64,000 bases of DNA, taken from positions 13,751,871-13,815,870 of the forward strand of contig OW804096.1 of assembly GCA_942159475.1 (NCBI GenBank), read 5' to 3'. Positions within the stretch are counted from its first letter, which is position 1. Every line of letters starts with the position of its first letter. The notes beneath the pieces are model-generated. The model was not told the origin of the DNA. It saw nothing but the letters and a program-made list of their open reading frames with translations, and did no database searches. Of the stretch, positions 1 to 64,000 are shown piece after piece. This stretch comes from Sthenelais limicola (Eukaryota > Annelida > Polychaeta > Phyllodocida > Sigalionidae). The position numbers and the translations under genes are program-made.

Positions 1-579
1 TAGTTCCCAGACTCAATATTATCTATCTCTGTTTCAATGAAAAGTAAAATTAATGTCTAAATTCTGTGTTTTTATGATCGGGAACACACAGGGATATGTA
101 TAGAAGCCATCATCACAGTTCTGTAGATGCACTGAATGGTCACATGTGGCGCCTCTGTGCCACATCAAGCCCCATGTTTCTTTCTGTGTGCCAACGAATT
201 TTCCCCGTCAACGACTATCTGTATGGAACAAGGCTAAGGAGGTCACACTGTTGACTAAGGAGGTCACACTGGTGACCACCAGTACGGGAGGACGAGTATT
301 TCTTCTCAAAGAAACCTTAACGATTGGGAAAAGGTGGGGCAGTGTACTAGTTAGCTTAACAAGTGAAAACTGAGATTTGTTTAGAAATTAGCTGGGAATA
401 TGGAGCTTTAAGTTACGTTAGAGGGAGTGACATTGGGATGTTTATCAACTATCTATTCTATGCGAGTTCTCGCTTTTTGTTGATAGGGTAATATCAATAT
501 TTCCGAACTTTTACAATTTGATCCCCCCATCTTATATTTCAATTTCCCTTAACGTGTTAATTACACGAAGTTTTACACC
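1..579. other. Non-coding flank, nothing recognised
   Basis: No open frame here resembles a known protein, and no repeat or RNA gene stands out. The short open frame at 146-373 looks like chance: its composition is ordinary and it has no domain. Confidence 0.5.
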
Positions 580-755
580 GGGTCAAAGCATCGCAATATG
601 TACAATTGGTAGCTCTACACATTACAGCAAATTCTGCTAAATTAGGCTGAAAATGATAAAATATTATACCTATATCTGAGAATCTGTTCACTTATTCAAA
701 CTGAATTTTGAACTTTATTTTTGTATTAAATTTGGTTTATTTGAGTGAATTTCTG
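580..755 (+). repeat. MITE-A, degraded left half
   Basis: This is a decayed copy of the family described at 12258-12493. It keeps the left end (GGGTCA..., then ACAATTGGTAGCTCTACAC) and the middle. The right terminal repeat is missing. Confidence 0.5.
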
Positions 756-1278
756 AATACATTTTTTTAATAAATTTTATTGAGTCCATTTTCATATAAT
801 GATAATCTCATGGGAACCCAAATAAAAAGCTAGTTGATACAATTATTCAAGAAGAATTTATCATATTAAAAAATATTTGCGGTTGTGCCTGTACAATACG
901 ATAGAGACGAGTGGTTGTCATTGCTTGGTATCCTACCTGATGTTGTATGATTGTTATGTCAGAAAATGAACAGGTGAAAGAAAATATGAAAATAAAAAAA
1001 CCATAAAATATAAGGTACTTAACGAATCGTGTCTTAGAATTGTAAGAGCCTCGACGGCAGGATATTGTGAATAAAAACCTAAAAAAAAATAAAAAAATAT
1101 TTGTGGCTATATTATGTGGTGACGATCTATAGAGACCTTAGGTGAGTCTCTGGGGCTGAGTCTGGTGTTGAGCAATGAGAGGTGGAGAGCAGTAAGGTGA
1201 ATCCTCCTACTCCTCCCACTCCTCCCACTCACTCTGTCTGGCCCACCACTCTACCCACCCACTCACCCACTCACTCCT
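756..1278. other. AT-rich non-coding DNA
   Basis: AT-rich sequence with A-runs near 1080, followed by a CT/CACTC-rich stretch at 1200-1277. No gene was seen. Confidence 0.5.
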
Positions 1279-1513
1279 GGGTCAGATTTTCAGAAAATGT
1301 ACAATACGCCTTCACCAATCCTCTCAAATAACCCACATTTAACAGAAAAATGAGCTTCAAAATGCAGTTTAACACAACAGAACTGATACTTTAAATCAAT
1401 GCGATACCAAATATACTCAGATATACCCGATATTCATCATTTTTCAGCCTAATTTAATAGAATTTCCTAAATGTGTAGAGCTGGCAATTGTACATTTTCG
1501 GAAAATCTGACCC
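1279..1513 (-). repeat. MITE-A copy
   Basis: Full-length copy in reverse orientation, bounded by GGGTCAGATTTTCAG and its inverted repeat CGGAAAATCTGACCC. Internal landmarks are CTTCACCAATCCTCTC near the left end and TAAATGTGTAGAGCTG near the right end. Confidence 0.75.
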
Positions 1514-1566
1514 ACCCACTCCTGCTGCTGACCCATACACGAGCAGGTAGAGAGAGCTACTCCTTG

Positions 1567-1663
1567 TCTGGGGTAAATACCTGCTGCTGGGGTAAATACC
1601 TGCTGCTGGGGTAAATACCTGCTGCTGGGGTAAATACCTGCTGCTGGGGTAAATACCTGGGGT
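1567..1663. repeat. 19-bp minisatellite
   Basis: About five head-to-tail copies of CTGCTGCTGGGGTAAATAC. The open frames crossing it are products of the repeat and are not genes. Confidence 0.85.
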
Positions 1664-1730
1664 AGAATAAGACAGGATCCAGGTGGTGGCACCCTTTGTC
1701 CCCATGGAAGCATGGGGTGCTTGTGGTGGC

Positions 1731-1788
1731 TGTCTAAACCCTCGGATCAGATCAGATATAAATGATAAGTCAGTGATTAGACGCCTAC
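1731..1788 (+). repeat. MITE-D left-end fragment
   Basis: It matches the left end of family D (AAACCCTCGGATCAGATC...GTGATTAGACGCCTACT). It breaks off exactly where the GA tract starts, so the microsatellite may have expanded from the element's interior. Confidence 0.55.
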
Positions 1789-1897
1789 TAGAGAGAGAGG
1801 GGGAGAGACAGGGGGAAGGAGAGAGAGAGAGAGAGGTGAAAGAGATGGAGAGGGAGAGAGAAAGGTGAAAGAGAGGGAGAGGGAGAGTGAGTGAGAG

Positions 1898-1940
<43 letters not shown>

Positions 1941-2030
1941 GAGACAGGGGGAAGGAGAGTGAGAGAGAAAGGTGAGAGAGAGAGAGAGGGAGAGAGAAAG
2001 GTGAAAGAGAGGCAGACAGAGAAAGAGAGG

Positions 2031-2082
<52 letters not shown>

Positions 2083-2116
2083 TGAAAGAGGGAGAGAGGT
2101 GAAAGAGAGGCAGAGT

Positions 2117-2152
<36 letters not shown>

Positions 2153-2363
2153 TGAAAGAGAGGGAGACAGAAAGAGAGAGGGAGGGAGAGAGAGAGAGAG
2201 AGAGGTGAAAGAGATGGAGAGGGAGAGAGGTGAAAGAGAGGGAGAGTAAGAGAGAGAGGCAGAGAGAGACAGAGAGAGAGAGGTGAAAGAGAGGGAGAGT
2301 AAGAGAGAGAGAGAGAGAGAGGTGAAAGAGAGGGAGAGGGAGAGAGAAAGGTGAAAGAGAGGT

Positions 2364-2414
<51 letters not shown>

Positions 2415-2454
2415 GGTGAAAGAGAGGGAGAGTGAGAGAGAGGGAGAGAGAGAG
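1789..2454. repeat. GA-rich microsatellite tract
   Basis: About 665 bp of (GA)n with GGGA, GGTGAAA and GACAGA variants, purine on the plus strand. The long Ser/Leu and Arg/Glu open frames on both strands are pure repeat translation. Confidence 0.95.
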
Positions 2455-3203
2455 ACTAAATAAGTCTGAAATTATTCCGGATATGGGATTTATCCCCCAC
2501 GCCCCCCCCCCCCCCCTCCACGCCCCGTACCCTCTACGCCCCCCCCCCACCCAATCTTCTCCCCCCCCCCCAAAGTTGCATTCTCTGCTATTCCAACTTA
2601 TCATTATGTGTGTACAGATAATTTGAAGTCAAATTGGGCCAAATCGAATCAGCGAAAATATACCAGATGTACTGTGCAAACAAATATGTGGCCATTTATG
2701 AAGCACTGCAGCAAAAATATTACCATTCTTATCTTATCTGAGGGCTGGGGGTGGGGCTGGGGGTGGTGGCCGGGGGTGGGGGTGGAGTAATAGACTATTC
2801 TGACTATGGGTGAGTCCCAGTCCCGCTATTCCTGTAAAAGGATGTGATGCATTCATTTCTTATAAATTATACATAATTATTCATGGCATCTGCTTTTGCC
2901 ATTTATCCCCAGATAAGTTAGAGTGATGGTTCTATGGATCTAATAAACACCCCCGCCTACACCCACGCTCCCCGCGTCGCACGTACATACATGTGCTACC
3001 GTATTTACTCGAGTACATTTCCACTTTATTATTATCATATTATTTGATGAATCATTAATTAATCGTATAGAAAGTAAACACTTCATTAATTCTATCGTTG
3101 TACTTGTATAATTTAAAATCAGGCTATTCTGAGAATATTTATACTTGATATAAAATATTTCCAAAATCAAATCAAGTCAAATCATTTATAATCATGTCAA
3201 GTT
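2455..3203. other. C-run, G-run and AT-rich spacer
   Basis: Poly-C runs lie at 2490-2572. G-rich sequence made of GGGGGTGGGGCTGGGGG-type runs lies at 2742-2788 and could form a quadruplex. The rest is AT-rich and no gene was seen. Confidence 0.5.
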
Positions 3204-3438
3204 GGGTCAGATCTTCAGAAAATGTATAATTCGCCTTCACTAATCCTCTCAAATAACCCACATTTAAGACAGAAATGAGCTTCAAAACGTAGTTCATCAT
3301 AGCAAAACAGATATCATAAATCAACGCGATACCAAATATACTCAGATATACCCGGGATTCATTTTTTTCATCCTAATTTCAGCAAAATTTCCTAAATGTG
3401 TAGAGCTGCCAAATGTACATTTTCTGACGCCCAGACCC
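3204..3438 (-). repeat. MITE-A copy
   Basis: Reverse copy with both ends. The right terminal repeat has diverged (TTCTGACGCCCAGACCC). Confidence 0.7.
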
Positions 3439-3567
3439 ATATTGGAGTGAATACGGTATGATGCAGTGCTGAAGCAGGGAGTTGCTCGACTCGGTTATAC
3501 GAAATGCTCGCACTTACTCACTCACTGCCTGTCAAGGGGATGAGTGTATTAGAGTGGTTCCCTGTGT

Positions 3568-3624
3568 AGTGGTGGTGGTGGTGGTGGTGGTGGTGGTGGT
3601 GGTGGTGGTGGTGGTGGTGGTGGC
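3568..3624. repeat. (GGT)n microsatellite
   Basis: About 19 tandem GGT triplets. They produce poly-Val and poly-His open frames on the two strands, which should not be called genes. Confidence 0.95.
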
Positions 3625-3639
3625 GGATAGTATGGGTAC

Positions 3640-3836
3640 TGTCATCAGGATATGTACAATACAATGCACCTTCACAAATTCTCTCCAAACCACCCAGATT
3701 TAAGACAGAAATGTGGTTCAAAATGAATTTCAACATAAATCAACAGATTGTTTGAATCAACCCATACCAAATGTACTCAGATATACCTGGTTTTTATCGT
3801 ATTTCATCCTAATTCAGCAGAATTTACTAAATGTAT
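3640..3836 (-). repeat. MITE-A, degraded
   Basis: It keeps the CCTTCACAAATTCTCTC and CAGCAGAATTTACTAAATGT landmarks. Both terminal repeats are eroded. Confidence 0.5.
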
Positions 3837-4020
3837 ATATCATATGTCATTGACTAGCACCAAGTCCCCCAGTCTATCTCATTCATTGAACGCACAGATT
3901 CACTCATGTTCGGGACAGTAGTGATTCTAGAATGATATTTCTTCTTTTTAAGATTTCATTTTTTAAACAAAAGTCATACACTTACACAAATCTACCGGAA
4001 TCTACTAATTGTGTCAGTAG

Positions 4021-4231
4021 AGGTCCAAACCCTCTCATATGCTCTGATCAGATAAGAATGGTATGTCAGTGATTAGACGCCTACTGCGCTAATCGATCTC
4101 CTAGCCTACGACTCGGCTTTCTAATGGGAATACAATATCGTGCAGTCTTAATGGACTTATAATGCCACTTTGCGGTTTAAGGCGAGAGGTTTTCCCTCAC
4201 TTTCAAGGGACTTTCTCAACTTTGGGCCTAG
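4021..4231 (+). repeat. MITE-D copy (family description)
   Basis: Family D is a roughly 200-bp element bounded by imperfect short inverted repeats, CTAGGTCCAAA at the left and TTTGGGCCTAG at the right. Its body contains a GTATGTCAG motif, a 'TAATGGGAATATAATG' motif and GGCGAGAGGCTTTCCCT. It has no coding capacity. Ten or more partial or complete copies occur outside the 21637-50488 nest and none inside it. Confidence 0.65.
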
Positions 4232-4266
4232 ACTGGATTGTACTTTTTCCGACGTCCTGACCCTAT

Positions 4267-4841
4267 GGGTCAGATTTTCAGAAAGTGCACAATCTAAAGT
4301 TCTACACATCCCTGTGACAATTGATAAATACTAGGTATATCTGAGTACATTCTGTATTGTATTCATTCAATAAATCTGTCTGGGTATGTTGAACTGTATT
4401 TTGAACCTGATTTTCGTCTTAAATTTGGGTTATTTGAGAGGATTGGTGAAGGCCAATAGGGGAGTTGCATAGCCGCCATTTTGAATCTTGATTCGCATGG
4501 AATTATGGGACTAATGGTACAGTATAGAATCTATAGAAAACATGCCATGTTCAGCATGGTGTATTTATCAATTCTCTAATGTCAATATCCATGTGCTATA
4601 CACGGTTCCATGAGACAAGCATTCATCGTTCCCATCATGCATTTGGTTTTCATAGATGATTTATACAAGCTATGCTATTGGTGAAAAACATTCTTGCAAT
4701 TTTCGATAAAATATTGCCCAATATTTGTATAACAGATTTCATAAGGATCCATCCCAACATACACTGCAGTAGACATGCGCAGTGAGACATGCGCAGTGAG
4801 ACATGCAACTCCCCTATTGTACATTTTCTGACGTCCTGACC
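4267..4841 (+). repeat. MITE-A copy split by a MITE-B
   Basis: The left part of A runs to 4457. Its right end (ATTGTACATTTTCTGACG...) resumes at 4816, after an inserted family-B element. Confidence 0.75.
4458..4815 (+). repeat. MITE-B inserted in MITE-A (family description)
   Basis: A 358-bp element running from AGGGGAGTTGCAT to ATGCAACTCCCCT, an inverted repeat of about 13 bp. It is flanked by a duplicated AT, and removing it restores the CCAATTG of the host MITE-A. Its body includes AGCCGCCATTTTGAATC near the left end and CATGCGCAGTGAGACATGC near the right end, with no coding capacity. Confidence 0.75.
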
Positions 4842-5177
4842 GTATAGTGGTGGTGGTGTGCACGGTAGTGGTAGCAGTAGTAGTAGTAGTGCCTACCATA
4901 CTTGTACACAGAGAGACAGCGATCAGTTAGTGGTGAGTAATGGGTACATATGGATATACTACATGATCACACACAGGCAGACATGGTCACATACCAACAA
5001 CTCGCTATCCTTCTTCTTCCTACCTCGGAAATATGGTAAATTCTGATTTAATTTGTTTTGTCTGGTTAAGATCTTCATCTTCTGATCCATGTAGATCCTT
5101 GTATTTATTGATTAATTGATTGATTGGGTACTATATTGATTGGTTGATCAAGGTTAAATGGGGTCGGATTGCATATG
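4842..5177. other. Non-coding spacer
   Basis: It holds a short AGT/GGT repeat at 4848-4890 and AT-rich sequence. No gene was seen. Confidence 0.45.
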
Positions 5178-5552
5178 ATCTCTCTCTCTCTTTCTCTCCC
5201 TCTGTCTCTCCCTCCCTCTCTCTCCCACTCTCTCTCTCTCTCCCTCTCTCTCTCCCCCTCTCTCTTTCTCTCCCTCTCTCTCTCCCTCTCTCTCTCCCTC
5301 TCTCTCTCTCTCCCTCTCTCTCTCTCCCTCTCTCTCTCCCCCTCTCTCTTTCTCTCCCTCTCTCTCTCTCTCTCTCTCTCCCTCTCTCTCTCTCCCCCTC
5401 TCTCTTTCTCTCCCTCTCTCTCTCCCTCTCTCTCTCTGTCTCTCTCTCTGCCTCTCTCTCTCTGTCTCTCTCTGTCTCCCTCCGTCCCCCTCCCTCTCTC
5501 TACCCTTCTCTCTCCCACTCTCTCCCTCTCTCTCCCTCCCTCTCCATATTTC
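5178..5552. repeat. CT-rich microsatellite tract
   Basis: About 375 bp of (CT)n, CCCTCTCT and CTTT variants. All three forward frames are open as Leu/Ser repeats, as expected for a dinucleotide tract. Confidence 0.95.
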
Positions 5553-5781
5553 TTCTTCCAGTGAGCTATAATCTAATTTAATCATATAGATTTGTAAATA
5601 TAGTGTATTAGCTAACATCGTAGTTTTTTTATTTAAAGGATGTATGTGTCCTTGAGTCTAATATATCTCATCTCCGATTTTATTGATAGCTGAGTTACTC
5701 CGGGTTAATAGTAAACATTCATGATGTCATGTGTGTGTTTTATGGTTATTTTTAGTTCACTCTGGGATTCCTTTAGTATAT

Positions 5782-6430
5782 GGGTCAGATCTTCAGAAAA
5801 TGTACAATTGGCAGCTTTACACATTTAGTAAATTCTGCTCAATTAAACTGAAAAATGGCCAATGCTTGGTATATCCGAGTATATGTGATGTGTTTCAGGA
5901 AAATGAGTCATAAGTCGCAAAAAATAGATTTTGAGATATCATTGTATTTGAAACGATGAGATCAAGCCGATTCCAATGATAGTAAACAGTCTAATGATCT
6001 AATAAGTATTTCTAGATTTTAAGTTTGATATTTTCGTTTTAAAAAAAAAATAGTTTCCAATATTTCTGGGGGTCAATTAACAGTAAAGTAACTAAATTTA
6101 GTCCATATGAGGACCTTTAAAACGAAAGGATATATTATATAGATTATCCTGCAGTTTGATACATCGATTGATATAGCCATAAGTGATAAACCCTCCAAAT
6201 ATTAGAACATTCCAATAATGTGATCTTGTGAAAAAAACACTTTGAGAAATATCAATTTTGCGACTTATGACTCATTTTCCTGAAACACATCACATATTTG
6301 CTATTGCCTTTTATTTATTCAAACAATCTGATTATGTTAAACTGCATTTTGAAAGTCATTTCTGTCTTAAATTTAGGTTATTTGAGAGGATTTGTGAAGA
6401 CGAATTGTAAATTTTCTGACGATTTTACCC
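5782..6430 (+). repeat. MITE-A copy split by MITE-G
   Basis: The left half, 5782-5884, starts GGGTCAGATCTTCAG. The right half, 6294-6430, ends GACGATTTTACCC. The halves join at GAGTATATTTG, the family consensus, once the inserted element and one ATAT are removed. Confidence 0.7.
5885..6293. repeat. MITE-G inserted in MITE-A
   Basis: A 409-bp non-coding element whose ends form a long inverted repeat of about 38 bp, starting GTGATGTGTTTCAGG and ending CCTGAAACACATCAC. It is flanked by the 4-bp duplication ATAT. No other copy was seen in this window. Confidence 0.8.
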
Positions 6431-6525
6431 ATATGGACCATATCACAGCGTCACTCTGGGATTCCTTTACTGTATGCAACGAGTGTTAAATATAATCTCG
6501 TTGCTGTATGGTGCGTTCCATATAA

Positions 6526-6752
6526 GGGTCAGATCTTCTGAAAATGTACAATTGTCCTTCACCAATCCTCTCAAATAACCCATATTTAAGAAGAAAATCA
6601 GGTTCAAAATACCGTTCAACATAACCAGACAGATTTATTGAATGAATACAATACAGAATACACCCAGATATACCTAGTATTTATCAATTGTCACTCTAAT
6701 TTAACAGAATTTGAGAGATGTGTAGATTGTGCATTTTCTGAAAATCTGACCC
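6526..6752 (-). repeat. MITE-A copy
   Basis: Reverse copy with both ends intact. The right interior is a subtype with GATGTGTAGATTGTGCATTTTC, shared with 9108-9333 and 51986-52220. Confidence 0.75.
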
Positions 6753-6990
6753 TTCATAGCATGTGAGCGTGTGTCGTTCAAGTCTGGTTTTACTCAGGGA
6801 CAAATTGTATATATTGGGGTGGACTCTAAGTAGGGTGAATGAATTACCCCTGCCCTTTGTACAGTCGGGGTGAGTCTATATGTACCCATAACAGTTAACT
6901 TGACTTAACAGGTGGAGTTGCTCACTCCTGTACTTATCCCAATGTCCCCATCCAACCCACATCCCCCCATGTGACAAAACAACACACATT

Positions 6991-7210
6991 CTAGGTCCAA
7001 ACCCTCAGATCACACTCTAGGTTCAAACCCTCAGATCAGATATGAATGGTATGTCAGCCTACTTCACTAATCAGTTTCCTGGCCTAGGACCCGGCCTTTT
7101 AATGGGAATATAAGGATATTTTGCGGCCTTAATGGAATTGTAATGGCAGTTTGTGGTTTGAGGCGAGAGGCTTTCCTTCGTTTGAAGGGACTGTCTCAAC
7201 TGTGGGCCTA
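6991..7210 (+). repeat. MITE-D copy
   Basis: Complete copy whose left end is duplicated in tandem (CTAGGTCCAAACCCTCAGATC at 6991 and a near copy at 7017). The right end reads TGTGGGCCTA. Confidence 0.65.
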
Positions 7211-7385
7211 AACTGCAGACACCATTGTAGTGGACATGAGAATAGGCGAGGGGGATTTTTGCTTTAAGCCCTATTTGCCCATATCAAGGCCAGAGAGGAA
7301 ACTTGCTAGCGGGCGCGATACCCTATTCTTTTTGATCATCAGCAATCGCAATTTTACATGCATATTATAGCCATAGGCAACATGT

Positions 7386-7620
7386 GGGTGAAATTGCCAG
7401 AAAATGTACAATTCACCTTCACCAATCCTTTCAAATATCCTAAATTTAAGACAGAACTGACTTTCAAAATGCAGTTTAACATAATCAAACAGATTGTTTG
7501 AATCAAAACAATATCAAATATACTCATATATACCAAGCATTGGCCATTTTTCAGTTTAATTGAGCAGAATTGACTAAATGTGTAGAGCTGCCAATTGTAC
7601 ATTTTCTGAAGATCTGACCC
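7386..7620 (-). repeat. MITE-A copy
   Basis: Reverse copy starting GGGTGAAATTGCCAG and ending GAAGATCTGACCC. The GGGTGAAAT variant end also occurs at 8517 and 61193. Confidence 0.75.
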
Positions 7621-7809
7621 ATGTGGTTTGGTAACCCAGTCAGTGTGCACTGGGTGGGAGGTGAAATGACACTTTGCCAAACCACTTGTGGGATTGAATC
7701 CGGGACTGGGAGATGCTCATATATAAGTGACCTGCTCACGGCTGTACTGCACACCGCATGCACCCACTCGCACCTGGGGGCTTCATATTTGCCATTATTT
7801 CTACACACC

Positions 7810-8005
7810 CTAGGTCCAAACCTTCAGATAAGATAAGAATCGTATGTCAGCCTACTTCACTAATCTGTTTCCTAGCCTAGGACTAGACGTTCCAATGGGG
7901 TTATAATGACATTTTGCGGTCTTAATGGAATTATAATGGCACTTTGTGGTTGGAGGCGAGAGGCTTTCCCTTCGTTTGAAGGGACTCTCTCAACTTTGGG
8001 CCTAG
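7810..8005 (+). repeat. MITE-D copy
   Basis: Nearly complete, from CTAGGTCCAAACC to TTTGGGCCTAG. Confidence 0.65.
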
Positions 8006-8078
8006 ACTGTACATCACCTTATGAATGTAGATGGTTTATCTTTTCACACTTGACTTACTTCACTTTAACTTTCTGTAG

Positions 8079-8120
8079 TCTGGGAACATACTGGAAGACC
8101 TGCGAAATCATTTTTCAGAA
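8079..8120 (+). CDS. Candidate host micro-exon
   Basis: A 42-bp open segment follows a pyrimidine-rich acceptor (...ACTTTCTGTAG) and precedes GTATGT. It has 13 complete codons and ends two bases into a codon. The next candidate exon (12562-12671) begins with exactly the one base needed to complete it. The segment reads LGTYWKTCEIIFQ, which is not diagnostic. This is a suggestion only; the phase match could be chance. Confidence 0.22.
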
Positions 8121-8167
8121 GTATGTCTCCTTTTGTACATTGCTTTTAGGTACCAAGTAAATAATAT

Positions 8168-8398
8168 GGGTCAGATCTTCAGAAAATGTACAATTGGCAG
8201 ATCTACACATTCAGTACATTCTGCTAAATTAGGCTGAATAATGGTCAATACTAGGTTTATCTGAGTATATATTTGGTATTGACCTGATTCCAACAGTCTG
8301 TTTGGTTATGTTGAACTGAGTTTTGAACCTGATTTTCGTTAGGGATAATTTGAATAGATTGGTGAAGGCGAATTGTACATTTTCTGGTGATTTCACCC
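8168..8398 (+). repeat. MITE-A copy
   Basis: Forward copy starting GGGTCAGATCTTCAG. The right end is the variant TTTCTGGTGATTTCACCC. Confidence 0.75.
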
Positions 8399-8516
8399 AT
8401 ATGTTGAATTGACTTGAATTGAATCAATCACCTCTCATCACTTGTCGCCACATATAAACCTATATCATATAATCCAGTTAATTTTCATGTACATGTAGTT
8501 AGCCTAGTGTGTATAT

Positions 8517-8752
8517 GGGTGAAATCGCCAGAAAATGTACAATTCGCCTTCACCAATCCTCTCAAATAACCCTAATTTAAGACAAAAATAAGGTTCAAAA
8601 TGCAGTTCAACCTAACCAAACAGATTGCTAGAATCAATGCAATGCCGAATATACTCAAATTTACTTAGTATTGACCAAATTGCAGCATAGTTTAGCAGAA
8701 TTGACTAAATGTGTCCAGCTGCCAATTGTACATTTTCTGAAAATCTGACCCA
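8517..8752 (-). repeat. MITE-A copy
   Basis: Reverse copy with both terminal repeats. The left end is the GGGTGAAATCGCCAG variant. Confidence 0.75.
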
Positions 8753-9107
8753 TATATGTCCTGTACTGAAAGTGTCATACTGAACTCTCTAGCTAGCTGT
8801 CCTCCATTTGATAACGTGACTATTGGCAGGAAAAACTGTATTTCAGATGTCACAGATACAACTACCTGTACAATCTTAGAGAGAGATACAGCATACTGAA
8901 GATGAAATAGAAGAATAATGATAAAACTGTAGGTACCTGCAGTGGTGGTAGTGGGCAGTGTGTGACTATTGACACTCAGTTCTAGTGATTGTGTGGGGAG
9001 TAGAGCCCAGTTCCTGGTACAGATTGTTATTATCCTTATCACACTCCACCAGGATGTTCTAGTTCACCGCCTTTATACGTGTGTCCAACTAGTTGTGGAT
9101 TATTTAT

Positions 9108-9333
9108 GGGTCAGATCTGCAGAAAATGTACAATTGGCCTTCACCAATCCTCTCGAATAACTCAAATGTAAGAAAAAAAATCAGGTTTAAAATAGAGTTC
9201 AACATAACCAGACAGATTTATTGAATGAATACAATACAGAATACACTCAGATATACCTAGTATTTACAAAGTTTCACTCTAATTTAGCAGAATTTGATAG
9301 ATGTGTAAAACTGTAGATTCTGAAAATCTGACC
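9108..9333 (-). repeat. MITE-A copy
   Basis: Reverse copy. The right terminal repeat is shortened (GATTCTGAAAATCTGACC). Confidence 0.7.
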
Positions 9334-9371
9334 ATTATAGGAGGGACGATGGGAGGGGGCGGGAGAGGGGG

Positions 9372-9458
9372 TAGCGGAAATTATAATGGCACTTTGCGGT
9401 TTGGGGCAAGAGGCTTAATTCCCTCCGTTTGAAGGGACTCTCTTGCCTTTGGGCCTAG
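9372..9458 (+). repeat. MITE-D right-half fragment
   Basis: Only the right half remains, from GAAATTATAATGGCACTTTG to TTTGGGCCTAG. Confidence 0.55.
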
Positions 9459-10382
9459 ACTGCACTATGTTTATCAGTTGTCCCCAGGGACTCCTCCTGT
9501 TTAATAAATCCCGGATCCCCACCCCCGCCGCCTCAACTAGTGCTTGGTGACAATTTAATGAGTCTTTCCTGATCCCTCTCGACCTTATGGCCGACAACTG
9601 AGACATGTCATAATGTAATAATAATGTGGGAAAAAACCCACACAAAAAACCCATAGAATACAGTTATGTGGCTGTAGGGTTTTAGGGCCAGTTCTGTCGC
9701 ATATTCTATTGTCATTTTATTTATAAGTGTAACAAATTGTAAAATGTGGTTTCTCATTTTCTCAGTGGATAGTATTCCTATCCAAGTTGATCTTGTGGCA
9801 ATAATTCTAGGTTGCCAAATGATATACCAGTTATCTATATACTAAATGTGAAACGGGGATTTTTTGCCAGGCATGTTCTTGGAATCTGTGATATTACCAG
9901 CTGTTTTTCTGCTCTGTACAGTTCCATTGACCCTTTCTGGAGGACAAAGGTATCTGGGGCGAAAATGTGATTTTGAAGCCCTTTTTAATCATGGATCTCC
10001 ACACTCTATTTATAGCCTGGGAAAGCCCCGTTTTGGGAACTATAAGAGATTTAGATAATGCCTCTATGTCCCACTGTCCGCAGCAACGTGGGAGTCTTTT
10101 GAACGAAAAAGTAATGTTGTCATGCCTTCAATGAACCACAGGCGGGGGAGAGTGAAGAAGAGGGGAAGGAGAGGTTTGGGGGAATTGGAGAGAGGGAGGG
10201 GAGGGGAGGGGAGGGGAAAAGGTATGAGAGACAGAGTGGAGGGGGAGGGAAAGGAGGGAGAGGGAGAGGTGCGGGGAGAGAGGGTGCGTATCATCAGAAT
10301 GTTACCAACGTTTTGGCATCTCTTTTTACCTGCATTGGGCTGTGAATTTGAATATTTAAACATTTAAATATTGTTATTCAGT
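9459..10382. other. Non-coding spacer with purine-rich stretch
   Basis: AT-rich to mixed DNA, with a GGGGA-rich purine tract at 10145-10270. The open frame at 9864-10058 has a hydrophobic start but no upstream exon signal or family resemblance. I see no gene. Confidence 0.45.
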
Positions 10383-10562
10383 CTAGGCTTGCAGCCTCTC
10401 AGATCAGATATGAAAGGTTTGTCAGTGAGTAGACGCCTATTGCGCTAATGGCTTTCCTGGCCCTGGAGTAGGCGTCTTAATGGAATTATAATGGCACTTG
10501 GTGGTTAGGTGCGAGGGGCTTTCCCTCAGTTTGGAGGGATTCCCTCAACTCTGAGCCTGGAT
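10383..10562 (+). repeat. MITE-D copy feeding a minisatellite
   Basis: A family-D element whose right end (GGCTTTCCCTCAGTTTGGAGGGATT...TGAGCCTG) is the first unit of the tandem array that follows. Confidence 0.65.
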
Positions 10563-11243
10563 TGGAGAGGCTTTGCCTCAGTTTGGAGGGACTCTCACAA
10601 CTCTGAGCCTAGATTGGAGAGGCTTTCCCTCAGTTTGGAGGGATTCCCTCGACTCTGAGCCTAGATTGGAGAGGCTTTTCCTCAGGATGGAGGGATTCTC
10701 TCAACTCTGAGCCTGGATTGGAGAGACTTTCCCTCAGTTTGGAGGGATTCCCTCAACTCTGAGCCTGGATTGGAGAGGCTTTCCCTCAGTTTGGAGGGAT
10801 TCTCTCAACTCTGAGCCTGGATTGGAGAGGCTTTCCCTCAGTTTGGAGGGATTCTCTCAACTCTGAGCCTGGATTGGAGAGACTTTCCCTCAGTTTGGAG
10901 GGATTCCCTCAACTCTGAGCCTGGATTGGAGAGGCTTCCCCTCAGTTTGGAGGGACTCTCACAACTCTGAGCCTAGATTGGAGAGGCTTCCCCTCAGTTT
11001 GGAGGGACTCTCACAACTCTGAGTCTGGATTGGAGGGGCTTTCCCTCAGTTTGAAGGGATTCCCTCAACTTTGAGCCTAGATTGGAGAGGCTTTCCCTTA
11101 GGATGGAGGGATTCTCTCAACTCTGAGCCTGGATTGGAGAGGCTTTCCCTCAGTTTGGAGGGATTCTCTCAACTCTGAGCCTGGATTGGAGAGGCTTTCC
11201 CTCAGTTTGGAGGGACTCTCACAACTCTGAGCCTAGATTGTAT
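10508..11243. repeat. 52-bp minisatellite derived from MITE-D
   Basis: About 14 tandem units of roughly 52 bp, each containing GATTGGAGAGGCTTTCCCTC, then AGTTTGGAGGGATTC and CAACTCTGAGCCTG. The unit equals the right end of the family-D element immediately to the left. Units differ at a few positions in higher-order patterns (CCCTC/TCTC/ACAAC variants). Confidence 0.9.
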
Positions 11244-11536
11244 CAACCGAGGAGACCTGCTCACAACATCTGAGCTCACTAAGCAACCATCACTAAGCAA
11301 CCATTGTTGTTGCTAATTAAGGTTGCTACTATAACCTCATTAGCAACATGATCAGTGATAATGTAGCTATTCTATTTAATTTAGCACTATATTTATTTTA
11401 TAAGTGTTAAGGGACCATAGTTTAATGTGGTAATTGGTAGGCATTTTATGATATTAAGGAGCCATGGTGATAATTTGATTATTGGTGGAATTCTGCCAAC
11501 TGGTAGGTCTACATTCTGGAGCGGTGGATATTTAAT

Positions 11537-11857
11537 AGGGGATTTGTATAGCCGCCATTTTGAATCGTGATTCGCATGGAATTGTGGGACTAATTAATGG
11601 TAGTCTTAAATCTATAGAAAACATGTTATGTTCAGCATGGTTTATTTATCAATGTTCTAATTTCAATATCCATGTGTTATACATGTTTCCATCTGTCCCC
11701 ATCTTTCCCATCATGTATTTAGCTTTCATAGATCATTTATAAAAGCTGTGATATTCGTGAAAACATTCTTGCAATTTTCGATAAAAATGTTGGCAAATAT
11801 TTGTATGTCAGATTTATCAGAATTCGTCCCAGGATGCACCATACGGTAATGCGGTCA
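11537..11857 (+). repeat. MITE-B copy truncated by MITE-E
   Basis: It starts AGGGGATTTGTATAGCCGCC. It is lost after AGGATGCACCATACGG, where a family-E element begins, so the right inverted repeat is missing. Confidence 0.65.
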
Positions 11858-12050
11858 TACGGTAAAAGTAGTTATTTTCGCGCTGTATTCATTTTCGCGA
11901 TTTTGGCTCGCGAATTTAAAGTGTGCGCGAATGTTAAGTTGTGTCATTGGTGATTGATAGTCGGTGCGCGAATTTATGTCCGCGCGAAAATATGTCAAGA
12001 AGACCAATGCGCGAAAGATTAGCTGCGCGAAAATAAATACGTTTACAGTA
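11858..12050. repeat. MITE-E copy
   Basis: A 193-bp palindromic element starting TACGGTAAAAGTAG and ending CGTTTACAGTA. Its interior carries repeated TTTTCGCGC/GCGCGAAAA motifs. The same family occurs at 37858-37991, inside the CACTA transposon, and at 51525-51668. Confidence 0.7.
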
Positions 12051-12257
12051 CATGTATATGAAATTTAGCAGGAAAAGAACATTGCCACGCGATCATTATA
12101 ACTATAAACGGACACTTCCTCTATCTATATCAGTTTTTCACTTTTATATTTCATTTATATTCGCTCTGTCTATACCATACTTCCAACTTTATTTAATGGA
12201 CTGCAGATCTACATTGAAGAAGGTCTTGTCCATTTCACGATTTTTAATTTGATGTAT

Positions 12258-12493
12258 GGGTCAGATTTTCAGAAAATGTACAATTGGCAGCTGTACACCT
12301 TTAGTAAATTCTGCTAAATAAGGCTGCAATTTGGTCAATACTAGGTAAATTCTAGTATATCTGGCATTGCATTGATTCTAGCAATCTGTTTGGTTAGGTT
12401 GAACTGTGATTTGAACTTTATTTTTGTCTGAAATTTGGGTCATTTGAGAAAATTGGCGAATTTTGAATTGTACATTTTCTGAAAATCTGACCC
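12258..12493 (+). repeat. MITE-A copy (family description)
   Basis: A well-preserved forward copy of about 235 bp. The left end reads GGGTCAGATTTTCAG then AAAATGTACAATTGG; the right end is its near-perfect inverted repeat, ending CTGAAAATCTGACCC, giving terminal repeats of about 28 bp. Landmarks are CAGCTGTACACCTTTAGT, TGATTCTAGCAATCTGTTTG and TTGAACTTTATTTTTGTC. It has no coding capacity, so a transposase must come from elsewhere. Flanks are usually TATA-like, but I could not fix one duplication length. Confidence 0.8.
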
Positions 12494-12561
12494 GTATATG
12501 TAAAATGAATACGAGTTTTATAATAATAATACTAATATTATTATTTTGTTGTTATTTCCAG

Positions 12562-12671
12562 GAGCCTGCGGAGTCTGTTCTTACGTTATGCAGGTGAAAA
12601 CGGCGTGCTCAGCCAGTCCCAGGTGCGACCAGCCCTCTTGAACCTCAACCTCTTCCCTTCTAAAATACAAA
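12562..12671 (+). CDS. Candidate host gene exon, EF-hand-like
   Basis: A 110-bp segment preceded by TTGTTATTTCCAG and followed by GTAAGTCTC, both strong splice signals. One frame is open throughout and gives 36 complete codons, beginning SLRSLFLRYAGENG and ending LNLFPSKIQ. It is split one base after the acceptor and one base before the donor. The helix, short Gly/Asn loop and second helix resemble an EF-hand-type fold, but I cannot name the gene. The composition is GC-richer than its surroundings, and the next candidate exon in matching phase (51715-51789) lies beyond the transposon nest. Confidence 0.5.
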
Positions 12672-12702
12672 GTAAGTCTCACTCATTTATATACACATAT
12701 TA

Positions 12703-12864
12703 TACAGTGAAACCTCTCTATTGTGACCACCCTTGGCACTGAACGATGTGTGGTCTCATAGTGAGGTGGTCTCATTAGAGGGGCTAATCTAATAATAAGA
12801 GGACTGGTCTTAATAGAGGGGTGGTTTCTATAGAGAGGTGGTCTTTATGCGAGGTTCCACTGTA
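12703..12864. repeat. MITE-H copy 1
   Basis: An inverted-repeat element running from TACAGTGAAACCTC to GAGGTTCCACTGTA, with internal GAGGTGGTCTCAT and GAGGGGTGGT motifs. It lies 31 bp downstream of the candidate exon. Confidence 0.75.
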
Positions 12865-12871
12865 CAAATTA

Positions 12872-13053
12872 TACAGTGGAACGTCTCTATTGAGACCACC
12901 CTTGTGACTGAACGATTTGTGGTCTCATAGAGAGGTGGTCTCATTAGAGGGGCTAATCTAATAAGAGGAAAGTAATTCGAGACTGAGAGAAACTTGTCTT
13001 AATAGAGGGGTGGTCTCTATAGAGAGGTGGTCTTTATGCGAGGTTCCAACGTA
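12872..13053. repeat. MITE-H copy 2, adjacent
   Basis: A second copy in the same orientation, 7 bp after the first, running from TACAGTGGAACGTC to GAGGTTCCAACGTA. The two copies differ by small indels, so this is either a tandem duplication or two insertions. Confidence 0.75.
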
Positions 13054-14115
13054 TTATGAAAATGATTTTTGTATACATAACTATGGGCTACTACTCTATT
13101 GGAATAATTACTCTTTATTTTCTGTGTGGATGAGATTCTAGGCATTCATTGGACCGTACAGTTTATTTTATTCATTTCTTTCTGGACACAACTAGAGAAA
13201 TGAGTAAAAGTACAGTTAAAATCTTTTTTTTTTATTTTTTTTTTTTTTAAAACACTGTTCAGAAGTATCCTTTACAACACTATAGAATAAGGCTCCACCC
13301 CATGACAGCGATATTCCGTCAATAGAATTTAAATATTATGGACGAACTAAGGCACAGGACAAATATTTTGACTCACTGCCATAGGTTAGTTCAAAACCTC
13401 CTATAAAAGACATCGGTGCAAATAGAGATCCTAAAGGTTTAATTGTCGTTACTCATCACCCATAGGATAGGATAGGGTAGGATAGTATAGGATAGGATAA
13501 ACTTTTATTTCGATATTTCATCGCAGATTTGGTTGTGTAAATTACAGAAGAAGAGTAGATAATAATATCACTTCTGTCAATGACCCATAGCCAACCTATT
13601 AGGGTACTGGTAGCTTGTAAAGAAGTCTAAGGGTTTTAGCCCATAGGTTCAGTGTTGAGAAGAAGTAGACAAGAAGTCAGAGGTAGTTGATGTTCTTCAG
13701 GTCCATCCAAGGCAGGAGTGACTCAGAGAGTGCCTCAAGCTTCCCCTTTCCGTTTATTTATAGTCCAGACATATGAATTATTCATAGAATCAACGCCAAG
13801 AATTATTCCACTGCCCTGCGCGTGTCCCATTCCCATTGGCCAAGGGAGATCCCTCTCTCCAGCCAGACTGACCTGTCCTATTCTAATTGTCATGTTAATC
13901 ATTTATTCTTGTAATCCGTTAAGCTCGTTGTAACCGAGCTCCAATAATGTCCAAGTTTCGTAATAAAATCGTCTCGTAAAAACAAAACAAAAATAGAGGA
14001 ATTCAAACCTTTTAAACTGATGGTAACATCCACTAGGCCTGATGAAGGGAGTGGGAATAATGAAGTGATATTTAACTATTCAAATCGTTGTCTCTGAAGA
14101 TTTCAAACATCCAAT
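13054..14115. other. Non-coding spacer
   Basis: It contains T-runs at 13226-13249 and a GGATA/GATAG microsatellite at 13464-13501. The open frame at 13718-13933 has no support as a gene. Confidence 0.45.
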
Positions 14116-14453
14116 AGGGGGTTTGCATGTGCTACTGCGCATGTTTGTACAATGCATCAGGGGATAGATTCTGTTGAAATCTGACATGAAAATATTTGGC
14201 AAGATTTTTATCGAAAATTGCAAGACTTTTTTCACTAATATCATAGCTTTTATAAATGATCAAAAAAAATGCACGATGGGAAAGATGGGGACGTGTGTCA
14301 TGGAAACAGGTATGATACAGAAATATTGATTTTAGAGCGTTGATAAATATCTCATACTGAACATAACATGTTTTCTATAGGTTTTAGACTGTACCATTAG
14401 TCCCATAATGCCATGCGAATTAGGATTCAAAATGGCGGCTATGCAAATGCCCT
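14116..14453 (-). repeat. MITE-B copy
   Basis: Reverse copy from AGGGGGTTTGCATG to ATGCAAATGCCCT, flanked by the duplicated AT (CCAAT...ATTGG). Confidence 0.75.
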
Positions 14454-14841
14454 ATTGGTCATCTACTCCACCAGTTAGCAGTGAAAACTCCCCATCTTCT
14501 AAAAATAGATTGCCAGGAATATTGCCATTTATTGATTTTCATCCAATTATTCGCAGATTAAATATAATGAAATATTGGCTGAAAGTGAAAATATCTTTTA
14601 GTATAATTGGGCGGGTCCCACTGGAACACCCGGACCCTGGATGATAATAAAAATATAAAAATATCTATTTATATATTTTTCTATCGTTGTCAGCTGTATT
14701 TGCGAAATTTCCTGGAAGAGACCTCAGAATACACATCACCTTGTATATATGTTTACACGCTGTTTTTGCTGTGATGGCCGCCGCGCCCTAGTCCAGGAAA
14801 CTTATTAATAACATTGGGTATCAGAAATATAGTTGTTATTT
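14454..14841. other. Non-coding spacer
   Basis: Mixed and AT-rich DNA with nothing recognised. Confidence 0.45.
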
Positions 14842-15076
14842 GGGTCAGATTTTCAGAAAATGAACAATTCAACTTTGCAAATCCTCTCAAATAACCCAGA
14901 TTTCAGAGGAAAATAAAGTTCACAATACAGTTTAACCTAACCAAACCGATTGCTAGAATCAATGCAATGCCGAATATACTCGAATTTACCTAGTATTGAC
15001 CAAATTGCAGCCTAATTTAGCAGAATTAACTAAATGTGTACATCTGCCAATTGTACATTTTCTGAAAATCTGACCC
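14842..15076 (-). repeat. MITE-A copy
   Basis: Reverse copy with both ends (GGGTCAGATTTTCAG and CTGAAAATCTGACCC). Confidence 0.75.
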
Positions 15077-15254
15077 ATTGATATGGAGGGGGCGATAAAG
15101 GGTGTGGTTAGGCTGGAAATAGGAGGAAAGCCTTGTATTGTGCAGTATTTTTGTTGTGAGGTGGGAGAGTGGTTAACCCCGCTGTATCCTATAGAGGTAA
15201 ACAATGGCTTTATTGTTTTCTTCTTTCCTCCTGAGTCCTGAGTGTCTTGTCTCT

Positions 15255-15470
15255 GGGTCAGATCTTCAGAACATGTACAATTTGCTTTCTCCAATCCTCT
15301 CAAATGACCCACATTTAAGACAAAAATGAGCAGTTTAAATTAACATTTACAGAAGTGATACTTTAAATCAATGCGATTCCAAATATACTCAGATGTTCCC
15401 AGTATTCATAATTTTTCAGCCTAATTTAGGAGAATTTCCTAAATGTGTAGAGCTGCTAATTGTACATTTT
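15255..15470 (-). repeat. MITE-A copy, part of a compound
   Basis: Reverse copy whose right end stops at CATTTTCTGAT. It is joined directly to the interior of a second copy in the opposite orientation, so one terminal repeat is missing from each. Confidence 0.7.
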
Positions 15471-15675
15471 CTGATCTACACACTTAGTAAATTCTGCATA
15501 ATTACGCTGTAAAATGATTAATACTAGGTATATCTGAGTATATTTGGTATTGGGTTGATTCAAACTATCTGTTTGGTTATGTTGAACTGTATTTTGAACT
15601 TTATTTTCGTCTGAAATTTGGGCTATTTAAGAAGATTGGCGAAGTTGAATTGTACATTTTCTGAAAATCTTACCC
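15471..15675 (+). repeat. MITE-A copy, second half of compound
   Basis: Forward copy beginning internally at CTACACACTTAGTAAATTC and ending CTGAAAATCTTACCC. Confidence 0.7.
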
Positions 15676-15724
15676 TTTATTATTTTCTTCTTTCCTCCCT
15701 CCTGAGTCCTGAGTGTCTTCTCTA

Positions 15725-15926
15725 TGTCAGATTTTCAGAAAATGTACAATCCTCAGATCTACACATTTAGTCAATTCTGCATAATTAGGCTGTATAATGA
15801 TTAATATTAGGTAAATCTGAGTATATTTGGTATAGCCTTGACTCAAACAAGTTTGAACCGAATTTTTGTCTTAAATTTGGTTATTTGAGAGAATTGGTGT
15901 AGGTGAATTGTATATTTTCTGGCGAA
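15725..15926 (+). repeat. MITE-A copy fused to MITE-D
   Basis: Forward copy. Its right terminal repeat stops at TATTTTCTGG, where a family-D fragment begins. Confidence 0.65.
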
Positions 15927-15982
15927 GTAGGCGTCCAATCACTGACATACCATTCTTATCTGATCTGAGGGTTTGGACCTAG
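15927..15982 (-). repeat. MITE-D end fragment
   Basis: Reverse left-end fragment (GAAGTAGGCGTCCAATCAC...GGGTTTGGACCTAG). Confidence 0.55.
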
Positions 15983-16057
15983 AGTGTCCTGCCTGTAGAT
16001 GATCCCCCACTCCCCATTCCTCCCCCCTCCCTTCACCTCACCTGTGCTATCAGAGTT

Positions 16058-16125
16058 CGGTCAGATTTTCGGAAAATGTACAATTCAACTTTGCCAATCT
16101 TCTCAAATAACCCAAATTTCAGACC
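16058..16125 (-). repeat. MITE-A, truncated
   Basis: Only about 70 bp of the left end remains, breaking at ATTTCAGACCTGCCC. Confidence 0.6.
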
Positions 16126-16484
16126 TGCCCAGACCTGCCCAGAGACAAAGGTTAAATAATGAATAGAAAATATGAAATGGTGAACAAGACAAGAGCGTAC
16201 GATTTCAATATTTTTTATATATTTTTTTTTCTATTTCAATATTGTATTAAATATGTTAGCACTGTAAAAGCCACGATTGCAGGGTACATAAATCAACCAT
16301 TTTTGTTTACATAACTAGTGAGTAGAATGCTGTTTAACTATAAATCATGATCCGTGAGATGTATATGTTTTGTGCATGGGTTAAATGCTATAATTAATGC
16401 GCACTAATTGAGTGCTATACGGTAGTGGGCGGTCTGCTACGGTAACGATGCACTCAACAGGTATGTGACAAAGCATGGATAAAT

Positions 16485-16719
16485 GGGTCAGATTTTCAGA
16501 AAATGTACAATTCATATTCACCAATCCTCTCAAATAACTTAGATTTAAGACAAAAGTAAGGTTCAAAACACAGTTTAACATAGCAGAACAGATATATTAA
16601 ACCAACACAAAACCAAATATACTCATATATACCCGGTATTTATCATTTTTTAGCCTAATTTAGCAGAATTTACTAAATGTATAGAGTTGCCAATTGTACA
16701 TTTTCTGACGATCTGACCC
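16485..16719 (-). repeat. MITE-A copy
   Basis: Reverse copy with both ends. The right end is TTTCTGACGATCTGACCC. Confidence 0.75.
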
Positions 16720-17473
16720 ATATATGAATTCATTTTTTGGGTGTATACTGATCCAGATTCTGAAAATAGATCTAATGGAGCGACTATAAATAACTAAAAC
16801 CTCTCATATTGCTTTCATGCAATGTCAAATAAGTGCAATTTTTTCCACAAGCTCTCTGGTTGGTATTGTCATAAAATGTGACATAAATGTGATTGAATGT
16901 AAACATTTTATAATAGATTTGTTTTTTTAGAACAGACGATGTAAGGTAGATATCGTCATGACATAATAGGGCACGTACAGAATAGGTAATTTTCGTAATG
17001 TATCTAGTAAAATCCTCCTATATAAAGGTCGGGGTGGTGTAATGTTTTTTTTAAATTTTATTATACCAGGAAGGAATACATAATGATGGCCTTTTCCACC
17101 ATGTGGAGGCCGGGGATGAGGTTTGAGTGCCTGTTTTTCACCCTATTCCTGGCCTAGAGATCAAATTACAGAGCAGTATATGAAGACAAATAATAGAATA
17201 GAAATAAAGATTTTTGTAAGGGTACAACATGCTAATAAATGTTAAAACAAGTTACATACAGATCGCTGTGAGTTCGGTTATAATTCTGCACATAAATTTG
17301 GGCAAGTGAAAAAACTGTTGGACAAGTAAATCTTGGCTGCGCAATTGGCAAGTTAAGTTGGTGGATTTTGTTAGAGCCCTGGGCACATATTGTGAACAAT
17401 GGACCAAATACTTACCGGTCATAACCTATCTCATCATGATACCTTTTATTCAGCCTTATTATACACGCATTGC
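16720..17473. other. Non-coding spacer
   Basis: AT-rich DNA with no gene or recognised repeat. Confidence 0.45.
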
Positions 17474-17717
17474 TCTCCCCCCCCCTCTCCCCCTCTCCCT
17501 CTCTCCCTCCATCCTCCTCTCTCTCTCTCCCCTCTCTCTTTCTCTCCCCCTCTGTCTCTCTCCCCCTCTCTCTCCCTTTCTCTCCCCCTCTCCCTCCATC
17601 CCCCTCTCCCTCTCTCTCCCCCTCTCTCCCCCTCTCTCCCCCTCTCTCCCTCCATCCCTCTCTCTCACTCCCCCTATCTGTCTCTCCCTCTGTCTCTCTC
17701 TCCCCTCTGTCTTTCTC

Positions 17718-17768
<51 letters not shown>
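17474..17768. repeat. CT-rich microsatellite tract
   Basis: About 295 bp of CT/CCCCTCTC variants ending in a pure (CT)n run at 17718-17768. Open frames in all directions are repeat translation. Confidence 0.95.
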
Positions 17769-17773
<5 letters not shown>

Positions 17774-18078
17774 GATTTGTATAGGACCCCCCCTCCCCCC
17801 CTCCCACACACACACACCTCACATCTCTGTATGGAATAGGTAGTAGAGATGGATACGCTGCCTGAAGCAGACCAGACTCTGGTTAATCAATGTATTTTAT
17901 TCACTACATGTGCTGTGTATGCATTCCACTCAAATCCAGTTTGTAACTGGAGAGAACCAGATCTGGTTCGGCTGAACGTGATTGGGTGATCCATCCGAGG
18001 TCCCTATTTCTCTTTTTTCCACTCTATATTCACCTTTTTTAGTACGACGTTTGCCCGGCAGGGACATTTAGGGTCAAT
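17769..18078. other. Non-coding spacer
   Basis: C-runs and CA repeats at 17785-17820, then ordinary AT-rich sequence. No gene was seen. Confidence 0.4.
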
Positions 18079-18473
18079 AGGGGTCTTGCATGTGACACCC
18101 CCCCCCCCCCCCCCCCCCAAAAAAAAGAAAAATGTCACTTCTACTGCATGCTGGGATAGATTCAATTTAAGGTCCGACCTACACGAAAATAACAATGTTT
18201 AAAACATCAATATTAGGCAAGAATGTTATTGCAAAAAAAAAGCATGTTATTGCAAAATATCTATCTTTTATATATGTTTCCATGACACATGTCCCCATCT
18301 TTCCCATCATGCATTTGGTTTTCATAGATCATTTACACAAGCTTTGATATTGGTGAAAACATTCTTGCAACTTTAGATAAAAATGTTGCTAAATATGTGT
18401 ATGTCAGATTTGAACTGAATCCATCCCAGGATGCACTGTAACAGACATGCGCAGTGAGACATGCAACTCCCCT
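18079..18473. repeat. MITE-B, rearranged copy
   Basis: Flanked by the duplicated AT. Both ends resemble the family's right end: the left end reads inverted (GGGTCTTGCATG...CTGCATGCTGGGATAG) and the right end is normal (GCAGTGAGACATGCAAC). A poly-C/poly-A run lies at 18099-18130. The layout suggests a foldback derivative. Confidence 0.6.
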
Positions 18474-18654
18474 ATTGTACACCTGTGGGTGACATTACCC
18501 ATATATAGCCCTGGCGGTTGATCCAGTCCCCATGCCAACGCCTCAATCTCAATCTGAAAACATTGCATCATTGTGAGTGCAGACCCGCCAGGCTTTCTGG
18601 AAACCATCCAAAAAACCAACCTTCAAGGCAGAACCACCAAATCCAGAGGTATAT

Positions 18655-18888
18655 GGCTCAGATTTTCAGAAAATGTACAATTGGCAGCTGTACACATTTA
18701 GGAAATTCTGCTAAATTAGGCTAAAAATGATGAATGCTGGGTATATCTGGGTATATTTGGTTTCGCATTGATTTAAAGTATCAGTTCTGTTATGTTCAAC
18801 TGCATTTTGAAGCTCATTTTTGTCTTAAATGTGGGTTATTTGAGAGGATTGGTGAAGGTGAATTGTACATTTTCTGATATCTTGACCC
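18655..18888 (+). repeat. MITE-A copy
   Basis: Forward copy starting GGCTCAGATTTTCAG and ending GATATCTTGACCC. Confidence 0.7.
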
Positions 18889-19014
18889 ATCTGACCCCAG
18901 TTACATTTTCCTCTCTGCTTCACCTCTCTCTAAATATGTTACTTTTCTTGTCCCTTATTCGCAGAACTGCTGCTAGTTGTTGATACCTTGTTCAGGGGAG
19001 GGAATCGCTACAAT

Positions 19015-19139
19015 CTAGGCTCAAAGATGAGAGAGTCCCTTCAAACTGAGGGAAAGCCTCCCACCCCTCCAAACCGCCATTTTAATTCCATTAGGACCGC
19101 AAAATGTCATTATAATCCCATTAGGACGGCCTATTCCTA
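19015..19139 (-). repeat. MITE-D, truncated
   Basis: Reverse right half beginning CTAGGCTCAAAGATGAG. It is lost after CGGCCTATTCCTAA. Confidence 0.55.
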
Positions 19140-19369
19140 AATATTATAAAATTATAAAATTAAGGGATGGGGTTTTTAGTTGATGCACACCAAACCATTG
19201 CTAAACAAAAGAGATCTGCCGATTCAGATTTTACATTAAACCATTCGTTTAACAATAATTGGAAGAAAACACATAGGAGGTGCACTCCCCTTCTGCCATC
19301 TTGTATCCATGTAATTCGAATCACGGAGACAGGCGTCGGTACAGTGATGAGAATCATGGCCAGGGGGAA

Positions 19370-19429
19370 ATTTGGGAAATTTGGGTTATTTTAGAAGTTG
19401 AATTGTACATTTTCTGAAAATCTGACCCA
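19370..19429 (+). repeat. MITE-A right-end fragment
   Basis: Only the last 60 bp remain, ending CTGAAAATCTGACCC. Confidence 0.6.
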
Positions 19430-19859
19430 AATGTATGTGGTGCAGATCAATTTTTAGAGCATGTCCTTAGCGAAAATTGTTTTTGGATCACGATGGAACG
19501 AACTTGTAAATAATTGATTTATATTCAGGTCATTGTCAACTGAAGAATGTCATCCTACGACCGAAACTTTGGATAAAACAACTGAAATAAAACTAACTTG
19601 AAGTAAAGTTTATATGGTTTTCATGCTTATATTAATTGATTTAATATAAATCATTAAGATTTTATATAATTGGTACCTATGATATGATATATGATACCAT
19701 ATATCTAATTAAATTATGGGGCCTGAATTTGCCCTTTGATTTACATATGAATTGATGCGGATGTTATATTTTAAACAATGACATTTAATTATTTAATAAT
19801 AAAATTTATTTCATATAATATTTTAAAGTATTGATTAGCGAAAAATATTGTCTACGGCG
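19430..19859. other. AT-rich non-coding DNA
   Basis: Strongly AT-rich, with nothing recognised. Confidence 0.45.
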
Positions 19860-19945
19860 ATAGGAGACTTGTATGTGCCACTGTGTATCTCTGTTACAGT
19901 GCATGCTGGGATGGATTCAGTTCAAATTTAAAGATTTCATTCAGC
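19860..19945 (-). repeat. MITE-B end fragment
   Basis: A fragment of the right end in reverse (ATAGGAGACTTGTATG...CAGTGCATGCTGGGATGG). Confidence 0.5.
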
Positions 19946-20013
19946 AAGAGAATAGATAATACTGTAACGTAATATTCTCTGACATTGCTGGCTATCATAT
20001 ATATATATATATT

Positions 20014-20246
20014 GGTCAGATTTTCAGAAAATCTACAATTGGCAGCTGTACACATTTAGTAAATTCTGCTAAATTAGGCTGCAATTTGGTCAATACTAGG
20101 TAAATCCGAGTATATTCGGCATTGCATTGATTCTAGCAATCTGTCTGGTTAGATTGAACTGTATTTTGAACCTGATTTATATATCAAATTTGGGTTATTT
20201 GTGAGGATTGGTGAAGGTGAATTGTACATTTTTGGCGATTTCACCC
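20014..20246 (+). repeat. MITE-A copy
   Basis: Forward copy inserted next to an (AT)n run at 19996-20012. The right end is TTTTTGGCGATTTCACCC. Confidence 0.7.
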
Positions 20247-20532
20247 TCATCATCATCATGTATTTCAGTCCATACGAGTTAGCAGTTTTTCTAATCTTTT
20301 TAAAAGAGCGCGTATTGACTGAACCCACTGAAGTAGAGCAGCACTTGTACATTGCTAACCTACTTCAAGTACAAATACGGAACTGTACATTTCTCCATAG
20401 CCGACGTTACATCGCATGATGGGCTAAAAATAGTTGTATGTCTGTCAGTGGGTGGCTTTATTGTGTTTTATTTATTCAGTCGTATTGAATTTCCACTCTA
20501 AAGGTTGAATATATATATAATGTCTCATGTCT

Positions 20533-20764
20533 ATAATTTTCAGAAAATGTACAATTCGCCTTCTGCAATCCTCTCAAATAACCCGCATTTAAGACAGAAA
20601 TGAGCTTCAAAATGCAGTTTAACATAACAGAACTGATACTTTAAACCAATGCGATACCAAATATACTCAGATATACCCAGAATTTATCATTTTTTTACCA
20701 GAATTTAGCAGAAATTACTAAATATGTACAACTGCCAATTGTACATTTTCTGAAAATCTGACCC
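20533..20764 (-). repeat. MITE-A copy
   Basis: Reverse copy. The first few bases of the left terminal repeat are lost; the right end is intact. Confidence 0.7.
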
Positions 20765-20862
20765 AATAGCATTGTAAGTTAGGGTGAATATAATTCAGTG
20801 CTAAAGTGGGAGGAAGGGGGAGTGTCAACTCCCTCTTTCATTTAATTTGTAATTGTCTCAAT

Positions 20863-21456
20863 AGGGGATTTGCATAGCCGCCATTTTGAATCTTGATTCG
20901 CAAGGAATTATGAGACTTATGCAGGAACTCCACTCTGGGAAAAACGGCAAAAAACGGCTGCGACAAATTTTTTGCGACGAAATATCTAATCAAGTTAGAT
21001 ATTTTGCAATTGTTGGCAACAAATAAATGTGTTGCCGACAACCTATTTTACCCCCTCATCCACTAGAATTGTTAGTCATGTCGAATTTTCCGAACTTTTA
21101 GTCATGTCGGTGACGAATTTTGCCTGTTGGCGCCGTTTTTTTTACCTATAGTGGAGTTCCGCTATTATGGTACAGTGTAAAATCGATGGAAAATATGTTA
21201 TGTTCAGCATGGAATATTTAACAATGACCTCATGTAATTAGCTCTATGTTTTACAGGAGTCCATGAGAGGGGACTTCATTTTCCCCATCATGCATTTGGT
21301 TTTTTATACATCATTAATACAAGCTCTGATATTGGTGAAAATATTCTTGCAATTTTCGATAAAAATGTTGCCAAATATTTGTATATCAAATTTGAAGCGA
21401 ATCCATCCCATGATACACTGTAAAGACATGCGCAGTGAGACATGCAAAAGTCCCCT
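20863..21456 (+). repeat. MITE-B copy split by element C
   Basis: It runs from AGGGGATTTGCATAGCC to GCAAAAGTCCCCT, interrupted at 20921-21162. Confidence 0.7.
20921..21162. repeat. Foldback element C inserted in MITE-B
   Basis: A 242-bp element from GCAGGAACTCCACT to AGTGGAGTTCCGC, an inverted repeat with one indel, flanked by TAT on both sides. GGCAAAAAACGGC and GCGCCGTTTTTTTT make a second inner pairing. Confidence 0.65.
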
Positions 21457-21636
21457 GTTGAAAAATATAATAATAATAAAAGATAAACACCCACTATGAG
21501 TTCATTTTAGAACTCTAGCCATGTTATTTATAGTCATTTAAAATAAAGGGTCCAGGCTAAATAAATTAGATTTAAGTTGTAAAATAGTAGCTTAATCCTT
21601 AGAGTCAAACAGTCCTCCTATCTTTCTCTATGCTTA

Positions 21637-22162
21637 TGATATGCTTACTTGTACGGTGGTAGAGCTAGCGCATATCAATGTGCTAATAAGTAATCAATCC
21701 AGGAGGCAGAAGTATATTCAAAGAATATCAGAGAACTAACTTTTATTGTCTACGACATGGGTTATATATCAGCAGGGGTCCAGGTGTGCCTTATGGTTAG
21801 CCAGTGACCGTTGGGGTTACATTAGGTCACGTGGTCTGTCGCCAATAGCAGGTGGTATTACATGTGGTCACGTGGACCAATGGTGGTTGAGGACCGGGCC
21901 ACCATGTGGCCGGTCTGAGTATTAATTAGTGTATACTGATTACGTAATGTGGCACACCTGGACAGGTGTAGAGGTAGCCATGCTTGACTAGACATAGCAA
22001 GATGACCTAGATTATAACTGATACATTAATATTCATATTCATGTACTGAGGTACATATTCATAATCATAATCATGTTAATAAGGTTACACCTTATTATGC
22101 AATGTTATACAATATTACGTCATTGAATATTTAGATTAACATGCGGAAATATTGGTATGACA
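21637..22162 (-). repeat. 3' LTR of the Gypsy element
   Basis: 526 bp, starting TGTCATACC and ending GCATATCA on the minus strand. A TATATAA box (21762-21768) and an AATAAA signal (21742-21747) lie close together. It carries 12 bp (at about 21657-21668) that are absent from the 5' LTR. Confidence 0.93.
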
Positions 22163-22960
22163 TAATACCCCGGAGTTAAACAATGTCTCTCCGTAGACAT
22201 GAAATCTTAAAGCTAGAATTTCTACGTATACCCTAGTGTTTATACCTTGTAACCTTAATAGAATTCTTCATAATTCATTCGTGCTTTTTAGATGTGAGAA
22301 GGACGTGTCGGTGATAGTGTGCATAATATGACTTCTTTGGGCCGGGCTTGTCATATTCATTATGTCACTCTATAAGCGTAGATGTACCTTTTCTAGTCCG
22401 ATCATTGGTTCTTACCATATTATGGTTTCTTTTAACCTTTATACCTTTTTCCTGTACGTGGAAATGAAATAACATATGTGTTTTATCTTAGGTAATCTGA
22501 TTCTATTTGGACGAAGAATGGGGTGACATATAGCATTCTGGTAATATATATACGTATATACTTGTTCACGGTGTTCTCCTTTCACTCTTTGGTTAGCACT
22601 TCCTAGGTAGGGTAAACATAAGGTGAAATGATTCTTACATGTTTATACATCACAAAGTAGAACAGTGTAATTTGTAATCTGAAAACAGTTTCACATATAT
22701 GCAAGGCGTTTGTACATTTTCATACTGTTGTTATGTTGTGAGACAAAACCTGTACTGCTGCTAGGCTGATGGTTGTTTCTACCTTGAATATTATGAAATG
22801 TTATAAACCAGATTATGTGACTTATAGTCTCATAGTTTGTTGTTTTTAGAGTTTGGCAATCTCGAGTTCGTTGGACGGTTGACATGTCAATGAGTGTTGG
22901 AACGTGTTGGAAATCATTTTTACGCTGTGGTACCTTTTTACATTGTTATTTTATTTTCCT
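22163..22960 (-). other. Gypsy 3' internal region
   Basis: About 800 bp between the env stop and the 3' LTR. No polypurine tract of the usual kind is obvious next to the LTR; the minus strand there reads CTCCGGGGTATTA. No gene was seen. Confidence 0.5.
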
Positions 22961-25699
22961 CTAAGATTCTAATAATACTTTTGCTGGGGGATTTGTTAAT
23001 GCTCTTGCTATAGCTGTTAGTTTATCTTCTTGGTTTCCTAGCATGGGGGTCTGAGTTTCTACGTTTTCTGAATCTAATAGGCATTGTATGTCTTGCGGTT
23101 TATATTGCTTGAAAGTCATTGGTTTGTAACCCTCATTGTACAGTATTATTGCGGTGCTGGTCGTTGTGTCTCCTAGCGCTGGGATGCTCGTGAAGTAGCT
23201 TCGGAATGGTAGTTTTACCAATTCTGGTAGGTGGAAGTCGATTACTCCTGATCTTGTTTTTATTTTCATTGGTCCATTCCATTTGATCCTTAGGGCTGGG
23301 TTTGGGCACACTGAGTAGCTTAAGTCCTCGGCTTTTGGGGCGGCTCCTTCAATGATGTGGTCCCATTCGTGAGGAATGGACAATAGTGGGATAGAATAGT
23401 TTTCTGGTCCCAAATATATTTTAAGGCATGCATCGGGGTTGGTTTTCTTAGCGCTGGATATTTTTCCTATTTTCCTGAGGCAAAATCTCCATAGTACTTT
23501 GAAGACTTTTACGGCGATGTAACTTATTATTAATACTATCATAACGACCAGAATGTTATGCGTGTCGTGATTCTCTAGGAATTGAAAGATTACTGGTGCT
23601 GCCGTCGTTGTCTGCTCTCTAGGTGACAACTTTGTTATGTTTTCTATTAGGATGGGAGGTCGATTTTCAATATTATGGTGTACCTCATCATACAATTTAT
23701 ATGCACTTGCCGCTCTTGTGAATCCTAAGAATGGACCTGTGCAATGTACTTTATATAAAGTAAACAGTGAAATGGTTATAGCACACAAGGATAGTATTGG
23801 AGATAGGTAAGACCAAACCGGATTTGACGCGAAGCTTCGTAGGAAGTTGTTTGTGTCTTGTTTTAATTCCTGTGTTGGTATTTCCAGTGATGAAGCGTTT
23901 TCTAATAGCGCCTTTGCAAATGGCAATAAGTCTATCGCTGTATTGGCGTCTACTGTAGTTTTGTATTGGAATCTTTCCATGAATTTTGATACACTGGGAG
24001 ATTTGAAGGTGACTGGATTCAAGTGGACCGAACTTGGCGTCAGGTGGTCTAATTTAATGTTTATAGCTGACATGAATAGGAGGTTTGATGTGTGCAGTTC
24101 GTAGTGAAATGATGTGGAAGAGTTACATGGGAGTTTTGAATTTGGTAGTGATAGTGGTCCTATGTTGATGGAGCATAGGCACGGTACTCCCACTATAAAT
24201 AGCGCCTTTGCTTTGTGTTTGCTTCCTGGTTTTCCATGGCACAATATTGTGTAACTATCTTCGTTCGTGGCAATCAGATATTCGTCGTGCGATATGGAGA
24301 TTGCGTGGGTTGTGGGTTTCGCTAGAGGATATATCACAAAATTACAAATGTTTCTGAGAATAGTTGTTTTGTTTTGAAATATTGCTATTATGCATGATGG
24401 TGAGGTGGCGTGTATTCTAGGAAGCGTGCGGGTGCACACTCTAATGGATTCTCCTGTACACGAGTGTAGGTCTCCCTCGCTCACCTCTAGAAACAGAGTT
24501 TTATCCCTAGAGACTGCTATAAACTCTACTTTGGTTTTGATGCTTGTGATTCCAATTGTTGGAGTTGTTGTCGTGTTGATAGGTATGGGAATTGATATTA
24601 CTTGGTATAAGTCAAATACTGCAGCTGTAGAAGATATTATCACTCTAGTGTTTATGTACAGATGGCTTTCTGAATATACGAACATTGAAATTTTTTGGCT
24701 GTAGTAATATTCTGTGTTCATTATCGCTACTTGCGCTCCTGGGGATGTGATTTTTAGTTTAAGATCTATCTGTGTAAGATAATGCGCAAAGTCTGTAGGT
24801 GTTATGATTTCAGGTGATAGTATGCCTGTAGCTAGTAATCGTAGAGAGTCAATCATGATGTTGAGAGATTGGAGAAATTGTAACTTATGTGATACGATAG
24901 TCAATGCTTCCAGAACTAGGGTCGTTTGCGCCCTTTCGTTCTCTTCGTTTGCTCTCACGTTATCTAGTTTTACTGTAAGATTATTGGTCCATTTATCTAT
25001 ACCTCTCGCCATCGTTCTCATCATAGTTTCCGAATATGTTCTATCTTTTAGGTACATATTGTAAAATTTATCTTGTTTGGCTGTTACTTTCATTAATAGT
25101 TCTGCGGTATCTTTATCTTGTTGTGCGAACGACTGGAGGACTGTATCTATGTTTGAAACTGTACCTACTAGGTTTGCGATATCCTGAGTTGTGGCTAATC
25201 CAAACAGTCCCTTAAATGCTTCTCCTAGGAATCCCAAAATTGCTGATCTTTTACTGCGTTCCTGATGCTTGTTAATTGGGTCCGATAGGAATAGTACTAG
25301 GGTTGCTACGGATGCGTTTATCTGATGTTCAGTATTATTTATAAGGGCATCCAAGGCTTGTGCCTCCTGAATTAGTACGTCACTTATGTCCTCCGTGTTT
25401 TCCATATCCAATCTACTGGAGAATCTCCTGATCTCCTGGGTGTAATTTATAGCTGTAGGGGGAATTTGTGGGATATTGTAGGGGACTGCGAATATTATCT
25501 CCGAGTAGTCGTGGCCGTTTACCAGTGGGGCTGGTAGGGGTTCGAATAGAATGCCCACATTCTGTCGAAGTATAGGGTTTCCTGCGCCTACTAACGTGTA
25601 GATGGCTAAGAAGACTGTTACGAATAACATCTGTAATAAAGATAATATACCCATGCCTAAGTAATTGTAGCGTTTGTGGCTGCCTATCTGGCAGAACAT
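22961..25699 (-). CDS. Env-like glycoprotein of the Gypsy element
   Basis: Intact 912-codon frame, the third gene of the retroelement, downstream of pol. It is expected to be a membrane fusion glycoprotein; in errantiviruses env is made from a spliced RNA. A hydrophobic segment near residues 16-38 can act as signal anchor. An RSKR furin-type site sits at 148-151, followed at once by a Gly/Ala/Phe-rich hydrophobic stretch (about 152-172) like a fusion peptide. That layout recalls the F proteins of baculoviruses and insect errantiviruses, though I could not test homology. Several N-x-S/T sites fit a glycosylated ectodomain. Two further hydrophobic segments lie at about 631-650 and 716-737. They leave a C-terminal region of about 175 residues, unusually long for a cytoplasmic tail. 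No internal stop or frameshift was seen. Confidence 0.8.
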   Translation of the reverse strand: MFCQIGSHKRYNYLGMGILSLLQMLFVTVFLAIYTLVGAGNPILRQNVGILFEPLPAPLVNGHDYSEIIFAVPYNIPQIPPTAINYTQEIRRFSSRLDMENTEDISDVLIQEAQALDALINNTEHQINASVATLVLFLSDPINKHQERSKRSAILGFLGEAFKGLFGLATTQDIANLVGTVSNIDTVLQSFAQQDKDTAELLMKVTAKQDKFYNMYLKDRTYSETMMRTMARGIDKWTNNLTVKLDNVRANEENERAQTTLVLEALTIVSHKLQFLQSLNIMIDSLRLLATGILSPEIITPTDFAHYLTQIDLKLKITSPGAQVAIMNTEYYYSQKISMFVYSESHLYINTRVIISSTAAVFDLYQVISIPIPINTTTTPTIGITSIKTKVEFIAVSRDKTLFLEVSEGDLHSCTGESIRVCTRTLPRIHATSPSCIIAIFQNKTTILRNICNFVIYPLAKPTTHAISISHDEYLIATNEDSYTILCHGKPGSKHKAKALFIVGVPCLCSINIGPLSLPNSKLPCNSSTSFHYELHTSNLLFMSAINIKLDHLTPSSVHLNPVTFKSPSVSKFMERFQYKTTVDANTAIDLLPFAKALLENASSLEIPTQELKQDTNNFLRSFASNPVWSYLSPILSLCAITISLFTLYKVHCTGPFLGFTRAASAYKLYDEVHHNIENRPPILIENITKLSPREQTTTAAPVIFQFLENHDTHNILVVMIVLIISYIAVKVFKVLWRFCLRKIGKISSAKKTNPDACLKIYLGPENYSIPLLSIPHEWDHIIEGAAPKAEDLSYSVCPNPALRIKWNGPMKIKTRSGVIDFHLPELVKLPFRSYFTSIPALGDTTTSTAIILYNEGYKPMTFKQYKPQDIQCLLDSENVETQTPMLGNQEDKLTAIARALTNPPAKVLLES

Positions 25700-26400
25700 A
25701 ATTTCATGATTTGTATAGTTGCTCTTACGCTAATTAGCGGTTATGTCGCTTTCTATCTTCACAATATAGGCACAATTTTCAAGATGTATTAATCTGTAAA
25801 CGGGTAAGAATGGTAGAAGTAAGTAAATGATGCATATACCTTGTCAATCGTATCTATGGCCGGTAATAGACCGTAATTTGGCGAATTGCTCTGTGTCACT
25901 GTCCTGTGCTCCTTGAGGTAATATTTTCGAATGATGGGTGGTGTGGGTTTTTTTTTAAGCTTGCTTAAATGTTTGCCCCTAACGACGGGACCGTAGGTTG
26001 GCTATGTCTACGTGTCTATGACAGTTGCAAGCAAGCAAGCTTTCTTGTGATAAGCTTCAGGTCTATGGGGGTGGGTTCTGCTTTGAGGTGTTGACGCCTC
26101 GCCAGCGAGTGTGTCTCCTCCTGACGCTTATCGCGATTAGTGTCAGTAGCTTCTCTCACCCTTTATTGTTTGTGGGTTGGCCTGTCTGGTGACAGCTTGG
26201 GTTCTTAGGATTATGACAATGGGAATTGAGCTTTACTTCGGATAATGACCCTTATTGGCAATTGCGTGTCTATACCGGTTAGATTGATGTCAGTCTGCAT
26301 TAAAATGAACGATAATTGTTAATTGGAATGTTTATCTGGGGCTTGGCCGTTTGGATTCGCAGTCCTTTGTTGAATGTACCATATGTTTCATGCGCTAGAC
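25700..26400 (-). other. Spacer between pol and env
   Basis: About 700 bp with no long open frame. It is larger than the short gap or overlap usual between pol and env in errantiviruses, so it may hold the env splice acceptor or promoter sequence. It contains a GCAAGCAAGC direct repeat near 26030. Confidence 0.5.
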
Positions 26401-29400
26401 TTAGTGTCTGCGCTTAAGCTTAGAGTGGCTTTGTTTAGGGATTATATGTGGTACTGGGGAAATGATCTTTTGTTTTGGCGTAATTGTACCTGCTTTGATG
26501 TTCCAATCTTTCCTTAGTTTGTCTGGGGTGTGTTGTAGTAGTCTGTAAGCGAATTGATTGTTTTTCAAGTTTTGCACCTTTTTCAGGCGGTCAACATGTA
26601 TTGATTTAGTTAGGATTTTCCCAGATTTAATGTCCCTGAGAATGACACTAAAGTTTGATTTGTATTTACATACTAAATATGGTCCCATAAAAACTTGTTG
26701 GAGTTTCTTAGATGTATGCTTCCGTAGCAAGTTTGGTACGTGTATGTACACTATGTCTGAGACGCATATTTGTGAGTATGTTGCGTTTGCATCGTGTCTA
26801 GCTTTGGTCTTAATTTGCGTGGTTTTGGTCCTTTTGGCTGCCTGATTAAAGGAATGATCTTGAGCCGTGACCATGTCTATGACTGATTTTATAAGAGTTG
26901 TCGGCTCTGTATTTGTGCTTAATGTTGCGTCCATTAAGTTCCTGGGTTGTCTTCCGTGTAAGAGAAAGTACGGGCTGTACCCAGTGGTTTGATTTTGCGT
27001 TGTGTTTAGGGCGAATGTTATTTGTGGAAGATATAGGTCCCATGATTCCTGCTTTTTCATTGCGAATGCCCGGAGGGCAGTATTTAGGGATGAATTATAT
27101 CTTTCCACCTGGCCATTGGATTTGGGTCTCCAGGGGGAGGAGAATATCTGCTTCATGTTGAGCTTTTTGCATATGTTTCCAAAATTTTTTCCTGAGTAGC
27201 TAGTGCTGTTGTCCGACTGGATACTAGTTGGCACGCCGTGTTTACATATTAGGTGTTCTATGACACCGTCTATTGCACTAGCTGCGTCAATTGATTCAGT
27301 TGGGAAGGTAATGCAGAACTTGCTATGGAAATCTAAAATAACATGGATGTATTTGTATCCCTTCTTTGTTGTGGGGAGTGGTCCTATAGCATCTATGCAT
27401 ACCCTCTCGAATGGTTTTGTGGTGGGCTCCCTGATAGTCATTGGTGATTTCTGTGTCCTGCGTAGCTTTTTAGCCTTCAAGCATAGGTCGCATGTAGACA
27501 CATATCTTTTAACATCTCTGTTCATGTATCGCCAATGTACTTTGGGCAACATGGCGGCTAACATTTTTATTTCACCTACGTGTGCTGATATTGGTATATC
27601 ATGAAATAGTTCCAGTGTGTTTTCAATCATATCATCTGGGATAACTATTTGTAGTTGTAGGGAGCCAAACTTCTTCCAAGCTTCGATTGAGAAGTGGAAG
27701 AGTACGTTTTGGAGTACTAAATAGTGTTTGTTATTATTTAGTATGAACCTACTGATTTTTTCATCAGGGGGAAGTTCCTCTTTTTCCAAGTAATCGATGA
27801 GGCCTTTGATATATGGAGTTGACCTCTGAGATCTCTTCAAATTGCTTAGAGAGAAATGGAAGTCTGGTATATGTTTTAAGGTATCTGCAATTGACTCGAA
27901 TTGGGAGTGGGCTTGATCAAATAAGCCTTTCTCCTCGGGGGAGGTTTGTCTTGACGATCTAGTTGTCATCTGGGAGACTTCCTCGGTACTCTCTTCAGTA
28001 CTCATTGATAGGGAAATTGGTCTTATCTTTTCTCCTATTTTTGAGTCTGAGATGGGATTAAAGTCGTTGTTGGGGAATTGTTGACAGAAATCTACCTCAC
28101 AGTTACAATAAAAGTGATGTGTAGACTCCTGTTTCAAGATACCTTTCTTTAGACTTTTATGTTTCATAATTGAGTTTGGGGGCTCTGATAGAGTGAAATG
28201 AGCCTGATTAGTTTCTGATTCGAATGCGACTCTTGTCGCGACCCTTATTCTCTTAGGTGGGGGTGGGGGGTCAGTCATGGGTGGTTCTATCTTATATTCT
28301 CTTCGAGAAAGAACATCAGCTACTGTGTTTTCTTTCCCCTTGACGTGTTGAATTGTAAACGAATATTGCTGGATTTCTAGGGCCCACCTAGCCATTCTAT
28401 TTTTATTTTGCTTATTCGTCAAGAGTGGGATGAGGGCTGCATGGTCAGTGTATAGCTGGAAGTGTCTGTTCTCCAAATAGTGCCTGAAATGTTGCACGGA
28501 GTACACAATCGCTAGTAGTTCCCTTTCCGTTGTATTATAGTTGACCTCGTGTTTACGAAGGCACCGACCTGCAAAGGCTACTGGTCTCAGCACACCCTCA
28601 TTATCTAGCTGAGATAGGACAGAACCGACAGATGTGGAACTTGCATCTGTACTTAAAATGAATTCTTTGTTGAAGTTGGGGAAGTGTAGGAGGGCGTCTT
28701 GGCATATCGAATTTTTCATGGAATTAAATGAATTCTCACAATGTTTATCCCATTTGAATTTGTTACCAGCTTTTGTTAATTCATACAGTGGTTTGATAAT
28801 CTGGCTGAAATCTTTTATGAACCTCTTGAAGAACTGGCATAACCCATTAAACGACCTGACCTGAGTTACAGTTTTGGGTCTGGGGAAAGATTTTAATGCC
28901 TCGATCTTGCTGGGGCATGGTTGGACTCCTTTAGGAGTTATCACCATCCCAAGGAAATTGATGCGGTCGAGAAAGTACTCGCATTTAGATTTCTTCAGTT
29001 TTAGATCACCCTCTCTCAGCGCCTGAAACACGTTTCTGAGGTCTCTGAAATGATCTTCCTCACTGCGGGACAAAATTAGGAGGTCGTCCAGATATGGAAT
29101 CGCACATTTATACCTAAGTTTCTTAAGAATCATGGTCACTAGAGCACAGAAAGCTTGTGGGGATGTTTTAAGTCCCATTGGTAGTACCTTATACCTGTAT
29201 TTCTTGCTGTAGGAGCAAAAACTAGTTTTATCTCTGTCCTCTTCCCTGAGTGGAATTTGAAAAAACCCTTGTTGACAGTCTAGTTTTGAAAATATGGTTG
29301 GTTGTAAGTCGCCAACGTACTCTATGGACTCATCTGCTCTAGGTGATATTAGTGCTTGATTTATTAGGTGGGCGTTAAGATATCTGAAATCTGTGACGAC

Positions 29401-30304
29401 TCTCATGCCTCCTCCTGACTTTTGAACCATGAAGGACCTGCTTGACCATGGTCCTGTATTTGTTTCTTCGATTATTCCCTGACTTTCCATCTGCTCACAC
29501 ACTTTGTCAAACTTTTTTGCTTTATCTAATGTGGTGCGGAAAGGAAGCATGTGGCAAGGGACTGTGCCCTCTTTTAAGTGCAGGGAATGCTCGTATAATT
29601 TAGATAGACCCAATTTGTTATCTTGGCCAACAAAAACGTCGTTGTATTCTGTTAGTAATGCCTTCAGTTTACCTTTCCCTACTTCACTCAATATCTGGTT
29701 AGGTTTAACATTTTCCTCTGAATAAATGTGAACTTCATTGTAATTGCTAATGTACCTTTCCTCCTCGGATGAGGTATCGCTGCAAGAAAAATCACTGTTA
29801 GTATCGAAGGATGTGTCCATGTGGGACAGTTCTGTTATTCTACCTGTAACCTGAGTATCTGTTTTATCGGGTAAAGGAACAAAATCTGTTGGGTCTGATC
29901 TAGAAAATACTGCTACAATTTGACCTTTGTCGATTTTGTATGGGGATGCCCCTGTATTTAATAGTACTACTGGATGTCTATTGCGCCCATTCGGTATTAC
30001 CACGCTTCTTTGTACTAAGAAGGGGACATCCACGCGTCTTGCCATATTATCTACTATTCCCTCATGATCAATATCATTTAAAGTTGTTATTTCACCTGTT
30101 AACGCAAATTCACAGTGTGGGGGAATAGTTATTGACCTTGTGGCCCTAACTGGTTTGTACATTTCGGAAGGATCTTCCTCAAAAATGATGTGGGCTTTAT
30201 GTTTTCGGAAGAAATCTACACCTAATATCATGGGACGGTTTAAGGTTGGCATAACTGCAAAATTATGGCTAAATGTTTGACCTTGTAGCATGAAGGTTAT
30301 TTTT
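26401..30304 (-). CDS. Gypsy pol, main part (RT, RNase H, integrase)
   Basis: Open for 1296 codons from the first ATG after the LINE insertion (30291); the true frame continues from the protease part at 48147-48619. Domains in order: end of the protease region; reverse transcriptase with the YLDD catalytic box at residues 400-403; RNase H with D549, E590 and D616; a long linker; the integrase HHCC zinc finger (H897, H904, C934, C937); and the integrase core D967, D1027, E1063 followed by a C-terminal region. The enzyme copies the element's RNA to DNA and inserts it. The RNase H to integrase linker of roughly 230 residues is long and rich in Ser, Glu and Pro. No stop or frameshift is present within this part. 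The frame is disabled only by the LINE lying between it and its start. Confidence 0.93.
30289..30304. repeat. LINE target site duplication, 3' side copy
   Basis: CATGAAGGTTATTTTT here repeats at 48147-48162. The last bases run into the poly-T, so the true length is 12-16 bp. Confidence 0.9.
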
Positions 30305-30755
30305 TTTTTTTTTTTTTTTTTCCCAACGCCGGGTATTTATTCAGTCTTTCAACAAATCTTAGCTTCGGGGCCGATAACACTTATTTTCTACATCAAGCCC
30401 TCTTCGTCTCTGCTTCTGTGTCGTACATAAGGATTTTTAAAAAGAAGATCACCGACCTGACTTTGCTTGTAATACTGATTATTATATTTTCTAACATGTT
30501 GCGTATAGTTCGTAGCACCCGTGGATGTATTTACATGTTTTGACCAGATCATGAGTTATGTCATTGACTAGCACCTCGTATATTATTTCTAACATAGCAT
30601 TGTATTACATCGCTGAACATTTGTTGTGTAATAAAGTATGACATGTGTATCAAGTTTTCATCGTTTATCGATCAGCCACGACTAGTTTTAGGAGAGACTA
30701 CTATGGTTGAAATTTTTTATACCTCTGTCACACACCTACTTCTAATTTTAACGAC
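30305..30755 (-). other. LINE 3' UTR and poly-A tail
   Basis: About 430 bp after the ORF2 stop, ending in a T-run (30300-30321 on the plus strand) that is the poly-A tail. Nothing else was recognised. Confidence 0.75.
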
Positions 30756-31814
30756 TTATAGTTCGTTATAAAACTTCTCCCATCTTGCCCACTCTCTCTT
30801 GTGGGTGGCGTTTGTAAAGGAGCCGTCATACATAATTCTCAACTTAAACTTTAGCTCTCTGAGAAATTCAAAAAAGCATAACCGATTCTTTTTAAATATT
30901 TTACACTTGTAAATATAGAATCTGGCCAAGAGTAAGACGAAATTCCATGTACAATATTTCTCCTCTATATTGGGAACTCCAAATAACATAAAGATAACGT
31001 TCATATCGTCTGTGATTTCACTGTCCAAATGTTTGCTCCTTTTGGCCCAATTTATCAAATGGTGCCAAAATGAGCAAGCATTTTCACAATCTATAAAAAA
31101 GTGAAACAAGTCATCCACAGAATCGCAATAGCTACATAGATTATTTGGCTTGAGATCCATATCACTCAAATGCACATTACAAATAATCAATCTGTTTAAC
31201 ACCTGATACTGAAATGATTGTAAACGCACATTTCTAGTGCAATTGAACGGTACGCAGTACCAAATCGAGAATTCAATATTTGATATATCTATGTTCTTAT
31301 TTAAAAACATGTTTGCCCACTCGACATTCCTGTCTCCCTTTGGGTTAATGAATACTCTAACGGCGTGATAAATATCACCCGTAGCTGCAGAGAGAATATC
31401 AACGTCTACTGTACCTATTTGACAGATTAGTTCTTCTCTATAATTTTGCACTTCTTCCTCAGCAATTGTCTTGAGCCACCTTGCTGGTATTTTCTTACTC
31501 AAACTAAGTTCTTCTAAGTAATTGATGGTAATGCCAAACTCGCATTTTATTTCGTTCTTATTTTTTACTCTATTGTTTGTGACTAGATCTTCTATCTTGT
31601 GAATCTCTTTTCTTTTCCACAAGTGGACTCTGCACAGGGCGTCCTCAAGCTTTATCCATCTGTTGTTCCAGATGCACTCACATAGGATGCTTTTCTTACT
31701 GCGTGGCTCTTGTGAGCTATAAAAACGATTCCAAGTTTTAAAGATTTCTGTATAGAATTCTGAGAAATCACCACTAATTTGGTTCCTGAACCGCATTAAT
31801 TTTTTGAGATCATA
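30756..31814 (-). CDS. LINE ORF2, C-terminal part
   Basis: The last 352 codons of ORF2, separated from the rest by the CACTA insertion. Removing the CACTA element and one ATA rejoins the two parts in frame. It contains a C-x2-C ... H ... C motif (CSYC at the start, then HFFIDC) like the RVT zinc motif found near the C-terminus of L1-type ORF2 proteins, thought to bind nucleic acid. The frame stays open to a stop at 30756. Codons upstream of 31815 in the same frame are CACTA sequence and not part of this protein. Confidence 0.85.
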   Translation of the reverse strand, partial: YDLKKLMRFRNQISGDFSEFYTEIFKTWNRFYSSQEPRSKKSILCECIWNNRWIKLEDALCRVHLWKRKEIHKIEDLVTNNRVKNKNEIKCEFGITINYLEELSLSKKIPARWLKTIAEEEVQNYREELICQIGTVDVDILSAATGDIYHAVRVFINPKGDRNVEWANMFLNKNIDISNIEFSIWYCVPFNCTRNVRLQSFQYQVLNRLIICNVHLSDMDLKPNNLCSYCDSVDDLFHFFIDCENACSFWHHLINWAKRSKHLDSEITDDMNVIFMLFGVPNIEEKYCTWNFVLLLARFYIYKCKIFKKNRLCFFEFLRELKFKLRIMYDGSFTNATHKREWARWEKFYNEL

Positions 31815-31851
31815 CACTGGAAAAAAAAACGCGTTTACACGGTGAGTATCT
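31815..31851 (+). repeat. CACTA left terminal inverted repeat
   Basis: 37 bp identical to the reverse complement of 42945-42981. It includes a run of nine A and ends GTGAGTATCT. Confidence 0.95.
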
Positions 31852-32066
31852 CCACTAGTGAGTATCTCCGTGTATCCGCACTGGTGAGTATACCCGTGTA
31901 TCTGCAGTGGGAGTATACCCGTGTATCTGCAGTGGGAGTAAATCCGTGTATCTGCAGTGGGTGTATACCCGTGTATCTGCAGTGGGAGGATCCCTGTGTA
32001 TCCCCGATCCATGCATATCGTCAATGCAGTGGTGTGTGCGTATATCTTTAGATATACGCACACACA
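31852..32066. repeat. CACTA left subterminal repeats and hairpin
   Basis: Five or more copies of a roughly 25-28 bp motif built on GTGTATCTGCAGTGGGAGTA, a likely transposase-binding array. It ends in a near-perfect hairpin at about 32034-32065 (TGTGTGCGTATATCT and its complement around a 2-base loop). Confidence 0.8.
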
Positions 32067-32720
32067 GAGATAAGGTGGGGGGAGATCTTTGCTTTCAATA
32101 TGCTACTTCTCATACATTTATAAAACAATGAGTTTACCAATATATAGACTAGATGTTATAGCACTAGTAGGGGCTCGAAGGCAGGACAAAAGTACCGATT
32201 TTTAAAGCTTGTCAAGGTTTTTCAAAGAGGTGTAAATGTCACGATATGCTACGGAATTTTTGTAAATTGTATGCATCGCAAAACATCACATAACAGAAAC
32301 GTTCTTTTAGCTATAAGGTATTCGTGTACACCACAAACACCGCACAACTGGCAGCATCATGGACAAATTTTATTTATCTGGATTCGTTAAGATCTTGTCA
32401 CGATCCATAATGCCATTATATAAGCTATACTAGCTCTACCTTCACAATATATCTGGAGAATATTAGTTGTATCAATCTCGCAAGACTGCAGTCATTTTCC
32501 TGAGATGATAATCTGCTTGCCAGAGCAAGTTTCTTCTATTCCATTCTATTCTATCGATATTAAAACAGAGCTCACACAAAACACATTTTCATGTACACAC
32601 ATACTTTTTATTATTTCTCAAAATAACCCATCTGAAATACCTTTTTGATTTATAGATTATAGCATCACGCTCATCACTTATTTCAATCTTTATTTGATAC
32701 CACAGACTTGGAATGTCAGT
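32067..32720. other. CACTA left non-coding region, polyadenylation signals
   Basis: 3' flank of the minus-strand gene. Minus-strand AATAAA signals lie at 32689-32694, about 27 bp past the stop, and at 32617-32622. Confidence 0.55.
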
Positions 32721-35397
32721 TTATTGGAAACTTTTCTTCACTGCCCATTTCACGGGGGACATCGGAGAAGCACGTTCTGACATCTTTCTAGGGTCCCTAA
32801 TAAGCATTACCGCTTTTCGTTTCTGCCTGGCAGTCATACACTTGATAAATTCGGCATCTAACTTTTGTTTAGTAGTAGTGAGCGCCGGAGTCTCCCATGG
32901 GAGGCGCTTGACCACCCTTGTATGGCCAGATGCAGCCCCAGTTTCCCCTTCTGCCATTTCCTCCTCACTTGACATATAATCGGTCTTGAGTATGCGTTGT
33001 ATTTGCTCTTTTTCTCCCTCAGGCAGCTGCATTTCTTTCAGGGCCACTGTCCTGCGCTTCAGCTTCTGTGTGAGAAAGAAAAGTGTGTCAATGTAGGTAC
33101 ATGTAGACAGTTGGATATTTTTGCATTGGCAATTAGGCAAACTGTTGAAAAAACAGATGTATACATGCAACCCGACCAAAAGAGCGCTGCCCCTTAGCTG
33201 ACTTTGTCTCTCAGAACAAAACTAACACAAAGACATATTAAATGTTTTAACCAGTTGTTAAGTTGTATGCCTCTATTAACGATGGTGTTGGATAGTATGT
33301 AACTCAAGTTTCACTAGAAATGCTATGAATGTAAAAGCTAGGAAAAACAGCTACACATAATTATAGATATACATAATACCTTACCCTCGTTCTGTAGTGG
33401 TTCCACTTCACACGAAGTCTATGCATCTCCTTTGTCCCTTGATTTATCTTAAATTGGCGGTCTTTGATTGTCTTGTGATAAGATCGACAGGCCTCTGAAA
33501 ATGAAAGAAATGTCCTATATTACTATTTATGCATGAATTCTACATATCACTGTAATGTAACTTGATTTACATTGGTAGTGGTGGTATTGATGGCATCTGG
33601 GGTTGAAAAATTAGAAAAATCCATTAATGCCCGTTTTTCACAGCTTTCTGATGTAAAACCAATGGGGCTCAGTTTGCTTTACTAGAGTGTGTATTCACAC
33701 CCCACCGCAGTGATGTGGTGGGTGATTTACTGTAGGCTAGGCTTGCTTAGCTGTTACATAACATTTAAGTGTTAGTTGGTGTTCCACTGAGAGTTTCTGT
33801 GAAAAACGGGTAGGCCTATGTTGTTAAAAGAAAAACGTTTAACTAATTGGTAAAGACTTCTGACACATACAAGGGCTAAAGTATTATAGAAAGAGCAAAG
33901 ATGACCCCCGCTGCATTGGACCATTGGACCGTGTCTAGTTCTATGCTCACACCTACCAGTGGCGCATGCTGCAGATAATATCACAAGTCGCTTAACCTGT
34001 CCAAACAAAGGTTACTAATCACGCTTGCCGTGTTAGGTGGCGTCAGCCTCACTAAATGGTACCGCTTACAAACCTCACACTGGTTTAATTTATTCGGTTG
34101 GAAGCTATAATATTGTAGATCGTTTCAGAATATTCCTCTGAATGCAACACCATTTTAAACCTTTACATATGACCTTAAAAGGTATGTGGCAGAGTGTGCC
34201 CTCTCTCTCAGCGATAATAATTATAATGTCAGGAGCTAAACGAATTACTAAATAAACAACCAGCTGATGTTTCTCATCTTTACAACCCATGCATGCGCTG
34301 TTTTAGATAATCCAACATAATTATAATTGAAAGGAATACTGAGGTTGATGATCATGTGCCGACTTCGATTCCCGCCTCGATCACGCACTTAATCTTACTG
34401 ATAGGTGAACAGGAATTAAATGGCTGCATTCTCCCTAATCTGAGCTTCATTTTGATAGTAGGCACTTCATATTTAAATCAACTTGAAACAGGGATGCTTA
34501 GTATTTTGTGAGTATGGGTTCCTAGAGCTTCGATGATTTACTAGAGGGTATGTGTGTGGTATGGGATTGGTATATATATCAAGTGTTCCTCTACTAGTAC
34601 TTCTACATCTCAATTACCCTCTCAGAATAATGCACATTGACAGTCAGGGATGTAGTATGGTTACATCCATGCATTGCGATTCAACATAATACACAGCAAC
34701 AAAGTAATTATCACCATAACAATGGAAATTAGATTGTTTACCTTTTATGTGCTCAGGGCGGGTAATCTGCCCATAGGTCTCGATGTAGACCTTCAGGAGG
34801 TCTATATAGACCCTTTCGTTGTGAGATGAAGCAAATGATTCGGTGATCTCAAAACCCTTTGAGATGTCTTCCCGTGTATGCAGAGCATAGAGATTCCTTA
34901 TTCTTTTCTAGAAACAGAATGGAAATTAATTAGTCCACCTTATTGAATTAAACTATATTATAATAATTATTACTGCTACTCTCCTCTGCAGGATTATATA
35001 AATGCAAGGAGTATCAGTTACTTTGGATTAACTATAATAATACAAATGAGAATACTAATAGAATATTAACGAATAGAACCAGTATATAATATAGTATAAA
35101 TGATGTGATACATACCCTGCATTCATTTGGCACTGGATTGGTAGATTGATTTTCCTTTAATGTCTCCAGTTCCGAAAGTGTAGCCTTGTACTTTTCCTCA
35201 GTGTCCTCTTGTTTCTTTGACAAACATTTGATATCCAACTTCAGTTTTGCGTTCTCCTTTCTCAATGTGGATACTGCTGTAATCCGACCAGGATTTTCAA
35301 TATCTGAAAGTTCCCCTGAGGCCGAATCGATACTAAAATTAAAGACATCATCATCCAGCCTTGAGCTAGTCGGAGTGGAGTGTATAGGTCTATCCAT
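32721..35397 (-). CDS. CACTA second gene, 300-aa protein of unknown function
   Basis: Four exons on the minus strand: 35116-35397, 34742-34907, 33385-33494 and 32721-33065. All introns are GT-AG and every junction keeps frame, giving 903 bp and 300 residues. The N-terminal exon is acidic, then has a coiled coil of about 45 residues rich in Leu, Lys and Glu. The second and third exons contain Tyr/Lys/Arg-rich helices that could bind DNA. The last exon is basic, with a short acidic patch (SSEEEMAEGE). I do not recognise the family. By position it could play the part of TnpA, the accessory DNA-binding protein of plant CACTA elements, but that is analogy. It shares a roughly 460-bp divergent promoter region with the transposase gene. 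Confidence 0.72.
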
Positions 35398-35855
35398 GGT
35401 AGCTTCTGTTGACGAAATGATATTCTTGTGTGTTTCAAGCTAGTGAGGAAAAGGTATTAAATGGGAAATAATTCTCCAGTCAGACATTCAAATAACCTTG
35501 TCTGTTATTCCTCTTGTTTCGTTAGCACTATAATGGTGTCTCCAACCATGTCTGCCGTGTTCGTTTCCCGTGGACTTGTTATATGCATGGGGTGCAGGAT
35601 AATGTTTGAAGTAGTTTTGATTACAATTTCTAACTACAAGACTAGGAGTTTTAAACAAATTTGTTAGTTTATCAAAGTAGAAAGGTTATTGTTATACTGC
35701 TCGGAGGCTCCCAGGGAAAGATAAATATCCGAATACACAGTACCATCACATACATACCAAGATGCAAACCATTCACAATTTGCAAAACTAGTTAGACTCT
35801 GCTCTTGCCAGGACATATTCCCTCTTATTTGAAGATTTAGTTGGATGCAACTGCA
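35398..35855. promoter_or_regulatory. Divergent promoter region of the CACTA genes
   Basis: 458 bp between the two start codons, which face away from each other. No TATA box was confidently placed. The arrangement implies shared, bidirectional control. Confidence 0.5.
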
Positions 35856-38800
35856 ATGGGTAGGCACCCCAAGTACCAGTGCCCTCATTGCAAAATGCAA
35901 GTCGGAAGAATGCTCCTTATGGTGCACAAAGAAAACTTTCTGAAAGGTTGGTATTATTTTTTCGTAATATGTTATCATAATTTATTCTTTCATAATATTT
36001 CTGCATGAACAAGTATTTACATAAACAAGTGTTTACATAATGACTGGTGATTATGGTACCAATTGAAATAATTCCAAATTTAATTATTGAGTGGTACAAA
36101 CAGTGGGGATAACAATTTCCAATATTCTTATGTTGCCTCTTTTACAAGCATATATATTACATGCTTTTAATTCACGTCTTTTATTCAATATATGTATAGA
36201 TCTTTTATACTGTATGTAGCCTATTGCATAATCCCAGGCCAGATGTGCTACAATGCTTGCTGCATGTAGTGTATGTGTATGTTGTATACTTGTTTAATGT
36301 AATATGAGAAGCTACCCATTTAGCCACCTTTAACACCTCCTGATTAGGCTGGGAGGATATATTTAGGTTTGAGATGCTAGCATAGGGGGTGGGCAGGAGC
36401 GCGTTCCATCACAACTGGCTAAGGCTGTGAGCCTCCTAATTTGATATGTTCAAAGCTAAGATAAACACCTTCCAAAAGTACTGATTTGTGATCAATTAAC
36501 TCTATTTTGGTCTTTAAGAAATTGCTCCCGCCGATGTACTGAGTTAAATGAAAGTTTGTTTCTGTAGGAGGATTTCTCAATAATAAAAGTTCCATGCATC
36601 TATATCGATGAATGTCACTTATATAGGCCTTCTCAGAGTAATAATTTGGGTTCCATAATTACTCTATTAAAGATGCTTTTAACGCAAGTGATATCCTGAG
36701 TTTCCTGACAAACGTTTGTTCAGTTACATTGATAGTGGGATGCAATGGCTTACATTGTGTTGCCCCATTGGATAAGCATGTACTATTATAAACAGACATA
36801 ATTAGTTAAGGCATATCCAATTGCTGTTATGCTGGCAAATCGAATTATCCTGTCGTTTCTTGTGAAAAGTAGAAATTTTCCCAGAAACTCTTTTGGTTTA
36901 TAACCTATAGGAAAATACGAAATGATTAATACATCAACTTTAATTTTATCATACAAGGTGGGATCTGCATGCTCAACGACAAAGAAAAACGACTTGATCA
37001 GAATGATACTGGTCCGATGGAAGACTGTTGCTCTGCCCATGAGGACCATGAGGACATGGAGGTCGACAAAGAAAGTAGTTGGCTTGAAGAGGTAAGGACT
37101 TACTTAATTGGCAGTGTCATATACACATTTTGTTAACCGTTAGGCTATTGCATAGGCTATAATTGTACTCTGGATTTTGGAGATTTTTTTATTGTAAGCA
37201 GTAGAATACTTACAACTACGTTCAGTTACATTAGATCATATATGGAAGAGAGTGGGGAAGTCGCTATTTATTGCAAGGGTAGGAATATCTTTTAGTTGTT
37301 GTTTAAAGATATCAAATAAAGGTGTTGTTTGATTTTTATTTGATTGTTCACTAGCTTTTGGCCGACTGTGGTGATGTAATTTGAAAAATATTATTTTCTT
37401 GCGACTTGAGACACAGTGATGATTAACAAGCCATGGGTTGTGACAGGAAGGATAGCCTACACTATTACTGAGTATTGGTACCACAGAGCTATAGGCGCGT
37501 GGGAGTTGTCTTTTGTAAGATGGAGATGTGGCCACCCTGTCTATTGCGGTTGTTATGTAACAAGATAAACACGCATATCTTGCAGTCATGCTGGTACACA
37601 TCATATGGTACACACCACTTAAGCGGGAGTTGGCACGTCCCACCCCCACCCCTTTACCCTATCACTGAGATATATGTATAGGCCTATTCACACAACCCCA
37701 AACACTATTCCATATTACTGAAAATGTTGTCTATTGAGCACAATCCTTATTCATGACGTTTAATGCTATTTTGGGGTAATGTTATGAGCTGTTTTGTTGT
37801 GGGAAGAAGTGGTGATTAATTAGAATTAATGGTAATGTTTTACTCTATAAAAGTATATACTGTAAAAGTATTTATTTTCGCGCATATAAGTTTTCGCGCA
37901 TTAAGTATACATTGACACCTTTTCGCGCTGATTTAAATTCGCGCAGCAATGAAGTCTCACACCGTGTTTATGCAATTAATACGTTTACAGCATACTCCAT
38001 GACCTAGCTTTCTCAGCTTGAGCTGTGTATGCACACTAGGACCCAAATAGCCTGCATTGCACCTCTACCCCCTGCTTGGGGTGCTAGGGGACGAATAATT
38101 TGTCTAGGGCCCAAAGGGACCAATACCCATGACCTAGCTTTCTCAGCACGAGCCGTGTATGTAGTTGGTAGGGTCCAGACTAATTAATGGCTGTGTACAC
38201 ACTTTGGCTATTGGTCTTTTATTTCATAATACATTGGTTCTTAATCAGACTTGTAATTGCTATGTTACGGATGAAAACTTTGTGATGATATTCTTCTTGA
38301 AGAGGCACACTTGTTGTAACTACCGCATAGACATTTAGGCTCTTGAAAGTGTGTTCAACACAAATTGGAATTAGAGGGAATGTACCTATTTCTTCCACAT
38401 TCAGAATTGTTTGTGCTTGTTTGCTCCACCCTACTCAACTTGGCCATCCACCGGGGATGGATATGTGGCCACCCTGTCTATTGTGTACCATTGTACTGAG
38501 CTAGGTGCTTCAATCCCCGTGCATGCTAAGCATCGTTTGCAGAAATAATTGGTCTATATGTTTCAGTTTGTATCTCAAAAACTATCAAATATTCATTCAA
38601 AATTTTAACTGTATTACATAGCTGTACATATCCTTCCAAATCTGTGACGATTCCATTATTATAGGGCTAATTCTTCTACCCGTTTTCTTTATTGTCGCAT
38701 GGACACTTTAGGACAGTCTATTAAATATATCCTTGTGTTTCAAAGGCATATATGAGCAATTCCACCAATTAGTCGTCATTTGGTCATCCAAAATGCTTCT

Positions 38801-41800
38801 ATTGATTTTTTTTCGTTCATAAACTAGACATATTGCTGCTAATATAGACGAAATTGGGAAAGTTGATAATGAATATTGTAGTCAGGGCAGCTAGAGACTC
38901 TCTGCCCATATACATATACAAAAATATATGACATTTATTCCCGGCCGCTCACTAGTAAAATATGGACTGTGCTAAATGTGGAGCAAATGGGTGCATGAAG
39001 AAACATGTGTGTGTTTGAATTGCAGGGGTGCGACAAGGGGTTAAGGGAAAAGGGGAGAATGGGAGAAAAGGTTCTGGATCGAGTGTGAGTGTTCTAGAGG
39101 AAAAGGGTTTGTCACCCACAACATCAAGATGTATGCAAATGTTCAATATCTCAGTAGAAACGCATACAATGTACTGGTAAACTAATTAAATTGAGAATCA
39201 TATTTTAATGTACCTCTTTTCTTTTAGGGAGCAACAGGAAAGACCCAATCCAATGAGGATTCTGAGTTCAACCAACTGAACTCAGAAGAAGATGAAGAAG
39301 AGCCCATGGATGAAGTCCGTAACCATGGGTTAAGTGCGGAGGAATTAGGGGAAGTTTTGGAAATGTCGGACATTTGCAACCCCAAACACAAGGAAAATAG
39401 CAAGCATGGACGCCTTATCACCTGGATTTTGTTTTTCTTAAGTTGGTGGCAAGCAAGTTATGTTATTTCTGATTCTGCTCTAAATATTCTGCTTGCATTT
39501 TTTGGACAGATATTCCTAATTCTTGGTTCATTTGATTCTTTTGCAAAAGACCTCTCTTCTCAATTCCCAACAACTATCTACAGACTTCGAAAATGGCTAT
39601 GTCTAGATAGGCATGATTTCCAAAAATATATTGTTTGTGGAAAATGTCTAGCAATCCATCAAGAGGGTGATACGAAGACTAATGGATTGTGTTTGAAGAG
39701 GGATAATTTTGGAAAAGTATGCCGGAATCAACTGTTTCATGAGTTCATAGGGAAAGGAGGGAAAGGAATGAAAAAACCCAAACATATATATTGCTATCGT
39801 CCCCTAAGTGACAGTCTGGAACATATATTACAGAGACCAGATATAGAACAATACTGCTCCAATTGGAAAAATAGAGATGTTCCTAGCAATATGTATGCCG
39901 ACATTTATGATGGTAAAGTATGGAAAGAATTTGCTGATAAGAACAATCGCAACTTCTTTAACCAAGATGACACATATGGACTCATGATTAATGTAGACTG
40001 GTTTCAACCATTCAAAAGACGAAGTAATATTTCAATTGGGGTAATATATGTTTGCCTGCTAAATCTTCCCAGACGTTTACGATTTCAAAAGGAAAACATG
40101 ATTATTGCAGGCATTATTCCTTCACTTGAGGGTGAGCCTAAGTCCCTGACAACATTCATGCAGCCACTTGTATCAGAATTAAAAGTGCTATGGAATACTG
40201 GTGTAATTATGAAAACCTACACTAAGCCCCTGGGTACTAAAGTGCGAGGAGCGCTTATATGTGCCGCATCTGATATACCAGCAGCTAGGAAATTATGTGG
40301 CTATCTTTCTCATGCCGCAAAAAAAGGATGTTCACGTTGTAATAAGACATTCCCAGGCAACTTTGGAGAAAAACGTAATTATAGTGGTTTTGAGAGAGAC
40401 TCATGGTTGAAGAGAACACATGAACAAAATGTAAAACATTTAGATACGATCAAATCTGCCATCAACAAGACAACAAAATCGAAACTTGAGTCTCAATACG
40501 GTGTGAGGTACAGTCCTCTTTATGAATTACCCTATTACAATTCTGTTCGTTTTTGTATAATTGATCCAATGCACAACCTTTTCCTAGGCACAGCTAAGTT
40601 CATGTGGAAACTTTGGAATGAACAAGGGTTGATCACTATTAAAGAATCAAAGATTATTGACCAGCGACTGCTGAAAATAGTGGTACCCATATCTGATGGC
40701 TGGAAACCTAAGGTTATAAGTTCTAATTGGGGTGCATGGACTGCCGAAGAATGGAGGAGTTGGACTCTTGTCCATTCATTATACTGTCTTCATGATATAC
40801 TGCCTGATGAACACTTGAAATGTTGGGAATTGTTCATCAAAGCCTGTGGCTTCATAGCTAAACCTACAATAAGATCGATTGATGTTATAATTGCTGATCA
40901 GTTATTTGTAAAGTTTGGGAAACGAATTGAAACACTGTATGGACGGGAGTGCATTACACCGAATATGCATTTACATTGTCATTTAATGGACTGTATATAC
41001 GACTATGGATCAATTTATGGGTTTTGGCTATTTGCCTTCGAAAGATTTAATGGTATATTGGGTGCTTTAAATACAAATAACAAGAGCATTGAGGAGCAAT
41101 TGATGCAACATTTCCTTACGCATGAGCATCTGTATGGATTGCAACACAACTTATCGGGGGAGTATGCAGATTTTTTTTCCAAGCTTATTGGGAAAGAACA
41201 ATCAGGTCTTAGTCCACCAAGCCATGATTTTGAAGATTCGCTCTCCAACTGTGACACAATATGGAGCCTTCTGGATAATATTGTAGTTCCAATCACGCAT
41301 CAATTAAAGAAATTTGATGAGTGTGAACGCAGGCAATTACTCAAGGTATATAAAATGCTCTATAACTCAGACAATTGGACAGTGGGCGGACTATCATCAA
41401 CAGCACAAATATATAGCCAGGTAAATTATGATAATGAAGCCTATCATTCCTATGTCGCAAGCAAAAAGAGAGAACGGGGATTGATTATGGCTTGTTGGTG
41501 TCAAGAGGATGGAATGATAAATGAAGATTGTCTACGGCCAGGAATCATTAAATACTTTGTTAAACACAGTCTATTAATCAATGGAGAACTGAAGTGGCAT
41601 GTCCTCTGCTATGTTAAATGGTTTCGGCAATATTCAGGGACCAGTAGTTTCCGACCACCAATAACTGTATGGGAGTCAAAGAAATTTGTACAAGTTGGGC
41701 CAGCATCCTTTATTCCCGTGCAGAGAATATCAAGCAAGTTTGCTTATGTTCGCCATGCAGAGAATGATTCTCTACTTGTGGTACCTATGCCCAAAAGAAT

Positions 41801-41810
41801 TTGTTTATAG
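35856..41810 (+). CDS. CACTA transposase, TNP2-type
   Basis: Proposed exons 35856-35946, 36958-37091 and 39228-41810: 2808 bp, 935 residues, with GT-AG introns and matching phases at both junctions. Exon 1 encodes a short zinc-finger-like segment (CPHC at residues 9-12). Exon 2 and the start of exon 3 are acidic. The main exon has a cysteine motif CGKC then C and C about 20 and 30 residues on, and a TNP2-like catalytic core: D at about 332 (NVDWFQ), D at about 424 (SDIPA), and E at about 680 (FERFNG), probably the DDE-type triad. It should bind the element's ends, excise it and insert it. The first two exons are inferred from splice signals. The single large exon alone gives 834 residues and is certain as a frame. 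AATAAA follows at 42168-42173. Confidence 0.87.
37092..39227 (+). other. CACTA transposase intron 2
   Basis: A 2.1-kb intron from GTAAGG to TTTTAG. It contains a MITE-E copy (37858-37991) and two copies of a roughly 25-bp sequence beginning ATGACCTAGCTTTCTCAG (near 38000 and 38128). Confidence 0.6.
37858..37991. repeat. MITE-E copy inside the CACTA intron
   Basis: 134 bp from TACTGTAAAAGTATTTA to AATACGTTTACAG, with inner TTTTCGCGC/GCGCGAAA-type repeats. It is the innermost layer of the nest: MITE in CACTA in LINE in Gypsy. Confidence 0.75.
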
Positions 41811-42755
41811 ACATTGCCACACAATAGTTATTCTCCACTATATGTGCTGTATTCTCATGTATTATTTGATTTTATATTTTAACTCTTCTTTCTGATGTAA
41901 ACTGACAGCCATCCGTCTGTATCTTTTGAGGCAGACTGCAGCTCTTAACAGTTATTCATGCTTGTATATATGTAAATATGTTCCATGGTTTTTCACCAGT
42001 GATACATAGCTGAAATATTGTTTCCTCAACCAATGATGCATTTCTTGTAAAGTTGAGGAATATTACTCAACATTGTGTAACCATGCTCACATTTATCAAA
42101 TATTTGTTACAAAATGTATCTACAGTTTTACCACAATTCCGAAGTCTTAGTATTGCACACTGATCAAAATAAATATCTAATACAGTTAATACAGTTGATC
42201 TGAGTTTTGTTGTTTGCCATGCGTTAAAGAATAGAAATTATTCAAGAAAAGTTTCAACGATTTTTAAAGAACTGGTTTCATGAATGTCCATTTAGCCCGC
42301 AAACCTTATGATCCTTCTTACTAGAATGAGCTTAAGTGAATGATACATACTATACCAATAATCCCTGCCGCGCCCAGCCATGACAGTGTTTACATAGTAA
42401 TTTATCTTAAAATCGATAGCTATAGCATGCCACTAATGCTCCTTTGAAATAACCCTAAATGTTATGAAACAATTGACGTTACCAAATATAAAGTATGAGA
42501 TATTTATGCCCACATACAAAGTTTTCATGCATCATTAGTATTTTGGTACTATGACTATACTATACTATACTATACTATATAGTTCCTATATCAATACCTG
42601 AGAATGTGTTTCGATTCACCCATATAAGTTCTTTTAGAGAAGTTTCTATATAACTAATTCGGCATATAATTCATGGAATTAATGTGACTGGGTAAAAGAG
42701 ACAATTTCCCTAGCAAGTTTGCCTCCATCCCTAACTTACAGTAATTAATTGGCCA
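41811..42755. other. CACTA 3' flank of the transposase gene
   Basis: AT-rich DNA with a polyadenylation signal at 42168-42173 and a short (ACTAT)n run near 42560. No gene was seen. Confidence 0.5.
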
Positions 42756-42944
42756 ATGCGTCACTGCACTGTGTATACACGCAGATACACCACTGCACTG
42801 TGTATACACGCAGATACACGGAGCGTTATGGATAAACGCAGATACACCACTGTGTTATGGATAAACGCAGATACACAAACTCAATTGGAGATACACGCAG
42901 ATACTCACACAGCGCAGAGTGAGGATACACCAGATTTCCAACGC
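42756..42944. repeat. CACTA right subterminal repeats
   Basis: Repeated CGCAGATACAC motifs with CACTGTGTATACA spacers, in the opposite orientation to those at the left end. Confidence 0.8.
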
Positions 42945-42981
42945 AGATACTCACCGTGTAAACGCGTTTTTTTTTCCAGTG
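42945..42981 (-). repeat. CACTA right terminal inverted repeat
   Basis: 37 bp, the exact reverse complement of 31815-31851. It is followed by the ATA duplication at 42982-42984. Confidence 0.95.
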
Positions 42982-42984
42982 ATA

Positions 42985-45700
42985 TCCTATATTTTCTCGA
43001 ACAAGAGCAGACCATTTGGCTTGTGGATCCACCAACATTCTCTGAATCCATTTTAGCCTACATGTGATTAGTTTAGATCTAACGTCATGTAGTTTGAGAC
43101 CGCCTTCATCAATTTTTCTACACAAATAATGCCAGGCGACTCTGTGCTTCCCTTTTCTCCAAATAAAGTCAGCTACCATTTTTTGTATCTTACATATCAT
43201 GTGTTCTTCAATGACTATCAGGTTTGCGACATACATAAATAAGGGGATAATTAAGACATTGGCAATAACTACTCTGCCTTTTATAGATATGTCTCTCTTA
43301 CTCCAGTGGTTGACCACCACACAAGCCTTTTCAAAGGCGGTTTCAAAATTAATATTATTCTGTCGTTGCTTGTCATACGGATAGAGTAAATGAATACCGA
43401 GAATTTTCATAGAATTGACCCAGCTTATGTTCTGAGACACTTGCTGAAAGAGAACCATTTCGCCTATATTGAAGCCTTTGGTTTTACTGGTGTTGAGTAC
43501 TAAGCCGGATACATTACTAAATTCACTGATTATAGCCATCATTCTGGCCAGTGATTTTTCATCATTTGCAACTATCGTCATGTCGTCCGCGAATTGTATT
43601 ATTTTGTTATGGACACCACCAAATATTACACCTTGACATTCTGAATCAGTTCTTATCATCTCGGCTAATCTCTCGACAACAATAATGAAGAATAATGATG
43701 CTATAGGGTCTCCTTGCTTAACTCCTCTCCCAATGCTAAACCACTCGGATATGTGACCATTATTTACAATACACGATCTGGACCCTATCATGAGTCTTTT
43801 GATCCAATTCAAGAAAAAATCACCTATGTTTATATCTTTTAGACATTTAAATAAGAAATCCCAGGAGATCGAGTCATACGCCTTTTTAAAATCTAATGAC
43901 ACAAAAAGACCTTTCTTCTTATTTTTTTCAAGATGCTGTGTTATGTCTTCAAGTCTACGAACAGCACAGCCTATATATCTTCCCTTAATAAAACCATACT
44001 GGTCCTCGTTGATCGCTTTATCAATACACCCTTTTAGCCTGTTGCTAAGAGACTTAGATATTATTTTGTAGTCTGTGTTTAACAGTGTGATTGGTCTCCA
44101 GCTACCAATGAGTTTTAAATTACAGTCCTTTTTAGGGATTAGGGAGATAAAACCCTTGTACATTTCGTGCGATAGGCTATTACTCAGGTCACATTCTCTT
44201 AGTACTTCACCGAATATTGGTTCTAATACGCTCCAGAAACACTTGTAGAATTCTACCGGTATACCGTCTGGTCCAGGAGCTTTGTTGCTCGCGAATGAGT
44301 CAAGTGATTTTTTTATCTCATTTTTATCAAAACCTCTATTAAGTATCTCATTATCCATTGAATCAAAGGTAAAACCATCGTGTTCGGCCAAGAATGAGTT
44401 ATGTTCAGGTGCGCTCATTTCTTTTTCATGATATAAATTTTGATAGAATTCTTTCTTTTTCTTTAAGATTTCGCTAGATTCGGTGATGTCAACACCGTCA
44501 ACTTCTAACTGTGAAATCACTTTTTTCTTGAAATTTCTTTTTTCTAAATTTAAAAAGTAGGCTGTGGGTTTCTCACCCTCTACTAGCCATTGCGCTCTGC
44601 TACGCGCCATCGCACCCTGAGCTTTTATAATCTGTTCTAGACGCAATTCGTCTTGTAGATTCTCTATCTCTTGACTTTCGGTCTGGTTTAATACACCCTT
44701 TTGGAATAATACTCTTATTCTTTCTCTGTACTCTTTTTCGACCTTCCTTTTCTCTCTATTTTTCTGTTTTGTATAACTGATGGTTTCGACTCGAATTACA
44801 AATTTTATATAATCCCATTTGGCTTTGATACATCCTAAGCCTTCCATTTCATATGCTTCAATTATTTTTTCTTTCATCATAGATACATACTCCTCGTTAT
44901 TCAGTAAATATTTATTAAACTTCCACATACCAGGGCCTCTGGCCTGTTCATTAGATTTAATAGAGAAGGAAACTAACGAGTGATCTGAATGCTCACATAA
45001 AACATTATCAACACACTTAACCTCAGGTCTGAGCGTGGAATCAATCATACAATAATCCAATCTAGATTTTTGAGAGAGAGAGTTTCTCCCCCAAGTGTTT
45101 ATATTTGCCGTACGCGGCAGCATCTCTTTAATAATATCGCATAATTCGAAATCATGCATTATTTTTATCATATCTCTGAGTCCTACATGTCTTGCATGCT
45201 GGCTGTCACTCAAGCTTAAAAATTCTTCTTCTGGCATAATATCCAGATTAAAGTCACCCATGACAATTAACGATCTTTCTGTTTTACCATTCATTATTCC
45301 TCTTAGAGAGGTACACATTTCAGCTTGCTCCTTATAAGCATCTTTTGTTGGAAAATACACTGAGAATATTGATAGCTCTTTTTGTTCTAACGTTAAGTCC
45401 ACAAATGCGATTCTACCTAGATCGTCGCCTCCTTTATGCTTAATTTCTACATTCAGATCTTTAGATATTAAGATAGCAACTCCCCTTGCATTTCTTTTGC
45501 CGTGGACAAAATGGGCAGTACCCTGCCATTGGTTTCTCCATATTTTGATATCACTATTTACACTGTGTGTTTCCTGTAGTGCGAATATGGCTCTTTTCTT
45601 CTTGTTTAAAAATCTAAATAATGCCTGCCTTTCTTTTTTTTAGACCAGCCAATCCATTTACATTTAAGGTGTAGAAGTTTATATTATTCTCTTCAATCAT
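42985..45700 (-). CDS. LINE ORF2, endonuclease and reverse transcriptase part (frameshifted near its start)
   Basis: The ATG at 45698-45700 begins an AP-type endonuclease (LNVNGL, then LQETH, then GDFN, then SRLDY, then SDHS). A reverse transcriptase follows, with GPDG, FADD (the catalytic box) and the other usual RT blocks. The enzyme nicks target DNA and copies the LINE RNA from the nick. With the C-terminal part the full protein would be about 1257 residues, typical for ORF2. One defect is visible: an A8 run (45634-45641) where A7 keeps frame, so reading stops a few codons later. It may be a real mutation or a sequencing slip. The ATG overlaps the stop of the small frame upstream (ATGA). 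The rest is open to the CACTA junction. Confidence 0.88.
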
Positions 45701-45909
45701 TTTGGATTTTGGGGACGCAGCTCACCTTCCAAGATTTCTGTCTTATAATTATATCGGAACACTTTACAATATATTTTCGCATCGTATAAGCTAGCAGTAC
45801 ATGTTAGGTGTATATCATCAACTCTCATTTTCATAACATCTATGTTGACGAGTGTATTACAGACACTTGTTTTAGCGTCGACCCGTTTTACAATTGTTAT
45901 AGAATACAT
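45697..45909 (-). CDS. Small open frame between LINE ORF1 and ORF2
   Basis: 70 codons from an ATG at 45907-45909. Its TGA stop overlaps the ORF2 ATG by four bases (ATGA), which would suit termination-reinitiation. No family is recognised. It is basic overall with several Cys, and ends ELRPQNPK. It could be chance, but the exact overlap and the tight spacing from the ORF1 stop (about 55 bp) make it worth listing. Confidence 0.35.
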   Translation of the reverse strand: MYSITIVKRVDAKTSVCNTLVNIDVMKMRVDDIHLTCTASLYDAKIYCKVFRYNYKTEILEGELRPQNPK

Positions 45910-45965
45910 TTTGTTATGATAATTTTTTAAAAAAGGGTCACCACTAATACACAAATTAAATCTGT

Positions 45966-47378
45966 CTATGATCTGCTTGCAGCAACCTCCATCTTGTCGC
46001 TCTCATCATCATCTCTATCTTCCGCTTTCTCTTCTGCTGCCTTGGCTATAATCCTCTCCCTGACCCTCATCCAAGAGAGGCCCAAGAGATTTCCTTTCTT
46101 GTTCCATTTCTCTTGCACCAATACGTCGGGGTGGTATAGTCCCATCCCTATACCCCACTTGGAGATGTTAGGGGACGCTTCCCCTATGGTCTTGTCTCCT
46201 GTTGCCAGCAGGTAATTAGCAACCGACTCGTTGTATTTGACCTTTCTTTTCAAGCCTCTCATTAGAGTAGCTTCAAGGTTGTCGTCCCATTGGTCCCATA
46301 CTTCATCCGTCACATAGGAGTCCAGAGCGACTTTGCATCGTACTGGGTCTTCCAGCGTCAGTATGAATTCAGCTTTCTGCATATCTTGATCCATTACAGC
46401 CTTAGAATGAGCAAGGTATTGTTCAATGCAAAAAAACCATCTTTTGTCTACCTTGAATTTCGCTTCATAATGATTTGACAGGGGGCATTCCCTGGTAAAA
46501 AACACAAACGTATGTTCGTCTTCTTTTTTGGCGAGGAATCCAGGTGTGAACTGCTTCGGAAGCATTTCTAGTTGGTCAAACTTATAACGTCTCTGGCCTA
46601 GTATAACATCGCCATATGCGTTGACGACGACAGGGTATCTTTGCGACGCTCTTGCTGCCGCCACGCATGGCCTTGCTCTGGTAATCCTCTTTCTTACCTT
46701 GTCTGGTAAATCTTTCCTTAGCCAGTAAAGCCTCTTGGTGTTTTCATCGACTTTTTTACCAAGATTATCCCTTTTACCCCACACATCCTTCATATCTGTT
46801 ACATTCTCAAACACGATCAAGACAGGTGCTGCCTTACCTCTTCCAAGCCTCATAGTCGAGTACTGTACTGCTTTAGAAACTCCCATGTGTTCCTCCAGTA
46901 CCACTGCAACTGTATTTCCAAGGATTTGATCATCCTCATTGTCCTCCTTTTTAACTCCATCCAAGATCAGGTTCAGCTCTTTATCCTTTATCTGTTGCCT
47001 TAGCTGCTCCTCCTCATCCCCGATCGTGGCCATGTCTATGGCGACTAGTTTCGGGTCGTTCTTTTTCACCATGTTGATCCTGATGAGCTCTAATTCCTCA
47101 CGTTGTTTCTTCAATTCTTCCTCCATAATATCTGCCCTCTTATCTCTATCAAAGTTTTCGCCTTCTATCACACCGAGTGCGGTTTTGATTTCGCCTACGT
47201 CCTTTTTAGTGTCAGCTGCGGCGTCACTTATTTGAGTTTTTAACGCATCAAACATTGTTTTGATTTCATCATTGGTTATGGCAGACATCTTGCTTACTTG
47301 CTTTTTACTAGGCTGGTTGTTCGTGCCCTCCTCTGTCCTTTTTCTCTTTGCTGAGTCCGTATCTTTTGTCGTACTCAT
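45966..47378 (-). CDS. LINE ORF1 with a C-terminal NADAR (YbiA-like) domain
   Basis: 470 residues from the ATG at 47376-47378. The N-terminus is basic and then coiled coil (about 35-110). An RRM-like region with a basic tail follows (about 130-250), the usual RNA-binding body of ORF1 proteins. Residues about 289-445 form a NADAR domain (DUF1768, the E. coli YbiA family). Seen here are LSN at 300-302, EQY at 319-321 with the conserved Glu, SKA at 325-327, LLATGD then GEAS near 390-402, WG at 408-409, and GNLLG then the MRVRE end at 429-441. The family's usual core positions are all present, so the domain looks intact. Family members act on ADP-ribose derivatives, and some remove ADP-ribose from guanine. 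Protecting the LINE's nucleic acid or RNP from ADP-ribosylation is my inference. The tail is acidic. Confidence 0.88.
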   Translation of the reverse strand: MSTTKDTDSAKRKRTEEGTNNQPSKKQVSKMSAITNDEIKTMFDALKTQISDAAADTKKDVGEIKTALGVIEGENFDRDKRADIMEEELKKQREELELIRINMVKKNDPKLVAIDMATIGDEEEQLRQQIKDKELNLILDGVKKEDNEDDQILGNTVAVVLEEHMGVSKAVQYSTMRLGRGKAAPVLIVFENVTDMKDVWGKRDNLGKKVDENTKRLYWLRKDLPDKVRKRITRARPCVAAARASQRYPVVVNAYGDVILGQRRYKFDQLEMLPKQFTPGFLAKKEDEHTFVFFTRECPLSNHYEAKFKVDKRWFFCIEQYLAHSKAVMDQDMQKAEFILTLEDPVRCKVALDSYVTDEVWDQWDDNLEATLMRGLKRKVKYNESVANYLLATGDKTIGEASPNISKWGIGMGLYHPDVLVQEKWNKKGNLLGLSWMRVRERIIAKAAEEKAEDRDDDESDKMEVAASRS

Positions 47379-48146
47379 CAATAATATTCTTTAGCAACTG
47401 TATTCGTGCCGAAGAGTCTCAGAGTTTCTGCCGGATGTTTACACTCCAGAGCTTTCTTCCGGTTCTACTAGACCTGCGCACCTACACCCGTAGCAGAAAT
47501 AGGTCGCCTTGACCTATTTATCACCGCTACTTTTCGGTAGCCAGCCTAATCTTCACATGTAACGTACAATCAATTATGCGATGTAGCACAATAATCAGTT
47601 TTTGTATTTACTACCTTTCCATCCGTGTCAGAGTGTTATGTTTTGATTGAGCATCAGAGTTCACCGATCTAGCTGTATGATCCTTGCCGCGTGTACTCGT
47701 TGTGTACTGCGCGTGCGCGGCGGCAGTTTCAAATTCAGATTTTTGTTTAACAGATTGCCGCCTCTATTTTTTCCTACAGTCCAAACGTATGTTCCGTTTA
47801 TGCACTTTAGTATTCCTTCAACCTTCCACTGCTATTGTCTTATTTCCTTGTCAGTGTCGTCGCTCACGAATCACTTCTACAAGTTTGGCCCTGGAGATGT
47901 CCAGGAGGCAATATGGCCGCTCGTTATACCAGCGTGGTGTCCAAGCTTCCACTTTAAATCGTAGATTTTTCCGCAATTGTCTCGACTATCTTTCCAGTAT
48001 TTTGCTCTACGTACTCTCTGTAACTTTACTGAACCTTAGCGCATTTCTGTGCTATATCGGTTGGGTTTGGCTGAAATAAAAGGGGACAACAAGACCGATG
48101 TCTTTTAAACGTACCCGTTCTACTTCCCAGCTAAACCGGAAGTCCT
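47379..48146 (-). other. LINE 5' UTR / promoter region
   Basis: About 770 bp between the insertion junction and the ORF1 start. It begins AGGACTTCCGG, or GGACTTCCGG if the A belongs to the junction. It presumably holds the internal promoter. No coding signal was seen. Confidence 0.6.
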
Positions 48147-48162
48147 CATGAAGGTTATTTTT
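48147..48162. repeat. LINE target site duplication, 5' side copy
   Basis: Same 16 bp as 30289-30304, here inside the protease frame. Confidence 0.9.
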
Positions 48163-48619
48163 GCGACCTTTTTAACATGTACCACGGCACTGTCTGCCAT
48201 ATATATTTTCCAACGAACCTTTGTAATGTCAACCTGTCCTCGCTCTTTGAACTTTTCTAGTAATTTACCTCTAATGGCGGAGATTGATGCGCCAGTATCA
48301 ATAAGAGCTTGGATACCATAATTGTAAGCGAATACTTCTAAACAACCATTTTTTATAGCAGCAGTAATAGGAATTGTCTCACCTAATTCAGATTTTGGTT
48401 GTAGAACGATCCGAGCTTCCTCATCTATGGTTTTCCCAGTGTTGGTAGTAAATATGTGTTCGTGTAGATGTGATTCTTCCGCATTCACATCGTATAACAG
48501 TTTCTTTCTCAATATCGTTGGACTTTCCAGGTTGTCGTTGAAATGTTCATTTAGGGTTTGTCCCTGCCCGAGGGGACCTTGGACACGCCGAATTGGCCCT
48601 AGTGCGACGTGTGGTTGCC
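48147..48619 (-). CDS. Gypsy protease, N-terminal part of pol, broken by the LINE
   Basis: Read in the -1 frame relative to gag, from the slippery site to the LINE junction, about 155 codons. It contains the retropepsin active site DTGAS within ALIDTGAS, followed by a strand-rich region typical of aspartic proteases that cut Gag and Pol. The frame has no start ATG of its own, so it needs the frameshift. It is cut at the LINE target duplication (48147-48162) and would continue in the same frame into 26401-30304. As it stands, the frame runs eight codons into LINE DNA and stops at 48120. Confidence 0.88.
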
Positions 48620-49999
48620 GTTTCCCTGCCTCCTGCTATTCTGGAAGGCTTGGAAAGCTTGGAAATCTGCCATCATTTGATGGTCAAACTGTGGAGCTTG
48701 GTAGTATTGCTGGGGGAATTGGTTATATCCTGAGTTTTGTTGCCAATTTCCTTGGTTCTGGTTGTACTGACCATTACCGTTATTCCACCCATTGTTGTCC
48801 CAGTTGTTATTGTTGCCGTTTCCTTTGTTCTTCCAGCCGCCGCGTCCTCTGCCGTTGCCGTTCCATTTTCCTCGGCCCCGGCCGCGACCGCGTCCTCTGC
48901 CGCGTCCACCTCCTCGGTGGCCGCCGATCTCTTGGACTGTCTCTGTGGCTTCTGGCTTTGGTTTTTCCTCTTGTGCGGTCCTTACCGCTTTAATTTGTTC
49001 GCTTAATACTTTAAATTGCTCGTCTGCTAGTTTTGTTAACGCACTGCATGAGCTTGCTACTATGCTTGAAATATCTGCTGAGTCTATTAAGGCAGGTTTC
49101 TGTATGCTGGCCTCGGCTGTCTTTGCCATTATTACTGCTGCGTCGAAGGTAATTGGGGTTTGGGCTAACACTACTTTCCCAATCTCGCCCCTTAGTCCTT
49201 CTACTAATTTTTCAATGGAGGATTCCTCGTTTAATCCTCTGGCGTGGACGATATCTCTTAGTTCTGCTGAGTATGACTCCACAGATTCATCCTTTCTCTG
49301 TTTTCTCACGCCAGTTATCCTTAGTTTACGTTCATCCGCGGCAAAATGTGCAATCATGGCTCTACATGTAGCCAGGTAATCGTTTCTGTTCACATGTGCC
49401 GTTCTCACATATCTATCTAGCCATTGCTTTGCTCTCCCGTCCACGTATGTTGACAAATATCTGGGTAGCATGGCGGGATTGTTATCATATGCGAGGTTAA
49501 TATAGTGTTCATACGCATCAAGAAAAGATCTGGTCGTCACTGTACATGTTGGATGTCTAAATACCTCTGGTTTTCTCAGGTTCGGGTCCTGAGCTCTGAG
49601 TGCCACAAGTGCTTCGGCGAAATGTTCATGTCTTTGAGCCTCTGCCTGTTGTGCCTCTTCATTAGCTGGAGGCATGACGACTTGGATCCTGTGGTTCTGC
49701 GGGGGTTGAGGTGCGCCTCCATCGCCACCTTGTCCCGCTCGTGCAGCGTCTACTGCGGCTTGGACTCGTTCTCCTAAGTCCTCCTGCCGCGCCCGGTCAT
49801 GTTCTGCCAGGCGGTCTTGGATTATCTGTTCCAACTGTTCTCTGACTTCTTGCTGCATTTCCTTTTGTTTCTTGTCTTTGCGTTTCTTTGGAATATATTC
49901 CTTGATTTGGATGGTCTTGTTTCTTAAAACTTTCTGCTTATCCAGGATGTTATAGTAATGGGTTCTCCACCATTTGATATGCTTACTTGTACGGCGCAT
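48599..49999 (-). CDS. Gypsy Gag polyprotein
   Basis: 466 codons, intact. The N-terminal 60 residues are basic. A Glu/Arg/Gln-rich helical segment follows, then a retrotransposon Gag capsid-type region (about 130-330, with WLDRY and a helical body). The C-terminus is Gly/Arg/Asn/Gln-rich, with repeated RGRGRG boxes and an Asn-rich tail; there is no CCHC zinc knuckle. Gag builds the particle and packages RNA, and here the RGG part presumably replaces the zinc knuckle in RNA binding. The first ATG lies 25 bp inside the 5' LTR. The next Met is about residue 52, so the start is uncertain. The frame overlaps the protease frame at its end. Confidence 0.88.
   Translation of the reverse strand: MRRTSKHIKWWRTHYYNILDKQKVLRNKTIQIKEYIPKKRKDKKQKEMQQEVREQLEQIIQDRLAEHDRARQEDLGERVQAAVDAARAGQGGDGGAPQPPQNHRIQVVMPPANEEAQQAEAQRHEHFAEALVALRAQDPNLRKPEVFRHPTCTVTTRSFLDAYEHYINLAYDNNPAMLPRYLSTYVDGRAKQWLDRYVRTAHVNRNDYLATCRAMIAHFAADERKLRITGVRKQRKDESVESYSAELRDIVHARGLNEESSIEKLVEGLRGEIGKVVLAQTPITFDAAVIMAKTAEASIQKPALIDSADISSIVASSCSALTKLADEQFKVLSEQIKAVRTAQEEKPKPEATETVQEIGGHRGGGRGRGRGRGRGRGKWNGNGRGRGGWKNKGNGNNNNWDNNGWNNGNGQYNQNQGNWQQNSGYNQFPQQYYQAPQFDHQMMADFQAFQAFQNSRRQGNGNHTSH
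48620..48626 (-). promoter_or_regulatory. -1 ribosomal frameshift heptamer GGGAAAC
   Basis: G GGA AAC in the gag frame, six codons before the gag stop. It is the same X XXY YYZ type used by several retroviruses at gag-pro. The -1 frame from here is open through the protease. A short downstream stem (ACACG with CGTGT) is possible but weak. Confidence 0.78.
49955..49972 (-). other. Possible primer binding site
   Basis: Two bases after the 5' LTR the minus strand reads TGGTGGAGAACCCATTAC. TGG at this place is the usual start of a tRNA-complementary site. I could not match a specific tRNA. Confidence 0.4.
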
Positions 50000-50488
50000 A
50001 TCAATGTGCTAATAAGTAATCAATCCAGGAGGCAGAAGTATATTCAAAGAATATCAGAGAACTAACTTTTATTGTCTACGACATGGGTTATATATCAGCA
50101 GGGGTCCAGGTGTGCCTTATGGTTAGCCAGTGACCGTTGGGGTTACATTAGGTCACATGGTCTGTCGCCAATAGCAGGTGGTATTACATGTGGTCACGTG
50201 GACCAATGGTGGTTGAGGACCGGGCCACCATGTGGCCGGTCTGAGTATTAATTAGTGTATACTGATTAAGTAATGTGGCACACCTGGACAGGTGTAGAGG
50301 TAGCCATGCTTGACTAGACATAGCAAGATGACCTAGATTATAACTGATACATTAATATTCATATTCATGTACTGAGGTACATATTCATAATCATAATCAT
50401 GTTAATAAGGTTACACCTTATTATGCAATGTTATACAATATTACGTCATTGAATATTTAGATTAACATGCGGAAATATTGGTATGACA
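49975..50488 (-). repeat. 5' LTR of the Gypsy element
   Basis: 514 bp. It differs from the 3' LTR by two substitutions and by lacking 12 bp close to the gag ATG. An AATAAA signal lies at 50068-50073. Confidence 0.93.
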
Positions 50489-50707
50489 CTTAATCCAAAA
50501 GGGAAAATGCTGAATTTAATTAATAACCGATAAAAAAAAATCAATTATACCAAAATAAAATTTAACGCTACATTTGCAGCTATTATAACAAAGATAATCT
50601 TACCAAATTTACTCATATTAATCTCCTCCAATAAATATTCAATTACTAGTATCTTGTCCCATTCTCTCTCTATACAATACTCCTGATTTGCGGAGTTTGC
50701 AGATAAG

Positions 50708-50941
50708 AGTCAGATTTTCAGAAAATGTACAATTGGCAGCTGTACACATTTAGAAAATTCTGCTAAATTAGGCTGCAATTTGTTCAATACTTGGTAAATT
50801 CGAGTATATTTGGCATTGCATTGATTCTAGCAATCTGTTTGGTTAGGTTGAACTGTATTTTCAACTTTATTTTCGTCTGAAATTTGGGTTATTTGAGAGG
50901 ATTTGGGAAGGTGAATTGTATATTTTCTGAAAATCTGACCC
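50708..50941 (+). repeat. MITE-A copy
   Basis: Forward copy 220 bp outside the Gypsy element. The left end reads GAGTCAGATTTTCAG. Confidence 0.75.
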
Positions 50942-51032
50942 ATAAGTCCTTCATTGTTGACACCTTCATGTCCTGAATGTAGGCTGGCCTAAATATAAGA
51001 CATCTCTATTAATGTAGGTTGTATACGGGGAA

Positions 51033-51182
51033 GTCGTCAGCTCTAGAATGTACAATTCGCCTTCACTAATCCGTTCCAATAATTTAAATTTCTGACAAAA
51101 ATGAGGTTCAAAATAGAGTTCAGCATAAGCGGACATATTCTTTCAATCAGCGCAATACCAAATATATTCAGATATACCCAAT
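51033..51182 (-). repeat. MITE-A, truncated
   Basis: Reverse copy lacking its right third. It breaks at AGATATACCCAATGGC. Confidence 0.55.
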
Positions 51183-51285
51183 GGCATTCTCCGGAAGATA
51201 TAATATTATCATTATTGGCTGAACTACCTATATATTGTAATTTTCCATCAATGCAAATAAAGAATTTCTGACGCTTTCCTCATAT

Positions 51286-51520
51286 GAGTCAGATTTTCAG
51301 AAAATGTACAATTGACAGCTGTACACATTTAGTAACTTCTGCTAAATTAGGCTGCAATTTAGCCAATACTTGTTAAATTTGAGTATATTTGGCATTGCAT
51401 TGATTCTAGCAATCTGTTTGGTTAGGTTGAACTGTATGTTGAAGTTTATTTTCGTCTGAAATTTGGGTTATTTTAGAAGATTGGCGAAGTTGAATTGTAC
51501 ATTTTTTGAAATTCTGACCC
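51286..51520 (+). repeat. MITE-A copy
   Basis: Forward copy with both ends (GAGTCAGATTTTCAG and GAAATTCTGACCC). Confidence 0.75.
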
Positions 51521-51524
51521 ATAT

Positions 51525-51668
51525 ACTGTAAACCTACTTTGACACCTTTTCGTGCGGATTTAAATTCGCGCAGCAAGGAAGTCTCATACCTTGTTTATGC
51601 AATAATTATACCTTTCGCGCAGGATTTATTTTCACGCACGCGAAAATAGCGAAAATACGTTTACAGTA
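51525..51668. repeat. MITE-E copy
   Basis: 144 bp from TACTGTAAACCTAC to CGTTTACAGTA, immediately after a MITE-A copy. Confidence 0.7.
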
Positions 51669-51714
51669 TTTATTAATATAGAGCGATTATGTCAGCCGCT
51701 CTTCTCCCTTACAG

Positions 51715-51789
51715 ACCCCTTCCCCACACAGAATCGTCAGAAAAATTTCATCAAATTGTCCTCCAATAAAGTAGCACAATCCTGCCACT
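51715..51789 (+). CDS. Candidate host gene exon
   Basis: 75 bp between a strong acceptor (CTTCTCCCTTACAG) and GTAAGTCC. One frame is open: two bases, 24 codons (PFPTQNRQKNFIKLSSN...), then one base. Its phase fits the end of 12562-12671, so the two could be consecutive exons of one plus-strand gene, with the whole transposon nest in a 39-kb intron. No domain is recognised. The segment lacks any repeat match. Confidence 0.42.
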
Positions 51790-51879
51790 GTAAGTCCTTA
51801 AAAACTCCTTACTTCGCAGCTTTAAAAGTCCCTGGACCGTGGGAACCCTGTAATCAATATTCCTGAGGTTTGGCGGACC

Positions 51880-51940
51880 ATACCCCCCCCCCCCCCTTTA
51901 CTTCCTTCCCCTCCCCCCCCCCCCCCCACACACACACACT
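51880..51940. repeat. C-runs and CA repeat
   Basis: Two poly-C runs followed by (CA)5. Confidence 0.85.
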
Positions 51941-51985
51941 CATCTCACTGTCAATCACTGAACATTGAACCAGCGCATGGTTAAT

Positions 51986-52220
51986 GGGTCAGATCGTCAG
52001 AAAATGTACAATTGGCCTTCACCAATCCTCTCAAATAACCCACATTTAAGACGAAAATAAGGTTCCAAATTCAGTTCAACATAAGCAGATAGATTTATTG
52101 AATGGATACAATACAGAATATACTCAGATATACTCAGTATTTATCAATTTTTACTCTAATTTAGCAGAATTTGATATATGTGTAGAACTGTAGATTGTGC
52201 ATTTTCTGAAGATCTGACCC
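51986..52220 (-). repeat. MITE-A copy
   Basis: Reverse copy, of the subtype ending GATTGTGCATTTTCTG. Confidence 0.75.
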
Positions 52221-52325
52221 TAATAAGCAGGAAACGAGCGTGTCAAAGCCTGCTGTTCCGTTTGGGGTTGTACCAGGGAGTTTATCGTTTCATTACTGCA
52301 TCTGTATAGAATACGGATATCATTT

Positions 52326-52560
52326 GGGTGAGATTTTCAGATAATGTACAATTCAATTTCTCCAATCTTCTCAAATAACCCAAATTTCAGACAAAAATAA
52401 AGTTCAAAATACAGTTTAACCTAACCAAACAGATTGCTAGAATCAATGCAATGCAGAATATACTCGAATTTACCTAGCATTGACCAAATTGCAGCCTAGT
52501 TTAACAGACTTTACTAAATGTGTACAGCTGCCAATTGTACATTTTCTGAAAATCTGACCC
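52326..52560 (-). repeat. MITE-A copy
   Basis: Reverse copy with both ends. The left end is GGGTGAGATTTTCAG. Confidence 0.75.
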
Positions 52561-52670
52561 ATTTGTGGGTTGGGGTTGGTTTAGTGGAGGGGGGGGGGGG
52601 AGGGAGGAGTGGGGCGGGGGCACGGCGATTTGTCCTGCTTCTAAGCATTCAAAAATCATGTCAAGCAAAT

Positions 52671-52905
52671 GGGTCAGATTTTCAGAAAATGTACAATTTG
52701 GCCTTCAGTAATCCTCTCAAATAACCTAAATTTCAGACAAAATAAAGTTCAAAATACAGTTCAACCTAACCAAACAGTTTGCTGGAATAAATGCAATGCC
52801 AAATAAACTCGAATTTACCTAGTATTGACCAAATTGCTGCTTAATTTAGCAGAATTCACTAAATGTGTACAGCTGGCAATTGTACATTTTCTGAAAATCT
52901 GGCCC
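52671..52905 (-). repeat. MITE-A copy
   Basis: Reverse copy; the right end is AAAATCTGGCCC. Confidence 0.75.
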
Positions 52906-52961
52906 AAATACGGAACTCCAAACATTCTGCAGTCAATTCAAAAGTTACTCATTCATACCAT

Positions 52962-53601
52962 TTATATCATGTATACATATATACTCATTTATACTATATA
53001 AATCTAATACATTTATACTCATTCATACCATGTATATCAGATACATTTATACTCATTCATACTATATAAATCAGATACATTTATACTCATTCATACCATA
53101 TATATCAGATACATTTATACTCATTCATACCATATATATATCAGATACATTTATACTCATTCATTCCATATATATCAGATACATTTATACTCATTTATAC
53201 TCATTCATACCATATATATCAGATACATTTATACTCATTCATACCATATATATCAGATACATTTATACTCATTCATACCATATATATCAGATACATTTAT
53301 ACTCATTCATACCATATATATCAGATACATTTATACTCATTCATACCATATATCAGATACATTTATACTCATTCATACCATATATATCAGATACATTTAT
53401 ACTCATTCATACCATAAATATCAGATACATTTATACTCATTCATACCATAAATATCAGATACATTTATACTCATTCATACCATAAATATCACTAGATACA
53501 TTTATACTCATTCATACCATAAATATATATCAGATACATTTATACTCATTCATACCATAAATATCAGATACATTTATACTCATTCATATCAGATACATTT
53601 A
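52962..53601. repeat. 34-bp VNTR
   Basis: About 19 units of ATACATTTATACTCATTC plus ATACCATATATATCAG. One forward frame stays open for 151 codons as IRYIYTHSYH-type repeats. This follows from the repeat and is not evidence of a gene. Confidence 0.92.
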
Positions 53602-54019
53602 TAAGGAAGTACCTTGTGTGAGTAAATGTTATATATTATATATTATGATATTTTGAATGAAACGTCGATTGGAAACGAGGAAGAAAGGAATTGATTACGT
53701 TCAACATTTTGATGTACTATTGTCTAAATTCTCCTATTCATGATTTGTAACACATAATTGTAATAGTGCAAATCGGGGGATAGACACAAAATATAAGCAT
53801 GTGCTGTGATCAACCTGTCAAAACCATTCAATAAACATTTTGCAATATGTTTACATTCACGTTTTGACAAAGTGACTCTTTCAAACCCACTACCCCCTCT
53901 GGCCTCTGGATACAGTGTGCAACATAGTGAATTTGGAGATGAGAGACTGTCGGTCTCTGCCAAATTGTAACAGTGGAGACCGAAAGATTTTACAGAGACA
54001 AAAAAAAGTAGCACTTCTC
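53602..54019. other. Non-coding spacer
   Basis: Nothing recognised. The minus-strand frame at 53724-54014 has no family resemblance. Confidence 0.4.
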
Positions 54020-55727
54020 CTGTGTCTCATCCTCCATCTTCTCTACCTCATCTTCTATCTTGACCTCTCTCTTGACCACTCTACCTCATCTTCTATCTTG
54101 ACCTCTCTCTTGACCTCTCTACCTCATCTTCTATCTTGACCTCTCTCTTGACCTCTCTACGTCATCTTCTATCTTGACCTCTCTCTTGACCTCTCTACCT
54201 CATCTTCTATCTTGACCTCTCTCTTGACCTCTCTACCTCATCTTCTATCTTGACCTCTCCACCTCATCTTCTATCTTGACCTCATCTTCTATCTTGACCA
54301 CTCTACCCCATCTTCTATCTTGACCTCTCCACCTCATCTTCTATCTTGACCTCTCTACCTCATCTTCTATCTTGACCTCTCTACCTCATCTTCTATCTTG
54401 ACCACTCTACCTCATCTTCTATCTTGACCTCTCTACCTCATCTTCTATCTTGACCTCTCTACCTCATCTTCTATCTACCCCATCTTCTATCTTGACCACT
54501 CTACCTCATCTTCTAGCTTGACCTCATCTTCTATCTTGACCTCTCTACCCCATCTTCTATCTTGACCACTCTACCTCATCTTCTATCTTGACCACTCTAC
54601 CTCATCTTCTATCTTGACCTCTCTACCTCATCTTCTATCTTGACCTCTCTACCTCATCTTCTATCTTGACCTCTACCTCATCTTCTATCTTGACCTCTCT
54701 ACCTCATCTTCTATCTTGACCTCTACCTCATCTTCTATCTTGACCTCTCTACCTCATCTTCTATCTTGACCTCTCTACCTCATCTTCTATCTTGACCTCT
54801 CTACCTCATCTTCTATCTTGACCACTCTACCTCATCTTCTATCTTGACCTCTCTACCTCATCTTCTATCTTGACCACTCTACCCCATCTTCTATCTTGAC
54901 CACTCTACCTCATCTTCTATCTTGACCTCTACCTCATCTTCTATCTTGACCTCTACCTCATCTTCTATCTTGACCTCTCTACCCCATCTTCTATCTTGAC
55001 CTCTACCTCATCTTCTATCTTGACCTCTACCTCATCTTCTATCTTGACCCCTCTACCTCATCCTCTATCTTGACCTCTACCTCATCTTCTATCTTGACCT
55101 CTCTCTTGACCTCTCTACCTCATCTTCTATCTTGACCTCTCTCTTGACCACTCTACCTCATCTTCTATCTTGACCACTCTACCTCATCTTCTATCTTGAC
55201 CTCTCTACCTCATCTTCTATCTTGACCACTCTACCCCATCTTCTATCTTGACCTCTCTACCTCATCTTCTATCTTGACCTCTCTATAGTTGGTAACATGA
55301 TACCCGTACTGCGGGGACATTTCTTTGATGGGGATGGGTGGAAGACGGAATTCCATTAAACCTCTCGAAATCTGTCACCTCCTCATGAAAACAACAGCTG
55401 GGATAGGATAGAGGAACTCAGATTTGGGGGACAGCTCCCCTTGTCTTATCATCATGAATGACATTACAGGCCTGATGGCGACCATCCAGAACACTGTAAT
55501 GGCTATAATGGCGGTCATGTATAACAGTATGTATCAGGATGGCGGGCCTCATTACCTAAAGGAGTGGTCCTAGCTGGTCCTCCCTCCCCTCACCTCCACC
55601 CGTGTCCAGTTAAGAACTATACCCCATCTTCTATCTTGACCACTCTACCTCATCTTCTATCTTGACCTCTCTCTTGACCTCTCTACCTCATCTTCTATCT
55701 TGACCTCTCTACCTCATCTTCTATCTG
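54020..55727. repeat. 26-bp VNTR, interrupted
   Basis: About 45 to 50 units of CTACCTCATCTTCTATCTTG plus ACCTCT, with variants lacking CTCT or reading ACCACT. The array is split by a 334-bp unrelated segment and resumes at 55622. Confidence 0.92.
55286..55619. mobile_element. TA-flanked insertion in the VNTR
   Basis: A 334-bp unique segment starting TAGTTGGTAAC and ending GTTAAGAACTA, a short imperfect inverted repeat. It is flanked by TA on each side, and removing it with one TA restores the 26-bp array. It is not coding. A TA duplication fits the Tc1/mariner type. Confidence 0.55.
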
Positions 55728-55937
55728 CTTCATCCTTTACCTTCCCCTTTATCTTGTCTTCTCTGTCCCATTCTTCCAAATAATGAAATCACTGAAAGCA
55801 AGCTTTGTTGCACTAGCTGTTACTGCAGCTATAAGGGAGACACTTATTCAACTTGTTCAAGATGGTGGGTTAGTAATGGGAACAGGAAGGCAGGGCCTCT
55901 AGGTGGGTTTGTCTACCACTGAGTCTACTCTATATAA

Positions 55938-56172
55938 GGGTCAGATCTTCAGAAAATGTACAATTCGCCTTCACCAATCCTCTCAAATTACCCAATTTCC
56001 AGACGAAAATAACGTTCAAAATTCAGTTCAACATAACTAAACAGATTGCTAGAATCAATGCAATGCAAAATATACGCGAATTTACCTACTTTTGACCAAA
56101 TTTCAGCCTAATTTAGTAGAACTTAACAAATGTGTAGAGCTGCCAATTGTACATTTTCTGAAAATCTGACCC
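55938..56172 (-). repeat. MITE-A copy
   Basis: Reverse copy with both ends. Confidence 0.75.
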
Positions 56173-56238
56173 ATATATGCACCTGAAAAGGATGTTTTTA
56201 CAAACATCACTCCTTGTGTATTTTCCCCTAATCATCAG

Positions 56239-56306
56239 ATCCAAACCGGAGAAGGATCCACTTGAGAAGGATCCACTTTTCCACTTTAAGATAAGTTTGT
56301 TCTTCT
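56239..56306 (+). CDS. Weak candidate exon
   Basis: 68 bp after TTTTCCCCTAATCATCAG and before GTAAGTAG. One frame is open (SKPEKDPLEKDPLFHFK...), but its phase does not follow from 51715-51789. The fitting frame hits a stop near the end, so it would be a terminal exon. An internal 15-bp duplication weakens the case. Confidence 0.18.
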
Positions 56307-56404
56307 GTAAGTAGAGACAAAGGCTGAATTAATCAATATTCCATATTCTGTTGCTATTATATTTTTATACCTTCTCTATCTCTATTTCCTGGGTAAGATC
56401 ATAA

Positions 56405-57392
56405 ACTGCCTCCCTCTCAGCTCTCCCGCCCTTGATATAACCATATTAAATGTGTTGATGAGGGCGTAAAGCAACCAATCTCACTCACTCACTCCCTCTC
56501 AGCTCTCCCGCCCTTGATATAACCATATTAAATGTGTTGATGAGGGCGTAAAGCAACCAATCTCACTCACTCACTCCCTCTCAGCTCTCCCGCCCTTGAT
56601 ATAACCATATTAAATGTGTTGATCAGGGCGTAAAGCAACCAATCTCACTCACTCACTCCCTCTCAGCTCTCCCGCCCTTGATATAACCATATTAAATGTG
56701 TTGATGAGGGCGTAAAGCAACCAATCTCACTCACTCCCTCCCTCTCAGCTCTCCCGCCCTTGATATAACCATATTAAATGTGTTGATGAGGGCGTAAAGC
56801 AACCAATCTCACTCACTCCCTCCCTCTCAGCTCTCCCGCCCTTGATATAACCATATTAAATGTGTTGATGAGGGCGTAAAGCAACCAATGTCACTCACTC
56901 ACTCCCTCTCAGCTCTCCCGCCCTTGATATAACCATATTAAATGTGTTGATGAGGGCGTAAAGCAACCAATCTCACTCACTCACTCCCTCTCAGCTCTCC
57001 CGCCCTTGATATAACCATATTAAATGTGTTGATGAGTGCGTAAAGCAACCAATCTCACTCACTCACTCCCTCTCAGCTCTCCCGCCCTTGATATAACCAT
57101 ATTAAATGTGTTGATAAGGGCGTAAAGCAACCAATCTCACTCACTCACTCCCTCTCAGCTCTCCCGCCCTTGATATAACCATATTAAATGTGTTGATAAG
57201 GGCGTAAAGCAACCAATCTCACTCACTCCCTCTCAGCTCTCCCGCCCTTGATATAACCATATTAAATGTGTTGATGAGGGCGTAAAGCAACCAATCTCAC
57301 TCACTCACTCCCTCTCAGCTCTCCCGCCCTTGATATAACCATATTAAATGTGTTGATGAGGGCGTAAAGCAACCAATCTCACTCACTCACTA
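56405..57392. repeat. 82-bp satellite, 12 copies
   Basis: Twelve near-identical units with CCCGCCCTTGATATAACC, TTAAATGTGTTGATGAGG and GCGTAAAGCAACCAATCTC followed by (CTCA)n. Units differ at single positions (GATGAGGG, GATCAGGG, GATAAGGG, GATGAGTG) and in the number of CTCA. The unit end resembles the tails of molluscan SINEs, which I recall but cannot check. Confidence 0.93.
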
Positions 57393-57618
57393 TATTTTTA
57401 TCTAAGAATTTGAAGTAGAATCGGCAGAGAAAACAGCTGCTGCTGGTGAGCGATAATAAATGAAGCCACCGCAAGATCGAAAGGATTTCCGCGGGTGTCC
57501 TAATTAAAAATGTAGGCTTTATGAAGTCCTTAATCAAATACAACCTGACAAAATCTTTCAAAATTATGACTTTTAGATAGTTTTGAAAAGAAAGAAAATC
57601 TTGTTTTTTTTACCCACT

Positions 57619-57814
57619 CTAGGCCCAAACCGTCAGATCAGATAGGAATTGTATGTCAGCCTACTTCGCTAATCGGTTTCCTGGCCAAGAACTCGGCGTT
57701 TTAATGGGATTATAATGACATGTTGTGGTCTTAATGGAATTATAATGGCACTTTGCGGTTTGAGGCGAGAAGCTTTCCCTCCGTTTGAAGGGGCTCTCTC
57801 AACTTTGGGCCTAG
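57619..57814 (+). repeat. MITE-D copy
   Basis: Complete copy, CTAGGCCCAAACC to TTTGGGCCTAG; the best-preserved left end of the family. Confidence 0.7.
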
Positions 57815-57867
57815 ACTATACCGATGTTAGCTGAGAATGCAGCTTTAATTCACTATGTACACTATAA

Positions 57868-58102
57868 GGGTTAGATTTTCAGAAAATGTACAATTCACCT
57901 TCACCAATTCTCTCAAATAACCCAAATTTCAGACGAAAATAAAGTTCAAAATACAGTTCAACCTAGCCAAACAGATTGCTAGAGTCAATGCAATGCCGAA
58001 TATACTCGAATTTACCTAGTATTGGCCAAATTGCAGCTTGATTTTGCAAAATTTACTGAATGTGTACAGCTGCCAATTGTACATTTTCTGACAATCTGAC
58101 CC
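57868..58102 (-). repeat. MITE-A copy
   Basis: Reverse copy with both ends (GGGTTAGATTTTCAG and GACAATCTGACC). Confidence 0.75.
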
Positions 58103-58489
58103 ATAAACATGATCTAACCCAGCATTGGACCAAGAAGGGGTTCCTCCTATAATAACCCCATTGTCTTAGTTCAAGGAAAGATCTGTTATCTCCATAGCAG
58201 GGTGCAGGAGTGTTTGTTTTAGACCACTGTTTATTCCAAGGCGCCATCTTGCAATCTCTTTTCTGCACCCTGTACTTACGATAGGCTGCCAATTACCTTA
58301 GTTTTTCATCCGCCTGCTGATAATCCTTTCCTCTGTAATCGGAAAATCCTGCTTTCAATGGGTTTAATTGAAGGAGGTTTGTGCGTGTGGCGGGGTGCTT
58401 AATGGTTTCTATCCGATCACGCAGATGTCGATTCATGGGATCCGTCTCTTAAAGCCCTATTCCCGACTGAATTTCTTTCTCTATACAGT
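58103..58489. other. Non-coding spacer
   Basis: Ordinary DNA with no gene or repeat recognised. Confidence 0.4.
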
Positions 58490-58679
58490 ATAGGTCCAAG
58501 GTTGAAAGAGTCCCTTCAAACGAAGGCAAAGCCTCTCGCCTCAAACTGCAAAGAGCCATTATAATTCCATTAAGACCCGAAAATGTCATTATATTCCCAT
58601 TAAAACGCCGAGTTCTAGGACAAGAAACTGATTAGCGAGGTAGGCTAGGTTCTTATCTGATCTGAGGGTTTGGCCCTAG
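58490..58679 (-). repeat. MITE-D copy
   Basis: Reverse copy from TAGGTCCAAGG to GTTTGGCCCTAG. Confidence 0.65.
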
Positions 58680-58713
58680 AGTGTATACATTTTTTTTAGA
58701 TTTTATTTACAGT

Positions 58714-58770
58714 CTAGGCCCAAAGTTGAGAAAGTCCCTTCAAACAAAGGGAAAGCCTCTCGCCTCAAAC
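58714..58770 (-). repeat. MITE-D right-end fragment
   Basis: Reverse fragment starting CTAGGCCCAAAGTTGAG and lost after CTCAAACCATTATAA. Confidence 0.6.
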
Positions 58771-59805
58771 CATTATAAGTGTTGTATAACTGGACTGGAC
58801 ATGGAATGAATATTTAAATCCATTTAATGAAAATAGTTAAGTTAGAAAAACAGTTTTTTAGGGAAAAAAAGAAATTATTTCTATGTTGATGAGTTGGCAA
58901 ATTTATTATGCCTCTTTCTCCCTCGTGTCCTCTGTCTCGTTCTATCAATATTTTATTTTGACAAATTGACAATTGAGTCAAATTGTACTTTCTATTTATT
59001 TTGTCCTGGGAAAACGGTCTCATTCCCGTTGTTTCCTGCCTAGGAATCAATTTAAGCCTGAAAATCCCCCAAATAATGACAATATTTCAAAACGCTGTAG
59101 GATGATATTTTAGCTTTATCATTTTTCTGAAATAGCTCCTTCTTAAGCGGATCATATAGTATCTTTGAGAGGATTACTACAAAATATCTATCAACTCGGT
59201 CATAAAGAATGGGGCAAATTATATAAAGATAAACCCACTGTTATTGCTATAAATGGGACTTGATACTTTTTTATTCGCAGTCGGAATTTTAGTGGCCTAG
59301 ACATTTTCACCTACCAACTCAATTATACTTAAAATCCTCGAAACTAGTTCAAATAAAGTAGACAGGTTTTTTTGTTCTAATTTCTTTACTCGGGAAGTTA
59401 ACAAAATTACAGCATTCTCATCCGGAGGTGATTTTTCGTAGTGGGAGAGGTTTTTACGCAGTTGGAAATTCCCAAATGACCTATTTGATTGTTTTAAAGG
59501 TCTTGGAAACAGAACATATGGGGAAAAATAAATATTTATGTTACTAAAATTGGCGCGAATTGAGGAGAAAGTGAAATGCACCAGTTTCTATCGTGGATTG
59601 GTTTCCTCTCCATTCCACATCTGATGACGAATTGTGGGCCATTTTTTTATTATTTTTTCTTCTTTTCTCGTTCTGTTTATTTGTTTTGGAAGTCCCATTT
59701 CCAAGTCATGAACCCACGTACGTTCAACAGCACGATTCCATACCATGGGTCCCTCACTAGCCGCACTATAGCTGTCTGTGTGTCCCTCCATGTGTGTGTG
59801 TGTTT
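58771..59805. other. AT-rich non-coding DNA
   Basis: About 1 kb with no recognised gene or repeat. Confidence 0.45.
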
Positions 59806-59927
59806 CTCTCTCACCCTCTCTCTCTGTCTCTCTCTCTCTCCTCCCTCCCCCCTCTCTCCTCTCTGCCTCTCTCTCTCCTCCCTCCCTCCCCCCTCTCTCT
59901 CCTCTCTGCCTCTCTCTCCCTCTACCA
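59806..59927. repeat. CT-rich tract
   Basis: CT repeat with CCTCCC variants. Confidence 0.9.
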
Positions 59928-60120
59928 GAATTACGCTTTATTTGATACCAAAACTGTCTTTATCCCATTTTTTTCGGGTGTGTGTGTCCACAAAAATATT
60001 TTTTTTAAAAAATCAAATGCACATGAAACGTTTCCTCCAAAGCGGATTTTGGATAGATATTCTACTCGAAATTCCGCTTCATTTGACACCAGAACTGTCT
60101 TTATACCATTTTTGTCAGAG
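59928..60120. repeat. Pair of ~50-bp diverged direct repeats
   Basis: A segment at about 59929-59980 (GATACCAAAACTGTCTTTAT) recurs at about 60072-60120 (GACACCAGAACTGTCTTTAT), separated by 90 bp. Origin unknown. Confidence 0.6.
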
Positions 60121-60147
60121 TAAAAATGTTCAGGGACTGGACAATTA

Positions 60148-60920
60148 GCACTGTGTCCGTCTCTCTCTGTCTCTCTCCGTGTATTCTCTGTATGTCTGTC
60201 TCTCTCTCTAGCTCTCGCCCTTTTCTCTCTGGCTCTGTCTCTCCCTCTTTCTGTCTCTCGGTGTCTGTCTCTCTCCATACCTATCCGTCTATCTTTCTAT
60301 CGCTCTGTGTCTAGCTCTCTCGCTCTCTGACTCTCTCTCCCCATTGCTCTATCTCTCTCTGTCGCTCTCTCTCTGTCTATATAATTTATCCCCTCTCTCT
60401 GTCAATCTCTGCGTCTCCCCCTCTCCCCCTTTCTCTTCCTCTCTCTGTCTGTCACTCTGAGTCTCCCTCTCTCTCCCCCTCTCTCTCTGTCGCTTTCTCT
60501 GAGTCTCTCCCCCCTCTCTCTCTCTCCCTCTCTCTCTCTGTCACACTCTCTCTGACTCTCCCTCTCTCTCTCCCTCTCTCTCTTTCCCTATCTCTCTGTC
60601 ACACTCTCTCTGAATCTCCCTCTCTTTCTTTCTCCCTCTCTCTCCCTCTCCCTCCCTCTCTCCCTCTCTCCCTCTCTCTCCCCCTCCCTCTCTCTCTCTC
60701 CCTCTCTCTCTTTCCCTATCTCTCTGTCACACTCTCTCTGAATCTCCCTCTCTTTCTTTCTCCCTCTCTCTCCCTCTCCCTCCCTCTCTCCCTCTCTCCC
60801 TCTCTCTCCCCCTCCCTCTCTCTCTCCCTCCCTCTCTCTCTCCCTCTCTCTCCCCCTCCCTCTCTCTCTCTCCCTCTCTCTCTTTCCCTATCTCTCTGTC
60901 ACACTCTCTCTGACTCTCCC
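60148..60920. repeat. Long CT-rich tract with higher-order repeats
   Basis: About 770 bp of CT/CCCTCT/GTCT variants. A roughly 185-bp block (with TCTGTCACACTCTCTCTGA) recurs two to three times inside it, showing segmental duplication of the tract. Confidence 0.92.
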
Positions 60921-61192
60921 CCACACACACACTATTCATGCACTAAATTCTCCGCCAGAAGGCCTAAGAATACCAGATGTCCCTTTTGTTTGCACATACA
61001 ATCCTTCATACGTAAATGACGAGATATTCGTGGAAACCCAAAGGTTCGACATAGTTGCGCAACTGACTATAACAGTTGCCCATATATACTAATCAAAGTT
61101 AATTTTTATAACTTTTTCCTGAAACAAATTGGCCTGGGAAAGCATTTTTGCCCCCAAACCGACCCTGAGACTTAGGCCCAAAGTTCTACTAT

Positions 61193-61427
61193 GGGTGAAA
61201 TCGTCAGAAAATGTACAATTCACCTTCACCAATCCTATCAAATAACCTAAATTTAAGACAGAAATGACTTTTAGACTGCTGTTTAACATAATCAAACAGA
61301 TTGTTTGAATCAAGATAATATCAAATATACTCAGATATACCAAGCATTGGCCATTATTCAGTTTAATTTAGCAGACTTTACTAAATGTGTAGAGCTGCCA
61401 ATTGTACAATGTCTGAAGGTCTGACCC
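61193..61427 (-). repeat. MITE-A copy
   Basis: Reverse copy with the GGGTGAAATCGTCAG left end. Confidence 0.75.
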
Positions 61428-61698
61428 TGTTCCTCTAAGTACGTAAGTAGGAGTTCCCAGCTGTGTAGTGCATAATAATGTGTACTATATATATATAGGA
61501 TTTTTATTCTGAACAGACAATACATTACAATCAGAAAAGAACATACCATCTGCAAGTCAAGTGACATGCAGGTCTTCCAGGCAAATCTTACTACATACTA
61601 TAGTGACAAATTGTTACGTTGAAAATGCAGGGATGTCAACAGTTGACATACCGACCCCAGTTAGACTATTTGTAATTTAGTTACGGCCATGAGTTTAT

Positions 61699-61933
61699 GG
61701 GTAGGATTTCCAGAAAATGCACAATCTACAGTTCTACACATCTCTCAAATTCTGCTAAATTAGAATGAAGATTGATACATAGTAGGTATATCTGAGTATA
61801 TTCTGTATTGTATTCATTCAATAAATCTGTCTGGTTATGTTGAACTGTATTTTTAACCTGATTTTTGCCTTAAATTTGGGTTATTTGAGAGGATTGGTGA
61901 AGGTCAATTGCACATTTTCTGAAGACTTGACCC
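61699..61933 (+). repeat. MITE-A copy
   Basis: Forward copy, GGGTAGGATTTCCAG to GAAGACTTGACCC. Confidence 0.75.
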
Positions 61934-62652
61934 TTATATAGATGTCAGCCTCATGGTGTAATAGTTATCAAATGTATAGGTGCAAGCCTCATGACATAGC
62001 AAATGTTCATTAAAGTCCAATTAGACTAAATCAATAGTTTCCAAGTTATTTTAGATGTGTATGTGTATGCATGTAATAGTTTTATTTCCAAAGTATACAT
62101 CTACAATTTTTTAAAAAGTACGGATAAAGGGACAGAGAATGAGTCACATAATACACATTTCGTTCATAACTATCTGTGAGTACATACGTCTTCCTAGTCT
62201 CCCTAGGTGGTGATTTTCTCAAATTAAAACTTAACATAAACTTAACAATAATTCAACTTTCATACACAACGTATATTTAAGTCCAATATCTCGTATTCTT
62301 CACATATTCTTATCCCTACCTAATTAAAGTGGCTATGGACACTATTTGACTATATATCATTTAGAAATATGTTTGTAGTTTTCGATTATCTGCACAAGTA
62401 AGAACATTTGTGTGGAATACCAACTCTATATATTCCTTAGATTAATTGATATTTGTTAACGAAGAATGTGGCAGAGATTCCATTGAGGAATTCAAATCTG
62501 AGAGAGAAGTAACTTGACCATAAAGTGCTGCCCTCAGTGCATGGTGAAGTAGGAGCGAGGCAGGAGTTACATAGTGACATATCTACCCTGTCCCATCCAG
62601 CTGGTATCACTTAACTCTCATTAAGATAAGAGGCTTCTGGGACCTTCCCTAA
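61934..62652. other. AT-rich non-coding DNA
   Basis: No gene or repeat recognised. The 3 bp at 62650-62652 (TAA) are the target duplication of the next element. Confidence 0.45.
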
Positions 62653-63075
62653 TACCCCTTTCACACTACACAACCGAAGTGAAGCGTAGCGAATCGTTGC
62701 GAACTGGTTTCTATAATTCGCCCCATGCAGACTGCAGCAGAGAAGCGCTTCGTAGCGCTTTCAGTAAGTCGGTTCGATTCAGACTGCAGGGCAGGTCGCC
62801 GTAGTATTCTCCATACGTTTATAAGCAACACATCTGATCGATGACGTCAGAAACCACTTCACTTCACTTCGGTTCCATTCACACTACCAGAATTAGCACT
62901 GAGAAAGCGAAGCGAAGCGAAGCGAAGCGAAGCGGTTTACCCAATTCACCTATCTGAGGTGAATTACCCAATTCGCTTCTGAGTCGGTTTGGAAGTGAGT
63001 TCTACAAGTCGGTTCTATCACACTACACCTCCAAAGCGCTTCAAAGCGCTTTCTGGGTGTAGTGTGAAAGGGGTA
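62653..63075. mobile_element. Harbinger-like MITE
   Basis: 423 bp with perfect inverted ends: TACCCCTTTCACACTACAC at the left and its complement at the right. It is flanked by TAA on both sides (62650-62652 and 63076-63078); a TWA duplication is the PIF/Harbinger signature. The interior holds repeated AAGCG units (GAAGCGAAGCGAAGCG at about 62907-62935) and further short palindromes. No transposase is present. Confidence 0.82.
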
Positions 63076-63078
63076 TAA

Positions 63079-63488
63079 CTGTCTGGCAGTTGGGTAGGGT
63101 GACTCCAGCACCCTACGAAATTGGAGTTTTAAACTCTTAAATACACACAATATATGTAATTTCTACATTAATGCTCCCGGGTATACATTACAAATATACT
63201 AATCTAGAACATAGTTGAAATTCAGGCAAACTTTCCCCAAATCGGGAGCTCAGTGGCATGTGTCACTTTAATTCTGAAGCATGGAACTGTTTTACATGTT
63301 TCATCTATTGAGGTATAGCTTACTTCCATCCCTCCACACTCGGCTCTGTGATGCCTTTAAGAGTAAGTCACACTCATTCATCCTCGCCACTCACTCACTC
63401 ACTCACAAACACACAAAAACATTCATGTTTGACTTTTTCCATGTCCCCCACTTCCGTCGCATGTCATCGGCCGGCTGGCTGCATATAT
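63079..63488. other. Non-coding spacer with a possible splice donor
   Basis: A GTAAGT follows an open stretch at about 63319-63362, but the acceptor before it is poor. Otherwise nothing was seen. Confidence 0.35.
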
Positions 63489-63723
63489 GGGTCAGATTTT
63501 CAGAAAATGTACACTTCAACTTCGCCAATCTTCTCAAATAAGCCAAATTTCAGACGAAAATAAAGTTCAAAATATAGTTTGACCTAACCAAACAGATGGC
63601 TAGAATCGATGCAATGCCGAATATACTCGAATTTACCTAGTATTGGCTAGATTGCAGCCTAATTTAGCCTAATTTATTAAATGTGTACAGCTGCCAATTG
63701 TACATTTTTTGAAAATCTGGGCC
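63489..63723 (-). repeat. MITE-A copy
   Basis: Reverse copy with both ends; the right end is GAAAATCTGGGCC. Confidence 0.75.
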
Positions 63724-64000
63724 ACATGTCTCCCATTTGCTTCAACAAGTTCAAAACGTTCTGTTGTTCTTTCTTAGTCACCTCTATTTTTTGACAAAAG
63801 AAGAGATAGATTTTAAAGCTGTTTTCCCAGCTTAATCGATCAAAAATATCTTTTCCTCATTCATTCTGTGTTTGATTTATAGAGCTAAAGGTTTCTAAAA
63901 AGTGAACAAAAGTGGAAGTTCCACTTTTTATTATCTTTTGTTGGTACTTGACTTTGTTCTTTTTCTACCCTGCTCTGACGATTCTCAGGAAAGATAACCA
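63724..64000. other. Non-coding edge of window
   Basis: AT-rich with nothing recognised. Confidence 0.4.

Follow-up and report, generated by a model that had tools for sequence, protein, structure and literature searches.

Does a LINE of the polychaete Sthenelais limicola carry a working NADAR domain in its ORF1 protein, and what would such a domain do there? The question is raised by one open reading frame in the window analysed here, a stretch of 64,000 nucleotides (contig OW804096.1, positions 13,751,871 to 13,815,870). A sequence-only reading took the frame for a LINE ORF1 protein fused to NADAR and proposed that the retrotransposon RNP may carry an eraser of ADP-ribosylation.

A LINE nested in an LTR retrotransposon

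The frame in question, which encodes 470 aa on the minus strand from an ATG at 47378 to a stop codon whose last base is 45966, is identified as ORF1 by its position, since it lies inside an element that is bounded by a TSD and includes poly(A) and a LINE-1-like ORF2 (Table 1). The element is an L1-type LINE by its ORF2, which includes endonuclease (EN) and reverse transcriptase (RT), its TSD and its 3′ poly(A). The best PDB match of ORF2 is the LINE-1 ORF2 protein 8sxt (residues 4-776, E 6.9e-76). In Pfam, ORF2 matches RVT_1 (E 1.7e-43), and its EN matches, made on a partial frame, are below cut-off.

ORF1 is fully open in this copy. ORF2 shifts frame close to its start, and a CACTA-like transposon inside it divides it in two; other copies, L009 and L011 among them, match its main part (residues 1-811) in one unbroken stretch. 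The 16-bp TSD of the LINE is duplicated sequence of the LTR retrotransposon, the two LTRs of which show 2 substitutions over 514 ungapped columns. As the LINE entered after the LTR element and these LTRs are still nearly identical, its insertion is recent. Rfam and tRNA searches gave no match.

Table 1. Features of the LINE and of the elements nested with it (positions in the window)
Feature	Position	Strand	Remarks
Full-length LINE, 6,672 bp excluding the nested DNA transposon	30305..48146	-	16-bp TSD on both sides, A-tail, AATAAA before the 3′ TSD
TSD, 5′ copy	48147..48162	-	16-mer AAAAATAACCTTCATG, same as 3′ copy
TSD, 3′ copy	30289..30304	-	poly(A) just before; its first A's could be tail
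LINE 5′ untranslated region	47379..48146	-	stretch from TSD to ORF1 ATG
ORF1, 470 aa	45966..47378	-	N-terminal heptad pattern (weak); RNA-binding part like that of L1 (by eye); NADAR at the C-terminus
NADAR of ORF1, residues 296-443	46050..46493	-	Pfam PF08719, E 1.3e-19; coordinates from residue range
ORF2 5′ part: endonuclease and reverse transcriptase	42982..45699	-	frame change at ~45640, near start; DNA transposon cuts at 42981
ORF2 3′ part	30756..31814	-	zf-RVT match weak, below cut-off
CACTA-like DNA transposon nested in LINE, 11,167 bp	31815..42981	.	perfect 36-bp terminal inverted repeats, TSD TAT
tnp2 transposase ORF of CACTA-like transposon	39306-41810	+	
LTR retrotransposon hosting LINE	21637..50488	-	gag, protease, pol, env-like gene

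The env-like gene of the LTR retrotransposon (21637-50488) is a Baculo_F match (E 7e-8), and this element has a 4-bp TSD, TAAG. The CACTA-like transposon (31815-42981) contains 29-bp tandem units at 42762-42876. Tandem arrays are also found at 10513-11240 (52-bp unit, 14 times), 54040-55285 (26-bp unit, 48 times) and 56410-57391 (82-bp unit, 12 times, 98% match).

The NADAR domain of ORF1 and its spread in the genome

The HMM search that had been proposed as a check matches Pfam NADAR (PF08719) to residues 296-443 of ORF1 with E 1.3e-19 and 71.5 bits (cut-off 35.1). The match spans profile positions 9-162 of 163, which places the domain in the NADAR superfamily. NCBIfam TIGR02464 (ribofla_fusion) scores 79.8 bits, with a cut-off of 73.7, and a chance match was ruled out because both scores are above curated cut-offs. 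ORF1 matches a single PDB sequence up to E 1, that of the NADAR 8bau (E 1.5e-8), and a profile that includes the window sequence finds 8bau and also E. coli YbiA 2b3w. The domain makes up the C-terminal third of ORF1. The fusion read from the letters alone is therefore borne out, in an element that TSD, poly(A) and ORF2 identify as a LINE.

The rest of that reading, a coiled coil followed by an RRM-like middle, holds only in part. There is a weak heptad pattern at residues 57-105 (p 0.0035, uncorrected for 179 windows), but the best two heptad windows are at residues 190-224, outside the supposed coiled coil. Residues 1-289 have no PDB match and a best Pfam E of 5.2, which is not meaningful, and the RRM/CTD in the middle of ORF1 is a reading by eye.

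Whole ORF1 found two NADAR proteins and no LINE ORF1 in the protein database, in a search that scored the 8,000 candidates with the most shared words. The NADAR part alone found no match there, and because it missed the same two proteins, known to be findable with whole ORF1, its blank is no evidence of absence. Searches of viral contigs, genome contigs and phage DNA gave no match; a phage tblastn gave 281 records, all with <60% identity, the 12 listed being at 34-37%. Pfam found no ADP-ribosyltransferase in the large ORFs of the element that were scanned, and on this ground a two-component toxin-antitoxin of the DarTG type inside the element was ruled out.

The window lies on contig C3 of a 1.13-Gb genome, which was searched for further copies. 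With ORF1 as query, all 90 best-scored places (of 4,620 candidates, the window's own included) are significant, with 51-100% identity, and they are spread over nine contigs. The alignment reaches residue 434 or beyond, and so runs through NADAR, at 88 of the 90, and 82 have no internal stop. A query without NADAR (residues 1-289) gave 135 scored matches, the best of 2,209 candidates; 112 lie in frames of ≥430 aa, which have room for NADAR, and 23 in shorter frames, length being the only measure used. In the NADAR profile search all 150 scored places, the best of 5,561 candidates, are above the cut-off. Because each search scores its best candidates only (90/4,620, 150/5,561 and 135/2,209), the copy number is a lower bound. 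ORF2 is downstream of ORF1 in 20/20 loci fetched with flank. The NADAR-ORF1 fusion is a family trait in this genome, and the supposition that it might be general in the LINE lineage holds within it; the search for elements with the same ORF1 layout found many family copies together with a second LINE lineage, described below. The nine contigs (C1-C9, 68-162 Mb) amount to about the whole 1.13-Gb assembly, which suggests about nine chromosomes.

Selection was measured on copies from 32 distinct ORF1 places. One (L010) was dropped for an internal stop, and the 31 others were aligned with the window copy to give a set of 32 that are 52-100% identical to the window copy, several being near-identical to one another. 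Nei-Gojobori counts were made on 16 pairs and pooled over six, one per subfamily, including the pair L026-L036, which is saturated at silent sites. Pooled pN/pS is 0.07 for NADAR (residues 290-445), 0.11 for residues 116-285 and 0.15 for residues 1-115. In Fisher tests of the counted changes, NADAR differs from all other ORF1 (p = 0.0024) and from residues 1-115 (p = 0.0001), but not significantly from residues 116-285 alone (p = 0.068). The domain is under purifying selection in the compared copies and has the lowest pN/pS in ORF1. Since the fusion is also general in the family, the element appears to use its NADAR, and constraint at least equal to that of the RNA-binding part indicates that the domain matters for transposition.

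The binding pocket in two LINE lineages

Pocket residues are numbered as in the P. nicotianae NADAR 8bau (PMC11543638), the 8bau chain being offset by two. In the alignment with 8bau, equivalents of E43, K50, K75, W89, E125 and W133 are kept in 32/32 copies. These include the marks of guanine-ADP-ribose hydrolases (E43, K50 and E125), and the conserved Glu that had been pointed out earlier is thus kept along with its partner Glu, Lys and Trp residues. The E125 equivalent, E400 in the window copy, is the glutamate that classifies the YbiA subfamily (PMC11543638).

Other ligand contacts of 8bau, which do not serve to define the superfamily, are changed in every one of the 32 copies. The position of R79, the pyrophosphate-contacting arginine, is S, A or G and never basic, that of Y84 is E or D and never aromatic, and that of D130 is I, V, Q, M, T or K and never Asp. 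The G78 position has D in 23 copies, G in 8 and N in 1, and two residues that are invariant and specific to the family, H303 and W361, occur in 32/32. All 54 database relatives in the alignment, which were selected out of 120 listed among 4,003 finds, have R or K at the R79 position, F or Y at that of Y84 and Asp at that of D130, and the window copy keeps 15 of the 20 columns that are invariant among them. Judged from these alignments, the distal-ribose glutamates and the phosphate lysine appear to be preserved and the remaining ADP side to be rebuilt. As all subfamilies show the change alike and the domain is under constraint, it is not the decay of single copies.

The Asp that matches D130 by spacing is among the residues whose mutation is reported to abolish the N-glycosidase activity of YbiA, and the same position, again matched by spacing, was tested in SNA-3 (D343 with W346; PMC9303266). 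This Asp is present in 0/32 copies, although TIGR02464 passes its cut-off, and because an equivalent that is critical in YbiA is changed here, the domain may have acquired a new ligand or even an altered catalysis. We class it neither as a YbiA-type riboflavin-intermediate N-glycosidase nor as a guanine-ADP-ribose hydrolase. E. coli YbiA, which is active on guanine-ADPr (PMC11125620), also has no aromatic residue at the Y84 position, as read from the alignment. In the E. coli C7 NADAR, changes of E88, K95 and D171, which match E43, K50 and E125, abolish or impair hydrolysis or rescue, the effect of E88A in vitro being slight, and K-to-R at the K50-matching position leaves hydrolysis in vitro intact and abolishes rescue (PMC11543638).

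Many of the top NADAR scores in the genome fall in frames of about 560-830 aa. At five such loci for which downstream DNA was fetched (L041+L045, L042+L046, L065, L066 and L067), the NADAR ORF is followed by an RT ORF on the same strand, with an endonuclease match in 4/5. These RT ORFs share 25-34% identity with each other (132-324 bits), but match that of the window with 20-31% identity over shorter or weaker stretches (54-72 bits), or in the case of L066 not at all. Being far more alike mutually than they are to the window's, they represent a second, distant LINE lineage with NADAR. The best PDB match of the L046 ORF2 is 8c8j, a LINE-1 ORF2p core, at 65 bits, compared with 227 bits for the window's ORF2.

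The five loci have D, D, Q, G and T in place of R79, and D130 is kept in 4/5, with N in L041. A wider set of 22 NADAR loci is made up of these five, 16 others and L044, which is probably no LINE, and some of its members are near-identical. E43, K75, W89, E125 and W133 are kept in 22/22; the K50 position has Lys in 13 loci and Arg in 9, L044 alone has a basic residue at R79, and D130 is D in 21/22. As aligned, the ORF1 NADARs of both LINE lineages have lost the R79 contact, and D130 is lost in the window family and, outside it, in L041 alone. In a tree of 51 NADARs the window family (14 tips, support 1.0) stands apart from a second set (21 tips, 0.975), but as the tree is midpoint-rooted and its database members had been selected by similarity to the query, two separate captures of NADAR by LINEs are only hinted at.

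Possible roles of the domain and known relatives

The explanation that we put forward, tentatively, is a recently mobile L1-type LINE family with a working ORF1 NADAR that removes a ribosyl adduct from LINE RNA or cDNA, undoing a host mark or lesion. Enzyme activity of the domain is slightly more likely than not; like the substrate and the counter-defence role, it is inferred. In L1 the ORF1 protein coats the RNA. If the present ORF1 coats the LINE RNA, its NADAR would accompany the RNP and the cDNA intermediate. Within the RNP it would hydrolyse a ribosyl adduct joined to the LINE RNA or cDNA by an N-glycosidic bond, in the likeliest case ADP-ribose, or a trimmed form of it, attached to guanine, and removal of the adduct would undo a host mark or lesion that blocks reverse transcription or integration. 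A broader version, in which two distant LINE lineages keep a self-carried ORF1 NADAR eraser in very many copies as a counter-defence enzyme of the RNP with a rebuilt active site, is doubtful. If true, the site would have been rebuilt to act on retroelement nucleic acid with an adduct derived from ADP-ribose or of another N-ribosyl kind, and a host system that places ribosyl marks on the RNA or cDNA of retroelements would be implied; should the domain erase ADP-ribose from nucleic acid, the host may use nucleic-acid ADP-ribosylation against retrotransposons. The family offers a defined protein, a defined RNA and a negative control (catalytic Glu mutants).

The eraser proposed by the sequence-only reading gains from a genuine NADAR with its Glu kept and under selection, and loses from the changed R79, Y84 and D130 positions in 32/32 copies. 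Its nearest rivals are a non-catalytic reader and a role in RNA processing or on a small molecule. A reader would bind ADP-ribosylated or plain RNA, DNA or protein and direct the RNP without catalysis. The lost D130 equivalent and ligand contacts, next to an invariant H303 and W361, would suit a rebuilt binding site, but all 32 copies retain the two distal-ribose glutamates along with the essential lysine, and the Asp is kept in 21/22 other NADAR loci, and we consider a reader somewhat unlikely. Action on an N-ribosyl substrate other than base-linked ADP-ribose, or in RNA processing (the target being an NAD/ADPr RNA cap, a damaged nucleotide or a small molecule derived from NAD), need not be counter-defence and is in our view likewise somewhat unlikely. 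It would explain why the Glu/Lys/Trp end is kept and the ADP side changed in every copy, and the domain passes an NCBIfam model named for a riboflavin biosynthesis intermediates N-glycosidase. Processing of RNA intermediates is also what the authors of the Ectocarpus study suggest (PMC12477816), and the nematode NADAR protein SNA-3, which acts in trans-splicing, points to RNA processing as the role of animal NADARs and so away from defence (PMC9303266). However, the window family is without the Asp that is critical in the YbiA N-glycosidase (PMC9303266), which counts against a YbiA-like reaction too.

The changed pocket residues, taken alone, would speak for a structural spacer or a captured passenger without function, but the domain has the lowest pN/pS in ORF1, by which a functionless passenger was ruled out, and the fusion is retained across subfamilies down to 52% identity and in the second LINE lineage, making this very improbable. 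An artefact, whether a host NADAR gene interrupted by or lying beside a LINE or a join in the assembly, has a negligible likelihood: the same ORF stands at 90 scored places on nine contigs, ORF2 comes next in 20/20 loci and the TSD is intact, and an artefact or lone copy was ruled out on these counts.

The question of whether such a fusion had been reported can be answered in part. One sentence in PMC12477816, of September 2025, reports NADAR-like domains in the ORF1 of Tx1 LINEs of Crassostrea gigas, and the same paper describes Ectocarpus Gypsy elements with NADAR in Pol; its passages on NADAR propose that the domain processes RNA intermediates and claim no counter-defence. It is the one report of NADAR in a LINE found in searches of open-licence PMC full text, and in the same searches no report was found of the selection, the pocket change or the second LINE lineage. 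NADAR in LINE ORF1 is thus not wholly new, and what is added here is the selection on it, its half-kept pocket and its presence in a second lineage. Compared by description only, the C. gigas elements are likewise L1-superfamily LINEs with a YbiA-type NADAR in ORF1, but the sentence on them in PMC12477816 holds no data on selection, pocket or a second lineage. The Ectocarpus elements are alike in that a retrotransposon bears the domain.

The P. nicotianae 8bau and E. coli YbiA 2b3w share with the window family the domain by sequence and the E43, K50, E125 and W133 equivalents, and differ from it in the R79 and D130 equivalents, which are changed in the LINE, and in the ORF1 fusion. DarT1-NADAR toxin-antitoxin systems also have a NADAR domain, which there erases guanine-ADPr, but the LINE has no ADP-ribosyltransferase match in the large ORFs scanned and has Glu, not Asp, at the E125/D171 position. 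The NADARs of metazoan RNA viruses are likewise carried by an RNA-based parasite and were proposed to act against host ADP-ribosylation, but sit in a virus polyprotein and not in a LINE ORF1 (PMC9503650). SNA-3 is, similarly, an animal RNP protein in which conserved NADAR residues are needed, but it is the product of a host trans-splicing gene, has three NADAR domains and is given no retroelement link in the account of it in PMC9303266.

Guanine-ADPr is hydrolysed in vitro by four E. coli/phage NADAR types, C. crocatus YbiA and the P. nicotianae NADAR (PMC11125620, PMC11543638). YbiA and phage NADARs are active in vitro yet do not rescue cells from DarT1 (PMC11125620), so activity alone does not predict role. 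The physiological role of animal NADARs is described as unclear (PMC11125620); SNA-3 is an animal NADAR with a described role, in trans-splicing (PMC9303266). On the host side, clam CARP-1 is a guanine-directed DNA ADP-ribosyltransferase (PMC11543638). ZAP/PARP13 restricts human L1, but as its zinc-finger part is sufficient (PMC4441479), this restriction does not itself show ADP-ribosylation of L1.

Some of the other NADAR loci have further frames. In L065, L042, L043 and L067, which belong to the second set, a small extra ORF (208-315 aa) follows or overlaps the end of the NADAR ORF. It looks SGNH/GDSL-like, with DSRG near the start and H near the end, by eye in L042, L043 and L065 and by position in L067; none of the four has a Pfam match, and the L042 frame, the only one searched against PDB, found nothing convincing. 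L044 has a free-standing NADAR of 160 aa at 995-1474 (109 bits) that keeps D130 and a basic R79, and the adjoining ORF, which has no Pfam match, resembles by eye a Polinton-type DNA polymerase B. Of the 150 scored NADAR places, 3 have frames of 162 aa.
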